Positions 1 through 64,000 of a stretch of 64,000 bases of DNA are shown here, piece by piece. Under the pieces are notes generated by a model, which saw only the letters and a list, made by a program, of their open reading frames with translations, searched no databases and had not been told where the DNA came from. The position numbers were made by a program, and so were the translations under genes. Positions within the stretch are counted from its first letter, which is position 1; every line of letters begins with the position of its first letter. This DNA is from Paenibacillus sp. SYP-B4298 (GTDB lineage: Bacteria; Bacillota; Bacilli; Paenibacillales; Paenibacillaceae), in assembly GCF_027627475.1 (NCBI RefSeq), contig NZ_CP115484.1:5345001-5409000 (forward strand), in the 5' to 3' direction.

Positions 1-483
<483 letters not shown>

Positions 484-556
484 ATGTAAGACTTCAGCTA
501 ATGAATGAACCTTTTGATTTCGCATCCAGTTTTCAGTGTGCAAGACATACTGACCG

Positions 557-673
557 TTTGGTGGCAATGGCGGAAGGGAACCACGCGTACCCATCTCGAA
601 CACGACCGTTAAGCCTTCCAGCGCCGATGGTACTTGGACCGCAGGGTCCTGGGAGAGTAGGACGTCGCCAAGC
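557..673 (+). rRNA. 5S ribosomal RNA
   Basis: A 117-nt segment has the typical Gram-positive 5S layout. It begins TTTGGTGGC and ends GTCGCCAAGC, which pair as helix I, and contains the conserved internal stretch ending CCATCTCGAACACG. It is the last gene of the rRNA operon and is followed at once by a terminator. No tRNA cluster follows. Confidence 0.96.
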
Positions 674-680
674 ACATAAG

Positions 681-710
681 AGCCTGTCGCATTTTGCGGC
701 AGGCTTTTTT
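681..710 (+). terminator. Intrinsic terminator of the rRNA operon
   Basis: A 10-bp stem (AGCCTGTCGC with GCGGCAGGCT, one G-U pair) is followed directly by a run of T residues. It sits 8 nt after the 5S gene and closes the rRNA operon. Confidence 0.92.
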
Positions 711-739
711 GTGTTTTCTTCTGTTCTTACATTACTAGA

Positions 740-770
740 TGTCACATTATGACCTTGCTCCTTCGTAGTA
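740..770 (+). promoter_or_regulatory. ECF-sigma-type promoter, copy 1
   Basis: TGTCACA (740-746), a spacer of exactly 17 nt, then CGTAGTA (764-770). The same two elements with the same spacing occur before the ECF sigma gene (1674-1704). The shape fits ECF promoters (AAC/CAC-type -35 and CGT-type -10). It lies 46 nt before the gene at 817. That the neighbouring sigma factor recognises it is inferred from the match to the promoter in front of the sigma gene itself. Confidence 0.72.
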
Positions 771-816
771 GAGAGTAAGCACCAACAAAACAAGATGGAG
801 GAAGGGAAGATCAGAC

Positions 817-1662
817 ATGAAGCATAAAATAAAATTATTAGTCGTCGCCGGGCTGCTGTTGGCCGTTTCCTCGGCCTTAGGAGCACCGCAGTTCTCATCT
901 CTAAAGAACAGCAAGGGAGAGATTGTATATCAGGAGAAGTCTAATAAGGAAATCCACCCTAGAAAGTCTTCGGAGGATGAGCTGAAGCAACTGATGATTG
1001 TTAATTATGTGTGGGATCATGAGATTAAAAGCGGGGAAGCTGCTGTTATCTATGTGGCGAAGAATAATCCGGAGCAGCAACTGCATATTCGGGCCAACAA
1101 TGAGACGTTGACGAAAATTGATGAGGTGCGGAATAAGCTTAAGTCTTCTGGCGTATCTGTGCCGAGCAAGTTGCCGGGAAATTTCAAGTTCAGCCATGCG
1201 GAGATACTCATGAGCAATACGGCTTACGATAAGCCCTATACAGATAAGGAAAAAATAGAGCTGGCTCAGAAGCTACAGAAGCAGGCGGCTGCTGCCAAGA
1301 AGGAATATGCAGTCATGCCGATTAAAACTACGGATCGGCTAATGAATGCTCGCATGTTCTACAAGCTAGGGAAAAAAGAGTTGGTCCTAGATGTGTACAA
1401 TGCAGGCAAAGGGATTGTGACATCTTACGTAGAGGAGAATAATGCGGTGTCTAAAACCGTCATCTCCATCAATATGGCCGAGGTTCTGGTCACCAGTGAT
1501 AAGGAAGCGGGAACCGCTGATCTCACATGGGTGGTAGAGCAGCCCAAGACCGGTGAGAAGCTGCAATACAAGTTGTCTTCATGGAGTAATGTGAAGGATG
1601 CGAAGGATAGAGTCAGCGATAAGGAACTGAAAAGTATAGCTAAGGAACTAATTAAGAAGTGA
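817..1662 (+). CDS. Secreted or membrane-anchored paralogue of the anti-sigma sensor domain
   Basis: A 281-residue protein with an N-terminal hydrophobic segment (about residues 5-24, ending in a small-residue stretch) that could be a signal peptide or an anchor, then a soluble domain with no family I recognise. The start ATG follows GGAGGAAGGG. Its first 40 residues and its overall layout match the part of the downstream anti-sigma factor that starts at 2406 (MKHKIKLLVVAGLLLAVSSA against MKHKVKLLVMAGMLLAVSSA). The bases just upstream of the two ATGs also match, so this gene looks like a duplicate of the transmembrane and outer part of the anti-sigma factor. It lacks the cytoplasmic sigma-binding segment. 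It has its own ECF-type promoter, so it is probably part of the same regulon. Possible roles are a decoy sensor, a stress-binding protein or a modulator of the anti-sigma factor; none is shown. Confidence 0.8.
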   Translation: MKHKIKLLVVAGLLLAVSSALGAPQFSSLKNSKGEIVYQEKSNKEIHPRKSSEDELKQLMIVNYVWDHEIKSGEAAVIYVAKNNPEQQLHIRANNETLTKIDEVRNKLKSSGVSVPSKLPGNFKFSHAEILMSNTAYDKPYTDKEKIELAQKLQKQAAAAKKEYAVMPIKTTDRLMNARMFYKLGKKELVLDVYNAGKGIVTSYVEENNAVSKTVISINMAEVLVTSDKEAGTADLTWVVEQPKTGEKLQYKLSSWSNVKDAKDRVSDKELKSIAKELIKK

Positions 1663-1673
1663 TAGCGGCAAAA

Positions 1674-1704
1674 TGTCACATTCGAGGAGAGCCGGTTCGT
1701 AGTA
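1674..1704 (+). promoter_or_regulatory. ECF-sigma-type promoter, copy 2 (autoregulatory)
   Basis: TGTCACA (1674-1680), 17 nt, CGTAGTA (1698-1704), identical in both elements and in spacing to the site at 740-770. It lies 22 nt before the TTG start of the sigma gene. A sigma factor gene that carries the promoter recognised by its own product is the usual arrangement for ECF sigma factors. Confidence 0.75.
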
Positions 1705-1726
1705 AAGGTATAAGGAGGGAGACAAA

Positions 1727-2338
1727 TTGACGGATACAGAATGGCAGCAGGTGATTGCTAGCGTATTGCAAGGAGATCGTGAGGCCTTTAGCCAAGTGGT
1801 GCGGGGCTATCAGAAACCGATCTACTATTACTGCTATCATATGCTGCAACATGCTGCGGAGGCTGAAGACTGTGCGCAGGAGACGTTTCTGAAGCTATAC
1901 CGCAGCTTGGAGAAGTACAATAACCGCCAGTCAGCAGAGGCTTGGTTGTACAAGATTGCTTATCATCAGTGCATTGACTTGCTGCGCAAACGAAAGCTTG
2001 CAAGGTATCTCCCATTCTTTTATCAAAGGGACAAGGATCATCGGCATGTGGATCAACAGATCGATGCCACCTACTTTGATGAGGAGGTGCACAGAGCGAT
2101 GAGCAAACTTACTGGTGAAGAGAGGAACCTGTTGATTTTGCGTTGTGTGGAGGATATGAGCTATGACAAAATGGCAGTCATCTTGCAGACAAGGCCTGCC
2201 ACACTGCGCAAAAGGTATGAGCGAACCGCAGCAAAATTTCGCAACTATTTTCGTGAGGTGAAAGGGGAGAACAGCTATGACCATCGAGCAAAGGGATCAG
2301 GAGCTGAAGCGGCTCTTGCAAAGAAAGCAGCCACCTGA
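1727..2338 (+). CDS. ECF-family RNA polymerase sigma factor
   Basis: A 203-residue sigma-70 family protein of the extracytoplasmic function group. Region 2 (about residues 20-90) contains the EDCAQETFLKLYR core motif. Region 4 (about 125-175) has a helix-turn-helix-like stretch (EDMSYDKMAVILQTRPATLR). The start is TTG at 1727, placed by AAGGAGGG at 1712-1719. The last 21 codons overlap the anti-sigma gene in another frame (62 nt), which is much longer than the few bases usual for such pairs. The C-terminal tail after FREVKGE looks non-conserved and may be a late extension of the frame. Expression is probably autoregulated from the promoter at 1674-1704. Confidence 0.93.
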   Translation: MTDTEWQQVIASVLQGDREAFSQVVRGYQKPIYYYCYHMLQHAAEAEDCAQETFLKLYRSLEKYNNRQSAEAWLYKIAYHQCIDLLRKRKLARYLPFFYQRDKDHRHVDQQIDATYFDEEVHRAMSKLTGEERNLLILRCVEDMSYDKMAVILQTRPATLRKRYERTAAKFRNYFREVKGENSYDHRAKGSGAEAALAKKAAT

Positions 2339-3227
2339 ACCAGAGTTGACCGCAGTTGTAATGCAACAAATATCCCATCAACAGATCGAGAAAGGAAGAT
2401 TCTATATGAAGCATAAAGTTAAACTATTAGTAATGGCTGGCATGCTGCTGGCCGTATCATCTGCCTTTGGCTCCACAGCATTCTTATATCTGAAGGATCG
2501 GACAGGCAATGTCGTACATGAAGAGGGGACTTTTAAGCAACATTCGATGACGGAGGATGAGCTTGCGGATATACCACGTCGGAGCAGGATGAATCAGATC
2601 TGGGATACGATGGGGGACGGGGAAGCAGCTTTCATCTATGTTGTCCCGGATAATCCCCGTCATCTATTTGAACTGAAGCTTACTCCCCATACATTCACAG
2701 ATGAAAAGGAGCTCTTCGCCAAGCTGAATCGTCCTCAGTTGGAGCTGCCTGGTGAACTAGCGAGCGGTTATACATTTAAGAGCGGCACTATTATTTTTGA
2801 GCCGTCGAGGAGAGAGGGGAATCTGTCGGAAAAGGAGAGGCAGGAGGTCGTACAGGAATTGCAGGAGATAGCGAGGCAATCCGGTCAGGATTATGCTGTG
2901 CTGCCGGTAGCGTTCAACAAGGAGTTCTGGGCTTTTACGATGGATTACGTAAAGGGTGAGGAAGAAGTATCGTTACGGGTAACGAATCTGTTCCAGCATG
3001 GGAGTAAGGGGTACACGGAGGAACATATTCAAATGGAGAAAACGATGTTGGAGGAGAACGGGAAGGAAGCGATTATGACCCGTGATGAGGGGGGGCAGAG
3101 CGTAGAACTGACGTGGATCGTGGAGAATCAGGAGGAGAGTGGACATCATTATTTATATTCACTCCGAGCTCACGGAAACTCGGCTGAGGAGAAACTGAAA
3201 CAAATCTGGCGACAGATCGTTCAGTAG
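2277..3227 (+). CDS. Membrane-anchored anti-sigma factor with possible internal start
   Basis: A 316-residue protein: a short cytoplasmic segment (residues 1-43) that would bind the sigma factor, one transmembrane helix (about 48-66) and a long extracytoplasmic domain. The position directly after and overlapping an ECF sigma gene, together with the topology, identifies it as the cognate anti-sigma factor; the cytoplasmic segment is too short to name a zinc-ASD motif. The ATG at 2277 follows AAAGGGGAGAAC. A second ATG at 2406 (residue 44) has its own GAAAGGAAGA and starts exactly where the paralogue at 817 starts. A shorter product lacking the sigma-binding part could therefore also be made. 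The outer domain has no family I recognise, so the inducing signal is unknown. Confidence 0.8.
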   Translation: MTIEQRDQELKRLLQRKQPPEPELTAVVMQQISHQQIEKGRFYMKHKVKLLVMAGMLLAVSSAFGSTAFLYLKDRTGNVVHEEGTFKQHSMTEDELADIPRRSRMNQIWDTMGDGEAAFIYVVPDNPRHLFELKLTPHTFTDEKELFAKLNRPQLELPGELASGYTFKSGTIIFEPSRREGNLSEKERQEVVQELQEIARQSGQDYAVLPVAFNKEFWAFTMDYVKGEEEVSLRVTNLFQHGSKGYTEEHIQMEKTMLEENGKEAIMTRDEGGQSVELTWIVENQEESGHHYLYSLRAHGNSAEEKLKQIWRQIVQ

Positions 3228-3329
3228 AAGCGTGGTTATGCTATCCTCCATCCGCGATGATGTTGGTTTGTCGGCCGGAGGCCAGGCCCATAAACAAGCA
3301 GCGGAGGAGGATTGTTGAAAACAGAATGA

Positions 3330-4898
<1,569 letters not shown>

Positions 4899-5109
4899 GG
4901 AATAATGCGCCATAAGGTAAGAACTGGACGGGCTGGAGATAGGAGCAGATGTAACAATTGCTGCTCATCTCTGGCCTGTCTTCGTTATGTGAAGTTTCTA
5001 ATCTGGGGAGGCACAGTTTCTGTCAAAGCTGGCGTTGATGGTTAGCCCATGTCCGTTTATTTGTGTTACAATATGAGAATGTAAATAACGGATGAAGGAG
5101 AGGGACGAT

Positions 5110-6438
5110 TTGAGACGTAGCCGTTCGGTAAGGCTATGGCAGCCGGCTATTGCAGTAATGATGGCTGTGTGCATGCTTCTGATGGGCGTAGCCTCCCCTG
5201 CCCAGGCAGCAGAGGAGCGAAAGTATGTAGAGAATGAGTTGGGACTGAATGTCAGCTCCGCGATCTTGATGGATGCCGCGACAGGCCAGATCCTCTTCTC
5301 CGTGAATGCGGATGAAGCGCTGCCGCCTGCAAGCATGTCGAAGATGATGACCGAGTATATTGTAATGGAAGAGATCAAGGCCGGTAATCTGAATTGGGAT
5401 GATGTTGTAACTGTGGGCAAGAATGCTGCAACGACGACGCGCGCAGGCTCTCATGTCTTCCTCGCAGAGAACGATAAGCATACGGTCAAGGAATTATTCA
5501 TTGCGATGGCCGTCGGTTCGGCCAATGATGCGTCGATCGCTCTGGCTGAGCGCATATCCGGGACAGAGGAAGCGTTCGCGCAGCGGATGAATGCGACGGC
5601 GCAGGAGCTGGGGCTGGAGACTGCACATTTTATTAATGCGACGGGTCTAGACCGAAAGGATCTAAAGCCCGAGTATCAGCCGCAGTCGATCAGCGGCGAG
5701 ACGGTCATGTCCGCCAAGGATTCTGCGTTGCTCGCATATCACATACTGAAGGAACACCCCGAGTTTCTGGAGTATTCCAGTATCACATCCTATCGATTCC
5801 GCGAGCGGGATGATAAGGAATTGGTGAACTACAACTGGATGCTGGAGGGAAATAAGAACAATGCAAGTCTCAAGCAGTTTGCATATGAGGGTCTGGATGG
5901 CATGAAGACAGGCCATACGACACAAGCTGGCAACTGCTTTACAGGAACTGCACAGCGTAACGGCATGCGCCTGATCAGTGTCGTCATGGGCACAGGCTCC
6001 CAGTACGACCGCTTCCGCGAGACGGCCAAGCTGCTGGATTATGGCTTCGATAATTTCCAGGTGAAGACAATGGTTGCGCCCAAGACGGCTGTAGCAACGC
6101 TTGAGACTGTACCGGTGAAGAAGGGTGTACAGACTGAGGTGCCGGTAGTCGCTCAACAGGACATCAGCTTCGTCGTGAAGAAGGGTGCGGAGCCCAAGAT
6201 TGAACTGCTGTCTAGCAATATTAAGGCGCCTGAGGAGCTTGTTGCTCCGATCCCGGCGAACACAGTTGTTGGTACGGTAACGTACCAATACACGGATGCC
6301 AGCGGCAAGACCACAGATAAGACGGTCAACCTGATTACGAATGAAGAAGTGGAAAAAGGAAGCTGGTGGAGGCTGATGTTCCGCGGAATTAAAGATTTCT
6401 TCGTCAGCATCTTCCAAGGGATCGTGAATCTGTTTTAA
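5110..6438 (+). CDS. dacA: D-alanyl-D-alanine carboxypeptidase (penicillin-binding protein 5 type)
   Basis: A serine-type DD-carboxypeptidase of peptidase family S11 that removes the terminal D-Ala from peptidoglycan side chains outside the membrane. A signal peptide runs to about residue 33 (cleavage after PAQA). The active-site triad is visible: SMSK (SxxK), SAND (SxN) and KTGHTT (KTG). A C-terminal beta domain follows, and the protein ends in an aromatic amphipathic helix (WWRLMFRGIKDFFVSIFQG) of the kind that anchors these proteins to the membrane surface. The TTG at 5110 is chosen because AAGGAGAGG (5095-5103) sits 7 nt before it; the ATG at 5092 would place this sequence inside the gene. 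A TACAAT (5067-5072) may be the -10 element. Confidence 0.96.
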   Translation: MRRSRSVRLWQPAIAVMMAVCMLLMGVASPAQAAEERKYVENELGLNVSSAILMDAATGQILFSVNADEALPPASMSKMMTEYIVMEEIKAGNLNWDDVVTVGKNAATTTRAGSHVFLAENDKHTVKELFIAMAVGSANDASIALAERISGTEEAFAQRMNATAQELGLETAHFINATGLDRKDLKPEYQPQSISGETVMSAKDSALLAYHILKEHPEFLEYSSITSYRFRERDDKELVNYNWMLEGNKNNASLKQFAYEGLDGMKTGHTTQAGNCFTGTAQRNGMRLISVVMGTGSQYDRFRETAKLLDYGFDNFQVKTMVAPKTAVATLETVPVKKGVQTEVPVVAQQDISFVVKKGAEPKIELLSSNIKAPEELVAPIPANTVVGTVTYQYTDASGKTTDKTVNLITNEEVEKGSWWRLMFRGIKDFFVSIFQGIVNLF

Positions 6439-6440
6439 TC

Positions 6441-6469
6441 TTGTCGATTCGTCTGGGTTGCGGTAAAAT
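6441..6469 (+). promoter_or_regulatory. Probable sigma-A promoter of pdxST-serS
   Basis: TTGTCG (6441-6446), 17 nt, TAAAAT (6464-6469), about 50 nt before pdxS. Both hexamers are one or two bases off consensus with the ideal spacing. Confidence 0.55.
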
Positions 6470-6522
6470 TAATGGCTAGAGATATGACGGAAATTGAACC
6501 TACTTAGGAGGCAAAGAGAAAG

Positions 6523-7404
6523 ATGGAAACCGGCACTTCGCGCGTAAAACGCGGTATGGCAGAAATGCAAAAAGGCGGCGTCATCATGGACGTCATGAAC
6601 GCAGAGCAGGCAAAGGTTGCGGAAGCAGCAGGCGCAACAGCAGTAATGGCTCTGGAGCGTGTTCCTTCCGACATTCGTGCGGCTGGCGGCGTAGCTCGTA
6701 TGGCTGATCCGACAATTGTCGAGGAAGTGATGAAGGTCGTATCGATTCCAGTTATGGCCAAGGCCAGAATCGGGCATTATGTAGAGGCCAAGGTGCTTGA
6801 GTCGATGGGCGTGGATTATATCGATGAGAGCGAAGTGCTGACGCCTGCGGACGAGGTCTTCCATATCGACAAGCATGAGTTCACCATTCCGTTCGTATGT
6901 GGGGCGAAGGACCTGGGCGAGGCGCTGCGCCGTATCCAGGAGGGCGCGTCCATGCTGCGCACGAAGGGCGAGCCGGGAACCGGCAACATCGTTGAGGCTG
7001 TTCGCCATCTTCGCCTGATTAATGGTCAGATCCGTAAGGTGCAGAATCTGTCCAAGGACGAGCTGTACCATGAGGCGAAGACGCTGGGTGTCGCCTATGA
7101 GCTGCTGCTGGGCGTGCATGAGACAGGCAAGCTGCCTGTTGTCAACTTCGCTGCCGGCGGCGTGGCTACTCCTGCGGATGCGGCGTTGATGATGCATCTG
7201 GGCGCTGACGGCGTATTCGTCGGCTCCGGAATCTTCAAGTCGGACAGCCCGGAGAAATTCGCGCGCGCGATCGTGGAAGCAACAACCCATTACCAGGATT
7301 ACAAGCTGATTGCCGAAGTGTCCAAGAACCTGGGCACACCGATGAAAGGCATTGAAATCTCCAAGCTGAATGCAGCGGAGCGCATGCAAGATCGCGGTCT
7401 GTAA
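6523..7404 (+). CDS. pdxS: Pyridoxal 5'-phosphate synthase lyase subunit
   Basis: The 293-residue synthase subunit of the DXP-independent vitamin B6 pathway, which builds PLP from ribose 5-phosphate, glyceraldehyde 3-phosphate and ammonia. Seen: a beta/alpha barrel with the strongly conserved stretches [28 protein letters not shown], the [11 protein letters not shown] loop and the phosphate-binding [12 protein letters not shown]. Length is typical. It starts at ATG 6523 after AGGAGG. It is followed 25 nt later by pdxT, whose product supplies ammonia by channelling; the two form the usual 12+12 complex. Confidence 0.98.
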
Positions 7405-7429
7405 TGGCTAAGGAAAGAAGGCAAGCATC

Positions 7430-8014
7430 ATGAAAATTGGGGTTCTTGCGTTGCAGGGAGCTGTAGCCGAGCATATGAGAAGCATCGAGGCGGCAGGTGG
7501 ACAAGCCGTTGCTGTCAAGACAATCGATCAGCTTGCCGAGCTGGACGGGATCATCATTCCTGGCGGGGAGAGCACGACGATTGGCAAGCTGATGCGCAAA
7601 TACGGCTTTGTAGAAGCGCTCCAGCAATTTTCGGCGCAGGGGAAGCCGCTGTTCGGCACCTGCGCAGGACTGATCGTGCTGGCCGAGCGTATAGCGGGGG
7701 ATGAGGAGGCTCACCTCAAGCTGATGGATATTACGGTCGCCCGTAATGCATTTGGCCGCCAGCGTGAGAGCTTTGAGACCGATCTGACCGTGGAAGGCAT
7801 CGAAGAGTCAGTGCGTGCGGTATTCATTCGTGCGCCGTTAATCGTCGATGTTGGTTCTGCTGTACAGGTACTTTCGACCTATAAGGGAGAGATCGTGACG
7901 GCTCGCCAAGGCCACCTGCTGGGCTGCTCCTACCATCCAGAGCTAACGGATGATTATCGGCTCCATGCATACTTCCTGGAGATGGCGCGGGAAGCGGCAG
8001 TCCAAGTTAACTAA
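7430..8014 (+). CDS. pdxT: Pyridoxal 5'-phosphate synthase glutaminase subunit
   Basis: A 194-residue class I-type glutamine amidotransferase that hydrolyses glutamine and passes ammonia to PdxS. The oxyanion/nucleophile motif GTCAGL carries the catalytic Cys, and SYHPELT near the C-terminus carries the His and Glu of the triad. PGGESTT is the typical PdxT/SNO loop. It lies in the same transcription unit as pdxS, and serS begins 27 nt after its stop. Confidence 0.97.
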   Translation: MKIGVLALQGAVAEHMRSIEAAGGQAVAVKTIDQLAELDGIIIPGGESTTIGKLMRKYGFVEALQQFSAQGKPLFGTCAGLIVLAERIAGDEEAHLKLMDITVARNAFGRQRESFETDLTVEGIEESVRAVFIRAPLIVDVGSAVQVLSTYKGEIVTARQGHLLGCSYHPELTDDYRLHAYFLEMAREAAVQVN

Positions 8015-9325
<1,311 letters not shown>

Positions 9326-9337
9326 CCTGCATTACAG

Positions 9338-9388
9338 GACAGGCCGAGTAGAGTGGGGTATGCTCGCTTCCCTCGGCCTGTCATTTTC
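9338..9388 (+). terminator. Terminator-like hairpin after serS
   Basis: An 11-bp perfect stem (GACAGGCCGAG at 9338-9348 with CTCGGCCTGTC at 9372-9382) with a short weak T run after it (ATTTTC). It ends the pdxST-serS unit. Confidence 0.7.
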
Positions 9389-9448
9389 AGTTGCATCTTT
9401 GAATTCGACTGTGATATAATCTTATTTGTGGCGATTCAATAATTCTAT

Positions 9449-9537
9449 GGAGAGATACCGAAGCGGTCATAACGGGGCGGTCTTGAAAACCGTTAGGGTG
9501 CAAGCCCACGTGGGTTCGAATCCCACTCTCTCCGCCA
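9449..9537 (+). tRNA. tRNA-Ser (anticodon TGA)
   Basis: An 89-nt class II tRNA. The acceptor stem GGAGAGA (9449-9455) pairs with TCTCTCC (9527-9533), followed by G and an encoded CCA (9535-9537). The anticodon loop is CTTGAAA, giving UGA. A long variable arm and the GTTCGAATC T-loop are present. It has the same position after serS as in Bacillus. Confidence 0.97.
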
Positions 9538-9553
9538 TAACTTAACGATTCAG

Positions 9554-9580
9554 CCTGCCGGCTTGCGGCAGGTTTTTTTT
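9554..9580 (+). terminator. Intrinsic terminator of tRNA-Ser
   Basis: A 7-bp GC-rich stem (CCTGCCG / CGGCAGG) with a 5-nt loop, then eight T residues. Confidence 0.9.
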
Positions 9581-9649
9581 GTCTTTAGGAGCCATGTATT
9601 GATCCTGCTCGCTTGATGCATCTTAATAGATGATGGAGGTGGAACAATC

Positions 9650-9994
9650 ATGAAGAAGGATTCATTGCAGATTGAACAGCAGGCGTTGGCAGATGCGTGG
9701 CAACGTACATTGCCTACAATGCTCGAGCCTGGCGATGCGATCGAGGTTCGGGTGGATGAAGCGCAGCATAATGCATTGCACATATCTATTCATGTAGCGG
9801 GACGGCAAGACTACTCGCTTGATTTCAAGGTAGAGTACGTGGATAGCCGCGAAATCAAGGCACAGTTCATCGATGTGGAGAAGGATGGACGCAATATCGA
9901 TGAGCGTACTCCGATGCTGCAGGAGCTAATTCAGGACTATACCCGCCATCTTCACGAGTGCGCACAAGCGTTGCAGCAGCTCACCCATGCATAG
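9650..9994 (+). CDS. Hypothetical cytoplasmic protein, 114 aa
   Basis: A small soluble acidic protein with no signal peptide or membrane segment. It starts at ATG 9650 after GGAGGTGG. The middle predicts alternating beta strands (IEVRVDEAQHNALHISIHV, YSLDFKVEYVD), and the C-terminus is helical and Gln/His-rich. I do not recognise a family. The next small gene starts 12 nt later and an SspP-type spore protein follows, so this may be part of a sporulation-time cluster; that is inference from position only. Confidence 0.75.
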   Translation: MKKDSLQIEQQALADAWQRTLPTMLEPGDAIEVRVDEAQHNALHISIHVAGRQDYSLDFKVEYVDSREIKAQFIDVEKDGRNIDERTPMLQELIQDYTRHLHECAQALQQLTHA

Positions 9995-10006
9995 GAGGCA
10001 GGACAA

Positions 10007-10177
10007 ATGACGCAAGCAAAGGGACATGTGGATAAAAACCTGCAAGGCGTAGCCAAGGATCTGGCAGAGCAGACAGTGAACAGCCATCACGCGCAGCAGC
10101 TCCAGCAGGATAAGAATGACCGCAGGCATCAGGACGCGCTCAATCACGACGAGCCTGCTGATCTGGAGCAGCCTTAG
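10007..10177 (+). CDS. Small hydrophilic protein, 56 aa
   Basis: A 56-residue frame from ATG 10007, with TAGGAGG about 7 nt upstream. The product (beginning MTQAKGHVDKNLQGVAKDLA) is very hydrophilic, rich in Gln, His and Asp, and has no cysteine or tryptophan. It resembles small spore proteins in composition but I cannot place it in a named family. It sits between the 114-aa gene and the SspP-type gene, all on the same strand with short gaps. Confidence 0.65.
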   Translation: MTQAKGHVDKNLQGVAKDLAEQTVNSHHAQQLQQDKNDRRHQDALNHDEPADLEQP

Positions 10178-10227
10178 ACGTGCAGAGGCAGCACTGAGCA
10201 TATATTTTCAAGCAAGGGGGTTAAAAG

Positions 10228-10374
10228 ATGGGCAAGCCCAAGAGTCAGCCTGTTCCCGGAGCAACTGACGAGCAGCACGCAAGCAATCGCGGTGAAGGCC
10301 AGCAAGAGCCGTTATCCGGCTCGAAGAAGGTCAAGCAGGCCAACCATACACGGCATAACAATGCCGAAGGCTAG
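10228..10374 (+). CDS. sspP: Small acid-soluble spore protein P type
   Basis: A 48-residue frame from ATG 10228, with AAGGGGG 7 nt upstream. The C-terminal half EPLSGSKKVKQANHTRHNN matches the core of B. subtilis SspP (PEPLSGSKKVKNRNHTRQ, as I recall it), a minor SASP of the spore core made in the forespore. The N-terminal half is Gln/Gly-rich as in that family. A strong terminator follows at 10436. This gene supports a spore-forming host. Confidence 0.85.
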   Translation: MGKPKSQPVPGATDEQHASNRGEGQQEPLSGSKKVKQANHTRHNNAEG

Positions 10375-10435
10375 GGAGTTTGCATGCATCCCCTAAGAAG
10401 GGCAACGTGTTACGTATACATCTGTCGAATATTAG

Positions 10436-10477
10436 CCTCTCGTTTGGATCGATATAGATCTGAACGGGAGGTTTTTT
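10436..10477 (+). terminator. Intrinsic terminator after sspP
   Basis: A 15-bp stem (10436-10450 with 10457-10471, a few G-U pairs), a 6-nt loop, then six T residues. The T run overlaps a TGTCGAA sequence (10477-10483) that matches a Spo0A box core. Confidence 0.88.
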
Positions 10478-10593
10478 GTCGAAATTTACGACTATCTTTA
10501 ATATAATTTTAGAATTCTACTCTAAAAATTCCTTTCCGTTCCATCCAATTTATATTACAATAAGGGATGACTTGCGAATAGGAGGGAACAACA

Positions 10594-11664
10594 TTGAATC
10601 GTAAGATGGGATTGAAATGGCTGCTCATGATGGCTGCCCTTCTGATCTTCGTGGCAGGCTGCGGGCTGCGGGCAACACCACAGGAGACCATACAGGGCGC
10701 GCTTGAGAAGACGATGGGATTGAAATCATACACATTTTCTACATCAGTTAATTTGGACGAACTGACACTGCCCGAGGCTTTCTTGGAGAACGAAGGCCCT
10801 GAGGGCGCTATGGTGCTTGGTTTGCTGCAAAATCTCAAGATTGATATGAACGGCACCTATCAGGCGGAGCCGATGCGCATGGAGGTTACAGCGGATATTG
10901 CGCTGTCTGGCGATCTTTCCTTCAATCTGACTGTGCCGATGGTATTCACGAAGGAGAAGTTCTGGATTAAGGTTCCGAAAATCCCGATGGTGCCTATGGG
11001 CGAAGTGGCTGGAAAGTTCGTGGAGATTGATCTCGAGGAGCTAGCCAAGCAAGAGGAAATGAAGGTTCCGGCATACAATCCCGAGCTGCAGCAGAAGCTT
11101 GTCCAGGATGTGACGTCTATTGTACTCAAGCATCTGGATAGCAAGCAGTATTTCCAGCAGCTTAGCAAGGAAGAGCTGAAGGCGCTGCCTGAGGGGCTAG
11201 AGCTGAATAAGGCGATCAAGGTATCTGTGAATCAGAGTAACTTTGAGTCGGCGGTGCTGACATTTATGGAGAAGTCGTTGCCTGAGATTCTTGATATGCT
11301 GGCTGGCAATGAGAGCTATATGAAGATTCTCGATGTTACGAAGGAAGATATTGAGTCGTCGAAGAAAGAGCTTTCCGGGGAAGATGCAGAGGTATGGAAG
11401 AAGGGTCTGGAGGAGATGAAGAAGGAGCTGACCATTAATGAGTTTTCCTTGGTTGGCGGAATCCATAAGAACTACCTGACATACCAGGATGTCAAAGCAG
11501 ATATGAGCTTTATGGTTGACGGTGATCCGGCCAAGCTGGTGCTGAGCATGGTGAACAGCTATGCCAACCTGAATGAAGCGGTGGAATTCAAAATCGAGGT
11601 GCCGGAGGACCAGATCATTACGATGGATGAATTGAGAAATCAGGGCAGCCAGTTAGAGTACTAG
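10594..11664 (+). CDS. Lipoprotein of unknown function, 356 aa
   Basis: A secreted lipoprotein: a signal sequence with lipobox FVAGC (modified Cys at about residue 23), then a soluble domain of alternating strands and helices that resembles LolA/DUF6612-type lipoproteins in general style (repeated phrases such as SLSFNLTVP and WKKGLEEMKKELTI). I would not name the family. The start is TTG at 10594 after AGGAGGG. A 7-bp inverted repeat (TTTTAGA / TCTAAAA) lies in the upstream region at about 10508-10530. A GC-rich hairpin without T run follows the gene (11703-11726). Confidence 0.8.
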   Translation: MNRKMGLKWLLMMAALLIFVAGCGLRATPQETIQGALEKTMGLKSYTFSTSVNLDELTLPEAFLENEGPEGAMVLGLLQNLKIDMNGTYQAEPMRMEVTADIALSGDLSFNLTVPMVFTKEKFWIKVPKIPMVPMGEVAGKFVEIDLEELAKQEEMKVPAYNPELQQKLVQDVTSIVLKHLDSKQYFQQLSKEELKALPEGLELNKAIKVSVNQSNFESAVLTFMEKSLPEILDMLAGNESYMKILDVTKEDIESSKKELSGEDAEVWKKGLEEMKKELTINEFSLVGGIHKNYLTYQDVKADMSFMVDGDPAKLVLSMVNSYANLNEAVEFKIEVPEDQIITMDELRNQGSQLEY

Positions 11665-11865
11665 AGCCTGATAAGAATTCTATTCTATAGAGCATGTTAC
11701 CAAGCCTGACGGTGAGCCGTCAGGCTGGCTCTAGTTGCCGATACAAAAAATTTCTCTTTCGATAGCAACTTTTTCCTGTGCCGCAGCGTCTACTCATCAA
11801 AGTCCTTTATTAGTAAATGGATAGTAGGCAACATGGAAATAAACTGAATTTTGGAGGCTGTTGAG

Positions 11866-14800
11866 ATGAAAAGGATCGCATCCGCTTTACTTGGTGTATC
11901 GCTGTTATGGGCTGCAGTGCACCCGTCAGCACCGGTACATGCGGCTAGCTCACAGATTAAAATCTATATTGACGGTTCGGAGCTTCAGACTGATCAAGGG
12001 CCAGCGGTCATCAATTATCGGACATTGGTGCCATTGCGCGCGATCTTCGAGGCTCTGGATGCCAAGGTAACCTGGAACAGTAAAACGGAGACCATCGTAG
12101 CACAGAAGGGCGGCACGACCATCAAGCTGACATTGGGGTCGAAGGCCGCCACGATTAATAACACGACGGTCTATATGGATGTGCCTGCGCGCACATTGAA
12201 TAACCGGACACTGGTGCCTGTTCGTTTCGTAAGTGAAGCACTCGGCGAGGATGTCCGCTGGGATGAAGCCGCACAGAGCGTGTATATTAAGACCTCATCC
12301 AAGGTCTATGCGCCGTCGTCTGTCTCTGCTTCCATCATCGGCCAGCAAGGCGATGGCCGGGATATTGAGGTGCGCTTCAGCAAGTCGCAGCAGGAAGCCA
12401 ATATTAATCATTACCGAGTCTATGTAGTGAAGTCATCCAATGCTTCCTCCTTCAACGTGAACCGGGCGCTGTCACTGTCGAGCAACATCTACACACAAGT
12501 ATCCAAGGATGGTGGGGATAAACGTCTGACGCTCTCGGCAGATACGAGAGATACAGACGGCAGCTATATTACGAGCGGCCAGTCCTATGTGTTGTATGTG
12601 CTGGCAGTAAGCAATCTCAATAACCAATCCGCCTTGTCCTCGGCATCCTCGACAGTGGCGGTCGCGGCGAATGCTTCGCCTGCGGCAGCTAGCAATGTCA
12701 AAGTGGGCATCAATTCTAGCTACGGGGATGGCCGGGACATATCCGTTAGCTTTAATCGTGCGATAAATGAGACCTATGTATCCGGCTATCGTGTATTTGT
12801 CGTTAAATCGCAGAACGCAGGCAGCTTCAATGCAACAGTAGCAGCCAATGTATCCAGCTCCAACTACACGTCGCTGGGCAAGACGTCTACATCGGTGGTG
12901 AGCACTTCGCTGTCGTCCAGCTCGCGTGATACCTCGGGCGATCTCATCCGCGCAGGCGTGTCCTACCGCGTATATGTATACTCTGTCACCTCTAACACAG
13001 CCCAGCAGGCAGGCCAACTGTCTGCCGGATCGGACGTGTTTAGCATTGGCTCATCCAGCCTGGCGCCGACAGCTCCGGTGATTACAGGTGTGGACAATGC
13101 CTACAGCTACGGGGACAGCCGTGACCTGGTCGTCAAATTCAATCGCTCCAATGATGAATCCAAGGTGAGCGCCTACCGTGTGTTTGCGGTGCCAAGCAGC
13201 AAAGTCAGCAGCTTTACGCTCGCAACGGCCAATGGAGTGAGCAGCAACAATTATACGACGGTCAGCAAGACGGGCTATAACTTAAGTGTAGCGCTTGGCT
13301 CAGGCATGAGAGACATACAGGGCAATGTATTGAAACGCAACGAGTCGTACCGATTCTTCGTTATGGCAGTTGGCAATGCCAACACCAGCTTCTCGAATTC
13401 GTTGTCGTCGAGCTCGTCGCTGGTCACCCTGTCGGTGCTATCATCCGTACCGAGCGCAACAAGCGTAAGAGTTAGCGATGTAAGCGACTATGGGGACGGA
13501 CGGGATCTATCGGTGAGCTTCACGAAGGCATCCAACGAATCCAATATTGCCCATTATCGTATCATTGTTGTGAAGGCGCAGGACGCCAGCGGCTTTAATG
13601 TTGCCATGGCCAATAATGTCTACTCATCCAACTACATGTTAGTGAATAAGACGGGAGCGGGCACACTATCGACGATACTGCCGTCAGATGCCCGCGATAC
13701 CTCAGGAGAATATATTCGCAGCGGCGTATCCTACCGCGTCTTCGTCTTGGCGGTGAGCGACAACGCATCTCGAGCATCCAACAGTCTGTCGTCCAGCTCT
13801 TCGGCGATTACTCTGAAGGAGAGCACAACCATTACAGCGCCTTCGGTCTCCAAGGTGGAGGACATTAGTGACTATGGAGACGGTCGGGATATTCGGGTGG
13901 CGTTCAAACGCTCCTCGGATGAGTCCAAGGTGCAGTTCTATCGTATCTTCGTTCACAATCTGAGCCGCAGCTCGTCGACATTTAATTTGAATACAGCGAA
14001 TAATGTCGCTTACGGCAATTATTATGAAGTGAGCAAATCCGGTTCCGATCAGACGCTGGTTCTGCCATCGAGCATGCGGGATACACAGGGTAATCTGATT
14101 ACGACCGGGCAGCAGTACCGCATCTACGTACTGGCGATTGGCAATGATCGGGCTAATTATCAGAACGCGCTATCGTCTGCTTCTTCGACTCTTACTCTGA
14201 CCAATAATATGGGCAGCAGCGCGGTCACGAATGTTAATGTTAGCGATGTGAGCGATAATGGAGATGGGCGTGATCTGCTCGTTAACTTCAACAAAGCGAG
14301 CGACGAATCGAGAATTAATCATTACCGGGTGCTCGTCGTCAAGGCCGCCAGCGCTGATCGCTTCAACCTGAACAGCGCGAATAATGTGTCCTACTCGGAT
14401 TCGACTGTTGTAAGCAAGACGGGCAGCAACCTGAGTGTGACACTGGGAGCAGATGCGAGGGACGTAGACGGTTCCGCGATTCGTAATGGCGTCAGCTATA
14501 AAGTGTTCGTGCTGTCTGTGAATGACAGCTCACTGGCGGGCAGTAATGCCTTGTCGAATGCTTCGGCCGCCATCACATTAACGTCGAATTCGGTCTCCGC
14601 GGCGGTGAATGTATCGGCGTCCTCGGCGAACACCTATGGGGATACACGCGACCTGGAGGTTACGTATACGAAGCCGTCCAATGAGGCTAATATTGTGGAG
14701 TACAGAATTATGGTGGTACGCGCAGATCAGGCGAGTTCATTCAATCTGGTGTCAGCCAACAGTGTCAGCTCCAGCAATTATACGATTGCCTCCAAGCAAG

Positions 14801-15342
14801 GCAATAGTCCCAAGACATCGCTTGCCACCACGGCTCGCGACGTGCAGGGCAATCTGATCACGCAGAAGACGCCATACCGGGTGTTCGTACTGGCAGTAGG
14901 GGACAGCCGTATTAGCGCCGGCAATGCACTATCATCCATGTCCAATGAGATCATACTGACAGAAATATCAGCGCCATCCGTATGGATCACCAATGTACAG
15001 GACGCTGGTAATGATGGCAACGGACCAAGCCTGAGCGTGAGCTTCAATCGCGCCAGCAATGAGAGCAATATTGCCTACTATGCTGTCATGGTAGTTCCTT
15101 CCTGGCGTTCTGACAGCTTCTCCTTGTCCCAGGCCAATGCCTTGTCTGCTTCCCGTTATACCCAGGTCAACAAGACGGGAGGCGACCCGAGCGTGCTGTT
15201 GCCTTCATCTACCCTGGATGTGGACGGAAACGTGCTGCGCAGCGGTGTAGCCTACAAGGTGCTGGTGCTGTCTATTGCGGACGGACGCACAGTGACTGCG
15301 AATGCTTTATCCGCGCCTTCGACCGAGATTACACTCAATTAA
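11866..15342 (+). CDS. Large secreted protein: copper amine oxidase N-terminal-like domain plus eight repeats
   Basis: About 1158 residues. A signal peptide ends near AAVHPSAPVHA. It is followed by a copper amine oxidase N-terminal-like domain (about residues 27-140 with the tell-tale NYRTLVPLRAIFEALDA and NNRTLVPVRFVSEALGE repeats), common in Paenibacillus surface proteins and without enzyme activity of its own. After it come eight tandem modules of 120-128 residues built on YGDGRDLxVSF, YRVFVVK, SSNYTxVSKTG, RDxxGxxI and YRVFVLAV phrases, which look like fibronectin-type beta-sandwiches. The start is ATG 11866, 8 nt after GGAGG; an in-frame TTG at 11851 overlaps that site. No cell-wall anchor or SLH domain is seen, so the protein is probably released or held non-covalently. 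A terminator follows. Confidence 0.88.
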   Translation: MKRIASALLGVSLLWAAVHPSAPVHAASSQIKIYIDGSELQTDQGPAVINYRTLVPLRAIFEALDAKVTWNSKTETIVAQKGGTTIKLTLGSKAATINNTTVYMDVPARTLNNRTLVPVRFVSEALGEDVRWDEAAQSVYIKTSSKVYAPSSVSASIIGQQGDGRDIEVRFSKSQQEANINHYRVYVVKSSNASSFNVNRALSLSSNIYTQVSKDGGDKRLTLSADTRDTDGSYITSGQSYVLYVLAVSNLNNQSALSSASSTVAVAANASPAAASNVKVGINSSYGDGRDISVSFNRAINETYVSGYRVFVVKSQNAGSFNATVAANVSSSNYTSLGKTSTSVVSTSLSSSSRDTSGDLIRAGVSYRVYVYSVTSNTAQQAGQLSAGSDVFSIGSSSLAPTAPVITGVDNAYSYGDSRDLVVKFNRSNDESKVSAYRVFAVPSSKVSSFTLATANGVSSNNYTTVSKTGYNLSVALGSGMRDIQGNVLKRNESYRFFVMAVGNANTSFSNSLSSSSSLVTLSVLSSVPSATSVRVSDVSDYGDGRDLSVSFTKASNESNIAHYRIIVVKAQDASGFNVAMANNVYSSNYMLVNKTGAGTLSTILPSDARDTSGEYIRSGVSYRVFVLAVSDNASRASNSLSSSSSAITLKESTTITAPSVSKVEDISDYGDGRDIRVAFKRSSDESKVQFYRIFVHNLSRSSSTFNLNTANNVAYGNYYEVSKSGSDQTLVLPSSMRDTQGNLITTGQQYRIYVLAIGNDRANYQNALSSASSTLTLTNNMGSSAVTNVNVSDVSDNGDGRDLLVNFNKASDESRINHYRVLVVKAASADRFNLNSANNVSYSDSTVVSKTGSNLSVTLGADARDVDGSAIRNGVSYKVFVLSVNDSSLAGSNALSNASAAITLTSNSVSAAVNVSASSANTYGDTRDLEVTYTKPSNEANIVEYRIMVVRADQASSFNLVSANSVSSSNYTIASKQGNSPKTSLATTARDVQGNLITQKTPYRVFVLAVGDSRISAGNALSSMSNEIILTEISAPSVWITNVQDAGNDGNGPSLSVSFNRASNESNIAYYAVMVVPSWRSDSFSLSQANALSASRYTQVNKTGGDPSVLLPSSTLDVDGNVLRSGVAYKVLVLSIADGRTVTANALSAPSTEITLN
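12304..15342 (+). repeat. Eight tandem intragenic repeats of about 370-386 bp
   Basis: The codons for the GDGRD-like motif recur at about 12350, 12725, 13108, 13488, 13872, 14258, 14633 and 15010, giving a period of 370-386 bp. The protein copies are clearly homologous but the DNA copies have diverged, so this is an old expansion rather than recent duplication. The second and the last copies depart most from the consensus. Confidence 0.85.
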
Positions 15343-15356
15343 TCGTTTATCTTAAT

Positions 15357-15400
15357 CTGACGGGTAACAGCCTTGCTGCTGAAGCCCGTCAGATTTTTTT
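15357..15400 (+). terminator. Intrinsic terminator after the repeat protein
   Basis: CTGACGGG (15357-15364) pairs with CCCGTCAG (15385-15392), followed by ATTTTTTT. A smaller CAGC/GCTG stem lies inside the loop. Confidence 0.88.
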
Positions 15401-15755
15401 GTGGAATTCAAATGACTGGTAAAACAAACCATTGAAATCAACCCATTTTGTCGGTATGATCGAATTAGAAACCAATTTCTTTCAAATTAAGTTCTTTTTC
15501 TCAGTTATTTGAGAATGTAAATCCTAATTTATGGCGACAAAAGAGTAGAAGAGTGACTATAATATTGGATTCCCTCCCAATGCAAACGCTTTCTTTTAAT
15601 TGCGACAATAGTGCCTCATTTACGCTCAATTAGATTACATAAGCGATCTATAATATCTGTCGTGCATCGTGTCATAACAACCGCCGCATGCAGCCCATAT
15701 TCGCCAAAATGCACCCTATCGTTCAATATGCGGTTGGCAAAAAGGGGGACGAAGC
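15401..15755. promoter_or_regulatory. AT-rich upstream region with cre-like site
   Basis: A 355-bp gap without a gene. It holds two TATAAT sequences (15558-15563 and 15649-15654) without good -35 partners. It also holds TGCAAACGCTTTCT at 15581-15594, which matches the CcpA cre consensus WTGNNARCGNWWWCAW at all but one fixed position. No -24/-12 sigma-54 promoter was found. The downstream gene at 15756 is probably expressed from here. Confidence 0.45.
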
Positions 15756-16937
15756 GTGTCAAGTCCAGGGGTATTAATAGTTAATGCCGAGCTGAAGCTG
15801 AGCCGGATGATTGCTGACGGCATCAAAGAGGAGGATTGTGTGGTCTATGAAGCCCATAATGGCCACTCTGCGCTACGTATGCTGCAATATCATTCCATTG
15901 ATGTCATGCTGCTCAATGATCACCTGCCAGATGTGAGCGGTCTTGAGTTATTGGCGCAGGCCAAGGAGCATTCACCTAGAACCGTCGTATTCCTGCTAAT
16001 CGAGCACGGTGATTCTGACCTGGCACGACAAGCCGTAAGGCTGGGAGCAACGAATTGCTTCCACAAGCCAGGAAACGAGAAGGTGGTGCTGCAGGCGATT
16101 CGGGATGCATTCCAACTGCTTGAGGAGAATCGGACGGGTATTATTTTTCGCAGTGAGGCCATGCATCAGGTATGGCATATGCTGGGTCAGGTGGCGGATA
16201 CGCGGATGAGCGTGCTGTTGTATGGGGAGAGCGGGGTTGGCAAGAGTATGCTGGCCAGGTGGATTCATCGTAATAGTCGACGGAGACAGCATCCCTTCAT
16301 ATCGGCTAACTGTTCCGATTTGCCTGAGAGCCTGCTTGATCAGGAACTCTTCGGGCGTGCGGGCAAATTTGCGCTGGCCCACCTCGGGACGTTGTTCCTT
16401 GGGGATGTCTGTGAGCTGAGCCCGAAGCTTCAGGGGAAGCTGAACAATGTCCTCCAGGACGGACGAGTCTATCTTGAAGAGGAGCAACGATATATTGAGG
16501 CGGATGTAAGGGTGATAGCCACATCATGCCGGAGCCTGAGGCCGATGGTGGGGACGAAGCAATTTGATATTCATCTCTACGAGCGGCTAAATCCGGTAGA
16601 GGTTCAGATCCCCCCGCTGAGGGAGCGGAGAGAGGATATTCAGCCACTGCTGCATGCACGTCTAGCGGAGCTGAATATACGTTACGGCAAGCCACTTACA
16701 CTGTCAAGAGAACTGCTTCATATGCTCTGCGAGATGCCATGGCATGGCAACATCCGAGAGCTGTACACGATGATTGAACGAATCTATCTGCTTAATATCG
16801 AGTCCCCCTCTGGCACATGGCAGCTTCCGGATTGGCTTACCGTCAAGCAGAAGCAGCCAGACAAGAGCGGCTGTTATCCCACGGATACCAGTCTATCCTC
16901 AAGATGGAACACAGATCGGAGATACGGCGGCTGCTAA
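15756..16937 (+). CDS. Degenerate NtrC-type protein: receiver plus AAA+ domain, no GAFTGA, no DNA-binding domain
   Basis: A 393-residue protein with a response-regulator receiver (about 1-125) and an AAA+ domain of the sigma-54 activator type (about 130-360). The receiver lacks key residues: the acidic pocket is IVNAE instead of IVDDE, and the phosphoacceptor position is Asn (LLNDHLP), although the conserved Lys (HKPG) remains. In the AAA+ part Walker A is intact (GESGVGKS), but the segment after QELFG goes straight to RAGKFALAHLGTLFL, so the GAFTGA loop that contacts sigma-54 is missing. Walker B reads LFLGD instead of LFLDE. The R-finger region (LYERLNPVEVQIPPLRERREDI) is kept. The C-terminus is short, with no Fis-type helix-turn-helix. 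It is unlikely to activate sigma-54 or to be phosphorylated normally. The start is GTG 15756 after AAAAAGGGGGA. Confidence 0.85.
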   Translation: MSSPGVLIVNAELKLSRMIADGIKEEDCVVYEAHNGHSALRMLQYHSIDVMLLNDHLPDVSGLELLAQAKEHSPRTVVFLLIEHGDSDLARQAVRLGATNCFHKPGNEKVVLQAIRDAFQLLEENRTGIIFRSEAMHQVWHMLGQVADTRMSVLLYGESGVGKSMLARWIHRNSRRRQHPFISANCSDLPESLLDQELFGRAGKFALAHLGTLFLGDVCELSPKLQGKLNNVLQDGRVYLEEEQRYIEADVRVIATSCRSLRPMVGTKQFDIHLYERLNPVEVQIPPLRERREDIQPLLHARLAELNIRYGKPLTLSRELLHMLCEMPWHGNIRELYTMIERIYLLNIESPSGTWQLPDWLTVKQKQPDKSGCYPTDTSLSSRWNTDRRYGGC

Positions 16938-16961
16938 GTGAGAAGGTCTTCTCATAGACAT

Positions 16962-17009
16962 GGAGCGTCCATAGTCAATCGCATCAGGCTCTAGGACTAT
17001 GGACGCTCC
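16962..17009. terminator. Long perfect inverted repeat between convergent genes
   Basis: Perfect 15-bp arms (16962-16976 and 16995-17009) with an 18-nt loop lie between the 3' ends of the gene at 15756 and the leftward small gene at 17024. There is no T run on either side, so termination is inferred from position and stem strength. Confidence 0.55.
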
Positions 17010-17023
17010 GCATGATCATCGGA

Positions 17024-17155
17024 TTACAAGAAGAAAGACAATGCAATGAGCAGTACAGTCGTAATGACAGTAAACACAGTGATTGGCTTCAGCTCGCGCA
17101 GTACGCGGGCTTGCATCGTTTCGTCGGATTCAGTCCGGCTACGTACCTCGGTCAT
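17024..17155 (-). CDS. Small single-pass membrane protein, 43 aa
   Basis: A 43-residue product starting MTEVRSRTESDETM with a hydrophilic, acidic N-terminal half and one hydrophobic C-terminal helix (VFTVITTVLLIALSFFL). The ATG at 17155 is preceded on the minus strand by AAGGAGGGG with a 6-nt gap, a very strong ribosome-binding site, which supports a real gene. It lies 24 nt downstream of the 169-aa gene on the same strand. I do not recognise the family; it has the form of a tail-anchored small protein. Confidence 0.7.
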   Translation of the reverse strand: MTEVRSRTESDETMQARVLRELKPITVFTVITTVLLIALSFFL

Positions 17156-17179
17156 TTGCTTCCCCTCCTTACGCTGTGA

Positions 17180-17689
17180 TTATACGGGGGAGAAGCAGGA
17201 GCCCACGAAGGTGGACCTGAACTTGTTGGGTCGCAATAGCAGCCGCAATAACAGCTTGTAGATGTCTTGATGAAGCGGAAGCCGTAACCGAATATAACGC
17301 AAGCCGAATACCAACGCGAGCATCAAGCGTGCCAGCATATTGTCTGCTTGCGCTGGCTGGTGCATAATGTATAGGAAGCGCACTGCATGATGTTGGGCGA
17401 CAGTGACCAGCTTCGACTGGTCATGGATAAGAGCGGGCCCCTCTTGTATGAGCTGCGTATGAGGCACTTGAATGGAATGCAGCAGTAAAGACACAAGGAG
17501 CAATGTCATGACAAGCGAATAGAAGGGCAGTCTACGCCGACTGAAGGTCTCCTCAGAAGGGCTCAAAGGCGTCGCAGGCTGTCGGGCATCGTCGAATCGG
17601 TCAGTTCTGTCAGCACTAAAACCAACAGCCGTATGACGGGTAATGGACGTATAGAGGCGCAGCATATGAATGAATGAATCTTTCAGCAT
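17180..17689 (-). CDS. Hypothetical membrane protein, 169 aa
   Basis: A leftward frame with ATG at 17689 preceded by a GAAGGTG-type site. A basic, charged N-terminal region of about 55 residues is followed by a clear hydrophobic segment (FYSLVMTLLLVSLLLHSI) and a C-terminal part with amphipathic helices rich in Leu and Arg. It could be a one-pass membrane protein with a short cytoplasmic head. No family is recognised. It is in tandem with the 43-aa gene. The opposite strand has no better candidate here. Confidence 0.55.
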   Translation of the reverse strand: MLKDSFIHMLRLYTSITRHTAVGFSADRTDRFDDARQPATPLSPSEETFSRRRLPFYSLVMTLLLVSLLLHSIQVPHTQLIQEGPALIHDQSKLVTVAQHHAVRFLYIMHQPAQADNMLARLMLALVFGLRYIRLRLPLHQDIYKLLLRLLLRPNKFRSTFVGSCFSPV

Positions 17690-17745
17690 CGGTTCACCTT
17701 CGCTTTCTCCGCCAGCTTGTGCATCCCTGCACGAACTTTATCTCC

Positions 17746-17781
17746 TAAAAATAAAACCCCCTTCAACAATTAAAGGAGGTT
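17746..17781 (-). terminator. Intrinsic terminator of tRNA-Arg
   Basis: Read on the minus strand, AACCTCCTT pairs with AAGGGGGTT (one G-U pair) and is followed by TTATTTTT. It lies downstream of the leftward tRNA-Arg. Confidence 0.82.
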
Positions 17782-17819
17782 GCGTAGCCAATGCGTAGGC
17801 ATGAACATAAGTTTAAGGA

Positions 17820-17896
17820 TGGCGCGCCCGATACGATTCGAACGTACGACCTGCAGTTTAGGAAACTGTCGCTCTATCCTGCTGAGCTACGGGCGC
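17820..17896 (-). tRNA. tRNA-Arg (anticodon CCT)
   Basis: A 77-nt tRNA on the minus strand. Acceptor GCGCCCG pairs with CGGGCGC, with discriminator G and encoded CCA. The anticodon loop is TTCCTAA (CCU), and the T-loop is GTTCGAATC. It reads the rare AGG codon. Confidence 0.96.
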
Positions 17897-18150
17897 GTAC
17901 CACTAATTAGTATATCAAACATAGCGGACGAGATGCAACAGCGACGATACAAAAACCTCTTTACCGTCAGGCTCATTGCAAAGACATGAGCGTAAAAGCT
18001 CAGTTTTTAGTAGAAAAAAGAGCAAAATCAATCGAAAAATGTCGATAAATAAGAGAAATAAGGGGTAATTTGTCGACATAAATTTACAAAAATTTTTCAT
18101 AATAAAGGATATAATAGAAAGATTAAAAGTAACAGTAAGAGGGCGACCGT

Positions 18151-18348
18151 ATGGGGGCTACCATGGATAAATTAGGACTCTATCTTGAGCTTCAGAAGCT
18201 CCGCCGCAAGCTGCATGAGATTGCTGAAGCACGAGGCAGCCTGACGGATCCGGAAGTGATTGCCATCAGCGAGGCTGCTGACAAGCTGATATTGGCGATC
18301 CAGCGGATTCAGAAGAACGAGCAGGGCGTCAGACACCATAATGAATAG
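18151..18348 (+). CDS. Spo0E-family aspartyl-phosphate phosphatase
   Basis: A 65-residue protein of the Spo0E/YisI/YnzD type, small helical-hairpin phosphatases that take the phosphate off Spo0A and so delay sporulation. The family signature region is present as AISEAADKLILAIQR (usual form SxELDxLI), preceded by a helix with LRRKLHEIAEARGSLTDPEV. Start ATG 18151 has AAGAGGG 7 nt upstream; the ATG at 18163 is also possible. Two Spo0A-box-like sequences lie upstream (TGTCGAT at 18040 and TTTGTCGACA at 18069), and a TATAAT at 18110-18115. The stop is 2 nt from the 3' end of the convergent tadA gene. Confidence 0.82.
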   Translation: MGATMDKLGLYLELQKLRRKLHEIAEARGSLTDPEVIAISEAADKLILAIQRIQKNEQGVRHHNE

Positions 18349-18349
18349 A

Positions 18350-19196
<847 letters not shown>

Positions 19197-19898
19197 ATGA
19201 GAATCAACAAGTTTATTAGTGAGACTGGCTTCTGCTCCAGACGCGAGGCGGATAAGCTGGTAGAGGGTGGGCGTGTCACGATTAACGGTGTAACAGCCGA
19301 GCTGGGTAGCCAGGCGGAGCATGGTGATGATGTCCGGGTAGATGGAACGCGCATCGGCGCCCATAAGCAGCATGTATATATCGCATTGAATAAGCCTGTC
19401 GGGATTGTGAGCACGACAGAGATGCATGTAAAAGAAAATATCGTCGATTTTGTGAAGCACCAGGAGCGTATCTTCCCGATCGGCCGTCTGGACAAGGACT
19501 CAGAGGGTCTTATTCTGCTCACGAATGACGGTGATATTGTGAACAGAATCCTGCGAGCCGAGGGCAAGCATGACAAGGAATATATCGTGACGGTAGACAA
19601 GCCGGTCACCCCCTCATTTGTGAAGGGGATGAGCGAAGGGGTGCGCGTGCTTGGAAGCATGACACTTCCATGCCAAGTGACACGTATCGGGGAGCGGACT
19701 TTCCGCATCATACTGAATGAAGGCCGCAATCGCCAGATCAGGCGGATGTGCTCTGCCTTTGGCTACCAGGTGCGGAGGCTGAAGCGTGTACGCATTATGA
19801 ACATCGAGCTGGGTACGCTGCCTTCGGGCAAATGGCGCGATCTGACAGCAGAGGAGCGGGATCAGCTTTTCGAGACGCTTAATTATAGTCCCCAGTAG
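19197..19898 (+). CDS. rluF: 23S rRNA pseudouridine synthase, RluF/RluB type
   Basis: A 233-residue RsuA-family pseudouridine synthase. An N-terminal S4 RNA-binding domain (about 1-55, RINKFISETGFCSRREADKLVEGG) is followed by the catalytic domain with the GRLDKDSEGLILLTNDG motif holding the catalytic Asp, and NEGRNRQIRRMCSAFGYQV near the C-terminus. The sequence is closest in my memory to E. coli RluF, which modifies U2604 of 23S rRNA; RluB-like specificity cannot be excluded. A strong bidirectional terminator follows. Confidence 0.9.
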   Translation: MRINKFISETGFCSRREADKLVEGGRVTINGVTAELGSQAEHGDDVRVDGTRIGAHKQHVYIALNKPVGIVSTTEMHVKENIVDFVKHQERIFPIGRLDKDSEGLILLTNDGDIVNRILRAEGKHDKEYIVTVDKPVTPSFVKGMSEGVRVLGSMTLPCQVTRIGERTFRIILNEGRNRQIRRMCSAFGYQVRRLKRVRIMNIELGTLPSGKWRDLTAEERDQLFETLNYSPQ

Positions 19899-19920
19899 GC
19901 ATACGCCTGACATGGTACAC

Positions 19921-19958
19921 GAATAGGCCCCCCGGTTATCGTACCGGGGGGCCTATTC
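19921..19958. terminator. Strong hairpin between convergent rluF and motB
   Basis: A perfect 16-bp stem (19921-19936 with 19943-19958), rich in G and C with a 6-nt loop. It has no real T run but is placed where both rightward rluF and leftward motAB transcripts should end. Confidence 0.75.
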
Positions 19959-20114
19959 GCTAATGAGGTTCATCCGACCGCCGTCATGCAGCATTGCACT
20001 TCGCGCTGGAAGCTTCGCAAGAGGAGAGAAATGGGCTGCTCCAATCGGTCGTAACGTGTGAACCGGCTGAACCGGCTGGATCAGCACAGCGCCGCTGCCA
20101 GGCATATTCCGCTT

Positions 20115-20936
20115 CTAAGGCTGTACCGTAATTTCCTCTGTGTTTTCCAGATCGACATAATTTCTCATAATGGACACCTCAACCCGCCGGTTTTTGGCGC
20201 GTCCTTGAACGGTATCATTCGTATCCACCGGCTGATACTCGCCGTAGGCAATAGCGCTGAAGCGCTGGCGGTCAAGTCCGGGATTGGATAGAACGATATT
20301 CATAAACTGGAGGGCGCGCTTGGAGCTCAGCTCCCAGTTCGACTCAAATTCTGCATTAGAGATCGGTTGATTATCCGTATGCCCGGCAACAATAATATTA
20401 TAGTCCGGGTACTGCTGCAGCATATTGCCGATGGACACGGCAAGCTTCCGCGACTCTGGCTTCACCGTAGCGCTGCCGGAGGAGAACAGCGCATTATCGC
20501 TGATCGTAATCATCAGTTGCGCTTGATTCAGCTTGGTCTCAAGCTCGGAGGACAGGCCGTTGCCTTCAATATACTGATCAAGCTGCTTTTTGAGCTTCTC
20601 CAGATCCTCCTGCTCCTTCTTCACTAGCTGCTCCCGGGTCATATTCTGCTCTTGTTGCTGTTGTTGCTGGCCTTCCTTCATGTTCCGTGTCTTGTTCATG
20701 TCGGTCATCTGCTGTCCGTTGGAGATGACTGCATTGTTCTGCAGCACGCCATTGCCGGAGCTAAATGCGATGTTGAACGCCTGGCTCATATCCTGCAGCT
20801 TCTTCGCATCGACGGAGCTGGAGGCGTATAGTACGATGAACAACGCAACCAGCAAGGTCATTAAGTCAGAATAAGGCAAGAGCCAGGATTCGTCGGCATG
20901 CTCCTCATGATCGTCATGCTTGCGTTTTTTACTCAC
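20115..20936 (-). CDS. motB: Flagellar motor stator protein B
   Basis: A 273-residue stator subunit. A basic cytoplasmic start is followed by one transmembrane helix (about 22-42) carrying the proton-accepting Asp in PYSDLMTLL, a Gln-rich linker, and a C-terminal OmpA-like peptidoglycan-binding domain with AGHTDNQPIS and NRRVEVSI. GTG at 20936 is the likely start: it overlaps the motA stop (GTGAGTAA) and has AAGGTG 6 nt upstream. The in-frame ATG at 20957 is less likely. With MotA it forms the ion channel that drives the flagellum. Confidence 0.95.
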   Translation of the reverse strand: MSKKRKHDDHEEHADESWLLPYSDLMTLLVALFIVLYASSSVDAKKLQDMSQAFNIAFSSGNGVLQNNAVISNGQQMTDMNKTRNMKEGQQQQQQEQNMTREQLVKKEQEDLEKLKKQLDQYIEGNGLSSELETKLNQAQLMITISDNALFSSGSATVKPESRKLAVSIGNMLQQYPDYNIIVAGHTDNQPISNAEFESNWELSSKRALQFMNIVLSNPGLDRQRFSAIAYGEYQPVDTNDTVQGRAKNRRVEVSIMRNYVDLENTEEITVQP

Positions 20937-21720
20937 CGGCTGCACCTTCCCTCTCAACGAGCTTTTGCCGCTCAGTAGGGGTCAGGTAGACAGATAGCTT
21001 CTGATTGATCGCGATCGTCGATACACCGGACTGAATAGAGAGCAGCCCTTCTACCATCATCAAGCGAATCTCCATCTCGCGCTTAGACATACGCTTGAGC
21101 TTGTTGGCGATTGGATGCCAGAGCACGTATCCGGTGAAGATACCAAGCAGTGTCGCGACGAATGCTGCTGCAATCGCCATCGCCAGCTTGTTCATATCCG
21201 ACATATCGCCCAGCGCGGCGATCAGGCCGATAACGGCACCGAGCACCCCGAGGGTCGGAGCGTACATGCCCGCCTGGGTAAAGATGAGTGCACCTGCCTT
21301 ATGGCGTTCCTCGGTGGCTGATATATCTTCAAGCAGTACATCGCGAACGAAGTCCTGATCATTACCGTCAATAATCATGCGCATTCCGCTCTTGAGGAAC
21401 GGATCGGTGATCTCCTCTACCTTGGTCTCAAGCGCCAGCAGGCCTTCACGGCGAGTGATGGACGCCCAGTCCATGAACAAGCGGATCAATTCTTGCCGGG
21501 AGATGAGCTGAGGGCTGGTAAAGGTCAGCTTCAGCAGCTTCGGAAACTTGGCAATCTCCGCCATCGGGAAGGCCATGAAAAGCGACGCAGCGGTTCCCAC
21601 AAAGATAATAACGAATGCGGCCGGATTCACCAGGCTGGAGAGCGGCGCATGCTTCAGCACCATGCCGAGCAGTACAGCAGTCAGACCAAGTATGATACCA
21701 ATAATCGTAGATTTTTCCAT
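20929..21720 (-). CDS. motA: Flagellar motor stator protein A
   Basis: A 263-residue protein with four transmembrane helices and a large cytoplasmic loop. The conserved MYAPTLGVLGAVIGLI segment holds the Pro needed for torque generation. It is the first gene of the motAB pair and overlaps motB by 8 nt, pointing to translational coupling. No clear sigma-D promoter (TAAA-N15-GCCGATAT) is visible upstream; a TATAAT exists on the minus strand near 21743-21748. Confidence 0.95.
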   Translation of the reverse strand: MEKSTIIGIILGLTAVLLGMVLKHAPLSSLVNPAAFVIIFVGTAASLFMAFPMAEIAKFPKLLKLTFTSPQLISRQELIRLFMDWASITRREGLLALETKVEEITDPFLKSGMRMIIDGNDQDFVRDVLLEDISATEERHKAGALIFTQAGMYAPTLGVLGAVIGLIAALGDMSDMNKLAMAIAAAFVATLLGIFTGYVLWHPIANKLKRMSKREMEIRLMMVEGLLSIQSGVSTIAINQKLSVYLTPTERQKLVEREGAAGE

Positions 21721-22014
21721 GTGACACCCCGTCTAAATATTGAATTATAGCTCAAGCGACTTGTAGTAGAAAATCTTTTATATTTATATATCGACAAAAC
21801 TTGCGATTACATTAGAGCAAAAGTCGGTCGAAATGCGTCTAAAATCGAAAAACTGGCGTATTTTCAGCGAATTTTGCGGTATATATTATTTTGAAGGAGT
21901 CCTGGCACTCCCCTGCTGTTCAAGCATATATGGGCTTACAGACGGTTGGAGCGGGTGTATACAGGCGTAGAATAGTATAATGGTGTATATAACGAAGAGA
22001 AAGAGGGATGACAT
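21721..22014. other. Divergent intergenic region upstream of motA
   Basis: About 294 bp, AT-rich in the middle. It holds a TTTGTCGA sequence on the minus strand (plus 21791-21798) like part of a Spo0A box, two other TCGAAA motifs, and TATAAT at 21976-21981 before the rightward gene. I see no RNA gene or repeat. Confidence 0.4.
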
Positions 22015-22308
22015 GTGGGTGTGAAGCATGCGCGCGAGTATAAGGAAATATTGAGTGATCTGACCGAGGCGCTAGGGGCGATCAGCAATAGCTATGAGTT
22101 CTTCGAGATGACGGGCGAGGAATGGGAGGCGCTTGCAGAACGGGAGCGAGGCGAGGTCATCGAGGCGTTGGCGGACGATGTGTTCTATGGGCTCGGGGTA
22201 GAGCCTGAGATTGCGGTTGGAGAGGGCATGGTGACGTATCATTCGAAGTTCCATGTTATTGAGGTGGCTGTTGACGGGAAGGAAGTGAGAATTGTTCGGC
22301 TGATCTGA
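22015..22308 (+). CDS. Hypothetical protein, 97 aa
   Basis: A small acidic soluble protein, start GTG at 22015 (or GTG 22021) after AAGAGGGA. It is predicted to be helical in the first half (ILSDLTEALGAISNSYEFFEMTGEEWEALAERE) and beta-rich at the end (HVIEVAVDGKEVRIVRLI). I do not recognise a family. It stands alone between motA and the EAL gene, which is preceded by its own 200-bp region. Confidence 0.72.
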   Translation: MGVKHAREYKEILSDLTEALGAISNSYEFFEMTGEEWEALAERERGEVIEALADDVFYGLGVEPEIAVGEGMVTYHSKFHVIEVAVDGKEVRIVRLI

Positions 22309-22517
22309 CAATGGCGCCTCGCGCTTCCAGGCGGTGGTTGTTGAGCGTTGTGAGCCGCCACGGCTCGCCGCGACAGCGCGGCAGACCTTCATGCTTTCAG
22401 TGAGATGAAAAAGCTTTACATTTCGCAAGTGCTCCCTTAAAATCGAAGAAGAATGGAAATGTCACCTTTTCTTACACCATTCTTATAACAACTGAGAGGT
22501 TCTAAGGGAGAGCGCTG

Positions 22518-23822
22518 ATGGATAAATACTCTGCTGCATGTCCGATACCCAAGACTCCAGAGGATACAGAGGTAATGGCGTTCTTTCAGCCTGTACTGGC
22601 AATGGATACCCGGCAGATCATGGGGTATGAAGTGCTGGGCAGGCGTCAGACCGACAGTGGCTACGAGTCGCTTGGCCCGTTCTTCACGGATGCGCGTGTG
22701 CCGCTGGAGGAGCAACTGCGTATCGATCGGCTGGTGCGCGAGCAAGCGCTTGCGGCATTGGCAGGCTGCGCGGATCAGACACGTCTGTTCATTAATCTCA
22801 AGCCATCATGGATGTACCGTTCATACCAGGAGACAGGAGAGCTGCTTACCTTGCAGTTGCTCAACAAATATAAGATTGACCCCTCCCGAATCATCGTGGA
22901 GGTAACGGAGGAAGCATTCCGCGGTTCTATGGAATCGCTGCGTGCTGTGATCGATGTATACCGTCAGCATGGGTGTCAGATTGCAATCGATGACATCGGG
23001 ACCGGCTTCAGCAGTGCGGATCGAATCGCGCAGCTTGGTCCCAGCTTATTGAAGGTGGACATCCACATGATGAAGCAGAGCGCCAGCCACCGGGGCTACT
23101 TCGGCGTGCTGCGCTCCTTCTCGACGCTAGCGGAGCAGATCGGTGCTTCTCTGCTCATCGAAGGCGTTGAGACGCGAGCTGATCTGCAGCGAGCCATTGA
23201 GATCGGCGCCCGCCATGTGCAGGGCTACCTGTTCTCGCAGGCAGAGCCAGTCTTCCAAGCGGCGGATGCGTATCTGCCGCTAGTGGAGCAGGAGCTGGAG
23301 GCACATCGAGTGAGGCGGATCGATGAGGAGCGTCAATGGCGAGCACTGGCAGACGAGCAATCGGCGGTGCTGGCGGAGACAGGACGCAAGCTGGAGGATG
23401 CTATCTTGCCAGAGCAGGTGGACAGCGGTATTGCGTCCATATTGCACCTGCTTCATGAGCGGTGCATTCGTGTGTATGTATGTGAGGAGAATGGTCGGCA
23501 ATTGTCCTCCAACCATGTCAGGCTGTACCCAAGCGAGGGTGGTCATGACCTGTCGCCGTCCGAGAGCGCAGGTGACTCCGCGGCCAGATGCCCTGCTCAA
23601 CCAGGGGGCTGGGAGATGCAGACGGAATACCGCGGATCGAACTGGAGCTGGCGGCCATACTTCGTGTCCAATCTCTTGAGCATGGAGGATTGCAGCGGCA
23701 GCCGCATCTCCCGCACCTACACCGATCTGGAGACGCAGCAGCGTATTCGCACCTTGTCCATCCGCGCCCCACGCAACCGGGTGCTGTTCCTTGATCTCGT
23801 CGACCCGCTGGACTGGGTTTAG
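22518..23822 (+). CDS. EAL-domain cyclic-di-GMP phosphodiesterase, YkuI-like
   Basis: A 434-residue cytoplasmic protein. An N-terminal EAL domain (about 20-260) is followed by a linker helix and a C-terminal PAS-like domain (about 300-430), the layout of B. subtilis YkuI. The catalytic residues are present: EVLGR (in place of EAL), the Asn of FINLKP, Glu of EVTEE, the Asp pair in IAIDDIGTGFSS, Lys of LLKVDI and Glu of IEGVET. It should therefore be able to hydrolyse c-di-GMP. Start ATG 22518 has AAGGGAG upstream. A possible operator-like inverted repeat AGAATGG / CCATTCT (22450-22483) precedes it. Its position near motAB fits a motility/adhesion switch, but it is not in an operon with them. 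Confidence 0.9.
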   Translation: MDKYSAACPIPKTPEDTEVMAFFQPVLAMDTRQIMGYEVLGRRQTDSGYESLGPFFTDARVPLEEQLRIDRLVREQALAALAGCADQTRLFINLKPSWMYRSYQETGELLTLQLLNKYKIDPSRIIVEVTEEAFRGSMESLRAVIDVYRQHGCQIAIDDIGTGFSSADRIAQLGPSLLKVDIHMMKQSASHRGYFGVLRSFSTLAEQIGASLLIEGVETRADLQRAIEIGARHVQGYLFSQAEPVFQAADAYLPLVEQELEAHRVRRIDEERQWRALADEQSAVLAETGRKLEDAILPEQVDSGIASILHLLHERCIRVYVCEENGRQLSSNHVRLYPSEGGHDLSPSESAGDSAARCPAQPGGWEMQTEYRGSNWSWRPYFVSNLLSMEDCSGSRISRTYTDLETQQRIRTLSIRAPRNRVLFLDLVDPLDWV

Positions 23823-24099
23823 AACTTTACAGCCTGTGAGCATCGGCCTTGCCTGCGGGGCCAGAAGGTGCGACACACGATTATGGGCGCTGATGCACGA
23901 TGACGCCGAGATAGATCCATCTTCTGCAGCCCCCGGAAGAGTGAGGGAGCTCTTGCAGGGGGAGTGGACATATTCTAGCCGGGAGGGAAGCCCAGGCTAG
24001 TTTTTTTATATCTGCGCGCGGCGAAGCTTTGCCTGTCAAGGGAGGGACGACGAACAGAGGAACCCGAGGAGCATAGACGTCCCTCCGCCTGCCCGCATA
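23823..24099. other. Intergenic region after the EAL gene
   Basis: About 277 bp without a convincing gene. It contains several GC-rich hairpins and the terminator at 23975-24007. I find no riboswitch or RNA gene here. Confidence 0.4.
23975..24007 (+). terminator. Intrinsic terminator of the EAL gene
   Basis: CTAGCC (23975-23980) pairs with GGCTAG (23995-24000), with partial pairing inside the loop, followed by seven T residues. Confidence 0.8.
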
Positions 24100-24627
24100 T
24101 TAGTCGGTCTTGGCATCTTCGAGCACCATGCAGTATACGTGCTGCCATTGCGAGCCGATCTTGAGAGGGTAGCTGTCCGAGATGACGAAGCCGGCTCGTT
24201 GGTAGCTCTTGATGGCGCGAGCATTCCATTGCGGCACCTCCAGGTCGATATGTTGCCCCGGCGCACGGCGGCGCGCCTCCTGAATCAGCCGTTGCATCAA
24301 CTCCGCCCCCATACCCTGGCCACATAGGTCAGGGCGCAGCCCGATGCCCAGCCGCATCGTCCCCACCAGTGGGAACAGTTGGACGAAGCCGCATAGCTGA
24401 CCAGAGCGGTCGATGATGGATAGGTATTGGGCTGATCGGGTTACGGAGTCGCCCAGATCAACCTCCGCCGCTTCAAGCTGCTGCCAGGAGGTGCGATTGA
24501 AGATGTCATAGGGCGGAGGGTAGCGCCAGTTGCATATAGCCTGCGCATGAGCCTGTGTCAGCGGCGCGAACTCCAGCTCCTCCACTGAAGGCGGCCGTCC
24601 CCGATTGCTTGCATGCTGCTCGTCCAT
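24100..24627 (-). CDS. GNAT-family N-acetyltransferase
   Basis: A 175-residue acetyltransferase of the GNAT fold. The acetyl-CoA binding motif A region is LGIGLRPDLCGQGMGAELMQRLI (RxxGxG type seen as LCGQGMGA), followed by LEVPQWNARAIKSYQRAGF, the usual motif B. It is similar in layout to RimJ/RimL-type enzymes, so the substrate could be a ribosomal protein, an amino acid or a small amine; it cannot be told from sequence. ATG at 24627 has AGGAGGA upstream. It is divergent from the MFS gene at 24757. Confidence 0.85.
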   Translation of the reverse strand: MDEQHASNRGRPPSVEELEFAPLTQAHAQAICNWRYPPPYDIFNRTSWQQLEAAEVDLGDSVTRSAQYLSIIDRSGQLCGFVQLFPLVGTMRLGIGLRPDLCGQGMGAELMQRLIQEARRRAPGQHIDLEVPQWNARAIKSYQRAGFVISDSYPLKIGSQWQHVYCMVLEDAKTD

Positions 24628-24756
24628 TCTGATGTTCCTCCTGTGTCGTGTGGCCTGCGTGTAAAATCATTATAGCAAAATCGGGCCGACATGATATGAT
24701 AAGCAGTGGTGGCCTTGTTCTGATACTACAATTGTTCACGCATAAAGGAGCTAGAG

Positions 24757-25971
24757 ATGAAAAAGTTGATATGGATGAGCAGCTTATCCTATCTTGTTAT
24801 CGGGATGGCGCATGTCGTGGCTGGAGCGATTCTGGAGCCGTTGCTCGCGCAGTATGGGCTGGATTATCAATCCGGCGGGCAATTTATTATGAACCAGTTC
24901 CTTGGATTTCTAGGCGGGGTGCTATTGACGCCGTGGCTGTCCTCGAAGCTTGGTCGGCGCAATACGCTGCTGCTGGCGCTAGGCAGCTTGACCGTCGCGG
25001 AAGGGCTGTACAGCCTGTTCCTGCCGTGGGGCTGGATGCTTGCGATTGCGCCGGTGGCGGGCTTTGGCTTCGGGATGACCGAAGCGATTATTGGAGCTAT
25101 GATTATAGAGTACGTCGAGGAGAAAAAAGCGTCTGCCATGACGTTCATCGAGACGTTCTTTGGCGTGGGGGCGCTAATGATGCCGATCATCGCCGCCCTG
25201 TTGATCAAGAACGGGGTCTGGGAGCTGAGCTTCCCCATTGTCGCGGCTGTCTCGGGGGTTGCCTTTCTGTTATGGGCGTTCATGTCCTTCGGCCATGTCG
25301 ATCAACTGATGGCGCGCAGGCCGCAAGCGGATTCCAGTATAGCACAGCCTGTGATTCGGCAGCGTTATCCACGCTGGGCCCTGCCGATTCTCGTGCTGGG
25401 AGTGCTGTATTTTGCCTTATACGTGGGTATGGAGATGAGCTTCTCCAACTATCTTCCTTCTATTATGATCGAGCGGCTCGGCTTGAATGAAGCGGAGGCG
25501 GCGTCCACGATCAGTATGTTCTGGGGGTTGATGGTCGTCGGTCGTCTGCTTGCTGGACGAGTGGCGGAATGGAGCGGGTACGGCCGGTTTCTGTTGATCA
25601 TGACGGGCGCCGGCATGCTGTCGCTGATCGTACTGAGCTTCGTCAGCCAGGCGGGCTGGAGCCTGTTCGTCATCGGTTTGAGTGGTCTGGTATGGGCAGG
25701 GGTATTTGCAATCGGACTGGTGTACATCAATCAACTGCTGCCTGGCTACACCGAACGGACGACGAGTCTGCTCGTCGCCGCCGGAGGGCTCGGGGGCGCG
25801 CTGTTCCCGAAGCTGACGGGCTGGCTGATGGACACCTATAATGCAAGCTGGACGATGGCGATGCTGTCTGGATTGACCCTTGTGATGCTGGTGATTATGA
25901 TCGTTCTGCTCCTGGTGGAACGGGTTCGGATTCGTCAGATAAGGTCAGAAAGTCAAATAAGGTCAAATTAA
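24757..25971 (+). CDS. MFS transporter, sugar-permease (FucP/GlcP) type
   Basis: A 404-residue integral membrane protein with 12 predicted helices. The sequence begins directly with helix 1, and the first cytoplasmic loop (SSKLGRRNTLL) matches the MFS motif G-x-x-x-D/G-R-x-G-R-R in the reduced form. The phrases EPLLAQYGLDYQSGGQFIMNQFLGFLGGVLL and GFGFGMTEAIIGAMI resemble the FHS/FucP sub-family, which takes up sugars with protons; substrate unknown. Start ATG 24757 follows AAAGGAG. The extreme C-terminus (IRSESQIRSN) comes from a short direct DNA repeat (ATAAGGTCA twice). Confidence 0.85.
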   Translation: MKKLIWMSSLSYLVIGMAHVVAGAILEPLLAQYGLDYQSGGQFIMNQFLGFLGGVLLTPWLSSKLGRRNTLLLALGSLTVAEGLYSLFLPWGWMLAIAPVAGFGFGMTEAIIGAMIIEYVEEKKASAMTFIETFFGVGALMMPIIAALLIKNGVWELSFPIVAAVSGVAFLLWAFMSFGHVDQLMARRPQADSSIAQPVIRQRYPRWALPILVLGVLYFALYVGMEMSFSNYLPSIMIERLGLNEAEAASTISMFWGLMVVGRLLAGRVAEWSGYGRFLLIMTGAGMLSLIVLSFVSQAGWSLFVIGLSGLVWAGVFAIGLVYINQLLPGYTERTTSLLVAAGGLGGALFPKLTGWLMDTYNASWTMAMLSGLTLVMLVIMIVLLLVERVRIRQIRSESQIRSN

Positions 25972-26030
25972 GCGAGTGAGGCAGCTATTTCAGCTTCATA
26001 GGGTTAAATGAGCTAAAATCGCGTTTTTCG

Positions 26031-26393
26031 GTGGAGGATCATTGGGCCGCTCCATTCACGGGCTCGGGCACCTTCCGCACGGACATTCGTGAGGAGAAGG
26101 ATCGCTATCTGATCGAGGCGGAGCTGCCGGGCATCGCCAGGGAGGATATTAGCGTCGAAGTGGAGCAGCAATATGTGACGATCCGCGCCAAGCGCCATGA
26201 GTATACAGAGCAAAAGGACGATGCGAATCGTGTGCTGCGCCAGGAGCGCCGCTCTGGCGAGTTTGCCCGCCGCTTCTACGTCGGGCAGATCGACGAGGAC
26301 GGCATCAAGGCCAAGCTGGAGCAGGGTGTGCTGAGACTGGAGCTGCCGAAGCGTCTGGATACTGAGCACCGTAAGCAGATTCGCATTGACTAA
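26031..26393 (+). CDS. Hsp20-family small heat-shock protein, N-terminally short
   Basis: An alpha-crystallin domain protein, 120 residues. The ACD spans residues 14-105 (FRTDIREEKDRYLIEAELPGI, then VEVEQQYVTIRAKRH, and QGVLRLELPKR, the GVLxLxxPK motif). Usual bacterial family members have another 20-35 residues before this point, which carry the oligomerisation arm. Here the frame opens at a stop codon at 25977 with no ATG, TTG or GTG before 26031, and the GTG at 26031 has no clear Shine-Dalgarno sequence. It is either a 5'-truncated gene or one using a weak start. A strong terminator follows. Confidence 0.7.
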   Translation: MEDHWAAPFTGSGTFRTDIREEKDRYLIEAELPGIAREDISVEVEQQYVTIRAKRHEYTEQKDDANRVLRQERRSGEFARRFYVGQIDEDGIKAKLEQGVLRLELPKRLDTEHRKQIRID

Positions 26394-26421
26394 GCAGGGC
26401 AGTTCGAACAAGGTATAGTCA

Positions 26422-26459
26422 GGCACCGTGCGCCATGGGATGGCGTGCGGTGCCTTTTT
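26422..26459 (+). terminator. Intrinsic terminator after hsp20
   Basis: 15-bp arms (26422-26436 and 26440-26454) with two G-U pairs and a 3-nt loop, then five T residues. Confidence 0.88.
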
Positions 26460-26512
26460 GATGATTGAGGCGAAGGATGTGAAGTTAACGTTCCTATGAG
26501 GAGATGACGATG

Positions 26513-26670
26513 AGGAATACCTAGATCGGGGGGCAGAGCTAATCGTCTATTGCGGCACCGCCTGCCCGAATGTATTTGCCTAAAGCAAGCGGATTATAAG
26601 CAGGTAAAGCTGGATAGCGGGAGATGGAGTGATTGGATTTCGTATGAGTGGAATCCGATAATTGTTGAAT
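26513..26670 (+). pseudogene. Decayed 3' fragment of a sulfurtransferase
   Basis: This stretch is homologous to the last part of the intact sulfurtransferase at 28264-29106. One reading frame gives RGAELIVYCGTACPN followed by a stop; after a frameshift another gives ADYKQVKLDSGRWSDWISYEWNP, matching the catalytic loop (ELIVYCGSGVTATPN) and C-terminus (GFTKVRLYAGSWSDWISYEGNP) of the intact protein. Stops and a small deletion show it is dead. It marks the left edge of the patchy AT-rich segment. Confidence 0.8.
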
Positions 26671-26722
26671 TGCTCAGTTACACTTACTGTTAATGATTTT
26701 CGCTCTGCGAGAGTTAAGAAAT

Positions 26723-26768
26723 TAAAAAATTGAGTGAGTAAGCGATCAATTACGACTGCTTACTCACT
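26723..26768 (-). terminator. Intrinsic terminator of the gene at 26781
   Basis: Perfect 11-bp arms AGTGAGTAAGC (26733-26743) and GCTTACTCACT (26758-26768). On the minus strand the stem is followed by a T-rich run (complement of 26723-26731). Confidence 0.85.
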
Positions 26769-26780
26769 TTACTCTACTCT

Positions 26781-27572
26781 TTATCTGTATACGACCGAAC
26801 GCGCTGTAAACGTGATAGTTCCGCCACCAGCATACTTAACATCTATAATGGTATTAATTTCATAATTCGTAGTACCACAATTTCCCCAACCAACCGGACA
26901 AGTAGTATTAAACTGATACTCGCCTTTCGACATAACTGTCCTAGCATTATTGGTTACAACTGCTGAACTAGTACTTCCGAAAGACCCAGGAAAAAATGAA
27001 CTTGTCCCTGCAGTAGACGTATTAGTTATATTTGCAGCAGTACTATTAATTGTGTATGTTGTAACAAGGTGCATCTCGCCTACTTTGTAAACGCCCCAAA
27101 TATCATGACGAGCATCGTTGGTAAAACTCTGACCGATAGTTGCAGTATACCATTGCTCACCCGTATCTTGAGTAATAGTACGTGCTTGGATCTGATTATT
27201 TACTGGTGGAGCAGTTGGAGCGTTTGTAGTATTTGTAATTACAGAAAAGCTACCATCCTCGTAAACATGATAAATCTTAGAGTTATTTACAAATGTCGTT
27301 TTTTCTTGTTGTTCCTCATTATTGGCATCAAGGTCATTAACATACTCTGATTTCAATGAGGGATATTTATTGAAAATTTGATCATATTTTTGAAAGAGAG
27401 GAAGAGTCTCAATCTCTTCTTCATTCCCTTCAGTTACATGTTCTAATATTGCTAAGTGAAGTTCCTTTAACTCATCTTTATTCAGATAGGGTACCTTTTG
27501 GGTTGCTGAAACGGATGGGACTACAAGTAGGAAACTGAGAGCAAGAATCGATGCTACTTTAAGTAACTTCAT
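26781..27572 (-). CDS. Secreted protein of unknown function
   Basis: About 263 residues, with a signal peptide (MKLLKVASILALSFLLVVP, cleavage near SVSA). A charged helical N-terminal part (about 30-90) is followed by a Thr/Asn-rich beta domain with a CPVGWGNCGT pair of cysteines that could form a disulfide. The ATG at 27572 has GGAGG at a normal distance; the in-frame TTG four codons earlier overlaps it. Codon use is far more AT-rich than in the housekeeping block, which points to transfer. I do not recognise a family; the gene stands alone between a pseudogene and an IS remnant. Confidence 0.75.
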   Translation of the reverse strand: MKLLKVASILALSFLLVVPSVSATQKVPYLNKDELKELHLAILEHVTEGNEEEIETLPLFQKYDQIFNKYPSLKSEYVNDLDANNEEQQEKTTFVNNSKIYHVYEDGSFSVITNTTNAPTAPPVNNQIQARTITQDTGEQWYTATIGQSFTNDARHDIWGVYKVGEMHLVTTYTINSTAANITNTSTAGTSSFFPGSFGSTSSAVVTNNARTVMSKGEYQFNTTCPVGWGNCGTTNYEINTIIDVKYAGGGTITFTARSVVYR

Positions 27573-27603
27573 AAAATCCTCCAATTTTAATTTATTTATA
27601 TGA

Positions 27604-27617
27604 TAGCTGGCCAGCTA
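27604..27617. promoter_or_regulatory. 14-bp perfect palindrome upstream of the secreted-protein gene
   Basis: TAGCTGGCCAGCTA is a perfect palindrome 32 bp upstream of the start at 27572 in otherwise AT-rich DNA. It could be an operator; no repressor is linked to it. Confidence 0.3.
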
Positions 27618-27692
27618 ATCAACACTTGTACTGAAACGAACTGCTAGTAAAGTATAACATAAAATTTTAAAAATATGGAACAAAAAAAATAA

Positions 27693-27821
27693 ATTGTATT
27701 TTCTGAAATAGACTTTGTAATAGAAGATATTACCCAATGGGGAGAAGTAAAGGGCTACGTCATCGACACTACCTTTCTGCTAGAGATTCTGCCAGCGAAC
27801 ATCAAGGCCACTCCAAGTTAA
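27693..27821 (+). pseudogene. 3' fragment of an unknown gene
   Basis: An open frame without a start reads FSEIDFVIEDITQWGEV and on to FLLEILPANIKATPS before a stop at 27819-27821. Its amino-acid make-up looks like a real protein end, and it lies directly against the transposase remnant. I cannot name the parent gene. Confidence 0.4.
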
Positions 27822-28021
27822 TTATTCATAACGACGTCGACAGTCTTACAAAGTACTGACGTTAAAGCTATATTTATTGGCTATCTCGCTTAGCGACCCC
27901 CGCCCAGTTTCATTTTCCTTTAATATGGCTAGCTTTTCTTTCCCGCAGTACTCGTTAATTTTGAACATGGAACCCCTTATGGCAGACAGTTTTTATTAAT
28001 TCACCTGTCTACCTAAAGGGG
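27822..28021 (-). mobile_element. Remnant of an IS3-family (IS150-type) element
   Basis: On the minus strand an ATG at 27968 starts a frame that reads KLAILKENETGRGSLSEIANKYSF, the N-terminal helix-turn-helix of an IS3-family OrfA (pattern KLxIVxExLxGxxSxxEIAxKY). It hits a stop at 27846-27848, after which DCRRRYE continues and ends at 27822. No orfB is present. At the outer end lies a 17-nt imperfect inverted pair (27973-27989 and 28005-28021). Only about 200 bp of the element survives. Confidence 0.7.
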
Positions 28022-28026
28022 AGCAT

Positions 28027-28140
28027 ATCATAATCGCTGGCTTCTTTGTTTTTGCTGTGGTCGTGGGGGCAGGGGCTGGATCATTGCTTGGAGGCAGAAC
28101 AGTTGGTGGAGCTGAGCCGGTTGCTCCAGCACCCCTCTAA
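28027..28140 (+). pseudogene. 3' fragment of a small membrane protein gene
   Basis: An open frame beginning at the edge of the IS remnant codes for IIIAGFFVFAVVVGAGAG followed by SLLGGRTVGGAEPVAPAPL and a stop. It has the look of the last helix and tail of a small membrane protein whose 5' end was removed by the insertion. No family is recognised. Confidence 0.4.
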
Positions 28141-28263
28141 CCGAACGGTTAAACTTTAATACAGTAAGCATGACGATGTGACGATTCGCTTCCTGCTTTA
28201 TCATACGAAGGGTTATCCGGTATAATAGGACGCATGTATGGATACAGGAAGGCGGATGAAGAA

Positions 28264-29106
28264 ATGAACAATATCGTATCGTTAAAATGGCTGCTCGCCC
28301 GCATGTACGAGCCGGATGTCGTCATCGTTGATTGCCGATTTGTGATGGGCATGCCGGACGCGGGCCGCGAGCTGTATGAGGCTTCGCATATACCCGGAGC
28401 TGTCTACCTCGATCTGGAAAAGGATTTGTCGGCTCCGCTCGACGAAGAGGGGCATGGCGGTCGTCATCCGCTGCCGGATATTTTCGATCTTACGGTCGCG
28501 TTGAGCCGCGTCGGCATTAGTAACGAATCCCGCGTCGTTGCCTACGATGACCAAGGCGGGGCTATGGCTTCGAGACTGTGGTGGCTAATGAAATATCTGG
28601 GACACGAGCGGGTGTTCGTGCTGGATGAAGGCTTCACGGCATGGACGAATGCGGGCTTCCCGGTAACGTCCGAGCAGAAGGTACTCATTCCTGCGAAGTT
28701 CTTCGCAACGGTACAGCATACGATGCTGGTGGAGATGGACGAGGTGAAGGAGCTGCTCGGCAACGAGCGCGTTACGCTGATTGATTCCCGCGAGGCTCCA
28801 CGTTATCGCGGCGAGGTCGAGCCGCTGGACAAGGTGGCCGGCCATATACCGGGCGCGATCAACCGCTTCTGGAAGGAAGGCATCACAGCGTCCGGTGCAT
28901 GGAAGGATGCCGCCGCGCAAGCTGATCGGTTCGCCGATCTGGATCGCGAACGCGAGCTGATCGTCTATTGCGGCTCCGGCGTCACCGCAACACCGAACGT
29001 TATCGCGCTGAAGGAAGCGGGATTTACGAAGGTGCGGCTGTATGCCGGGAGCTGGAGCGATTGGATCTCGTATGAGGGGAATCCGGTGGCGACGGGGGAC
29101 GAATAA
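28264..29106 (+). CDS. Sulfurtransferase (thiosulfate or 3-mercaptopyruvate type)
   Basis: About 280 residues with two rhodanese domains (about 1-140 and 150-275). The second carries the active-site loop YCGSGVTA with the catalytic Cys; CGSGVTA is the form usual in 3-mercaptopyruvate sulfurtransferases (the SseA type), while thiosulfate rhodaneses more often have CRKGVT. It transfers sulfur to cyanide or thiols. ATG 28264 is preferred over 28234 because AGGAAGGCGG (28247-28256) lies before it and a TATAAT at 28221-28226 would put the transcription start at about 28232. A decayed copy of its 3' end lies at 26513-26670. Confidence 0.9.
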   Translation: MNNIVSLKWLLARMYEPDVVIVDCRFVMGMPDAGRELYEASHIPGAVYLDLEKDLSAPLDEEGHGGRHPLPDIFDLTVALSRVGISNESRVVAYDDQGGAMASRLWWLMKYLGHERVFVLDEGFTAWTNAGFPVTSEQKVLIPAKFFATVQHTMLVEMDEVKELLGNERVTLIDSREAPRYRGEVEPLDKVAGHIPGAINRFWKEGITASGAWKDAAAQADRFADLDRERELIVYCGSGVTATPNVIALKEAGFTKVRLYAGSWSDWISYEGNPVATGDE

Positions 29107-29132
29107 GGCTGGAAGCTTGTATATCAGCATGC

Positions 29133-29175
29133 GAATTCGGGGTACATCGCCCATGTGGAGATGTACCCCGAATTC
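29133..29175. repeat. Perfect 16-bp inverted repeat
   Basis: Arms 29133-29148 and 29160-29175 are perfectly complementary (each starts or ends with GAATTCGGGG or its complement) around an 11-nt loop. It lies 26 nt after the sulfurtransferase stop. There is no T run, so it may be a terminator-like structure or the remnant of a small mobile repeat. Confidence 0.6.
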
Positions 29176-29578
29176 GTGGAGCTTGCTGCCAGCAAACTTT
29201 GGATTTATTTTCTTATTTACATATTGTACAGCTCACTCGCTGGCTCATGCGTTAAAAGAAAAAGTCCTGCCGAACATCGAAAGGGCGATAACGAAAACGA
29301 ACGGATGCTTGAGGACCGCCAATATCGCGACATAATATTCACTCTCCTGAAATGCAAGGTTTCATGCACGCTAGTGATTGAAAGCAGCTCGCCTCCTGTT
29401 TGCGTCCCGCATGCGATCTTTCGGAAAATACTAAAAAGATTGCGTGGACTTCTTGTGATTAAAATGGTTAAATGGAAAATGTAGTTCATATGGATATTTT
29501 TGTAATTCAACTTTAGCTCTACAGGATAAGACTTTGGTAACAGGAATAAGGGAAATCAAATGAAAAGGGAGTGTTGGC
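29176..29578. other. Gene-poor stretch
   Basis: About 400 bp between the inverted repeat and the next gene. Short frames exist on both strands but none has a ribosome-binding site plus convincing protein. The sequence turns AT-rich toward the right. I see no RNA gene, IS end or clear promoter. Confidence 0.4.
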
Positions 29579-30556
29579 ATGCGTAAATTTTTATTGGTGT
29601 TTACTATTATTTTTGCCTTTTCTGGTCTGAATCTATCTTTTGCAGCGAATGATTCTTTTCAGTTCGCCGAGACGGAAGAGGAGTTGGTTGCGGTTGAGAA
29701 ACAATTGAATTCTATAGTTATAGAAGTGGTCAGAGATGAGTTGATGAGTATCTCTGAGGCAGATACAGATAAAGAGAAAAACAATAGCCTCAACAATAAT
29801 TTTACAATGGAAATATCGCAAAAGGAACTTGCTGAAAAAGAGAAGGAACTGAAAAATATATCTAGCTATGAGGATGTCGGAATAGAAGCATCATTTGATG
29901 AAGTTAAGAGTCAGTTGATAGAGCAGGGTTTTATTTTGAATAGTGAATTTGTAGAACTGCTAGAAAGTGTTAATCAATACAAGAGCACTAATCCTGATCA
30001 CACTACCAAAGAAATTGTAAAACACTTTAATCTGCAGTCAGGGTTAGTAGAGGAGAATAATGAGTCGAATTATTTTCAATTTTCTTTTGGATCATTGGCC
30101 TTTGCATTATCGTACTCCGACTGGACATCTTTAACAACTGCTGAAAAACTTCTTGTTGCATCAAACCCCGCTAGTGCACTCGTAACGAACTCCTTAAGTA
30201 AAAGAGCATTTGAACTGACTGAAGAAAAGTTTGGTTATAATGGTTTAGGGGATAAATCGGACGCATATAGACATGGAGTATGGAATGCTCTTATGACTTT
30301 GCATATTAGTAGAGCATGGGCTTCACTCTATGCCACGGCACATGAAAATAAATCACAGGATTTTTTAAACGGAAAAGCTGCTGATGGTTACTATGAGTGG
30401 CAACACAGAGATATGGATTTGCACAATAATCAGATTGGAAGAGATGTTATTACTTGGTATGACACATGGCCATTTGTTGGTGAAAGCATCGTAACCGGGA
30501 GGATTAATGCTAGATTGACTAATAACTCATCTGACTTGATATGGCTTCATTCCTAA
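29579..30556 (+). CDS. Secreted protein with DUF6973-like C-terminal domain
   Basis: A 325-residue protein. The signal peptide (MRKFLLVFTIIFAFSGLNL, cleavage near SFAA) is followed by a long charged helical region (about 25-155) and a C-terminal domain (about 180-310) with the conserved pattern DKSDAYRHGVWNALMTLHI, TAHE, WQHRDMDLHNNQIGRD. This His/Asp-rich pattern recalls DUF6973-type domains found at the end of secreted Bacillota proteins. Its activity is unknown; the conserved His, Asp and Asn suggest a metal-dependent or hydrolytic centre. Start ATG 29579 follows AAGGGAG. AT-rich codon use marks it as part of the accessory segment. Confidence 0.7.
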   Translation: MRKFLLVFTIIFAFSGLNLSFAANDSFQFAETEEELVAVEKQLNSIVIEVVRDELMSISEADTDKEKNNSLNNNFTMEISQKELAEKEKELKNISSYEDVGIEASFDEVKSQLIEQGFILNSEFVELLESVNQYKSTNPDHTTKEIVKHFNLQSGLVEENNESNYFQFSFGSLAFALSYSDWTSLTTAEKLLVASNPASALVTNSLSKRAFELTEEKFGYNGLGDKSDAYRHGVWNALMTLHISRAWASLYATAHENKSQDFLNGKAADGYYEWQHRDMDLHNNQIGRDVITWYDTWPFVGESIVTGRINARLTNNSSDLIWLHS

Positions 30557-30593
30557 TTCTATGGTATAAACGGAAAAATGATAGGAAAACGGA

Positions 30594-30725
30594 ATGAGGA
30601 ATAGCGATTGCTCTTGCAATAGCTGGGAGACGACTTCTCTTAACTACAAGGAGCGTGTTGTCTCTATTCCTGTTGACTTGACAGCTTTCAAAGAGCACGT
30701 AGGAAATCTTCCCCCGTTTTGTTAA
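30594..30725 (+). CDS. Possible 43-aa cysteine-containing peptide (YgiT zinc-finger-like start)
   Basis: A short frame from ATG 30594 codes for MRNSDCSCNSWETTSLNYKE, then RVVSIPVDLTAFKEHVGNLPPFC and a stop. The C-x-C start, the YKERVV phrase and the final FC recall the first half of YgiT-type zinc-finger proteins (CxxC ... FCxxCG), which would here be cut before the last Cys pair. A weak AGGA-type ribosome-binding site is present. It may be a gene remnant rather than a working gene. Confidence 0.3.
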   Translation: MRNSDCSCNSWETTSLNYKERVVSIPVDLTAFKEHVGNLPPFC

Positions 30726-30759
30726 GCGTCTATGATAAAGCTATGAGGAGCAATCTAAA

Positions 30760-31221
30760 ATGAAAAGACGGATGCTATATGCTCTGCTCGCCGGTATTGT
30801 GATTATAGCTGTTGTTGCAGGAGTGCAGTTACTGGATGGTCAAAAGAACACTATTGATATTACTATCATGGAAGGTCAAGATCATTTGGATCAGAACGTG
30901 GCACAGTGGATCGAATCAACAACATCCAACAAGGGCATCCATCTATTCTATGTTCTACAGGAAGATGGAACGTACAACTATTGGCTCTATTTCAACAAGA
31001 ACAGCGGCGAGAACCTTTATTACAAAACCAGAATGAACGTGTCAGAGGAAACAGGGAAGCTAAAAATATGGATTGCCGAAGACAATGCGAGTAATGATAG
31101 TGAGGTGAAGGATCACATCATCGCAAAATTTGGGCTTCAGAAGAAACCGGATGAGATTGACGTGTATTACAATGGTGCCCCCCATCAATTTGATGTGGTA
31201 GCGGGTTCGGGTTCTAGTTAG
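30760..31221 (+). CDS. Membrane-anchored or exported hypothetical protein, 153 aa
   Basis: An N-terminal hydrophobic helix (LYALLAGIVIIAVVAGVQLL) is followed by a small outer domain with alternating strands (IDITIMEG, GIHLFYVLQEDGTYNYWLYFN, YYKTRMNVSE, GKLKIWIAED). Start ATG 30760 follows GAGGAGC. No family is recognised. A hairpin terminator follows. Confidence 0.72.
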   Translation: MKRRMLYALLAGIVIIAVVAGVQLLDGQKNTIDITIMEGQDHLDQNVAQWIESTTSNKGIHLFYVLQEDGTYNYWLYFNKNSGENLYYKTRMNVSEETGKLKIWIAEDNASNDSEVKDHIIAKFGLQKKPDEIDVYYNGAPHQFDVVAGSGSS

Positions 31222-31242
31222 CTGCTGATGTCCCTTAGCAGC

Positions 31243-31269
31243 ACAGCGTGCCCGGAGCGGGCACGCTGT
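31243..31269. terminator. Bidirectional hairpin terminator
   Basis: 11-bp arms ACAGCGTGCCC and GGGCACGCTGT around a 5-nt loop, between the 3' ends of the gene at 30760 and the leftward hydrolase at 31279. Its core matches the hairpin at 33008-33036. Confidence 0.7.
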
Positions 31270-31278
31270 ATTAACGAA

Positions 31279-32208
31279 TCAGTCCAAAAAAGATGCAGTG
31301 AGCTCAGCCAATTGCTTTGAGTGGGTATGGTGTAGATAGTGTTCGCCCTCTATGATGTGGATAGCTGATTTTTGACTATTTTGGATCATGTCTTGATGAA
31401 TCTTCAACCAGTTATCGTTAGTATCCGTGCTTTCAGTAGCCAAAAAATATAAAACGGGCAGGCTCTTAGGATACTGTAGATCAATAGTTTTATTAAAATT
31501 ATCTACCATGGATTCGCCTTCATTCATCGTTGCTTCCGAACCTATATTTTTAAGGGATAAATATCTATACTGCTCGCCAAGTTCATCTCCAACTTCTGGA
31601 ATTTTCAACATGTCTACGTTCATATTGGAGAGTAATCGATATAGTCCCGACTTACTTAACAATTGAATGGCTTCCGAATTATGTTCATCAGCGCCTCCTT
31701 GGGAGGGAAGGCTGCTATCGATGCCTATGAAGGCTTCAACTTCATGAGGGTATTTATTAATATAGGCCAGAGAATATACCCCCGAGATGGAATGCCCCAT
31801 AATTGTGTACTTGTTAATCCCTTGATGAGCCAGGAGCTCATGTAGTTCCTCATTTAAATTTTCAACAGATCTTTCCTTGTCCGTATCATCGCTTAAACCA
31901 TACCCGAAGGGTTCTACTGCAATCACTCGATATTTTTTCTCTAATTCATTAATCAGTAGCTTGAAATCAATGATGGGCGAAGCCGTCATATAACCAGGTA
32001 ATAGAACGATTGTCTTTTCGCCTTCGCCAGAGATCTGGAACCTCATGTTTTTTCCATCGATCACAGCGGTTTCACCGTAAGAAACGATCTTCTTGCCTTC
32101 ACGATTCAATTGAATTTTATTGTTAATAAAAACTCCTGAAAAAAACAGTGCAATAATGAGTAGCATAGATAGCGAAACGATCCCAAAAATTTTCAAGGGT
32201 TTCTTCAT
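31279..32208 (-). CDS. Alpha/beta hydrolase with N-terminal membrane anchor
   Basis: A 309-residue protein with one N-terminal hydrophobic helix (about 6-28) and an alpha/beta-hydrolase domain facing outside. The oxyanion region is LLPGYM, the nucleophile elbow GHSISG, and the catalytic His lies in EGEHYLHHTH near the end. The ATG at 32208 is chosen because GGGAGGAAG lies before it on the minus strand. It sits 13 nt downstream of a TetR gene on the same strand, so the pair is likely one operon with the regulator controlling hydrolase synthesis. The substrate is unknown. Confidence 0.85.
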   Translation of the reverse strand: MKKPLKIFGIVSLSMLLIIALFFSGVFINNKIQLNREGKKIVSYGETAVIDGKNMRFQISGEGEKTIVLLPGYMTASPIIDFKLLINELEKKYRVIAVEPFGYGLSDDTDKERSVENLNEELHELLAHQGINKYTIMGHSISGVYSLAYINKYPHEVEAFIGIDSSLPSQGGADEHNSEAIQLLSKSGLYRLLSNMNVDMLKIPEVGDELGEQYRYLSLKNIGSEATMNEGESMVDNFNKTIDLQYPKSLPVLYFLATESTDTNDNWLKIHQDMIQNSQKSAIHIIEGEHYLHHTHSKQLAELTASFLD

Positions 32209-32221
32209 ACGTCTTCCTCCC

Positions 32222-32866
32222 TTAATCATGGTGTAGCCCTCGTAAGTTTTTGACGATAGTTGAAAAGACCTCATCACTTAGCACATTTACTCCACTTTTT
32301 TGTAGCACATATTGAGCGGCTTTTAATTTCTCAAAAAACAATTCAATTGTATTTGGAAATAGGGCCTCAATGAACCAGGTGCCTGTTAATAAAATAATGA
32401 GCTCTGCCATCTGTTCGGGTTGCGGTACGGTGATCGAGCCGTCCTCATTGCCTGCCTTCAGATACTTGATTAGAATTGGGGTCATCACTTGGCACATTTG
32501 AGTGTTATAGATCGAAGCAAAGGTCGGGTCCCTGACTAAGGACAACGAAATGGCTGTCGATTTCGAAATATTCTCATTAAACATCGTTTCCAGTAGTATT
32601 GTCTGAATCTTGTCCAAGCCACTCCAATCATCTCGTTCATCAATAGCATCGAATACATCCTGTTCGGGTATAAACCTTTGTGCGATTCCTACAATAATCT
32701 GATATTTCGATTCGAAATGATGGTAAATCGCCCCCCGAGTAAGCCCATCCAATCCAGCAACAATATCACTAATAGAAGTATGCTCATACCCTTTCTCAAT
32801 AAATAACACCGAAGCCGTATCCAGTATTAAGTTTCTGACTTCCTTCGCTGTATATTTCTTTTTCAA
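32222..32866 (-). CDS. TetR/AcrR-family transcriptional regulator
   Basis: A 214-residue regulator with an N-terminal TetR helix-turn-helix (about 8-55; ILDTASVLFIEKGYEHTSISDI then GLTRGAIYHHFESKYQI) and a helical ligand-binding domain. The TTG start at 32866 is chosen from AGGAGG 5 nt upstream on the minus strand; the frame runs on upstream without a ribosome-binding site. It is followed by the alpha/beta hydrolase gene in the same unit and probably represses it. Confidence 0.9.
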   Translation of the reverse strand: MKKKYTAKEVRNLILDTASVLFIEKGYEHTSISDIVAGLDGLTRGAIYHHFESKYQIIVGIAQRFIPEQDVFDAIDERDDWSGLDKIQTILLETMFNENISKSTAISLSLVRDPTFASIYNTQMCQVMTPILIKYLKAGNEDGSITVPQPEQMAELIILLTGTWFIEALFPNTIELFFEKLKAAQYVLQKSGVNVLSDEVFSTIVKNLRGLHHD

Positions 32867-33007
32867 GTTGTCCTCCTGAAAACATTCAATCGGTATGTTT
32901 TTTGTAAGTATAAAATAGATACGCATAAATATCAATTGTTTTTCATGAGAAAATGTTGGAATATGGAGTGGTAGCTGGTTCTGATTAGCAGATGTAGCCT
33001 CTAATAG

Positions 33008-33036
33008 TAAAGCGTGCCCGGTCCGGGCACGCTTTA
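33008..33036. terminator. Hairpin terminator
   Basis: Perfect 14-bp arms (TAAAGCGTGCCCGG at 33008-33021 and its complement at 33023-33036). It lies downstream of the leftward anti-sigma gene and upstream of the TetR unit. It shares the GCGTGCCC/GGGCACGC core with 31243-31269. Confidence 0.7.
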
Positions 33037-33084
33037 TTTACCTGCTTGAAGGTGGTTGCTGCCAGGCGAAGCCCGACCGTTAAG

Positions 33085-34284
33085 CTACTGCGGAGCATAA
33101 GCGGGGTCGAGTACAACGCGCCGGACGGTGATTGTGCCCTGGTCATCCCGGTGAAATAGAACGACTCTATATCGATGATCATCGCCGCTCATTGGGAACT
33201 TATTGGTGGAAAAGCCTGTCTGTCCCTCTTCAAATAATGATTTAAGCCCCACCGTTAATGATTCAAGCCCCACCGTGGAGCGTATCCCATCATACTCAAA
33301 CGTTATATTCCCGGATTCATCGTAGTCAACCTCTTGAACCGAGCCCTCCACGGTCTCCCCGATCGAATCGCCATTGCGAATCGCCTCGCGAATCTTGGCG
33401 ACCGAGGCAGCGTACTTGTCGATGTCGCCTGTCGGTTCCGTGCCTGAGGTTTCCTTATTCCGCTCCGATTGAGGATTAAGCAAATCTTCGAGGTAAGCCT
33501 GGGCTTGCTTCGGATCAGCCTTGGAGGCATCCAGCGGAAGATCGAACAGCAATGAGGCTCCAGCGTAGTCGGCTCTGGCATGGACCTCCCCTGTGGCCGA
33601 ATCATATTCAAAGGCCGCGGTGCTGTAAAAGGGCGATCCGCTGCTGATGGCCAGATAAATTCCCCGGTCTGCAAAAATTTCCACCTGATCGCAAGCGATC
33701 AGCCTGTACATAATACCGTCGATCACGATGTCATGGTAACCGCCGTTCATGGAGGCAATATTGACACGCCATGGCTCTTGTCCTTTAATCAGCGGAGATA
33801 TAAAGAACGGGTCCTGTCCATATTCGGGGTCGCTCGTGTCGGGCATGGGCACGCCATCCTGGCGGCTAATGGAGACAACGGCGTAAGTTCGGCTCGGATA
33901 CAGCTCTTCTGAAGAGTGAGGGAGCCCGCTCAGACTCGCCCCGCTCACCAGACCATGGAGTGTAAACACATACTCCCCGGAAGAGGCCGTCTGATTCATG
34001 GGTACAGCTTCCTTGCTTTGGAAGGCTTCGGCCAATAATGTATCGCCTATATGCGTAGCGACCTGATCGGGACGTAGAAATTGCACCGCCGCATAAGCTG
34101 AGATAGACAGCGTGAGCAGCAAAGCGGCGACGAACAGCCCGACCGTATATTTTTTGCGAAGGATGCTCTTCCCTCGGCTATCATCTTGCATGTGTCTGGT
34201 AACCTGCTGATTTAATAGTTCTCCGGGCTCTGGCGCGGATGACAGTGCATGATGCAGCAGTCGCTCCAGATCATCGTCTTTCAT
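33085..34284 (-). CDS. Putative anti-sigma factor (DUF4179-like) of the second ECF system
   Basis: A 399-residue protein: a cytoplasmic N-terminus of about 45 residues (MKDDDLERLLHHALSSAPEP), one transmembrane helix (about 47-68) and a large outer domain with beta-rich segments (EYVFTLHGLVSGASLSGLP, YPSRTYAVVSISRQDG). Its start codon overlaps the sigma stop codon (ATGA), which indicates coupled translation and identifies it as the partner of the ECF sigma factor. The outer domain resembles DUF4179-type sensor domains in layout. A short direct repeat (VGLESLTVGLKSL) sits near the C-terminus. Confidence 0.78.
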   Translation of the reverse strand: MKDDDLERLLHHALSSAPEPGELLNQQVTRHMQDDSRGKSILRKKYTVGLFVAALLLTLSISAYAAVQFLRPDQVATHIGDTLLAEAFQSKEAVPMNQTASSGEYVFTLHGLVSGASLSGLPHSSEELYPSRTYAVVSISRQDGVPMPDTSDPEYGQDPFFISPLIKGQEPWRVNIASMNGGYHDIVIDGIMYRLIACDQVEIFADRGIYLAISSGSPFYSTAAFEYDSATGEVHARADYAGASLLFDLPLDASKADPKQAQAYLEDLLNPQSERNKETSGTEPTGDIDKYAASVAKIREAIRNGDSIGETVEGSVQEVDYDESGNITFEYDGIRSTVGLESLTVGLKSLFEEGQTGFSTNKFPMSGDDHRYRVVLFHRDDQGTITVRRVVLDPAYAPQ

Positions 34285-34802
34285 AGAGAGTGCACCTCCA
34301 ATGCTTTTCTTAAGGTTTGACGTGCCTTGTGCAGCCTGCTTTTGATCGTTCCTTCAGGAAGTTTCAAGGCCGCTGCGATCTCCTCGATCGTCATGCCTGC
34401 GGTGTAGTGCATGTAGAGCGGCAGCCTGTGCTTATCGTTGAGCTGATGCGCCGCATGCTGTATCAGGGTCTGTCGCTCTATCGCCAATACGGCATCCTCT
34501 GGTGTGCAAGCCGTTCCGCTCGGATCAGACAGCTCCATTGCGTCCAGCTTGGCAGTCGGAGCCAGTCTCAGCCTGCGCGCGAGCTTGCGGCGAATATTCC
34601 GATGCACTTGTATGGCAATCGTCACCATGAAGGCTCTTGGGTTGCGAGCCGTGTCAATTCGGGAACGCATCTCTACAGCTCTCAGGAACGTTTCCTGATA
34701 GAGGTCGTCTGCATCCGCCCTGTTCCCTTCGAGTCTGTAGCAGAAGGCATAGATAGATGTTCCGTGCTGCTTCACCAGCTCGGTCAACTCATCGGTATTC
34801 AA
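34281..34802 (-). CDS. ECF-family RNA polymerase sigma factor (second)
   Basis: A 173-residue ECF sigma factor. Region 2 has ADADDLYQETFLRAVEM; region 4 has the helix-turn-helix MTIEEIAAALKLPEGTIKSRLHKARQTLRK. The start is set at TTG 34802 because AAAGGAG lies 7 nt upstream on the minus strand; the ATG ten codons earlier would include that site in the gene. It is not closely similar to the first sigma factor (1727-2338). I see no copy of the TGTCACA-N17-CGTAGTA promoter here, so the two systems seem to have different promoter specificity. Confidence 0.92.
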   Translation of the reverse strand: MNTDELTELVKQHGTSIYAFCYRLEGNRADADDLYQETFLRAVEMRSRIDTARNPRAFMVTIAIQVHRNIRRKLARRLRLAPTAKLDAMELSDPSGTACTPEDAVLAIERQTLIQHAAHQLNDKHRLPLYMHYTAGMTIEEIAAALKLPEGTIKSRLHKARQTLRKALEVHSL

Positions 34803-35279
34803 TTCGCAGCTCCTTTCTGAATGGCCATTCACCTATATATTGTCGTCAGAGCGGGATGGGTTCACTAGATAGATAAGGATATAAGGATTTATAAGTGGAG
34901 CAGCTCATACCTGACTTCTATATTTACGGCGAAACGCAGCTCAGCCTTTCAGGACGACGGTAGTCGTTTGCACTGGAAACATAGCCCGTCAAGGACGGCG
35001 ACAGTCGTCTACGATTGTGGATGGAATAAGTCATTCAGATTGAGGTGACAGGAAGGAGAGGGTTGTGAGGCAGGAAGCCACTAGTGGCTTCCTGAGAGGA
35101 ACCGCGCCCAGGGATTGGCGCAATGATTGCCCGTGGCTCTAGCTTGCAGAGGACGACGATCGAATAGGAACACCTAGTGACACGATGATTGTAATGGTGG
35201 TCAATCGGCTGCCGTCAGGAAGTCCAGCGCTGCGTGCTGAGGGCCGTGCGCGGCACGGACGAAGTCATGCGCCTCTCGC
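34803..35279. other. Gene-free region with palindrome
   Basis: About 477 bp. It holds two similar motifs (GGACGACGGTAGTCGT near 34954 and GGACGGCGACAGTCGTC near 34992), a perfect 24-bp palindrome at 35071-35094, and a GC-rich hairpin (CCGTGC / GCACGG near 35246). I find no convincing gene on either strand. Confidence 0.4.
35071..35094. repeat. Perfect 24-bp palindrome
   Basis: The half site CAGGAAGCCACT is followed directly by its exact reverse complement, with no loop. In RNA it would be a poor hairpin because it has no spacer; as DNA it is a symmetric binding-site candidate. No neighbouring gene starts close to it. Confidence 0.55.
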
Positions 35280-36158
35280 TTATACCTGCTCCGCAACAAT
35301 CTCCCTGCAGCGGACAGTCAGCTCGACCATGCCCTTACCGCCGCTTAGCAGCACATGCAGCTCATAGCCTTCTTCATAGCGATACAGCTCCTTATAAAGC
35401 CAGGAGCTGTCCTCGATTTCTCCGGTCTGATGGATAATCTCGCCATCGACGAGTGTCAGCCGATTCAGATTCGTGAAGCCTCCGTCCGTATTCAGATGAA
35501 TAATAAGTCCAGGCTCTGCCCCGCCTGCCGCCTGCATCGAGACGACCCGGCAATCGTGGAAGCGGAACAAGTTGCGTATCTCCTGGGGAATGGGTTCAGC
35601 CTGCTGCGCCAGTGCATACTCATTCAGGATGCGACGCATCTCACGCTCGTTCTTCTTGCCTTGCGCGACTAACCGGCGCTTGATTTCCTTGGTGCAGTAG
35701 CCGAGCGCATAGACGCGCAGATCGGCAATCTCCGCACGCAGCTCGGGCGGAAGTGTGCGCTGCGCTACCGTGACATGAAGAGCATGGATGCTGCGGAATT
35801 CTTGGCGGCTATGCTCCTCGTCGAACGGTGGACGGGCATCGAACGCTGCAATTAACTGCTCGATATGAGCCTTCTGTTCAGGCGGCATCTCATAGACCAT
35901 CGTATCCTCCTGGGCGGGAGTCTCCTCGCTCAGGAACACATCCAGCCGCACCAGAGTCGAGCCATCGCGCTCCAGCATAAAGCGGGGATCGGTATCATAG
36001 ATTTCACGCTGTATGGTGAGATGTTCTTTTTCTTTGCGCTTATAGAGGCGAGCATACAACGCCTCGTCCAGCTGGTCAGCACCGCGATGAACCCGCAAGT
36101 GAGAACCCAGATCGATCTTCTGACATAGGTCATACCATTTTGCTGTCAAATACCTCAT
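35280..36158 (-). CDS. DUF4085-type hypothetical protein
   Basis: A 292-residue soluble protein starting MRYLTAKWYDLCQK, the typical opening of the DUF4085 family of Bacillota. A helical N-terminal two-thirds is followed by a beta-rich C-terminal part (HDCRVVSMQAAGGAEPGLIIHLNTDGGF, then ELHVLLSGGKGMVELTVRC). Start ATG 36158 has AAAGGAGAT on the minus strand. The function is not known to me; it stands alone between two unrelated units. Confidence 0.75.
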   Translation of the reverse strand: MRYLTAKWYDLCQKIDLGSHLRVHRGADQLDEALYARLYKRKEKEHLTIQREIYDTDPRFMLERDGSTLVRLDVFLSEETPAQEDTMVYEMPPEQKAHIEQLIAAFDARPPFDEEHSRQEFRSIHALHVTVAQRTLPPELRAEIADLRVYALGYCTKEIKRRLVAQGKKNEREMRRILNEYALAQQAEPIPQEIRNLFRFHDCRVVSMQAAGGAEPGLIIHLNTDGGFTNLNRLTLVDGEIIHQTGEIEDSSWLYKELYRYEEGYELHVLLSGGKGMVELTVRCREIVAEQV

Positions 36159-36256
36159 GGGAAGATCTCCTTTACTATCTTTACTGAATAAAACCAGTTC
36201 TATCTAAATTAAAGCAGACATTGTGATAGATTTCCAGTTGAGGAGCGAATTGAGGA

Positions 36257-37024
36257 TCAGAAGATCGATACCAGTTCCTGTGTATACGCATGGCGCTCCG
36301 GCGCATAGATGTTCTCGGTTGCGAAGCTGTCCACCAGCGCACCCTCCCGCATGACCAGAATGCGGCTGCTCATATGAGCAACGGCAGCCAGATCATGGGA
36401 GATGAACAGGCAAGCCAGCTTCAGCTCGCGCTGCAGCCGCTCCAGCAGTCGCAGCACGGCACCCTGGGACAGCACATCCAGGCTGGCAGTCGGCTCATCG
36501 AGCACCAGCAGCGCAGGCTCGATGCTGATCGCGCGGGCAATGGTCACGCGCTGTTTTTGCCCGCCGCTCAGCTCATGGGGATAGCGTCCCGCTAGTGCTG
36601 GGGATAGCTCGACCGCCTCCAGCAGCTCGCGCACGATAGCGCCCGGCGATACAGCCGTGAAGCAAGAGCGCTGGAGCTGCGAGCCATATTGCTCATACGG
36701 GTCGAGCAGAGACGCTCCGATCGTCAGCCTGGGGTTAAGTGCGGCTGACGGGTGCTGAAAGACGATCTGCATGTCCTTGCGGAAGGGGCGCAGCTGCCGT
36801 TCATTCAACTGCTCGATCGCCTGTCCCTGGAAGAGGATCGAGCCGCTGCTAACGGGCGCAAGGCGCAGTAGGCAACGCGCCAGTGTACTCTTCCCGCAGC
36901 CGCTCTCGCCGACCAGCCCCACACATTCGCCGCGTTGCAGCTCGAATGACAGGTTGCGGATCACCAGCTTGCCACCTTCATACTGCTTCGTGAGCTGCTC
37001 TACAGCCAGCAGCGGCGCGCTCAT
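36257..37024 (-). CDS. ABC transporter ATP-binding protein, NikE/OppF/CntF type (system 1)
   Basis: A 255-residue ATPase of the peptide/nickel/opine ABC family. Walker A is GESGCGKST, the signature LSGGQKQR, Walker [13 protein letters not shown], and the switch His is in FISHDLAAV. It is the last gene of a five-gene leftward operon and overlaps the preceding ATPase gene by 4 nt. With the partner ATPase it energises import through the two permeases encoded upstream. The nearest relative in the window is the ATPase at 47093-47854. Confidence 0.92.
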
Positions 37025-37818
37025 CGCTCCACCTCCAGTCCCGAAGGCAGTAGCGGACGGGGCATGAGCACAGGCGCTGAGGCGATCAACTGCCGCGTAT
37101 AGTCGTGCTGAGGATGATCAAGCACCCGATGCTTGCCACCGCTCTCCACAATCTCTCCGTCCTTCATCACCGCGATCCGGTCTGCATAACGTCGTACATG
37201 CCGCCAATCATGTGTGATGAATAGCAGAGCGCAGCCGCTCTTCTGTCTATGCTCATGCAGGAGATTGAGGATGTGATGGCCGGTGACACTATCCAGCGCG
37301 GTCGTGACCTCATCAGCTACGAGCACATCGGGAGAAAATAGCAAAGCGATCGCAATCCCGATCCGCTGCATCTGGCCCCCGCTTAGCTGGAATGGGTAGC
37401 GTGCGGCCAGTCCGGCATCAAGCCCGACCGACTCCAGCGCAGTCGCTATCCGGTCGCGATTGCCGTTCCGCGACCGCTTGGCATGAGTGCGGATCACCTC
37501 ATCGAAGTGTTGCCCGATGGTACGGAATGGAGCGAAGGCTCCATGAAAATCCTGAAATATATAAGCGAGCTTGCAGCCAAGCAGCCGCCTCATCTCTCGC
37601 CGACTCGCGGCCAACAGATTGTGGCCGCTGTAGGTGATCGTTCCCTCGGCGCGCAGGCCGGGCGGCAGCAGCTGCCCAGCAGAACGGGAGAGCAGGCTCT
37701 TGCCGCTCCCGCTCTGTCCGACCAGCGCATACCATTCGCCCGGCTTGACCTGCAGGCTTACACGGCGGACGAGAGTGCCTGCATGGCTGCGGATCGTAAC
37801 TTGGTTGAAATCCAGCAT
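37021..37818 (-). CDS. ABC transporter ATP-binding protein, NikD/OppD/CntD type (system 1)
   Basis: A 265-residue ATPase. Walker A is GQSGSGKSLLS, signature LSGGQMQR, Walker B VLVADEVTTALD, where the usual Pro after DE is Val. FITHDWRHV holds the switch His. It starts immediately after the stop of the permease gene upstream (37819) and overlaps the next ATPase gene. Its counterpart in system 2 is at 46268-47071. Confidence 0.92.
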   Translation of the reverse strand: MLDFNQVTIRSHAGTLVRRVSLQVKPGEWYALVGQSGSGKSLLSRSAGQLLPPGLRAEGTITYSGHNLLAASRREMRRLLGCKLAYIFQDFHGAFAPFRTIGQHFDEVIRTHAKRSRNGNRDRIATALESVGLDAGLAARYPFQLSGGQMQRIGIAIALLFSPDVLVADEVTTALDSVTGHHILNLLHEHRQKSGCALLFITHDWRHVRRYADRIAVMKDGEIVESGGKHRVLDHPQHDYTRQLIASAPVLMPRPLLPSGLEVER

Positions 37819-38655
37819 CTAGCGGGCCTCCTTTTTGACATCCCAATTATCCCGCAACCGGTCGCCCAGCAGGTTGGTGAACAGTACGGTAAGCACAATC
37901 GCAATCCCTGGAAAGATCATCATCTCCGGCTTCAACTGGAAGTATGGCCTGGCATCGTTCAGCATGGAGCCCCATTCCGGCGTCGGCGGCTGCACGCCCA
38001 ATCCGATGTAGGATAGGGCGGAGATGAGCAGAATAATTTTACCCAGATCGAGACTCGCCAGCACCAGCACTTGACCAGCAATATGCGGGAGCAGATGCTT
38101 GCGCAGCATGGATGCCGCGGACAGCCCATTGGTGCGTGCGACGAGGATATAATCCTTGCTCGTCTCCGAGCGCACTGTGCTGCGAACCACACGGGCATAG
38201 CCCACCCACTTCGCCATTACTATGGCCAGGAGCAGGCTATGAATGCCTGGCCCCATCAGCCCACTAAGAACGATTGCTACGATCATATCCGGAAAGGCGA
38301 GGAAGCCATCTGCCACGCGCATAAAGATGCGATCAAACCAGCCGCCATAGTATCCGGCGATCATACCCGCTAGCGAACCGACCACCAGCGCTAGAGAAAG
38401 AGCAAGCAGGCTATATCCTATCGTGTATTGTCCCCCCATCAGCAGCCGAGCCATGACATCCCGACCGAGGTGGTCGGTGCCGAGCGGATGCTCTATACTT
38501 ATCCCCTGCAGACGGTTGCTAAGCTCGGTGAGCATCGGATCATGGCGTGTCACAGCCAGTGTGTAGACTGTCGTAAGCGCGATGAGGAGTACAAGGCTCA
38601 CGCTTGCTCCCCAAACCAGCCGTTTCTTCCGCTCTTGCTTCGGCAGTAGGTTCAT
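37819..38655 (-). CDS. ABC transporter permease, NikC/OppC/CntC type (system 1)
   Basis: A 278-residue membrane protein with six predicted helices. The EAA-type loop that docks the ATPase is seen around DYILVARTNGLSAASMLRKHLLPHI. The N-terminal OppC-type segment (HPLGTDHLGRDVMARLLMG) is typical. It overlaps the upstream permease gene by 4 nt. Confidence 0.93.
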   Translation of the reverse strand: MNLLPKQERKKRLVWGASVSLVLLIALTTVYTLAVTRHDPMLTELSNRLQGISIEHPLGTDHLGRDVMARLLMGGQYTIGYSLLALSLALVVGSLAGMIAGYYGGWFDRIFMRVADGFLAFPDMIVAIVLSGLMGPGIHSLLLAIVMAKWVGYARVVRSTVRSETSKDYILVARTNGLSAASMLRKHLLPHIAGQVLVLASLDLGKIILLISALSYIGLGVQPPTPEWGSMLNDARPYFQLKPEMMIFPGIAIVLTVLFTNLLGDRLRDNWDVKKEAR

Positions 38656-39599
38656 CCGTTGCGCTCCCTCCCTTGTAGTCTCATCTCCGGGTTTAGATAG
38701 TGGCAGGCCAGATCGACGGTAGCATTGATAATAAATATAAGGAGAGCCATCACCAGGATATAGCCCTGGATCATCGGATAGTCGCGCTGCCTTATCGAAT
38801 CGACGACGAGCTTGCCTACACCGGGATAGGCGAATAGCACCTCGATGACAACGACGCCGCCGATCAGGCTGCCCAGGCTAACACCGAATACAGTAATGAC
38901 CGGCGGCAGACTGTGACGGAAGGTGTATGACCAGAAGATGCGCCAACTGGACAGACCGCGGGCGTGAGCAGCAAGAATAAAATCTTGGCTTAGCGAATCT
39001 AGCAGGCTAGATCGCAGCAGCCGCACGTAGACGCTTGACATGGCAAGTCCTAAAGTGAGAGAGGGCAGCAGCAGCGAATGAAATCCATTTCTCCCCATTG
39101 TGGGCAGCCACCCAAGCCTGACACCTAGCAGGTCAATCAGGATCAGACCAAGCCAGAAGCTGGGGACGGCAGCCCCGACGACTGCAAGAACGCGGCTGAG
39201 CCTGTCCAACCAGCCGCCACGGTAGAGCGCCGCCAGTGAGCCGAGCGGCACCGCAGTGAACACCATGACAGCAATTGCCCCGGCGGTCAGCTCCAGTGTA
39301 GCGGGGAGACTGTCAGCGATCAGCGCCATGACCGGCTGTCCGGTAGCATAGGAAACGCCCAGATCCAGCCGCAGCAGTCGGCCGAGCCAGTGTCCGTACT
39401 GTATCGGCAGCGATTCGTTGAAGCCGAGCTCCTCGCGCAGCGCCTCAACCTGCTCTTGGCTGGCAGCCAGCTCATCGACATTGAGGATCGTCAACACGGG
39501 ATCGCCCGGAGCCAGACGAAGGAACAGGAAGCTGATAAAGGTGACCAGCAGCAGGAAGATCACGATCTCTGTCAGTCTGCGGGCGAAAATACGCAGCAT
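38652..39599 (-). CDS. ABC transporter permease, NikB/OppB/CntB type (system 1)
   Basis: A 315-residue membrane protein with six helices. The typical start (RLTEIVIFLLLVTFISFLFLRLAPGDP), the EAA loop (DFILAAHARGLSSWRIFWSYTFRHSLPP) and the end (QRDYPMIQGYILVMALLIFIINATVDL) place it in the NikB/OppB family. It starts 3 nt after the stop of the binding-protein gene. Confidence 0.93.
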   Translation of the reverse strand: MLRIFARRLTEIVIFLLLVTFISFLFLRLAPGDPVLTILNVDELAASQEQVEALREELGFNESLPIQYGHWLGRLLRLDLGVSYATGQPVMALIADSLPATLELTAGAIAVMVFTAVPLGSLAALYRGGWLDRLSRVLAVVGAAVPSFWLGLILIDLLGVRLGWLPTMGRNGFHSLLLPSLTLGLAMSSVYVRLLRSSLLDSLSQDFILAAHARGLSSWRIFWSYTFRHSLPPVITVFGVSLGSLIGGVVVIEVLFAYPGVGKLVVDSIRQRDYPMIQGYILVMALLIFIINATVDLACHYLNPEMRLQGRERNG

Positions 39600-39602
39600 G
39601 GC

Positions 39603-41207
39603 TTAATTCACATCCAGCAGATTCGTCATCATATAATATTCACTTCGGCTCGTCACCCAGTTTCTCACCTTATCCTTGTCGTAGGCAACAATCGTAGACG
39701 GATGCAGGATGAACGCATTGATGACATTCTCATGCACATAGGCCGCAGCCTGCTCTGCCAGCTTGGAACGCTCCTCTGGCTTGACTGTCCGGTTCAGTTG
39801 GTCGATTATCGCGGTCAGCTCCGGCTCGTCAGAACCACTAAAGTTGAGTGCTCCTGTCGGGTGGTAGGTGGCGTTCAGGTAGTAGCCAGCATCACCGCGC
39901 GGAGCGGTCAGATTACTGTAGGTTGCCAGATCCCAATCCCGATGGGATGCCATATAGTCCTCTGGCGTGTCAATCTGGCGAATCTCCACCTCAATGCCGA
40001 TCCGCTTCGCATCGGATTGGAACACTTGGGCAATCAAGGGCAGGTCGGCGCGTGCGCTGTAGGTGAGCAGCACGAGTCGGAGCGGCGCGCCATCCTTCTG
40101 CATCACGCCGTCTTGCTGAGTATATCCTGCCTCAGCCAGTAGTGAGATCGCCTCCTGAGAGCCGCCCGGAGCCGCGTCATAAGTCGGTGCAAATGGAAGC
40201 GACGGCAGGAACGGCCCCTGAGCAGGCTCTGCGTAGCCGAACAGAATCGTATCCACAATCTGCTGGCGATCAATCAGCGCATCGACTGCTTTGCGCACAT
40301 GGATATTTTGGATGGCTGGGCGTTCCATGTTCATGGTCATCTGATGGACGCGGAACGTAGAGGTGGCTTCCACCTCGAATTCGCCTGAGGCTTTGAGCAC
40401 CTCCAGACTCTCCACCTCCGGGCGGTAGACAATATCGGCCTGGCCAGCCTGCAGCGCAAGTGTGCGGGCATTGGCATCTTCATTAAAAGAAAACGTGATG
40501 CGGTCTAGCTTGGCTGGCCCGTCCCAATAGCTATCGTAACGCTCCAGTTCCAGCTTGCTGCCCGGCGCAAATGACGTTAGCTTGAAGGGCCCAGTGCCGA
40601 TAGGATGATTCATAATATCTGGATCATTAACATCAATAATAGAGACGTTGGGGTGCACCAGCTCAGAGATAAATTCAGGGAAAGGCTGCTTCGTCGTAAT
40701 TTGCAGTGTGTTTCCCTCTGCCGTAATCGTGTCGATCTTGAGTGCATTCGAGATAGCGGCACTCTCCTGCATGGCACGCTCCAGAGAGGCCTTGACTGCC
40801 GTGCCGGTCATGGGGTGGCCGTTATGGAAGGTGATGCCCTTCCTTAGATGAATCGTCCAATGCTGACCGTCCTCGCCCTCCCAAGACGAGGCCAGCCATG
40901 GCACGACCTTTAATTGCTCCTCATCCAGCTTGACGAGCGTCTCGGTAATGCCTGCCCGCAGCGGCACATAGCTGGAATCGACATGTGGGTCAAGCGAGCG
41001 TGTAGAGAAGTTATAGAGAAAACGAAGGTGCTTGCTCTTGATCTCTTCGGATGTCAATGAGTTGGCCCTGGGTACTGAGGTCTGGGCGCAGGCGCTTAAC
41101 AGAAGGGAGGCGAGCAGAATTAAAATGAAGCTACGTCCAGCACCAATAGCAAGGCAAGGCTGGCGGGATAGACGATGCGGTAACGTAGATGTAGGATCTG
41201 AATTCAT
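39603..41207 (-). CDS. ABC transporter substrate-binding lipoprotein, NikA/CntA type (system 1)
   Basis: A 534-residue lipoprotein of the family 5 (peptide/nickel/opine-metal) binding proteins. An unusually long N-terminal extension (about 30 residues) precedes the signal helix with lipobox LLSAC. The mature domain shows the family landmarks: LRFLYNFSTRSLDPH, PWLASSWEGEDGQHWTIHLR, HNGHPMTG, GTGPFKLTSF. The ATG at 41207 fits AAAGGTGG at 5 nt; a GTG three codons earlier overlaps that site. It is the first gene of the leftward operon, preceded by two Zur-box-like sequences, so zinc-controlled uptake of metal or metal-chelate is the best reading. The paralogue is at 42911-44494. Confidence 0.9.
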   Translation of the reverse strand: MNSDPTSTLPHRLSRQPCLAIGAGRSFILILLASLLLSACAQTSVPRANSLTSEEIKSKHLRFLYNFSTRSLDPHVDSSYVPLRAGITETLVKLDEEQLKVVPWLASSWEGEDGQHWTIHLRKGITFHNGHPMTGTAVKASLERAMQESAAISNALKIDTITAEGNTLQITTKQPFPEFISELVHPNVSIIDVNDPDIMNHPIGTGPFKLTSFAPGSKLELERYDSYWDGPAKLDRITFSFNEDANARTLALQAGQADIVYRPEVESLEVLKASGEFEVEATSTFRVHQMTMNMERPAIQNIHVRKAVDALIDRQQIVDTILFGYAEPAQGPFLPSLPFAPTYDAAPGGSQEAISLLAEAGYTQQDGVMQKDGAPLRLVLLTYSARADLPLIAQVFQSDAKRIGIEVEIRQIDTPEDYMASHRDWDLATYSNLTAPRGDAGYYLNATYHPTGALNFSGSDEPELTAIIDQLNRTVKPEERSKLAEQAAAYVHENVINAFILHPSTIVAYDKDKVRNWVTSRSEYYMMTNLLDVN

Positions 41208-41246
41208 GGTGTCCACCTTTCATGTAAGTAAATAGTACGGTTTTTA

Positions 41247-41294
41247 TAAGAGTAAATATTACGATTTATTATAATACCGTAATTATTATTATTA
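41247..41294 (-). promoter_or_regulatory. Two Zur-box-like sites flanking a -10 element
   Basis: Compared with the B. subtilis Zur consensus (AAATCGTAAT-N-ATTACGATTT), 41247-41267 matches 16 of 20 fixed positions, with the entire right half ATTACGATTT perfect; 41274-41294 matches about 15 of 20, with a CCGTAAT left half. Between them, on the minus strand, lies TATAAT (plus 41268-41273), placed to be the -10 of the operon starting at 41207. A repressor bound here would block RNA polymerase. The match count was made by eye. Confidence 0.65.
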
Positions 41295-41358
41295 ATCAAG
41301 CATCTTTTGTTGATATTGAGGGTACCCCACCATGCGGAAGGGACGGTTGTAACCTGCA

Positions 41359-41388
41359 CAGACCAGCGCCGTTTCCGGCGCTGGTCTG
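41359..41388 (-). terminator. Hairpin after the MFS gene
   Basis: A perfect 13-bp stem (CAGACCAGCGCCG with its complement) and a 4-nt loop, 71 nt downstream of the leftward MFS stop codon. There is no T run. It separates the MFS gene from the promoter of the next operon. Confidence 0.6.
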
Positions 41389-41459
41389 GCAATGCATGCG
41401 GATGACGAGCTGTACCGCTCTCCATCACGGGTGAGTGTGTGGCACATGACGACCTGACT

Positions 41460-42674
41460 CTATGAGGTGGCGGTGGAATCTGCGATCGGCTCTCCCATCC
41501 GTCTGCGGCTAGCAATGACCAGCACAGCAGCCCCGGCGGATAAGAGCGTGCATACGGTGAACATGGCAGGGTAGGAGCTGAACTGAACGACAGGCCCCAT
41601 GGCCAGACTTCCCAGAGAGAAGCCAAGATCATAAGATGACATGAAGATGCCCATCAGTACATATCGGGTGTGCGATGGCAGCACGAAGGACAAGTAAGTG
41701 GTCAGTGTCGGGTACAGCAGCGCAACAGCGAAGCCGCTGAAGACGGCGGACAGATACACTGTCGCGCCTAGACTCGCCTGCAGAGCGAGCAGCAGCATGC
41801 CGACAGCAGCCGATCCGAGCAGAGCGGCGATGAGCCGGGGATGCCAGCTTCCGTCCGAAGGAATCCTCTTGCGTAGCACGAAGCGGCAGCTGATCACCAC
41901 TAGTCCCTGGATCGTCAGATATAGTCCTGCACTGTGGGTGCCGGAGGAGACCATATATAGTGGAGCAAATGTCGCTGAAGCGCCGAACACGCATGATGCG
42001 GCCAGCATGACCGTACTGCATACGAGCAGGGGCGTGCTGTGTCCGACTCTGCGCACAGCGAGCAGCAGCTCCTTAGCTGAATAAGCCTGTCCAGCTTCGA
42101 CCGCCTTCGGTAGCCTGGCTGTATAGCCAGCGAGCAGCGGCAATACAGCCAGCGCGAGCAGCAGTATGGCGTATGGCAAGCTGCTGTCCCAGATGTGCAG
42201 CGCGAGCGCGGGCACCGCCAGCGAAGGCAGCATCGTGAATAGTGTGTACATGGACAAGCCCTGACCCCGCTGCTTGTCCGCTAGCTTCTCGACAATGCCA
42301 GCCTGCATCGTCATGGAGAAGAAAGCGGTAGCGACCCCCTGAAGCGCTCTAAGCCATAGATAGCCTGCTGGATTAGCGGCAAGGAATAGGCAGAGCGTGA
42401 CGGCATGGAGGAGCAGGAGCCCCTGCATCACCCTTAACGGCCCATAGCGGCTAAGTAACTGCGCGGCGAAGGGGCGGAGCAGCATGCAGGTGAACATGTA
42501 TCCTCCCATCATCAGCCCAATCTCGGTCTGATTCATGCCTTCTGCTTCACTGCGCAGCGGGAGAATCACGGTCAAGGCCGAATTAGCGGCAAAAAACAGG
42601 AAGGCCAGCACGTACAGACGCAGCATCGGCATAGATAATGGCGTTAGCGGGTCTGGCTCGCGAGTAGTATTCAA
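41460..42674 (-). CDS. MFS exporter, possibly metallophore (CntE-like)
   Basis: A 404-residue, 12-helix major facilitator. The loop after helix 2 has LLSRYGPLRVMQG, a version of MFS motif A. TTG 42674 has GAGAGG 10 nt upstream; the ATGs 14 and 16 codons later are alternatives. The gene lies between two NikABCDE/Cnt-type importers and is divergent from the second. In the staphylopine system an MFS protein (CntE) exports the metallophore that the neighbouring ABC importer brings back, so an export role for a metal chelator is suggested by position. No metallophore synthesis genes (cntK, cntL, cntM) are in the window. Confidence 0.8.
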   Translation of the reverse strand: MNTTREPDPLTPLSMPMLRLYVLAFLFFAANSALTVILPLRSEAEGMNQTEIGLMMGGYMFTCMLLRPFAAQLLSRYGPLRVMQGLLLLHAVTLCLFLAANPAGYLWLRALQGVATAFFSMTMQAGIVEKLADKQRGQGLSMYTLFTMLPSLAVPALALHIWDSSLPYAILLLALAVLPLLAGYTARLPKAVEAGQAYSAKELLLAVRRVGHSTPLLVCSTVMLAASCVFGASATFAPLYMVSSGTHSAGLYLTIQGLVVISCRFVLRKRIPSDGSWHPRLIAALLGSAAVGMLLLALQASLGATVYLSAVFSGFAVALLYPTLTTYLSFVLPSHTRYVLMGIFMSSYDLGFSLGSLAMGPVVQFSSYPAMFTVCTLLSAGAAVLVIASRRRMGEPIADSTATS

Positions 42675-42910
42675 GATGATTCATCCTCTCTTGTACATTC
42701 ATTGGCGGCTTGGAGCCCAATGTATAGGCTGCGCTGCTTTTTGTCAACTCTACACTCTCTGGTACATCCCCCTTCATTGGCTGAGCGAACCTACAATTGT
42801 GTCATTGGGTTCCTCAATTAGCCCCAATATAGCCATTATGAGCTATTACGAAGTGGTCATAATTTGCAGTACGATGTATAACAGCACAGAAAAAGATGGA
42901 GGGAACCATT
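42675..42910. promoter_or_regulatory. Divergent control region between the MFS gene and system 2
   Basis: A 236-bp region that must hold both promoters. At 42835-42863 the inverted pair ATTATGA / TCATAAT encloses ATTACGA (42845-42851), which is a perfect Zur half site, while the outer pair differs from Zur halves by one base each. CATTGG / CCAATG (42700-42722) forms another inverted repeat near the MFS start. Zinc control from here is plausible but weaker than at 41247-41294. Confidence 0.4.
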
Positions 42911-44494
42911 TTGTTTAGAAAGCAAACACTCAAGCAGCTGTTGATTAGCAGCATGGTTATTGTATTGGCGGCGTGCTCCAGCGCGCCTGCGGCAGAACCG
43001 AACACTCCACAGACGGCAACCCCGGGTAGTGGTCAGAGTAGTCCGACGGGTGGACACGGTACTGGGGATAAGGAGTTGGCCTTTCTGTTCAACTTTGCTA
43101 GTCAGACGGTTGATCCGCACTTGGATTATACTCCGCTGCGCGCCGGGGTTGTGGAGACACTGACAAAGCTCGGCGAGGATTTGAGCTTGCAGCCATGGTT
43201 GGCTGAGAGCTGGGAGAGCGCGGACAGTCAGCACTGGACATTCACGATCAGAGATGGCGTCAGCTTTCAGAACGGACATCCGCTCACTGCCGATGCGGTC
43301 AAGCTATCGCTGGAGCGGGCGATGGACATCAATCCGGGCATGAAGAAGGTACTGAGCATTGAGAGTCTGCAGGCAGTTGGGCAGAAGCTGCTAATCGCTA
43401 CAGCGCAGCCTTTCCCACAGTTTCCATATGAGCTGGTGCATCCCAACACCGCTATCATCGACACAAGCGCGGCAGATCCGGACAAGCAGCCCGTGGGAAC
43501 CGGTGCGTTCCGGGTTGTATCGTTCGTCTCCGGCAGCTCGCTCAAGGTAGAGCGTTATGAGCAGTATTGGGATGGAGCGGCCAAGCTCGCTCGCGCATCC
43601 TTCAATTATAACGAGGACCCGAATGCGCGTCTGGCAGCGCTGAAGTCCGGGGAAGCGGACGTGGTCTACCGTCCGCCGGTAGAGAGTGTGACGGAGCTGC
43701 AGCAGGATTCGCAATATCATCTGGACTCGGTCGTCAGCTTGAAGACTCATGAGCTGATCTTCAATATGCACCAGCCGGACTTTCAGAACGTCTACGTGCG
43801 CAAGGCATTTGACGCGTTGGTGAACCGGGAAGAGCTGATGGATGACATTATGGGCGGTCAAGCGACGCTTGCCAAGGGGCCGTTCCTGCCGGACTTCCCA
43901 TTCGTGCCGGCTTATGCAGATAAGGCAACAGGGACAGAGGCGGCATTGGAATGGTTTCGCCAGGCAGGCTTTGAGATTGGGAATGGCAGGGTGACCCGTG
44001 ATGGCGCATCACTGCAGTATAAGCTGGTCACGTATAGCTCGCGCGCAGAATTCCCGCTGTTGGCGCAGGTACTGCAAGCGCAGGCGAAGGAGCTGGGCAT
44101 CGACATCTCGATTGAGCTGCTGGATAACTATGAGGATTATCTGCTTCAGCAGGATACCTGGGACTTGGGCACCTACAGCCCATTGATTGCGCCGCGTGGA
44201 GATGCCAGCTACTTCCTGAATGTGTCCTTCCAACCGGATGGAGCACTCAATTTCGGCAAAATTAATGATTTGGAGCTTAGCGCCATGATCGATGAGCTGG
44301 ATCAGACGGCAGACCCTGGCAAGCGCAATACATTGATCAGCCAAGCGCTTCAGCGAATTGACGAGCAGTCTTATTACTCCTATCTGGTGCACCCGAATAC
44401 AATGGTTGCCTACAGGGATCGTGTGAAGAATTGGGTAACCAGCAAGAGCGAATATTACATGCTGAACAAGGATCTGGATGTGCAGGATGAATGA
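42911..44494 (+). CDS. ABC transporter substrate-binding lipoprotein, NikA/CntA type (system 2)
   Basis: A 527-residue family 5 binding lipoprotein, clearly paralogous to the protein at 39603-41207 (shared YTPLRAGVVETLTKL, GHPLTADAVKLSLERAM, FVPAY and APRGDASYFLN regions). A signal helix with lipobox VLAAC is followed by a Ser/Thr/Pro/Gly linker. The TTG at 42911 fits GGAGGG at 7 nt; the ATG at 42896 overlaps that site. It is the first gene of an eight-gene rightward unit that ends with a ZnuABC-type system. The ligand is probably a metal complex; peptide uptake cannot be ruled out from sequence alone. Confidence 0.9.
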   Translation: MFRKQTLKQLLISSMVIVLAACSSAPAAEPNTPQTATPGSGQSSPTGGHGTGDKELAFLFNFASQTVDPHLDYTPLRAGVVETLTKLGEDLSLQPWLAESWESADSQHWTFTIRDGVSFQNGHPLTADAVKLSLERAMDINPGMKKVLSIESLQAVGQKLLIATAQPFPQFPYELVHPNTAIIDTSAADPDKQPVGTGAFRVVSFVSGSSLKVERYEQYWDGAAKLARASFNYNEDPNARLAALKSGEADVVYRPPVESVTELQQDSQYHLDSVVSLKTHELIFNMHQPDFQNVYVRKAFDALVNREELMDDIMGGQATLAKGPFLPDFPFVPAYADKATGTEAALEWFRQAGFEIGNGRVTRDGASLQYKLVTYSSRAEFPLLAQVLQAQAKELGIDISIELLDNYEDYLLQQDTWDLGTYSPLIAPRGDASYFLNVSFQPDGALNFGKINDLELSAMIDELDQTADPGKRNTLISQALQRIDEQSYYSYLVHPNTMVAYRDRVKNWVTSKSEYYMLNKDLDVQDE

Positions 44495-45429
44495 AGCGTC
44501 TTTTCCGGCGGCTCGTTGAATTTGTCCTGTTCATTCTGGTGTTATCGTTTATCAGCTTCGTCGTGATGAAGCTGGCACCGGGAGATGCTATAAGAGCGCT
44601 GCTGCGCGCAGATGATGTGGCCCTCGACACGGCTGCAATCGAGCGTCAGCGTGAGGCGATGGGCTTCAATGATCCGCTCTGGAAGCAATATGGGCAATGG
44701 CTGGGACATGTGCTTCAGTTCGATCTGGGACAGTCGTACATGACGAGGCGGCCTGTAACGGAGGAACTGCTGAGCCGATTACCAGCGACGATTCTGCTGA
44801 CAGGCGCCTCGCTTCTGGTGATGCTGTCGGTTGCGTTGCCGCTGGGCGTTGCCTCAGCGCTTCGTCCGAATCGACCGCTGGATCGGATTAGCAGGGTACT
44901 GGCTATCGCCGGCACCTCTATTCCAAGCTTCTGGCTGGGTATACTGCTCATCGAGTTGCTGTCCGTTCAGATGGGATGGCTGCCGTCAATGGGAACCGGA
45001 AGTGCGCGTCATCTGGTGCTTCCAGCCCTGACGCTGGGGCTGACGATGGCTGCTGTGTATACGAGGCTGCTGCGCGCAAGCTTATTGGAGAGCTTGGGAC
45101 AAGAGTTCGTAAGAGGTGCGCGCGCCCGTGGCGTTTCGCCTGTGCGTATCGTACTTCGTCACGCGCTTAGCCATGCCTTGACTCCAGTGCTGGCTATGTT
45201 TGGCGTCAGCCTGGGCAGCCTGCTTGGGGGCACTGTCGTTGTTGAGGTGCTGTTCGCTTACCCGGGGATGGGCAAGCTGGTCGTGGATGCGATTCAGAGC
45301 CGGGACTACCCGGTCATCCAAGGATATATGGTCGTTACCGCGCTCCTGATCACCCTGTGTAACCTAGCTGTAGACGGTGTGCAGCTATGGTTGAATCCTG
45401 AGATGAGGCTGCGAGGTGGGAAAAGGTGA
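44491..45429 (+). CDS. ABC transporter permease, NikB/OppB/CntB type (system 2)
   Basis: A 312-residue, six-helix permease. The ATG overlaps the stop codon of the binding-protein gene (GAATGAAG), so the two are translationally coupled. The EAA loop is EFVRGARARGVSPVRIVLRHAL. It is the paralogue of 38652-39599. Confidence 0.93.
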   Translation: MKRLFRRLVEFVLFILVLSFISFVVMKLAPGDAIRALLRADDVALDTAAIERQREAMGFNDPLWKQYGQWLGHVLQFDLGQSYMTRRPVTEELLSRLPATILLTGASLLVMLSVALPLGVASALRPNRPLDRISRVLAIAGTSIPSFWLGILLIELLSVQMGWLPSMGTGSARHLVLPALTLGLTMAAVYTRLLRASLLESLGQEFVRGARARGVSPVRIVLRHALSHALTPVLAMFGVSLGSLLGGTVVVEVLFAYPGMGKLVVDAIQSRDYPVIQGYMVVTALLITLCNLAVDGVQLWLNPEMRLRGGKR

Positions 45430-46271
45430 AATTATTGTGGAGCTGGATATGCCGCGCCCACCACTGGCTCGGTATAGCGGGTTGGGCTTTGCTGCTGCTC
45501 GTTGGCCTGCTGTTGCTCGCATCGTGGATGCCCCCCCATGATCCTTATAGCATCAGCATGAGCCGCCGTCTCCAGCCGTCTTCGGCGGAGCATTGGCTCG
45601 GTACAGATGGGCTGGGACGCGATCTGTTCTCGCGATTGCTGGCAGGAGGGCGCAATACTCTGGGAGCCAGTCTGCTCATACTCGCTGCAGCCCTGATGAT
45701 TGGCGTCCCGATCGGCCTTCTGTCGGGCTATGCCGGTGGCTGGGTTGATCGCGCCTTCATGCGGTTGGCGGATTCCTTTATGGCCTTCCCCGACTTCTTG
45801 TTTGCCATCGTGCTAAGTGGGCTAATGGGACCGCATATCGTCAATTTGATGCTGGCGATTGCACTGGTCAAATGGATTGCCTATGCGCGCATCGTTCGCA
45901 ATGTTGTACGCAGTGAGAAGAGTAAGGATTATATAACCGTAGCCAAGCTGAATGGTCTGGGCCCGATTCGCCTAATGACGAAGCACCTGCTGCCGCATGC
46001 GCTCCGTCATGTGCTGGTGCTCGCAGGGCTGGATACCGGGAAAATCATTCTGATGATTGCTGCTCTCTCCTATATTGGCCTGGGTGTACAGCCTCCTGAG
46101 CCAGAATGGGGTTCTATGCTCAACGAGGGGCGGGTATACTTCCGCCAGTCCGCCTATCTGATGATCTGGCCGGGGCTGGCTATCATGCTCGCGGCGGCTC
46201 TTGCCAACCTGACAGGCGACCATATCCGCACACGGCTCGGTACCCATGACATCGGAGGTCGGAACGAATGA
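45426..46271 (+). CDS. ABC transporter permease, NikC/OppC/CntC type (system 2)
   Basis: A 281-residue, six-helix permease starting with GTG inside the end of the preceding gene (4-nt overlap). OppC-type landmarks are HWLGTDGLGRDLFSRLLAGG and the EAA loop DYITVAKLNGLGPIRLMTKHLL. It is the paralogue of 37819-38655. Confidence 0.93.
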   Translation: MKLLWSWICRAHHWLGIAGWALLLLVGLLLLASWMPPHDPYSISMSRRLQPSSAEHWLGTDGLGRDLFSRLLAGGRNTLGASLLILAAALMIGVPIGLLSGYAGGWVDRAFMRLADSFMAFPDFLFAIVLSGLMGPHIVNLMLAIALVKWIAYARIVRNVVRSEKSKDYITVAKLNGLGPIRLMTKHLLPHALRHVLVLAGLDTGKIILMIAALSYIGLGVQPPEPEWGSMLNEGRVYFRQSAYLMIWPGLAIMLAAALANLTGDHIRTRLGTHDIGGRNE

Positions 46272-47071
46272 GAGAGGTGCTGGTATTGCGTGATGTGGCC
46301 ATTGGAACGGACTCCCGCCTATTGACGCAGCCTACGAGCCTCGCTATCCACGAGGGCAACTGTATGGCTCTGATCGGTGAGAGCGGTAGCGGCAAGTCCC
46401 TGACTGGCCTTGCCATAGGAGGCTTGCTGCCGCCAGGCGTGCAACTGCAGCAGGGCTCCATCATGCTGGATGGCTTGGGGCTGCATGCCTGCGCGCCCAA
46501 GGTGCTGGCCCGTATGCGGGGCAGCCAAATCGGATATATTTTTCAAAACTATGCGGGTATGTTCAGCCCCCAGATTCGACTAGGCTTGCAACTGGATGAG
46601 AGTTTGAAGGCACACTGTCGGGATAATCGCAGGGAGAGGCAGCGGAGGATTCGAGCAGCACTGGAGGAGGTTCGATTGCCAGCGGAGAGGGTAGAGCGCA
46701 GCTATACCTTCCAGCTTAGCGGCGGGCAGCTTCAGCGTGTATCGATTGCCTGTGCGCTGCTGCTGAAGCCGCGGCTGCTTATCGCGGACGAGCCCACAAC
46801 GGCGCTGGATCCGGCTACCAGCGAGGAGATTCTGCAACTGCTGCGCAAGCTCGCGCAGCGGACAAACTGTGCGCTGCTGCTCATTACGCATGATCTGCGT
46901 ATTGCCAGACGATACGCGGATCGCATCGCGGTGATGTGGCAAGGCAGCATCGTCGAGGAGGGAGAAGCCGCGCAGGTGCTGGGAGATCCTGTCCACACCT
47001 ATACCTGTGAATTGCTGGCGGCAGAGCGTCTGCTATGCGGGCGCGCGGAGGGCGGTCGTGCAGGCCGGTAA
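46268..47071 (+). CDS. ABC transporter ATP-binding protein, NikD/OppD/CntD type (system 2)
   Basis: A 267-residue ATPase. Walker A is GESGSGKSLTG, signature LSGGQLQR, Walker B LLIADEPTTALD and switch LITHDL. It overlaps the permease gene by 4 nt. Unlike the copy in system 1, the Pro after the Walker B DE is kept. Confidence 0.92.
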   Translation: MREVLVLRDVAIGTDSRLLTQPTSLAIHEGNCMALIGESGSGKSLTGLAIGGLLPPGVQLQQGSIMLDGLGLHACAPKVLARMRGSQIGYIFQNYAGMFSPQIRLGLQLDESLKAHCRDNRRERQRRIRAALEEVRLPAERVERSYTFQLSGGQLQRVSIACALLLKPRLLIADEPTTALDPATSEEILQLLRKLAQRTNCALLLITHDLRIARRYADRIAVMWQGSIVEEGEAAQVLGDPVHTYTCELLAAERLLCGRAEGGRAGR

Positions 47072-47092
47072 AAGAGCAATGAGGACGGAGCG

Positions 47093-47854
47093 ATGCAAGA
47101 GAGAAGGTGGATGGGAGAGATGGGCATGAGAGACGAAGCTGTGTCACAGGACAGGCCGGCTGTACTGTCGGTTCGCCACCTATGCAAGACCTATGCGCAT
47201 CAGGTGCGCGCACTGGACGAGGTGTCCTTTGACATTCGTCAGGGAGAATGTCTGGGGCTGGTCGGCGAGAGCGGCAGCGGCAAGACGACGCTCGGGCGCT
47301 GTATTCTGCTGCTGGAGCAGGCGGATTCGGGGGACATCCTCTTTCTTGGTCAGTCCGTGTCCCGCCACAGCGGACATGCGCTCTATCACGGCAGGCTGCA
47401 GGCTGTATTCCAGAATCCCGCGACCAGCCTGAACGAGCGGCTTCGAGTCATCGATTCCCTGATGGAGCCGCTGGATGCGTTGAGGCGACGGAGTAGCGAG
47501 GCTCGCGCCTACCGCGCCCGGCGCGATCGGCATGCGGAGCAGCTGTTGGAGCAGGTCGGGCTGGACCCGGAGCTGCTTGGGCGCTATCCCGCGCAACTGA
47601 GCGGCGGACAGAAGCAACGGGTCTCGATTGCCCGGGCGATTAGCATTGAACCGGCCTTCATCGTCTTCGATGAGCCGACTGCCAGTCTGGATATGCTAGT
47701 GCAGGCTCAAATACTGAAGCTGCTCAAGGATCTGCAGCGCCAGCTTCAGTATAGCGCCCTGTTTATCTCACATGATCCAGCCGCAATCGCTTATATGTCA
47801 GATCGGGTGCTGAGGCTGGACGGGGGTCGTATACGACAGGATGAGCTAGGCTGA
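47093..47854 (+). CDS. ABC transporter ATP-binding protein, NikE/OppF/CntF type (system 2)
   Basis: A 253-residue ATPase with Walker [13 protein letters not shown], signature LSGGQKQR, Walker [13 protein letters not shown] and switch FISHDPAAI. The true start is uncertain: ATGs at 47093, 47111, 47120 and 47126 are in frame, and the last has GGGAGAG at a good distance. It completes the second five-gene importer and is followed 23 nt later by the zinc-type ABC genes. Confidence 0.9.
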
Positions 47855-47877
47855 GATCAAGCTGGAGGTGATGCAGG

Positions 47878-48588
47878 ATGATGCGGGAAGAGCAGCCCGC
47901 TATTGATCTGCAAGGGGTAACGGTGGGATACAATCGCTCGGTGGTATTAAGTGGGCTTACCCTTAGGGTTGGGGAAGGAGAGGCGGTGGCTATCGTAGGT
48001 GAGAATGGGGCAGGCAAGACGACGTTGTTCCGAACGATCCTGCAACTGTTGCCTGTGGAGGAGGGGCAGGTCGCGCTGCTTGGACGAACGATCCGCTCGC
48101 AACGTGATCGGCGTTGGGTGCGTGCCTTGATTGGCTATGTCCCGCAATCTCAGGGAGAGGGAAAATTCCCCATTGCTGCAGAGGAGGCTGTATTGTTGGG
48201 TCGATGGGGCACCTCCTTTGGCCTGGGCAGGCGTCCAGATCGGCGTGATCGTGAGCTGGCCGCGGAGATGCTGGAGCGGGTCGGCCTCGCCTCACAGCGG
48301 CGCACAGACTACAGGCTGCTGTCCGGAGGTCAGCGGCAGCGTCTGAATATTGCCCGCGCACTCGTTCGTCAGCCGCGCATCCTGCTGCTGGACGAGCCCT
48401 CCACCTACTTGGATGAGGAGTCCCGCAGCATGCTGAGTCGGCTGGTGAGAGAGGTTAGACAGCAGGAACGAATGGCGGTGGTTACGATTACGCATCTGCA
48501 AGAGGAAGCGCGGCAGATGTCGGAGCGGCTGCTGCTATTGCGACAGGGCAAGCTATATGCCTATACGGGCACAGAGGAAGGGACATGA
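47878..48588 (+). CDS. Metal ABC transporter ATP-binding protein, ZnuC type
   Basis: A 236-residue ATPase of the zinc/manganese (cluster 9 / family 9) uptake systems. Walker A is GENGAGKTTL, signature LSGGQRQR, Walker B ILLLDEPSTYLDEE, and switch His in TITHLQEEA. It couples with the ABC-3 type permease that starts 4 nt before its end. It lies in the same unit as the system 2 importer, which links that importer to metal uptake. ATG 47881 is an equally good start. Confidence 0.9.
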   Translation: MMREEQPAIDLQGVTVGYNRSVVLSGLTLRVGEGEAVAIVGENGAGKTTLFRTILQLLPVEEGQVALLGRTIRSQRDRRWVRALIGYVPQSQGEGKFPIAAEEAVLLGRWGTSFGLGRRPDRRDRELAAEMLERVGLASQRRTDYRLLSGGQRQRLNIARALVRQPRILLLDEPSTYLDEESRSMLSRLVREVRQQERMAVVTITHLQEEARQMSERLLLLRQGKLYAYTGTEEGT

Positions 48589-49388
48589 CCATCTGGGAGT
48601 ATTTGCAGCTGCCAGTTTTTCAGCGAGCGCTGTTGGCTGCTGTGCTGGCAGGCGCGGCGATTTCTTTGTTGGGCATCGTCATTGTCATGCTGAACCTGAC
48701 GACGATTCGATTTGCCTTGATGCACATGGCACTACTGGGAGGCGCGGTGGGGCTGCTCCTGGGCACAGCTCCTCTCATGGGGGCGATGGGAGGAATCATC
48801 GCCGGATCGCTGTTACTGGGTCCCTTGTCCCGCAAGCTAAAGCTGGATACGGGGCTGATTGGAGCCTTCTTCATGACCGGAGCCATCGCGCTTGCGTTTC
48901 TCATCTTTCATGCCTCCGGTACACCGGCGATGGATGTCTTCGGATTGTTCGCAGGCAGCATTCTGACACTGACGACACTGGATATGATTGTGCTAGGCAT
49001 CTTGTCGGCGGCAGTCGTCTTGGTGTACGTATTCTTCTATAGAGAGCTGCAACTGCTGTTTTATGATGAAGCACAGGCCGAATGGCTGGGCGTACCCGTA
49101 GAAACCATCAAGAGCGCACTGTTGTTTTTAACCGGGCTATCGATCGGTGTCATCATGAAGCTGGTCGGGGCGCTTATGATTGATGCCATTATCCTCCTGC
49201 CGGCAATGGCGGCGCTGCGGGTTGGCCGCAGCTTCAGGCAGTTGATGGCATGGACAGCGTGCTTCGGCCTGCTGACGACTTGTGGCGGTCTGCTGTTGTC
49301 GATGCAATTTGATTTCCCTACCGGGGCGAGTATTACGATTACAGGGGTTGCGGTGCTCGTGCTGACGTATATCGTGCGCCGTCCCTGA
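48585..49388 (+). CDS. Metal ABC transporter permease, ZnuB type
   Basis: A 267-residue protein with about eight hydrophobic helices of the ABC-3 permease family. Landmarks are FALMHMALLGGAVGLLLG near the N-terminus and LMIDAIILLPAMAALRVGRSF near the C-terminus. It overlaps the ATPase gene by 4 nt. Confidence 0.92.
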   Translation: MTIWEYLQLPVFQRALLAAVLAGAAISLLGIVIVMLNLTTIRFALMHMALLGGAVGLLLGTAPLMGAMGGIIAGSLLLGPLSRKLKLDTGLIGAFFMTGAIALAFLIFHASGTPAMDVFGLFAGSILTLTTLDMIVLGILSAAVVLVYVFFYRELQLLFYDEAQAEWLGVPVETIKSALLFLTGLSIGVIMKLVGALMIDAIILLPAMAALRVGRSFRQLMAWTACFGLLTTCGGLLLSMQFDFPTGASITITGVAVLVLTYIVRRP

Positions 49389-49425
49389 AAATAGTGACAC
49401 TTCAAAAAAGAGGAGAATTCTGAAC

Positions 49426-50436
49426 ATGAGACATTGGACAGCAAGAAAAGCGGCCTTCGCAATGGTGATGGCGCTAGTACTGACAGCATGCGGTAGTGGG
49501 CAAGGAGATCTTTCGGAGGCGGCAGAGAATACGGGCAGTTCGCCTGCGGCCGGACAGGAGCGGCAGTCCTCCGCTGGACACGGTGGTCAGCAGGAAGATG
49601 GGGGAGAGCATGGGCAGCAGACCAGTGACGCTCATGGATCATCTGGGAACAGCCATCACAAGCAAGCAAGCGCCAGCAACCATGGCAGTAGCCACGGCGG
49701 CGGCAACGGAGCTTCCGGAACACAGACGACGCGTGAGAATAAGGCGGTTGCACTCTCCGAGGTGAAGGGCGTGGTCGCCTCCACTAGCCTGACGGCATTA
49801 ATCGCGGAGGCGGCGGGGGCTAGTCAGGTAAGCTATATCGCGCCGATCGAGCTGCGGCATCCGCCGGAATATGACTATCGTCCAAGCGATATAGACAAAG
49901 TGGCTGATAGCTACATCGTCTATCTCGGCTATGAGCCATTCATGACCAAGCTGATGGAGGCGGCGCAGGTCTCGCCGGATTGGGCGGCAACTATTGAAGT
50001 AGACAATACACCGGACAGCTACAAGCAGGCCACAAGGAAGCTTGCGGACATCTGGGGCACTCAAGATAAGCAGACGCATTTTTTGAAAGAACTGGATACT
50101 TTGTCAGATGAGATTATTCAGGCGGCTCACGGTCAGGACGTGTCCGCGAAAAAAGTGGTGGCTCAGGTCTACATGGCTCCCTTCTTAAAATGGTTGGGCT
50201 ATAATGTTGTCGCGGAATACGGCCCGGACGAGGTGACGCCTTCGCAACTGGCTAATCTGGCCAAGCTGGAGCCGGAGCTAATCGTCGACAATGCCCACAT
50301 GCCTCAAGGAGCGGGCTTTGCTCAGATCGCCAAGGATACGAAGCGAGTTGAGCTTCGTAGCTATCCCGAACAAGGAATGACTACAGTGCTAGATATATTG
50401 CGCTACAACGCCCAGCAGTTGGGGCTGGTGCACTAA
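49426..50436 (+). CDS. Zinc-binding lipoprotein, ZnuA type, with His-rich linker
   Basis: A 336-residue metal-binding lipoprotein (cluster A-I). Lipobox VLTAC is followed by about 75 residues very rich in His, Gly, Ser and Gln (about residues 45-100, with runs such as HGSSGNSHHK and HGSSHGGGNG). A flexible His-rich segment is typical of zinc-specific ZnuA proteins, although it usually lies as a loop in the middle of the fold; here it is N-terminal. The binding domain follows (VVASTSLTALIAEAAGA, ELRHPPEYDYRPSDIDKV with the first metal His, and VDNAHMPQGAGF near the C-terminus with another). It ends the eight-gene metal-uptake unit. Confidence 0.88.
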   Translation: MRHWTARKAAFAMVMALVLTACGSGQGDLSEAAENTGSSPAAGQERQSSAGHGGQQEDGGEHGQQTSDAHGSSGNSHHKQASASNHGSSHGGGNGASGTQTTRENKAVALSEVKGVVASTSLTALIAEAAGASQVSYIAPIELRHPPEYDYRPSDIDKVADSYIVYLGYEPFMTKLMEAAQVSPDWAATIEVDNTPDSYKQATRKLADIWGTQDKQTHFLKELDTLSDEIIQAAHGQDVSAKKVVAQVYMAPFLKWLGYNVVAEYGPDEVTPSQLANLAKLEPELIVDNAHMPQGAGFAQIAKDTKRVELRSYPEQGMTTVLDILRYNAQQLGLVH

Positions 50437-50438
50437 GC

Positions 50439-50831
50439 GGCTTGCCAAGCGTCATCCACGCCTTCAGCTTCTTGTCCCATAGCTGCTTATATTCACTCCT
50501 TTGTGAGAACTTCCACAGCACATCATAAGCCACCATGCAGCCCATGCTAGGCGAGATTAGCATTACATCTTCATCGCCGCCAAGCGCTTTGCCCGGAGGA
50601 GCCTGCAACCGCTCCCGAATCTCGGAGCCGATCACCCGACTATCCAGATAGGCGCCCAGATCAGGCAGCAGCCTGCGAATCGCCCGTTAGCTCATGTCGA
50701 ACAGGGAGAGGAACGGGCTAATCGATCCGGCGCAGGCCTGCTGTCAATGATAGGCGGACGAGATTCTCCATCTCTTCACAGACGAGCTTCTTGTCGCGCC
50801 CATGGATGATGATTAGATGCTTGTTGCTCAC
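50439..50831 (-). pseudogene. Broken alpha/beta-hydrolase-like gene
   Basis: On the minus strand a GTG at 50831 starts VSNKHLIIIHGRDKK, which stops after about 36 codons (TAG). After a gap with a frameshift another frame gives RERLQAPPGKALGGDEDVML, then ISPSMGCMVAYDVLWKFSQR and KKLKAWMTLGKPLSAPAP, which looks like the nucleophile-elbow part of a hydrolase (IxHSMGxxxAYDVL) with the His changed. The end runs into the 3' edge of the ZnuA-type gene. It is therefore an interrupted and truncated gene. Confidence 0.6.
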
Positions 50832-51103
50832 AGCTTGTCAACCACCTTGACACCATATGAAATTACATCATGTAGCTTGCTGTCTTACGGAGATGAATAT
50901 ACACATCGATATGAAGGAAGAGATGCAGCCTCAGAGGATTAGCGGGAGGAGAGGAGCGGCGTGGAAACGGTCAGTGTCTGGAGTAGCAAGAAAGCTGCAG
51001 CCAGGGCGCAGATGCCAGCACCCGAGCTGTTCAGGTGTAGCTGCGCGCAGGCTGCAGCCTCCTCAAGCTACCGTAAGCGGTCGATGAGCGGGGCAGACAG
51101 AGT
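50832..51103. other. Intergenic stretch
   Basis: About 270 bp between the broken hydrolase and the DsbA-type gene. A rightward frame (50857-51087) has no ribosome-binding site and a low-complexity product; I do not accept it as a gene. The pair AAGCTGCAGCC / GGCTGCAGC (about 50990 and 51051) is the only repeat noticed. Confidence 0.35.
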
Positions 51104-51826
51104 CTACTCTATGGAGCAGGAGCCATCCTGACAATTCGCCGCATCATCCTTCGTGCCGGGCTGCTCGCTGCCTAGCACTTGCAGTGGACGCGAAGATTCA
51201 TTCCATGCTTTCTGCACCGCCTGAAGGAACGTTTCTGTCGACTGTGCCCCAGATACTGCGTATTTGCGATCGATGACAAAGAAGGGGACACTCGTGATAC
51301 CGAGCTGCCGTGCTTCATCCTCATCTGTGCGTACCTGGGTGGCGAACTCATCACCCTCCAGCATCTTGGCCGTGGCCTGGCGGTCTAGACCGATCCGCTC
51401 CGCAAGGTCAAGTAAGGTATCGTGATCCCCCAGATGCTGCGAATCGGTGAAATAGGCGCGGAACAGCTCCTCCGCAATCTTGTCCATCTTCCCTTGCTGC
51501 GCGGCATACTGTGTCAGTCTGTGCGCATCGAAGGTATTCGTCAGCTTCATGGTGTCAAATTGGAAAGTAAGTCCTGTATCCTCAGCTTGACGTGCGAGGT
51601 TGCGATTCATCTGAATGGCCTGCTCCCGGCTCATGCCGTACTTGGCGGACAGCATATCATGCACATCATGGTCAACCTCCCGTGGAGCCTGAGGGTCCAG
51701 CTCGAAGCTCTTGTAGACGACCTCAACATCCTGATGGTGCTCAAACTGTTCCAGGGCAGTACCTAACCGCTCCTTCCCGATGTAGCAGAAGGGACATGCA
51801 TAGTCGGACCATACCTCTATTTTCAT
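51104..51826 (-). CDS. DsbA-family thiol oxidoreductase, FrnE type
   Basis: A 240-residue cytoplasmic protein of the FrnE/2-hydroxychromene-2-carboxylate isomerase-like branch of the DsbA family. A thioredoxin fold carries the CPFC motif near the start (VWSDYACPFCYIGKERL), an inserted helical domain, and the cis-Pro loop GITSVPFFVIDRKYAVSGAQS. The ATG at 51826 is chosen because AAAGGGGAAG lies before it; the frame continues upstream without support. These proteins act in oxidative or thiol stress. It is divergent from an OsmC-type gene with two palindromes between them. Confidence 0.9.
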   Translation of the reverse strand: MKIEVWSDYACPFCYIGKERLGTALEQFEHHQDVEVVYKSFELDPQAPREVDHDVHDMLSAKYGMSREQAIQMNRNLARQAEDTGLTFQFDTMKLTNTFDAHRLTQYAAQQGKMDKIAEELFRAYFTDSQHLGDHDTLLDLAERIGLDRQATAKMLEGDEFATQVRTDEDEARQLGITSVPFFVIDRKYAVSGAQSTETFLQAVQKAWNESSRPLQVLGSEQPGTKDDAANCQDGSCSIE

Positions 51827-52255
51827 ATTGAACTTCCCCTTTCGTTGTGTAGTATTCCAATACTTAACAAATCCTACTCCGCAGGTTGGATGACTACTGC
51901 CAGGTGCCTTGCGTGTCACCGTGGGAGGGCTGTGGGCGGCTGGGGGCAAGCACACAGCTAGTATTCAATCGACGTTAGCCGCGGGGCTTGAATGTACTCA
52001 TATATGAACTGTAACTATTATAGTTACAAATAACCTTTCATGTCAAGTACCGTCTTTCAGTAAGACGCATGCCGGTTTGCCGTGTGGGAAGCAGGAGGAG
52101 GGAGCTAGAAGGGCGAGCTCAGACCTCGGAACTTGTCATTGACAGGATGGATGTACCAATTCTATAATATATATAAAACCTACTATACTAATAAGAATTG
52201 TTTGAAATTGCTGGTAGCAAAGGCATTTTATTATAGATACAGAGGAGCGATTGTA
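51827..52255. promoter_or_regulatory. Divergent control region between the FrnE- and OsmC-type genes
   Basis: About 429 bp. Close to the leftward gene is AGTATT-CC-AATACT (51851-51864). Further right is the perfect inverted repeat TGTAACTATTATAGTTACA (52010-52028). The OsmC promoter lies at 52139-52168, with a TGTCA-T-TGACA repeat overlapping its -35. Such dyads are usual operators for MarR-, HxlR- or TetR-type thiol/redox sensors; no regulator gene lies beside them. Confidence 0.5.
52139..52168 (+). promoter_or_regulatory. Sigma-A promoter of the OsmC-type gene
   Basis: TTGACA (52139-52144), 18 nt, TATAAT (52163-52168), both perfect consensus hexamers. Confidence 0.85.
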
Positions 52256-52720
52256 ATGTCGACTGTGCGTACATTTAAAGCGACGGCTGAACTGCAAGAC
52301 GGAGTGAAAGTACTGACCAAGGCTAGACAATTTGAGCTCGTCATTGACGAACCGCCAGCACTGGGCGGAACCGATACGGGGATGAATCCTGTAGAAGCAT
52401 TGCTGGCCTCACTGGGAGCCTGCCAATCGATCGTGGCGAGAGTGTACGCGCCCAAGTTTAATGTGAAGCTGGACGGATTCCGCGTCGAGGTTGAGGGAGA
52501 TCTGGATCTGGATGGGTTCTTCGATCGTGCGCCTGTGCGTCCAGGGTACTCGGATATTCGCTATACGTTCTACGTTCAGACCGATTCACCGAAGGAGGAT
52601 GTGGAGGCATTCGTTCGCTTCCTGGAGAGCAAGTGCCCGGTCGGTGACACGATTGCAAACCCTGTCAATGCGAAGCTGGATCGCATCGTTATTGAAGATT
52701 CTTCGTCGGCACAGTCATAA
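52256..52720 (+). CDS. OsmC-family protein
   Basis: A 154-residue OsmC/Ohr-fold protein. The first catalytic Cys region is NPVEALLASLGACQSI and the second is FLESKCPVGDTI, so both redox cysteines are present, as in peroxide-reducing members that depend on lipoyl or other thiols. ATG 52256 is preceded by GAGGAGCG; an upstream in-frame start would lie before the promoter. It is a single gene with its own strong promoter and terminator. Confidence 0.92.
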   Translation: MSTVRTFKATAELQDGVKVLTKARQFELVIDEPPALGGTDTGMNPVEALLASLGACQSIVARVYAPKFNVKLDGFRVEVEGDLDLDGFFDRAPVRPGYSDIRYTFYVQTDSPKEDVEAFVRFLESKCPVGDTIANPVNAKLDRIVIEDSSSAQS

Positions 52721-52755
52721 TTGAATGCGTCTATACACTACCGCAGCATCTGCAG

Positions 52756-52777
52756 ACCGCAGTTGCTGCGGTTTTTT
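52756..52777 (+). terminator. Intrinsic terminator of the OsmC-type gene
   Basis: ACCGCAG-TTG-CTGCGGT stem-loop followed by TTTTTT. Confidence 0.88.
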
Positions 52778-52886
52778 CGATAGAGCCATCTGCTTCGCGG
52801 CCAACAGTTTCGTTGAACCGTTCCGAGTGGTAAGGTAATAGTATCATTAACAGCCGTCTAATCGCGGCTTGAGGAGTGGAACTACA

Positions 52887-54626
52887 ATGACGAAGCGACA
52901 CCATGCGCCCATCCTATCTTCTATCTTCTATGCGTTGCTGGACATCCGTCCTCTAGGCGGCCCAGATGACGGCAGGCGTAACCGCCCCCACCACGCACTG
53001 CTCTATATACAGGGCGGAAGCGGTGAGCTGAAGCCGGAAGGAGAAGCTCCCATCCTGCTGAATCGCGGCAGATGTATCGTGCTGGCGCCCGGTACGCGCT
53101 ACCAGCTTCGGAGCGATCAGAGGCAGAAGCTGCAGGGTGTGGAGCTGCTGTTCGACGGGATACGGCTGACGAATGCGACCCAAGCGCATGGTGTTCGTCA
53201 TGAGTCTGCCCTGTTCCCCTATACAGGAGAGATTGCCTATGACGAGAGTGGCTCTATCAGCGCAAGAATAGACCGCTTGCTAGAGCTGCATGTTGAGACG
53301 GATGAACGCGTGCAGCTGCAGTGCCAGCGGGAATTTCTTGAGCTGCTGGACGAGATGTGGGACGATGCGGCCCAGCGCTGCAAGCCGCGGATCGATGACC
53401 GCGAGGGGGCGATTCAGCGGACGATGGCTTACATGGAGCAGGCATATGACCAGGAGATTACAAGGGAGCTGCTGGCAGGAATCGCCGGCATGAGCCCCGG
53501 TTATTATTCCTCGGTGTTTCGCAAGGAGATGGGGCGCAGTCCGATGGATATGCTGGCGGAAATTCGGATGGAGCATGCCAAGCGGCTGCTGCTTACGTCG
53601 GACTATCCGTTGCGCCAGATTGCACAGGCGGTGGGCTATAGCAGCGAGTTTTATTTTAGCAGCCGCTTCAAGCAGGTGACCGGCCTCTCCCCCTCTTCCT
53701 ATGTCCAGCGCAACCGAGGTCGCAAGCTGGCCAGCTCGGAGGCGTATACGACCCATTTGCGTGCTGCGCCTTCCACTGCTGACAGTGAGGCGAGTCGTCC
53801 ACAGCGAATTGTCGGGCTGTTTCTGGAGGATCATCTAACGGTACTGGGCGTGAAGCCGCTCATGCAGTATTCATGGTCAGACTACTACCAGAGATATCTC
53901 AGTCCTTATCTGGAGGGGGTCGAGAAGCTGGATATGGGTCGACCTGACTTCGAGCAGCTTCGGCGCGCCCGGCCGGATGTGATCCTGCTTGGCTTCGCTT
54001 CCTTTGCAGGGGATGGGCGATATGACCGCTTCGCGGAGATTGCGCCGACCTATGTCTTTCAACAGGCGATGGGCGATTGGCGCGAGACGCTGCACAGTTT
54101 AGGGAGCCTGATTGGACGGGAAGCAGAGGCGAGGCAGGCGGTGGCTCGCTATGAGGTTAAGGTGCAGGAAGCGCGCGAACTGCTGTCGCGGAAGATCGGC
54201 CGCGAGACGGTGGCCGTGCTGCGCCTTCATTTCAAGGATGGATTGTGCCTGTACGGCGGCTCTGGCGGATATACCGCGCCCGTGCTGTATGAGGATCTGG
54301 GGCTAGCGATGCCGCAGATGCTATGCGATTGGCGGACTCAGGACATGCCCGGTGTGATGCCGGTCAAGCTGGAGACCGTATCCGCGCTGAACGCGGATCA
54401 TCTGTTTCTAATCGTAGATGAAGGGCAGGAGGAACAAGCCGCGCAGCTCATGCGCGACCCAAGCTGGAGCAGCCTGTCTGCTGTGGGCAGCGGTCGCGTC
54501 TATGTGGAGACAACGGATGTCTGGATGACATTCGGGATCATTGCTCATGAGCGCAAGATTGAGCATGTGCTGAATGCACTGCTAGGCGTAGATCGGGGAT
54601 ATGGAGCGGCGGACATCCTGGAGTAG
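52887..54626 (+). CDS. AraC-family regulator with C-terminal siderophore-binding domain (Btr-like)
   Basis: About 579 residues in three parts: an N-terminal cupin-like sensor (about 10-150), an AraC DNA-binding domain with two helix-turn-helix motifs (about 175-275, ITRELLAGIAGMSPGYYSSVFRKEMG and LRQIAQAVGYSSEFYFSSRFKQVTG), and a C-terminal domain homologous to FhuD/FeuA-type binding proteins (about 300-570, RIVGLFLEDHLTVLGVKPL). This is the layout of B. subtilis Btr (YbbB), which binds Fe-bacillibactin and activates its uptake genes. ATG 52887 fits GAGGAGTGG upstream. It should activate the binding-protein gene that follows; its sensor domain is plainly homologous to that protein. Confidence 0.9.
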   Translation: MTKRHHAPILSSIFYALLDIRPLGGPDDGRRNRPHHALLYIQGGSGELKPEGEAPILLNRGRCIVLAPGTRYQLRSDQRQKLQGVELLFDGIRLTNATQAHGVRHESALFPYTGEIAYDESGSISARIDRLLELHVETDERVQLQCQREFLELLDEMWDDAAQRCKPRIDDREGAIQRTMAYMEQAYDQEITRELLAGIAGMSPGYYSSVFRKEMGRSPMDMLAEIRMEHAKRLLLTSDYPLRQIAQAVGYSSEFYFSSRFKQVTGLSPSSYVQRNRGRKLASSEAYTTHLRAAPSTADSEASRPQRIVGLFLEDHLTVLGVKPLMQYSWSDYYQRYLSPYLEGVEKLDMGRPDFEQLRRARPDVILLGFASFAGDGRYDRFAEIAPTYVFQQAMGDWRETLHSLGSLIGREAEARQAVARYEVKVQEARELLSRKIGRETVAVLRLHFKDGLCLYGGSGGYTAPVLYEDLGLAMPQMLCDWRTQDMPGVMPVKLETVSALNADHLFLIVDEGQEEQAAQLMRDPSWSSLSAVGSGRVYVETTDVWMTFGIIAHERKIEHVLNALLGVDRGYGAADILE

Positions 54627-54722
54627 GCGCCATATACTGCAAGCGCATCTGACAATTTTATAAAGATTTTCGGCTAATTCCGTATGGTTGCAGTCCAAGA
54701 GGCGTGTTACAATCATTTTCGT

Positions 54723-54741
54723 GATAATGAGAATCTTTATC
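54723..54741 (+). promoter_or_regulatory. Fur box
   Basis: GATAATGAGAATCTTTATC matches 17 of 19 positions of the Fur consensus GATAATGATAATCATTATC. It lies 18 nt before the binding-protein start at 54760, just downstream of a possible -10 (TACAAT, 54708-54713). It indicates iron repression. Confidence 0.85.
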
Positions 54742-54759
54742 AAACAAGGGGATGCAGCA

Positions 54760-55815
54760 ATGAAAGTAATGCGTATCGTTCGGATGTTCAGCATGATAGC
54801 GGCACTGGGTGTGATGTTGGCCGCTTGCGGTGAATCGGCAGTGACGGAGCAGCCTTCAGGCACAAGTCAGAATACCGCACAGAATACAGGTGCCAAGCAG
54901 AATGGCGGCGATCAGTCTGATGGGGTACAGAAGGAGCAGGATGCGGGTCAGCCGGTGGGAGAGAGCGGGTGGCCGCGTACATTTGAGCATGAATTTGGCA
55001 GTATGACCTTGCCTGAGGAGCCCAAGCGCATCATCGGCCTGTATTTGGAGGACTATCTCGTCGCTCTGGGCATTAAGCCCGTTACTCAGACGGTCATCGG
55101 ATCGTTCTCGCTGCAGTATCTGCAGCCGCATATTGGCGATCTGCCCACGCTCGACTCGAGCGCCGTGAGCTTCGAGGCGGCGCTGACCGCTCAGCCTGAT
55201 CTGATATTGCTGGCTTTTCCAGGCTATGCGAGCGAGGGCAAGTATGACAAGTATGACAAGATTGCCCCGACTTATGTGTTGCCCGCTGATGCGCCGGATA
55301 ACTGGCGGGATACGCTACGCACGGTTGGCAAGCTGACTGGCAAGGAGGACGAGGCGGAGAAGGTGCTGGCTGACTATGAGGCCAAAATCCAGGATGCGAA
55401 GGTGAAGCTGGCAGCCGAGCTTGGGGATGAGACGGTCGCCTTGATCCGTGTTCGCAGCAATAAGGAGCTGCGGTTGTATGGTGGCCCCGGCGGCTATGTG
55501 GGCAATGTGCTGTATACTGACCTGGGTCTCAATCCGCCGAGCATTGTGAAGCAGCTCGCTTGGGGCGATGAGAGCATGAAGGTTGTCTCCACAGAGATTC
55601 TCCCGGATCTGGATGCCGATCGTTTGTTCATCACATATGACGAGGGCGGCAAGGAGCTGGCGCAGGAAATTATGGATAGCAGCTTCTGGAAGGCGCTTCC
55701 TGCGGTTCAGAACGGAAAGGTCTACGAGGTAAGTATGGATCACTGGATGACGTTCGGGCCTATCGCCTATAACCAGAAGGTGGACGATGTGCTGAAGGCG
55801 TTAGTAACGGATTAG
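54760..55815 (+). CDS. Iron-siderophore ABC transporter binding lipoprotein
   Basis: A 351-residue lipoprotein (lipobox VMLAAC), then a Ser/Gln/Asn-rich linker and a class III binding-protein domain of the FhuD/FeuA/YclQ group (RIIGLYLEDYLVALGIKPV, AQPDLILLAF, YDKIAPTYVLP, WMTFGPIAYNQKVDDVLKAL). It captures a ferric siderophore and hands it to a permease/ATPase encoded elsewhere; no such genes follow here. ATG 54760 has AAGGGG upstream. It is closely related to the sensor domain of the AraC regulator before it and controlled by the Fur box at 54723. Confidence 0.92.
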   Translation: MKVMRIVRMFSMIAALGVMLAACGESAVTEQPSGTSQNTAQNTGAKQNGGDQSDGVQKEQDAGQPVGESGWPRTFEHEFGSMTLPEEPKRIIGLYLEDYLVALGIKPVTQTVIGSFSLQYLQPHIGDLPTLDSSAVSFEAALTAQPDLILLAFPGYASEGKYDKYDKIAPTYVLPADAPDNWRDTLRTVGKLTGKEDEAEKVLADYEAKIQDAKVKLAAELGDETVALIRVRSNKELRLYGGPGGYVGNVLYTDLGLNPPSIVKQLAWGDESMKVVSTEILPDLDADRLFITYDEGGKELAQEIMDSSFWKALPAVQNGKVYEVSMDHWMTFGPIAYNQKVDDVLKALVTD

Positions 55816-55830
55816 AGGGGGAGGATGGAC

Positions 55831-56397
55831 ATGGAAAGCTACGCAGCGATTGAGAAGACGATTCGCGAGCGCCGCACGGTCAATCAGTTCTCCAGCAAGC
55901 CAGTGCCAACCGAGCTGGTGCTGGAGCTGCTGGATGCGGCGGTCTGGGCACCGTTCCACTCGCGGAAGGAGCCATGGCGGTTCATTCTGTTTGCAGGGGA
56001 GGGCCGCCGGCAGTTCTCAGATGCGGTGCTGTCAACCTACCCGGATGATAAGCGGGAGCAACTGGGCGATAAGGTGTCGCATATCTATTGCAACGAGGTG
56101 CCTGTGCATCTGGTGGTCTTGATTGATGAGGAGCCGCGGTGGAAGGAATGGGAGGAGGCGCTGTGTGCCGCCAGCGCTCTGATCCAGAATTTGCAGCTAT
56201 TGGCTTGGGAACGGGACATCGGGGTAGTATGGAAGACGAATGACTATAACTGGAATCCGCGATACCGCGAGGGCATCGGCGTCAAGCCAGGGCAGAAGGT
56301 GGTGGGTACACTGCACATGGGGTACTTCGACCACGAGAAGGTGCGTCGCGCCAGACCACGAACACCGGTGAGCGAGCTGCTCACCTTGGTGGAGTAG
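55831..56397 (+). CDS. Nitroreductase-family flavoprotein
   Basis: A 188-residue FMN-dependent oxidoreductase of the nitroreductase fold. N-terminal IRERRTVNQFSSKPV carries the FMN-binding Arg pair, AAVWAPFHSRKEPWRFI the next, and LAWERDIGVVWKTND a later loop. It starts 15 nt after the binding-protein gene, so it is probably co-transcribed under Fur/AraC control. That suggests an iron-release or flavin role; the substrate is unknown. ATG 55831 is preferred over 55825, which touches the ribosome-binding site. Confidence 0.88.
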   Translation: MESYAAIEKTIRERRTVNQFSSKPVPTELVLELLDAAVWAPFHSRKEPWRFILFAGEGRRQFSDAVLSTYPDDKREQLGDKVSHIYCNEVPVHLVVLIDEEPRWKEWEEALCAASALIQNLQLLAWERDIGVVWKTNDYNWNPRYREGIGVKPGQKVVGTLHMGYFDHEKVRRARPRTPVSELLTLVE

Positions 56398-56480
56398 GGC
56401 GGCATTAGAATAGGAGCAGGGAAGTTGTCCAGATGGCTTCGTCCAGGATCAAGGATCAGAAGCTGTCTATAAGGTGAAGC

Positions 56481-56500
56481 AGGGAGCCGTGAGGCTCCCT
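56481..56500. terminator. Hairpin between convergent genes
   Basis: AGGGAGCC-GTGA-GGCTCCCT, an 8-bp stem between the ends of the nitroreductase gene and the leftward MFS gene. It has no T run, so termination is inferred from position. Confidence 0.5.
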
Positions 56501-56583
56501 TGCTGCGTATGTGGCTTTGCTTAGGAATAGTTGAAGCATTGGCTATCGTATGGTCGGCTGACTGACGAAGCTGCTCGTTGCTG

Positions 56584-58158
56584 TTAACGGAGCGGTACCG
56601 CTTCCGCCTGCTGCGATGGAGCGGCCTCCGATTTAGCCACAGGCGCATGAGGCGCTTGCCGTGCGGCTCCGGCCCAGAAGGCCGCGAGGAAGCCTAGCGC
56701 TGCAGCCCCGACGAGGAACCAGAAGCCGTATTGCACCGCATCACCGAGCAACTGGCGCAGCAGTGCAAGCTGATTGGCCGGGAGGTCGGTGCTGGAGCTT
56801 AGAAGGGCTAACGGGTCTGTCACAGTGCCCGGTGCTGTGGCAAGACCTGTCAGCTCGGAGCGATGCTCCGCCAATAGCCTCGACAGATGTGAATGAACCA
56901 ATACCGTGAGGACTGCCGTCCCGAGCACTCCGCCGATCGAACGAAAGAAGCTGACGGAGGAGGTGGCAGCACCGCGCACGGATTCGTCAACGCCCATGCT
57001 GACGGCCGTCTGTCCAACCATCATCATCATGCCGATGCCCAGTCCAATCAGCACCATGACAAGACAGAGGACGATGAAGCTGACGTTGATCGGCAGGAAG
57101 ATGAGCAGCACGAGGCCGGAGCCGGAGAGCAGCATGGCGGTGCTGATCGTGAATCTCCATGTGGTGCGCGGGATGAGCGCGCCACATAAGGTTGCGCCCA
57201 GCATCACGCACAGCATGAGCGGTGTCAGCGCTCCGCCTGTTCCCGCTACACCGCCGCCCAGGCTGCCCTGTACAAACAGCGGAATATAGACGAGCGAGCC
57301 ATACATAATGATCCCTTGCATGAAGGTCGCCATATAGGTGCTGGCGATGACGCGGTCACGGAACAGAGGCATCGGAATGATCGGCTCCTTCTCCCTCAGT
57401 TGCTGTAGGACGAACCATGCACCCAGCCCGATGCCTGCTGCCAGCAGTCCGATGATCTCGACCGAGCTCCAGGCGAACTGGACGCCGCCCAGCTTCAACG
57501 CCAGCAGCAGCGACAGGGTGCCTGTAATCAGCAGCGCCGGGCTGAGATAGCCGATCGAGGCGCCTCGATGCGATGGCGTTGGATCATGTGGCAGTAGCCG
57601 AAGGAAGATCACGAGAATCAGCAAGCCGAACGGCAGGTTGATGAAGAAGATATAGCGCCAGTCCAAAAGCGAGGTGATGAGCGCGCCGATCGCTGGGCCG
57701 ATGACCGAGGACAAGGCGAAGATGCTCATATACAGCGTCTGGTAGATGCTGTTGCCGGTTCTTGGCATCAGACTGAAGACCACGGTATAGGTAATCGGCA
57801 TCAGGAAGCCAGCCCCGATTCCCTTGATCCCCCGGAAAATAATGAGCTGCAGCATCGTATCCGCCATGCCGCACAGGACGGAGCCAATGACGAAGATCGT
57901 CAGCCCCAGTATAAGAAACAACTTGCGGCCATATAGATCCGACAGCTTGCCCGCAATCGGAGTGATCGCCGTCGAGGTCAGCATATATATGGTGAACACC
58001 CAGGACATCTGGGCAAAGCCTTCTAATTGCGTCGCAATCGTCGGCAGCGCGGTCGACACGATCGTCTGGTCTAGCTGGGTTAACAGGATGCTCAGCAGCA
58101 GCCCTGCAAACAGCCAATTGTACTGCGTGCTGCTCCATCCCTTGAACTTCGTCTCCAT
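56584..58158 (-). CDS. MFS exporter of the DHA2 (EmrB/QacA) family, 14 helices
   Basis: A 524-residue transporter with 14 predicted transmembrane segments. Landmarks are LDQTIVSTALPTIATQL in helix 1 (motif D1), GKLSDLYGRKLFLILGL (motif A) and RGIKGIGAGFLMPITYTV (motif C region). Members expel drugs or metabolites using the proton gradient. It starts 32 nt after the stop of the TetR-fusion gene on the same strand, so it is likely regulated by it and may export a toxic intermediate of the flavin-oxygenase pathway upstream. Confidence 0.92.
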   Translation of the reverse strand: METKFKGWSSTQYNWLFAGLLLSILLTQLDQTIVSTALPTIATQLEGFAQMSWVFTIYMLTSTAITPIAGKLSDLYGRKLFLILGLTIFVIGSVLCGMADTMLQLIIFRGIKGIGAGFLMPITYTVVFSLMPRTGNSIYQTLYMSIFALSSVIGPAIGALITSLLDWRYIFFINLPFGLLILVIFLRLLPHDPTPSHRGASIGYLSPALLITGTLSLLLALKLGGVQFAWSSVEIIGLLAAGIGLGAWFVLQQLREKEPIIPMPLFRDRVIASTYMATFMQGIIMYGSLVYIPLFVQGSLGGGVAGTGGALTPLMLCVMLGATLCGALIPRTTWRFTISTAMLLSGSGLVLLIFLPINVSFIVLCLVMVLIGLGIGMMMMVGQTAVSMGVDESVRGAATSSVSFFRSIGGVLGTAVLTVLVHSHLSRLLAEHRSELTGLATAPGTVTDPLALLSSSTDLPANQLALLRQLLGDAVQYGFWFLVGAAALGFLAAFWAGAARQAPHAPVAKSEAAPSQQAEAVPLR

Positions 58159-58190
58159 ACCATCACCTGCTCCATGTACACAAGGTTCTC

Positions 58191-59378
58191 TTAAATACCG
58201 GTCATTTTCGCGCAGCGGTTGAGATAGCCGTGCACGGTATGCGCCGCAATTCGCGAGATGGCAAAGCCTCCAAAACGGTTAATCGTCTCCTCCAGCAGCT
58301 GTTGTACCACATCCGATGCTGGCCCCCGGCGTTTCGTCCAGATCGCCACGAAGCGGTCGGCAACAATAGTGGAGTTGGCCTCCAGCTCCTGCAGCAGCTT
58401 CACAGTAGAGGCGGATAGCTCGCCATATGTACTGGAGGTGACGAGGAAGAGCAGGTCCTTGCCGCTAGGCGTCTCCTGCCTCCACGCCTCCACACTCCGG
58501 CACAACCGCACCGTGCAGCCCTGCCAGCTCTGTATCATCCCCAGTATGCTCGACACATCCTCATCCTGTGGCGGATTCTCCATCTTGTCGTCTGCATTCG
58601 TGTCGCTGCAGGCTTGCCGCCCGGCCGCTCTCTCCGAGGAGGACTCTGGAATGTTCGTGGCTCCCGTCCCGAGTGCCGACTCATCATAGAACAGATGAAT
58701 GACACGCGGCTCTACAGAGGAGGTGGCGAGTGGGGCCATTTTGAGACTGTGCGCTAGCAAGCCGTGCTGTGCCAGTGCGACCATCTGGTCGGCAATCTCG
58801 TCTTGCAGTCGTTCGATGGAGCCGGAGTGCCCGGTAATCATGGCGAGCGCCTCTTCGTCGCGGTAGTAGAACTGGTTCATCATCCCCCATAGGCAGAAGA
58901 GCACAACCTGCTCATTGACCTGAGGATTGATAATGCCCGCATGCTTCCATTCGGTGAACATGCGGCTTTTGTCGAGGAAATCCTGAAACCATTTTGCCGA
59001 GGCGTACTGATCGAACAGCTTGCTGCCCTCCAGTGCTTCCTTGTGAAAAATTTTGTATAAGTTCGGAATTTTACATTTAATCTCAAAATGCGACTTCACA
59101 TACTGTCTCAGCACTTGCTCGGGGTGGACATTCTCCCAGGACTGCTGCTCAAGATAGCTCTCCCACTGGCGAAACAATCGTTCCAGCACAGCCTGATACA
59201 GCTTCTCCTTCGTGTCGAAGTAGTAGTGCACCATTGCCTGATTCACCCCGGCCTTAGCCGCTATATCGCTGATGCGCGTCGCCGAATAACTGCTGCTGGC
59301 GAACAACTCCTCTGCGCCATTGAGTATTCGTTCCTGTACATTTGTTTTGTGCTCGTCCGTCTTCATGATTGGAGCCAT
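58191..59378 (-). CDS. TetR-family regulator fused to a flavodoxin-like domain
   Basis: About 395 residues. The N-terminal TetR helix-turn-helix (about 10-60, ILNGAEELFASSSYSATRISDIAAKAGVNQAMVHYYF) and the helical domain up to about 210 resemble RutR, the regulator of pyrimidine catabolism. After a Ser/Asp/Asn-rich linker a second domain of about 130 residues follows, with the order of a flavodoxin/FMN-reductase fold: VIHLFYDES (first strand), then LLFLVTSSTYGELSAS (third strand with an S/T-x-T-Y-G loop, the usual phosphate-near loop), and FVAIWTKRRG. ATG 59378 has AGAAAGGTGG upstream. TetR proteins are normally about 200 residues, so this fusion is unusual; it may sense FMN or its redox state. 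It lies downstream of two flavin reductase genes in the same operon. Confidence 0.82.
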   Translation of the reverse strand: MAPIMKTDEHKTNVQERILNGAEELFASSSYSATRISDIAAKAGVNQAMVHYYFDTKEKLYQAVLERLFRQWESYLEQQSWENVHPEQVLRQYVKSHFEIKCKIPNLYKIFHKEALEGSKLFDQYASAKWFQDFLDKSRMFTEWKHAGIINPQVNEQVVLFCLWGMMNQFYYRDEEALAMITGHSGSIERLQDEIADQMVALAQHGLLAHSLKMAPLATSSVEPRVIHLFYDESALGTGATNIPESSSERAAGRQACSDTNADDKMENPPQDEDVSSILGMIQSWQGCTVRLCRSVEAWRQETPSGKDLLFLVTSSTYGELSASTVKLLQELEANSTIVADRFVAIWTKRRGPASDVVQQLLEETINRFGGFAISRIAAHTVHGYLNRCAKMTGI

Positions 59379-59457
59379 GATCGCATCCACCTTTCTGCAT
59401 GGGGCAAATATTCGGGTTAGCCGCTTGTCGCCGCCACGAATATTTCTCCGCCGCAGC

Positions 59458-59970
59458 TTACAGCAGAGCCTTCATGACAGCTTCTTGGGCTGTTGCCCAT
59501 TCGGAGAGAACGTCCTGGCGCTGGTCCAACTGCGAGTCCAGTACGTATAGCCCCCGCGCTGGGCAGAGCGCGCCCAGCTCCGACAGGAGCGGCCGCAGAT
59601 GCAGCTCAACCGCCAGTTGATGCTGATAGCCCGCCCCGACCATAATCGGGAAGGCTAGCTTGCCTGCCAGCGCATTCATCGGCAGCACATCGAGGAACAG
59701 CTTGAGCAGTCCGGTGTACGTTGCCTTGTAGGTCGGACTGGCGATGACCAGGCATGAGGACGCCTCGATACGGGCCAGCAGTGTGCTTATGATGCTCTGA
59801 TCCCATGTAGCCAGTGCGACGGCGTAGTCGGCCAGGTCGATCACCTCATGCACAATCTCCTCCGATGTTTGTTTCTCTAGTATAGCATGAAGCTGTGAAG
59901 CCGCTTCCTCTGCGATCGTCCGGGTTTTGGATCTGGCCTTCGGATTGCCTATAATCGTCGTCATTAACAT
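59458..59970 (-). CDS. NADPH-dependent FMN reductase, SsuE/MsuE type
   Basis: A 170-residue flavodoxin-fold reductase. N-terminal IIGNPKARSKTRTIAE is the FMN phosphate loop and ASPTYKATYTGLLKLFLDVLP the second FMN loop. It supplies reduced FMN to a partner monooxygenase. ATG 59970 has AGGAGTG upstream and lies 3 nt after the preceding gene. It is the second flavin reductase of the operon. Confidence 0.9.
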   Translation of the reverse strand: MLMTTIIGNPKARSKTRTIAEEAASQLHAILEKQTSEEIVHEVIDLADYAVALATWDQSIISTLLARIEASSCLVIASPTYKATYTGLLKLFLDVLPMNALAGKLAFPIMVGAGYQHQLAVELHLRPLLSELGALCPARGLYVLDSQLDQRQDVLSEWATAQEAVMKALL

Positions 59971-59973
59971 CGG

Positions 59974-60468
59974 TTACACTCCTGCGGGTTCCAGCTTGGC
60001 ATAGCTGCCCTGGTAAAATATAAGCGGCTCCGCCTGTGACGCCGCTTCTGATGGATGAATGCGGATGCCGCGCCCGAGCAGAATCAGATGATCTCCGCCC
60101 TCCAGCACATCGCTGATCTCACATTCAATGCTAGTCAGGCAGCCCTGGAGTACAGGCAGGTCAAGCTCGCCGCGCTCGTAGGCGATGCCCTGGAACTTCT
60201 CACTGCCGCCCTTCCTGGCGAAGCTACCGGATAGAGCCTGCTGTGAGGCCCCGAGCACATTGACACAATATTTGCCCGCTGCAATCAGCTTTGGCAGCGT
60301 GGAGCTGCCGCGATCGACGCAGATCAGCGCCATCGGCGGCTCCAGCGAGAGGGAAGTAAACGCATTGGCTGTCATGCCAAGCGGCTGCCCGTCCTCATCT
60401 ATCGTCGTAATAATGGTTACCCCTGTTGCGAATTGTCCCATCGTGGATCTCCATGTCCTTGCATCCAT
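59974..60468 (-). CDS. Flavin reductase (RutF/HpaC-type)
   Basis: A 164-residue flavin-reductase-like protein with FMN-binding split-barrel fold. Landmarks are MGQFATGVTIITT, LGMTANAFTSLSLEPPMALICV and NVLGASQQALSGSFA. It makes free reduced flavin for the class C monooxygenase of the operon, like RutF. The start at 60468 is chosen because AGGAGG lies 8 nt upstream on the minus strand; the longer frame overlaps the preceding gene. Confidence 0.92.
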   Translation of the reverse strand: MDARTWRSTMGQFATGVTIITTIDEDGQPLGMTANAFTSLSLEPPMALICVDRGSSTLPKLIAAGKYCVNVLGASQQALSGSFARKGGSEKFQGIAYERGELDLPVLQGCLTSIECEISDVLEGGDHLILLGRGIRIHPSEAASQAEPLIFYQGSYAKLEPAGV

Positions 60469-60494
60469 TCCAGACGCCTCCTGGTCTCGTTTTT

Positions 60495-61811
60495 TCATTG
60501 CACAGTCGTGCGGTTGCATAGCTTCCAGGCCGTAAAGGCATAGATCGCCGCCGCATCCACCATATCCTCTAATGTGGGCTGAAAGCGGGATGGCCCGAAG
60601 GTGGCAGCCGGGATGCGATACATGTTGAATATATTATGATCCCGCCACATGCTCGCATAAGCTTCATGCGCCAGCGTCAGCGGGCCGCGCTCCGCCGCCT
60701 GGCGGCCGGTGTCGATCGCCTGAGCCAGCGGTGTCACCGCCTGCTCATCCGCCTCGTAGCCCTGGCGGAAAATAAGCGGCAGTACACGCCCTTGCAGACC
60801 TGCGTCATGCACCAGCAGCTCCAGCTGACGCTGAATCGGGGCAATCGACTGCCTGGCGGTCAGATTGACCTCGATGTAGATCGAGCACACCTCGCTGCCC
60901 GCGCCCATAATATGCGGGTCGCCGCCGCGAATAGCTGACAACTGCACCTTGGGGATGGACAGTCCGCCGCTCCCCTCATACGTATGCTCCTGCTCGTAAC
61001 GGATTGCCCATTGCTGGAGCAGGGGGATGAGCACCGCGGACTGCACAAGCGGATTCGGATGCGCAGCCAGCTCGAGCGGATGCTCCAGAATCGGGGTGAA
61101 CAGCTCCTCGCCATACAGATCGATTCGGAATAGCACATGTCCGCAGGACATCCAGGTGATGCCGAAGTCGGTGCCCTCTGCCGCGATGGCATAGTCGGGT
61201 GCTACACCGCCATGTGTCAGTAGATACTGCGCCCCAACCTCCTTGCCGAGATACTCCTGCCCCTGGAACTCCTCCACCTGCTCTGGCCCGATCTCACCCG
61301 GACAAGCTGTAATGTACAGCTTGCCCTTGAGTGTCAGGCCCGCCTGCTTGAGCGCCTTGGCGGCCATCAGCGTGCAGGTCATCGGGCCGCGGTCATTCTC
61401 AACGGGTCGGCCGGAGAAGACGCCATGCTCGTAGCGCGCCTCCAGCCATTCCGACCGCTCGACCGTGCCTGGCTTGTAGCGCCATTCATCGCGGTAGTTG
61501 TACTGCGGCGCCTCCGTATCCAGGTGGCTGGTCAGGAGCAGATTGCTTCCCTCGCCCGGCGCCTCTCCACCCAGTGTGCCGATGACATTGAAGCGGCTGG
61601 CGAACATTCCGGCCTTGCGCGGGGCGAAGCCCTCCTGTTGCAGCCAGTTGTAGACATACTCGCCAGCTTCCTGCTCGAAGCCAGGGAGGCTGCGGATATT
61701 GCCCAGCTCCAGCAGCAGCTGCACCAGCTCATTCGGGTCAATATGCTGGCGGATACGCTGCATGACCTCCCGATCCTCCTCAGACAGCGGCTGCTTCTCC
61801 CACAAGCTCAT
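60495..61811 (-). CDS. M20-family metallohydrolase
   Basis: A 438-residue zinc hydrolase of the M20/ArgE/DapE clan. The first metal motif is TSHLDTE (HxD), then PVENDRGPMTCTLMAAKAL with the bridging Asp, ACPGEIGPEQVEE with the catalytic and metal Glu residues, and a dimerisation/lid domain between. It cleaves an amide, carbamoyl or dipeptide bond; the exact substrate is unknown. It overlaps the isochorismatase-fold gene by 4 nt (ATGA), so it is an integral step of the pathway. The classical Rut operon has no M20 enzyme. Confidence 0.85.
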   Translation of the reverse strand: MSLWEKQPLSEEDREVMQRIRQHIDPNELVQLLLELGNIRSLPGFEQEAGEYVYNWLQQEGFAPRKAGMFASRFNVIGTLGGEAPGEGSNLLLTSHLDTEAPQYNYRDEWRYKPGTVERSEWLEARYEHGVFSGRPVENDRGPMTCTLMAAKALKQAGLTLKGKLYITACPGEIGPEQVEEFQGQEYLGKEVGAQYLLTHGGVAPDYAIAAEGTDFGITWMSCGHVLFRIDLYGEELFTPILEHPLELAAHPNPLVQSAVLIPLLQQWAIRYEQEHTYEGSGGLSIPKVQLSAIRGGDPHIMGAGSEVCSIYIEVNLTARQSIAPIQRQLELLVHDAGLQGRVLPLIFRQGYEADEQAVTPLAQAIDTGRQAAERGPLTLAHEAYASMWRDHNIFNMYRIPAATFGPSRFQPTLEDMVDAAAIYAFTAWKLCNRTTVQ

Positions 61812-62434
61812 GGGCGGTCACGCTCCTTCCAATAGGAGAGCAGTTGAGCTGTTGTCAGAACGGTTGCAAAGTTCATCTCCAATATGCGTATGGACATCGC
61901 ATGCACCTCCTGCTCGTAGGCGGCGCATGCGTCCTCGACCACGTAGACTTCATAATCCTTCATCGAGCCATCGCGGATCGTAGAGTCGACGCAGCACTCG
62001 GTGGTCACGCCGGTAACAACCAGTCTTCGGATGCCGAGTCCCTGAAGCAGCAGCTCCAGGTTCGTTCCGACAAAGGCGCTGTATCGCTGCTTGCTGACGA
62101 TATAGTCGTCCGCGGCGGGGGCTATCCGGTAATCGTCCGCTCCGGGTGTTCCCCGTCTGCATACGGCAACAGCCTCTTCAGGATCATATCCCTGGCGCGT
62201 GTACCACGCCTTCATACTTGGGGAATCGGTAGCCGGATCGGTCACGAGCCGGATGAAGATAACCGGGATGTGCCGGTCATGCGCACCCTGCAGCAGCCGT
62301 TCGATCTGGTCGACAGCGGGATCGATGGCGGACAGGTCGGCGCCGTATTGCGCCATTTTGCCATCTGCTCCGCAGAAGTCCTGTTGTACATCGACAATCA
62401 GCAATGCGGTGCGGGTGGTCAGCTCCTGCATCAT
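61808..62434 (-). CDS. Isochorismatase-family cysteine hydrolase, RutB/PncA type
   Basis: A 208-residue cysteine hydrolase. The catalytic triad is visible as the Asp in LLIVDVQQDF, a Lys in YIVSKQRYSAF and the Cys in TTECCVDSTIRDG. RutB, the closest functional model, hydrolyses ureidoacrylate peracid to carbamate and aminoacrylate; nicotinamidases and N-carbamoyl hydrolases share the fold. The start ATG at 62434 is 6 nt from AGGAGGG; an ATG at 62440 touches that site. It is the third complete gene of the operon, after the monooxygenase. Confidence 0.88.
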   Translation of the reverse strand: MMQELTTRTALLIVDVQQDFCGADGKMAQYGADLSAIDPAVDQIERLLQGAHDRHIPVIFIRLVTDPATDSPSMKAWYTRQGYDPEEAVAVCRRGTPGADDYRIAPAADDYIVSKQRYSAFVGTNLELLLQGLGIRRLVVTGVTTECCVDSTIRDGSMKDYEVYVVEDACAAYEQEVHAMSIRILEMNFATVLTTAQLLSYWKERDRP

Positions 62435-62445
62435 CTGCATCCCTC

Positions 62446-63519
62446 CTATTTCAGCACAGCGTTGCCGCGGAGCTGTGTCAGCACATCTCGCCCGAAGATG
62501 GTCAGATCCTCGACATAATCCGGGAAGGTGAGCATCATGCCATCGATCTTCGTAACCTCGATAATCTCCTTGATCCGGCTCGTGATCGTATCCACACTGC
62601 CCGCGATCGTCTCTGTCATAAATGCGCTCTTGGCCCGATGCACCATCGAGTTCTCGCGTCCATCAGGCTCCAGGCCGTAGCTTCTCAGCATCCCCTTAAT
62701 CGCACCGATGTCTGCGCCCTCCTGATACGTCTTGATCCGTTGCTCGGCTTCCTCATCCGTTGCGCCCGGTACGATCGTGAACATGGCATAGGTCTTGATC
62801 GTCTTGTTACGCTCGGCTGCCATGTCCTTGGCTCGCTTGCTGACGGCTGCCAGATCCTCCAGGTCACGCCCGCCGATGAAGCAGGCATCTCCCTCATCGA
62901 TCGTGAAGCCCATGCCCTTCTCGGATTGCCCGGCACAGATAATCTCCGGCCGTGGCGATTGCAGCGGCTTCGGCAGCGACTCGCAGTCCTCCAGTGTGAA
63001 GTATTCGCCCTGGTGGCTCACCGTCTCTTCGCTCCACAGCCGCTTCACGAGCTGCATCCATTCTCTCGCCAGATCATAGCGTTGGTCGTGGTCGAGATGC
63101 TCCGGCCACATGCCCATCTGTCTGAACTCACCGGCGTAGGAGCCGGACACGACATTCATGCCGACCCGTCCGCCGCTGATCTGATCGAGGGTGGCGAACA
63201 TCTTGGCAGCGACAGCGGGGTGATACAGCAGGGTGTGCACGGTGGCGTATATTTTCACCCGAGAGGTAGCCTCGGCTAGTCCGGCCATCATCGTCATCGA
63301 TTCCAGGGAGATGCCCCAATGGTTGGTTGTGCCGCCGTAGCCCTTCCATTTCGCCATCGACATGATGAAGTCCAATCCCAGCTCCTCGGCAATCATCGCG
63401 GCCTTGCGGTTGATGGCATAGCTGCCGTCCAGTGTTGGCGCGGTCTCGGAGATGATCCAGCCGCCGTTCGTGATGGGGAGAAAGACGCCAAAGTCTACGT
63501 TATTGTAATCGGTGCTCAT
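62446..63519 (-). CDS. Flavin-dependent monooxygenase, RutA-like (LLM class)
   Basis: A 357-residue bacterial luciferase-like (class C) monooxygenase with a TIM barrel. FGVFLPITNGGWIISETAP and LESMTMMAGLAEATSRVKI and NVVSGSYAGEFRQMGMWPEH closely follow the landmarks of E. coli RutA, the pyrimidine oxygenase that opens uracil between N3 and C4 using FMNH2 and O2. ATG 63519 has AAGGAGCG upstream. Together with the RutB-like and RutF-like genes it points to oxidative ring opening of uracil or another N-heterocycle. Confidence 0.9.
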   Translation of the reverse strand: MSTDYNNVDFGVFLPITNGGWIISETAPTLDGSYAINRKAAMIAEELGLDFIMSMAKWKGYGGTTNHWGISLESMTMMAGLAEATSRVKIYATVHTLLYHPAVAAKMFATLDQISGGRVGMNVVSGSYAGEFRQMGMWPEHLDHDQRYDLAREWMQLVKRLWSEETVSHQGEYFTLEDCESLPKPLQSPRPEIICAGQSEKGMGFTIDEGDACFIGGRDLEDLAAVSKRAKDMAAERNKTIKTYAMFTIVPGATDEEAEQRIKTYQEGADIGAIKGMLRSYGLEPDGRENSMVHRAKSAFMTETIAGSVDTITSRIKEIIEVTKIDGMMLTFPDYVEDLTIFGRDVLTQLRGNAVLK

Positions 63520-63667
63520 GAATAATCGCTCCTTAGTGGTTATATGAGAGAGGGACGCGGAATCGTAAAGTAAACTGCAACTGCAATCTGTACGTGGTCA
63601 ACTGTTCTCTGTTATTGGAACTGCTGAACCGTATTCGAGCTCCAGGCATGTGCCTGAGAGAAGGGGG
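63520..63667. other. Gap within the operon
   Basis: About 150 bp between the binding-protein gene and the monooxygenase gene. I see no terminator stem with a T run and no clear promoter; the genes are probably co-transcribed. Confidence 0.35.
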
Positions 63668-64000
63668 CTACCGCTCTGGCCAGATCAGAGCTTCGCCATT
63701 GTAGATGGAATTAATAAACGCGTTGTTCATCACCTTGTCCACGGGAAGCTTCTCCTTGATGACGCCTGCGTCGGAGAGCATCTCGATCTCTCGCGTCCAT
63801 TGCTCATCCGATTGCCAGGCGATGCCGTGACCGGGAAGCTTGGCCTGCTCGACCAATCCGCTCTCGACCGTCCAGCGGTTCGTCTCGGTCGGCAGATCAT
63901 AGAGGGAGTCGGATAGCGAAGCCAGCACCTTCAGCGAGGCATCGATATGGCTTGCCGCGTAGCTATGCGCCTTGGATACCGCGCGTAGGAAGTCCTCCAC
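63668..64000 (-). CDS. ABC transporter substrate-binding protein, NMT1/SsuA type, C-terminal part
   Basis: A partial gene: the frame is open to the right edge of the window, and only the last 110 residues are seen. The text (SLYDLPTETNRWTVESGLVEQAKLPGHG, EIEMLSDAGVIKEKLPVDKVMNNAF) fits the C-terminal helices of NMT1/SsuA-type binding proteins that serve alkanesulfonates, pyrimidine precursors or similar small aromatics. It would be the first visible gene of the operon, and its permease and ATPase genes may lie beyond the window. Confidence 0.72.
   Translation of the reverse strand: MEDFLRAVSKAHSYAASHIDASLKVLASLSDSLYDLPTETNRWTVESGLVEQAKLPGHGIAWQSDEQWTREIEMLSDAGVIKEKLPVDKVMNNAFINSIYNGEALIWPER

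What the first reader, a model, noticed from the sequence alone, without database searches (positions are those of the whole stretch)
36257..50436. Zinc/metallophore uptake island with two divergent NikABCDE/Cnt importers, an MFS exporter and a ZnuABC system
Seen: two complete five-gene importer sets with the same gene order, transcribed away from each other, an MFS gene between them, and ZnuC-ZnuB-ZnuA-type genes co-linear with the second set. The ZnuA-type protein is His-rich and two Zur-like sites precede the first set. Known: staphylopine-type systems pair a NikABCDE-like (Cnt) importer with an MFS exporter (CntE), and related opine zincophores exist in Paenibacillus. Inference: the region imports zinc both free and as a chelate, and the MFS exports the chelator. 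Unusual points are the duplication of the whole importer and the absence of cntKLM-type synthesis genes next to it.
Basis: partly seen in the sequence, partly recalled or inferred. Interest (0 to 1): 0.75.

Follow-up and report, generated by a model that had tools for sequence, protein, structure and literature searches.

The report
Two chelate importers, two metal regulons
What looked like one zinc-uptake island joins two old, separately controlled importers of metal-chelator complexes: one carries zinc-response switches, the other a different switch shared with respiration and probable copper genes, which hints at an overlooked kind of copper-scavenging system.

Summary
In detail: two five-gene Opp/Nik importers, a CntE-like MFS between them, and an ABC-3 importer behind the second. 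The all-zinc reading is half right. The importers are not a local duplication but deep paralogous clades. Nik1 orthologs carry Zur boxes (41 of 41 genomes); the window copy has two weak ones. Nik2 orthologs have none; they share another dyad, TRRCYC-N4-GRGYYA, also found in opine-biosynthesis loci (including this genome's second one) and, in some relatives, before cytochrome bd, PepSY_TM, cupredoxin and response-regulator genes. Of 64 related importer promoters, 40 have only a Zur box, 20 only the dyad, none both. Neighbouring Nos-, CopA- and Cyd-type genes suggest copper; this is inference. 'ZnuA' matches no Pfam or NCBIfam family, and 0 of 11 relatives of its operon have a Zur box. Synthesis genes are absent here, but the genome has two opine loci elsewhere, one staphylopine-type with a Zur-like box, one with the dyad. 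The MFS is a CntE sister paralog whose orthologs follow cntE in staphylopine-type operons of one genus. Metals and ligands are untested.

The parts
36257..37024 (-). Nik1 ATPase 2 (NikE/CntF position)
   Evidence: ORF; Opp/Nik-type ATPase, below the cut-offs of the 25 families shown
37021..37818 (-). Nik1 ATPase 1 (NikD/CntD position)
37819..38655 (-). Nik1 permease C (Opp2C type)
   Evidence: Opp2C 336.9 bits, cut-off 300
38652..39599 (-). Nik1 permease B (Opp2B type)
   Evidence: Opp2B 423.4 bits, cut-off 350
39603..41216 (-). Nik1 substrate-binding lipoprotein (Opp5A_nikA type), member of the Nik1 clade whose promoters carry Zur boxes
   Evidence: 715.6 bits, cut-off 600; SBP tree; orthologs' Zur boxes
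41250..41264 (.). Zur-like box (3 mismatches), just downstream of the -10-like hexamer of a promoter-like match
41277..41291 (.). second Zur-like box (3 mismatches), between the hexamers (overlapping the first) of a promoter-like match for Nik1 (41295-41268)
41460..42674 (-). MFS exporter, sister paralog of CntE
   Evidence: CntE equivalog NF047574 377.9 bits, cut-off 235; tree; orthologs behind cntE in staphylopine-type clusters
42830..42845 (.). dyad TAGCCA-N4-GAGCTA (one mismatch to TRRCYC-N4-GRGYYA) in the divergent MFS/Nik2 region, 50 bp before Nik2A
   Evidence: the only site with 2 or fewer mismatches to TAGCTC-N4-GAGCTA in the window
42896..44494 (+). Nik2 substrate-binding lipoprotein (Opp5A_nikA type), Nik2 clade
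   Evidence: 659.4 bits, cut-off 600
44491..45429 (+). Nik2 permease B
   Evidence: Opp2B 416.7, cut-off 350
45426..46271 (+). Nik2 permease C
   Evidence: Opp2C 335.7, cut-off 300
46268..47071 (+). Nik2 ATPase 1
47093..47854 (+). Nik2 ATPase 2
47878..48588 (+). metal-type ABC ATPase (AztA/ZnuC-like)
   Evidence: best AztA 143 bits, below cut-off 220; 23 bp behind Nik2 ATPase 2
48585..49388 (+). ABC-3 permease (ZnuB/AztB-like)
   Evidence: PF00950 144.8 bits, cut-off 20.1; AztB 105.9, below cut-off 280
49426..50436 (+). divergent substrate-binding lipoprotein ('ZnuA' position) with a His-containing linker
   Evidence: no NCBIfam or Pfam match at E 0.001, no PDB sequence match at E 1; C-B-A trio in 11 of 12 relatives, the twelfth locus starting too late to show C and B; alignment

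Best explanation
The island is a junction of two separately controlled chelate-uptake units with a metallophore exporter between them. (1) Nik1 is a Zur-repressed ABC importer that takes up zinc as a complex with a small chelator (an opine, or a foreign chelator such as nicotianamine or histidine). (2) Nik2-ZnuCBA is an operon under a different dyad operator, probably read by a NarL-type two-component system, that serves a respiration-linked metal, most likely copper. Nik2 imports the metal bound to an opine-type chelator, probably the product of this genome's second opine locus (cntL, cntM, methyltransferase, EamA), which has the same dyad before its SBP gene; the ABC-3 importer takes the metal in another form. 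(3) The MFS, a CntE sister paralog, exports or recycles an opine made elsewhere in the genome. Shown by sequence: gene identities, two deep clades, the mutually exclusive operators, the two synthesis loci. Inferred: metals, ligands, regulator, direction of MFS transport, co-transcription of Nik2 and ZnuCBA.
For: Nik1: 20 of 20 ortholog upstream intergenic regions have a Zur box with 3 or fewer mismatches (19 of 20 with 2 or fewer) against 26 and 18 of 550 other genes; in a wider 420-bp stretch, 41 of 41 distinct upstream regions (41 genomes) have 2 or fewer, against a mean of 0.1 (maximum 3) for 100 permuted motifs. Some Nik1 orthologs lie near COG0523 genes (L198, L213). Nik2: 0 of 9 Zur; strict dyad TAGCTC-N4-GAGCTA in 9 of 9 with 3 or fewer mismatches and 7 of 9 with 2 or fewer, against 27 and 6 of 550 (several of the 6 share the Nik2 intergenic region). 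Widened dyad, 0 or 1 mismatch, before cntL in L163, L184, L186, L189, L191, L193, L194 and before the SBP of own locus A; strict dyad with 1 mismatch before znuC of P. taiwanensis. 64 importer promoters: 40 Zur only, 20 dyad only, 0 both, 4 neither. In relatives the widened dyad has 19 intergenic hits of 21; permuted motifs have mean 0.85, maximum 10, 0 of 179 reaching it. Nik2A-E lie directly behind a complete opine operon in L163. Copper/respiration context: nosD-like, NosL, ResA-like, sensor kinase and NarL-type genes ahead of the opine locus in L193; CopA-type ATPase behind Nik2 in L161; PepSY_TM (L161), cupredoxin (L173) and cytochrome bd (L186) genes with dyads. Own genome: cytochrome bd genes, a kinase ortholog and a PepSY_TM gene within about 25 kb of opine locus A, with an exact widened dyad in the kinase/PepSY_TM promoter. 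MFS: 38 genomes besides this one have an ortholog at 61% or more; 31 have an opine dehydrogenase, 23 within 10 kb.
Against: The window's own Zur boxes have 3 mismatches each and its dyad one mismatch to the widened form. The widened form TRRCYC-N4-GRGYYA was drawn from the same promoters on which searches then count it; with the strict form the opine-locus sites have 1 to 4 mismatches. In 530 kb of this genome the dyad is no commoner than permuted motifs (3 sites, permuted mean 2.6; 2 counted as intergenic, reached by 10 of 179), so only position speaks for it here, and one of the 3 sites precedes a membrane gene without any Pfam match. The pattern TAGCYC-N4-GRGCTA gave 7 sites in 6 of 11 genomes, 6 of them before Nik2A, but none in G000, and the reversed control pattern had 18. 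The cognate NarL-type regulator was not found in the parts of this genome held; only the kinase. Own cytochrome bd has no dyad with 1 or fewer mismatches. None of the 10 other ZnuCBA-type loci has the strict dyad with 2 or fewer mismatches. CopA-type genes also lie near Zur-type importers in L176-L178. 23 of 59 Nik1 genomes and 7 of 38 MFS genomes have no opine dehydrogenase, so neither needs a self-made opine. Related sequences are not independent. No metal binding was tested.
Confidence: 0.5

Rival explanations
1. One reading: the whole island is one zinc system; both importers and ZnuABC serve zinc, and the MFS exports the zincophore.
For: Nik1 orthologs are Zur-linked; ABC-3 permeases are common in zinc uptake (family knowledge; PF00950); MFS orthologs sit with cntE and COG0523 in staphylopine-type clusters.
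Against: Nik2 orthologs: 0 of 9 Zur; a different operator shared with respiration genes of relatives; 0 of 11 ZnuCBA-type operons with a Zur box of 4 or fewer mismatches; the SBP matches no ZnuA model; the genome has two PF01297 (ZnuA-family) proteins elsewhere.
Confidence: 0.2
2. The dyad regulon answers to oxygen, nitrate or nitric oxide through a NarL-type two-component system, and the metal it serves is not copper but iron, nickel, cobalt or molybdenum for respiratory enzymes.
For: The regulator and kinase beside the opine locus in L193 resemble NarL and NarQ (177.1 and 118.8 bits, both below the equivalog cut-offs); neighbours include cytochrome bd and c-type cytochromes.
Against: The neighbours also include NosL, a CopA-type ATPase and a cupredoxin, copper proteins by family knowledge; cytochrome bd is the copper-independent oxidase (PMC13344008, passage).
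Confidence: 0.25
3. Both importers are nickel importers, as NCBIfam names would say.
For: Both SBPs and permeases pass the NCBIfam nickel-named models; the closest PDB sequence is 3t66, deposited as nickel-binding.
Against: No NikR match in this genome; Zur boxes in the Nik1 clade; opine dehydrogenase within 10 kb of 19 of 33 class III relatives.
Confidence: 0.12
4. The MFS is unrelated to metallophores (general drug or amino-acid efflux) and only sits there by chance.
For: 7 of 38 genomes with an ortholog have no opine dehydrogenase, and in L095 and L098 it has neither importer nor cnt genes beside it.
Against: CntE equivalog score; 23 of 38 within 10 kb of an opine dehydrogenase; directly behind importers in L103 and L125.
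Confidence: 0.2

Closest known systems
Staphylopine/bacillopaline Cnt system (CntKLM, CntABCDF, CntE)
   Same: Opp/Nik-type importer plus CntE-like MFS; this genome has a full staphylopine-type set at 0.35 Mb
   Different: No synthesis genes next to the window importers; SBPs score 129.6 and 82.7 against a CntA cut-off of 800; the MFS is in a sister clade of CntE
Opp2/Opp5A 'nickel' importer (NikABCDE of Staphylococcus aureus, SaNikA; this naming is recalled)
   Same: SBP and permeases pass the same NCBIfam models; SaNikA 4ofj matches Nik1A at 265.8 bits
   Different: Nik1 clade carries Zur boxes; Nik2 clade carries a non-Zur dyad; no NikR match in this genome
Methyltransferase-containing opine clusters without racemase (cluster 5 of Morey and Kehl-Fie 2020, PMC7438024; sections 8 and 9 read, otherwise passages)
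   Same: Own opine locus A: CntL, CntM, dipeptide-type importer, EamA, PF13489 methyltransferase, no CntK seen
   Different: That paper treats its clusters as zincophore clusters; here the relatives of locus A have the dyad and no Zur box. Assignment to cluster 5 is by resemblance only, not tested
Chalkophore systems (mycobacterial diisonitrile lipopeptides; PMC12140626, search listing only)
   Same: Copper chelator uptake tied to respiratory oxidases (by analogy)
   Different: Different chemistry and genes; no copper binding shown here
ZnuABC/AztABC zinc importers
   Same: ABC-3 permease and metal-type ATPase
   Different: Scores below the Azt and Znu cut-offs shown; the SBP matches no ZnuA model; no Zur box in 11 relatives

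Membership tests
Staphylopine-type Cnt system | CntA-type SBP | tested here: not met
   129.6 and 82.7 bits, cut-off 800
Staphylopine-type Cnt system | CntE-type MFS exporter | tested here: met
   377.9 bits, cut-off 235; but in a sister clade of true CntE
Staphylopine-type Cnt system | cntKLM synthesis genes in the cluster | tested here: not met
   None seen among the ORFs of 33-54 kb; the opine dehydrogenase search of the whole genome hits only two places outside the window; synthesis sets at those places
Opp2/Opp5A importer group | SBP and both permeases above curated cut-offs | tested here: met
   both sets
Opp2/Opp5A importer group | Nickel transport | not testable with these tools
   No NikR match in this genome
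Zur regulon | Zur box before Nik1 | tested here: met
   Two 3-mismatch boxes in the window (weak); 41 of 41 distinct ortholog upstream regions with 2 or fewer mismatches
Zur regulon | Zur box before Nik2-ZnuCBA | tested here: not met
   Best 5 mismatches in the window; 0 of 9 orthologs with 3 or fewer
ZnuABC | ZnuA-family SBP (PF01297) with metal-site histidines | tested here: not met
   No Pfam match; one invariant His, H145, in the alignment of 10
ZnuABC | ABC-3 permease | tested here: met
   PF00950 144.8 bits
Chalkophore (copper chelator) system | Copper-responsive control | tested here: inconclusive
   Shared dyad and copper/respiration neighbours in relatives; no expression data
Chalkophore (copper chelator) system | Chelator binds copper and is imported | not testable with these tools
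   needs chemistry

The most novel reading that the evidence does not exclude
One branch of bacterial opine metallophores (CntL-CntM-methyltransferase type, with EamA exporter, its Opp-type importer, the separate Nik2 importer and here an ABC-3 importer) is a copper-acquisition regulon, an opine chalkophore, driven by a NarL-type two-component system through TRRCYC-N4-GRGYYA and tied to oxidase choice. Its Zur-controlled relatives do the same job for zinc, and several genomes keep a zinc copy and a copper copy side by side (window Nik1/Nik2; tandem pairs in L180, L181, L183).
Probability: 0.35. Interest if true: 0.85.

Novelty: new variant of a known kind. Interest (0 to 1): 0.62.

Why it matters
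Opine metallophores are treated mainly as zincophores in the papers seen here. A promoter split that divides these importers into a Zur group and a group sharing an operator with respiration and probable copper genes would make metal specificity predictable from sequence and testable in culture. It also means that the database name 'nickel ABC transporter' is probably wrong for an importer present in 59 of 295 sampled genomes of the family, and that an exporter-importer pair can be kept without synthesis genes beside it. If the copper reading holds, it would be a chemically simple copper-scavenging route in common soil bacteria.

Tried and rejected
Rejected: local duplication of the importer (tree; each set has its own orthologs in other genera). 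NikR control of Nik2: an ATTATGA-N15-TCATAAT repeat in the window looked NikR-like, but this genome has no NikR match and the repeat was not among those found upstream of the 9 orthologs. RNA switch: no Rfam match near the island at gathering scores. Zinc control of ZnuCBA: no Zur box in 11 loci. The 434-aa membrane gene next to the PepSY_TM gene in this genome was first taken for a CopD-like copper protein; Pfam gives no match, so it is not used as copper evidence. Structure of the ZnuA-like protein: not obtained.

Limits: opine dehydrogenase, MFS and SBP counts come from 295 genomes 'drawn evenly' from the family, typed by hand from the tables into the script; one 65% MFS fragment (G113) was left out; 5 of the 88 opine dehydrogenase genomes hold only fragments by my reading; the MFS table is cut off at weaker hits; one search scored 4 candidates a genome. 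The Fisher values ignore relatedness. The neighbourhood maps rest on best BLASTP hits to this genome's proteins; the locus B CntD reference was entered out of frame (16 stops), so CntD of staphylopine-type clusters shows under other labels. Of the relatives' genomes only stretches around SBP or MFS hits were read: 92 neighbourhoods. In one search opine-operon rows were allowed several upstream regions each, one of 65 rows (L187) could not be measured, and L164 is counted as 'neither' although its dyad is present, hidden by a spurious ORF. The control was the reversed strict pattern (2 hits against 15 strict and 34 widened, some in overlapping loci); the fairer control is. Names of neighbours in L194, and of the cydAB-like genes of L172 and L173, rest on similarity or eye, not on a Pfam run. 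The other dyad results not quoted above: class III SBPs 2 of 18 and window-type MFS 4 of 19 with 2 or fewer mismatches, Nik1A 0 of 20.


Full report
What is there. The window lies at 5,345,001-5,409,000 of a single-contig 6.26 Mb genome, a Paenibacillaceae member by inference. Both SBPs, both B permeases and both C permeases pass the curated NCBIfam cut-offs of the Opp5A_nikA/Opp2 group, and the MFS passes the CntE cut-off; the CntA model is far from met. The ABC-3 system behind Nik2 is only weakly Azt/Znu-like, and its SBP matches nothing in NCBIfam, Pfam or, at E up to 1, the PDB sequences.

Synthesis elsewhere. The genome has two opine dehydrogenase genes and two cntL-type genes outside the window. 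Locus B (0.35 Mb, L020) is a full staphylopine-type set, cntK-cntL-cntM-cntABCDF-cntE, with an SBP above the CntA cut-off (935.2, cut-off 800), an MFS above the CntE cut-off, and a Zur-like box upstream. Locus A (3.9 Mb, L021) has cntL, cntM, an Opp5A-type SBP (626.5, cut-off 600), permeases and ATPases, an EamA exporter and a methyltransferase, and no cntK was seen. The CntK, CntL and CntM homologs score below the NCBIfam equivalog cut-offs, so their exact products are unknown.

Two clades, not a duplication. Nik1 and Nik2 proteins are 45-61% identical; locus A's importer is 37-50% identical to them (its ATPases as close as Nik1 and Nik2 are to each other) and locus B's SBP and permeases 24-38%. 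In a tree of 86 SBPs, 68 form one group (100) that holds a Nik1 clade (21 rows, 100), a Nik2 clade (11 rows, 100), a third clade (8 rows, 99) and a clade rich in opine-linked SBPs (27 rows, 91; including locus A). Of 33 table rows of the last kind, 19 lie within 10 kb of an opine dehydrogenase. Nik1 orthologs occur in 59 of 295 family genomes including this one, 36 of them with an opine dehydrogenase hit (33 without fragments) and 23 without. In relative L163 a Nik2 set lies directly behind a complete locus A-type opine operon on the same strand.

Promoters split the family in two. Zur-like boxes of this genome are seen before two COG0523-type genes, a PF01297 znuA and cntK. Upstream of Nik1A orthologs, 20 of 20 intergenic regions have a match with 3 or fewer mismatches against 26 of 550 other genes, and in a wider stretch 41 of 41 distinct upstream regions have 2 or fewer, against a mean of 0.1 for permuted motifs. 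Nik2A orthologs have 0 of 9. They carry TAGCTC-N4-GAGCTA-like dyads instead: 9 of 9 with 3 or fewer mismatches, 7 of 9 with 2 or fewer; other genes 27 and 6 of 550. Widened to TRRCYC-N4-GRGYYA, after seeing the sites before cntL, the dyad recurs with 0 or 1 mismatch before cntL or the SBP of locus A-type clusters, before znuC of Paenibacillus taiwanensis, and before a PepSY_TM gene and two response-regulator genes, and with 1 or fewer mismatches before cupredoxin and cytochrome bd genes. Over 65 SBP rows, 64 measured, 40 have only a Zur box (3 or fewer mismatches), 20 only a dyad (1 or fewer), 0 both and 4 neither. Among 550 other upstream regions 12 have a dyad with 1 or fewer mismatches; these include two response regulators, PepSY_TM, cupredoxin, cytochrome bd subunit I and exporter genes divergent from Nik2 in L159 and L162 (EamA in L159). 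Three relatives have tandem importers or clusters of which one has a Zur box and the other a dyad (L180, L181, L183), the same pairing as in the window.

In the window itself the signals are weaker: the Nik1 boxes have 3 mismatches each but lie on a promoter-like match, and the dyad at 42830-42845 has one mismatch to the widened consensus and is the only site with 2 or fewer mismatches to the strict one in 64 kb. In the 530 kb of this genome that was scanned there are 3 exact widened dyads, no more than permuted motifs give; they lie before the locus A SBP, between a kinase and a PepSY_TM gene, and before a membrane gene without Pfam match.

Which metal for Nik2. In L193 the opine locus follows nosD-like, NosL- and ABC-type genes, a ResA-like gene, a histidine kinase and a NarL-type regulator; in L161 Nik2 is preceded by a kinase and two regulators and followed by a CopA-type P-ATPase (TIGR01511 610.8, cut-off 397) and a PepSY_TM gene; in L172 and L173 it lies beside cydAB-like genes, the kinase/regulator pair and a cupredoxin; in L186 cytochrome bd genes follow the opine operon. 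In this genome cytochrome bd genes lie about 7 kb from cntL of locus A, and an ortholog of the kinase (66% to L193) with a divergent PepSY_TM gene about 22 kb away. NosL, CopA-type pumps and cupredoxins are copper proteins by family knowledge, and cytochrome bd is the oxidase that needs none (PMC13344008, passage). Copper is therefore the best guess, but an oxygen- or nitrate-linked regulon serving another metal is not excluded.

The MFS. Window-type MFS proteins form a supported clade (100/98) apart from the one that holds this genome's locus B CntE (100/99). In 38 other genomes with 61% or more identity, 31 have an opine dehydrogenase, 23 within 10 kb. In the five such clusters mapped in genus g7 it directly follows cntE, and a COG0523 gene follows it in turn. 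Behind importers without synthesis genes in view it occurs in L103 and L125. Seven genomes have it without an opine dehydrogenase hit. MATE proteins stand behind the importer in 7 of 20 mapped Nik1 loci and 5 of 8 third-clade loci, by sequence similarity to those tested, and MFS, EamA and MatE are the three exporter types reported for zincophore clusters (PMC7438024, section 9). Export or recycling of a chelator is the likeliest role.

Literature. Cluster C Opp/NikA SBPs are said to bind metal chelates, and CntABCDF with staphylopine imports zinc in S. aureus (PMC5666155, passages); a later paper links metallophore use there to copper intoxication (PMC10653882, search listing). A transposon screen in Streptococcus agalactiae found uncharacterised Nik/Opp-type importers important under calprotectin (PMC7667036, passages). 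A predicted Zur regulon of Bacillus anthracis showed no nickel- or oligopeptide-importer passage for those words (PMC6336718, passages). Searches for 'zur box' with 'nickel abc transporter' (0 papers), for chalkophore with opine and copper acquisition (none of the 15 listed papers holds all three terms) and for staphylopine, copper, Paenibacillus and cytochrome bd (none of the 8 listed holds all four) found no report of the split described here; they cover open-licence papers only.

Verdict. Real and orderly, but not one zinc island: a Zur-type zinc arm and a second arm under another operator, probably copper-linked, with a CntE-like exporter between them and synthesis in trans.

Noticed in passing
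L167-L171, L174, L209-L214, L216: MATE-type efflux genes (PF01554 in the three tested) lie directly behind synthesis-free Opp5A-type importers.
   Followed up: partly
L180, L181, L183: Tandem opine clusters or SBPs of which one copy has a Zur box and the other the dyad.
   Followed up: partly
L020:283-7660: Upstream of the staphylopine-type locus: MFS, leuC/leuD-like, FAD-dependent, aminotransferase-like and GAPDH-like genes, read by eye; possibly a separate biosynthetic cluster.
   Followed up: no
L021:4923-6860: Permease C and ATPase D of opine locus A are fused in one 645-aa frame.
   Followed up: no
L020:16707-18149: The locus B CntE carries an insert of roughly 75 residues between two halves of the model.
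   Followed up: no
42830-42845 and L159:7828-8796: Nik2 is divergent from an exporter gene in the window (MFS) and in L159 (EamA; the start of the L162 gene is the same), with a dyad in the shared region.
   Followed up: partly
window 52869-54626: AraC-type regulator with a periplasmic-binding domain, weakly Btr-like (165.7 bits, cut-off 900); no link to the island seen.
   Followed up: no
L049-L059: ZnuCBA-type trios of MAGs, in part behind serS- and glyA-like genes by eye, without a Zur box or strict dyad.
   Followed up: no
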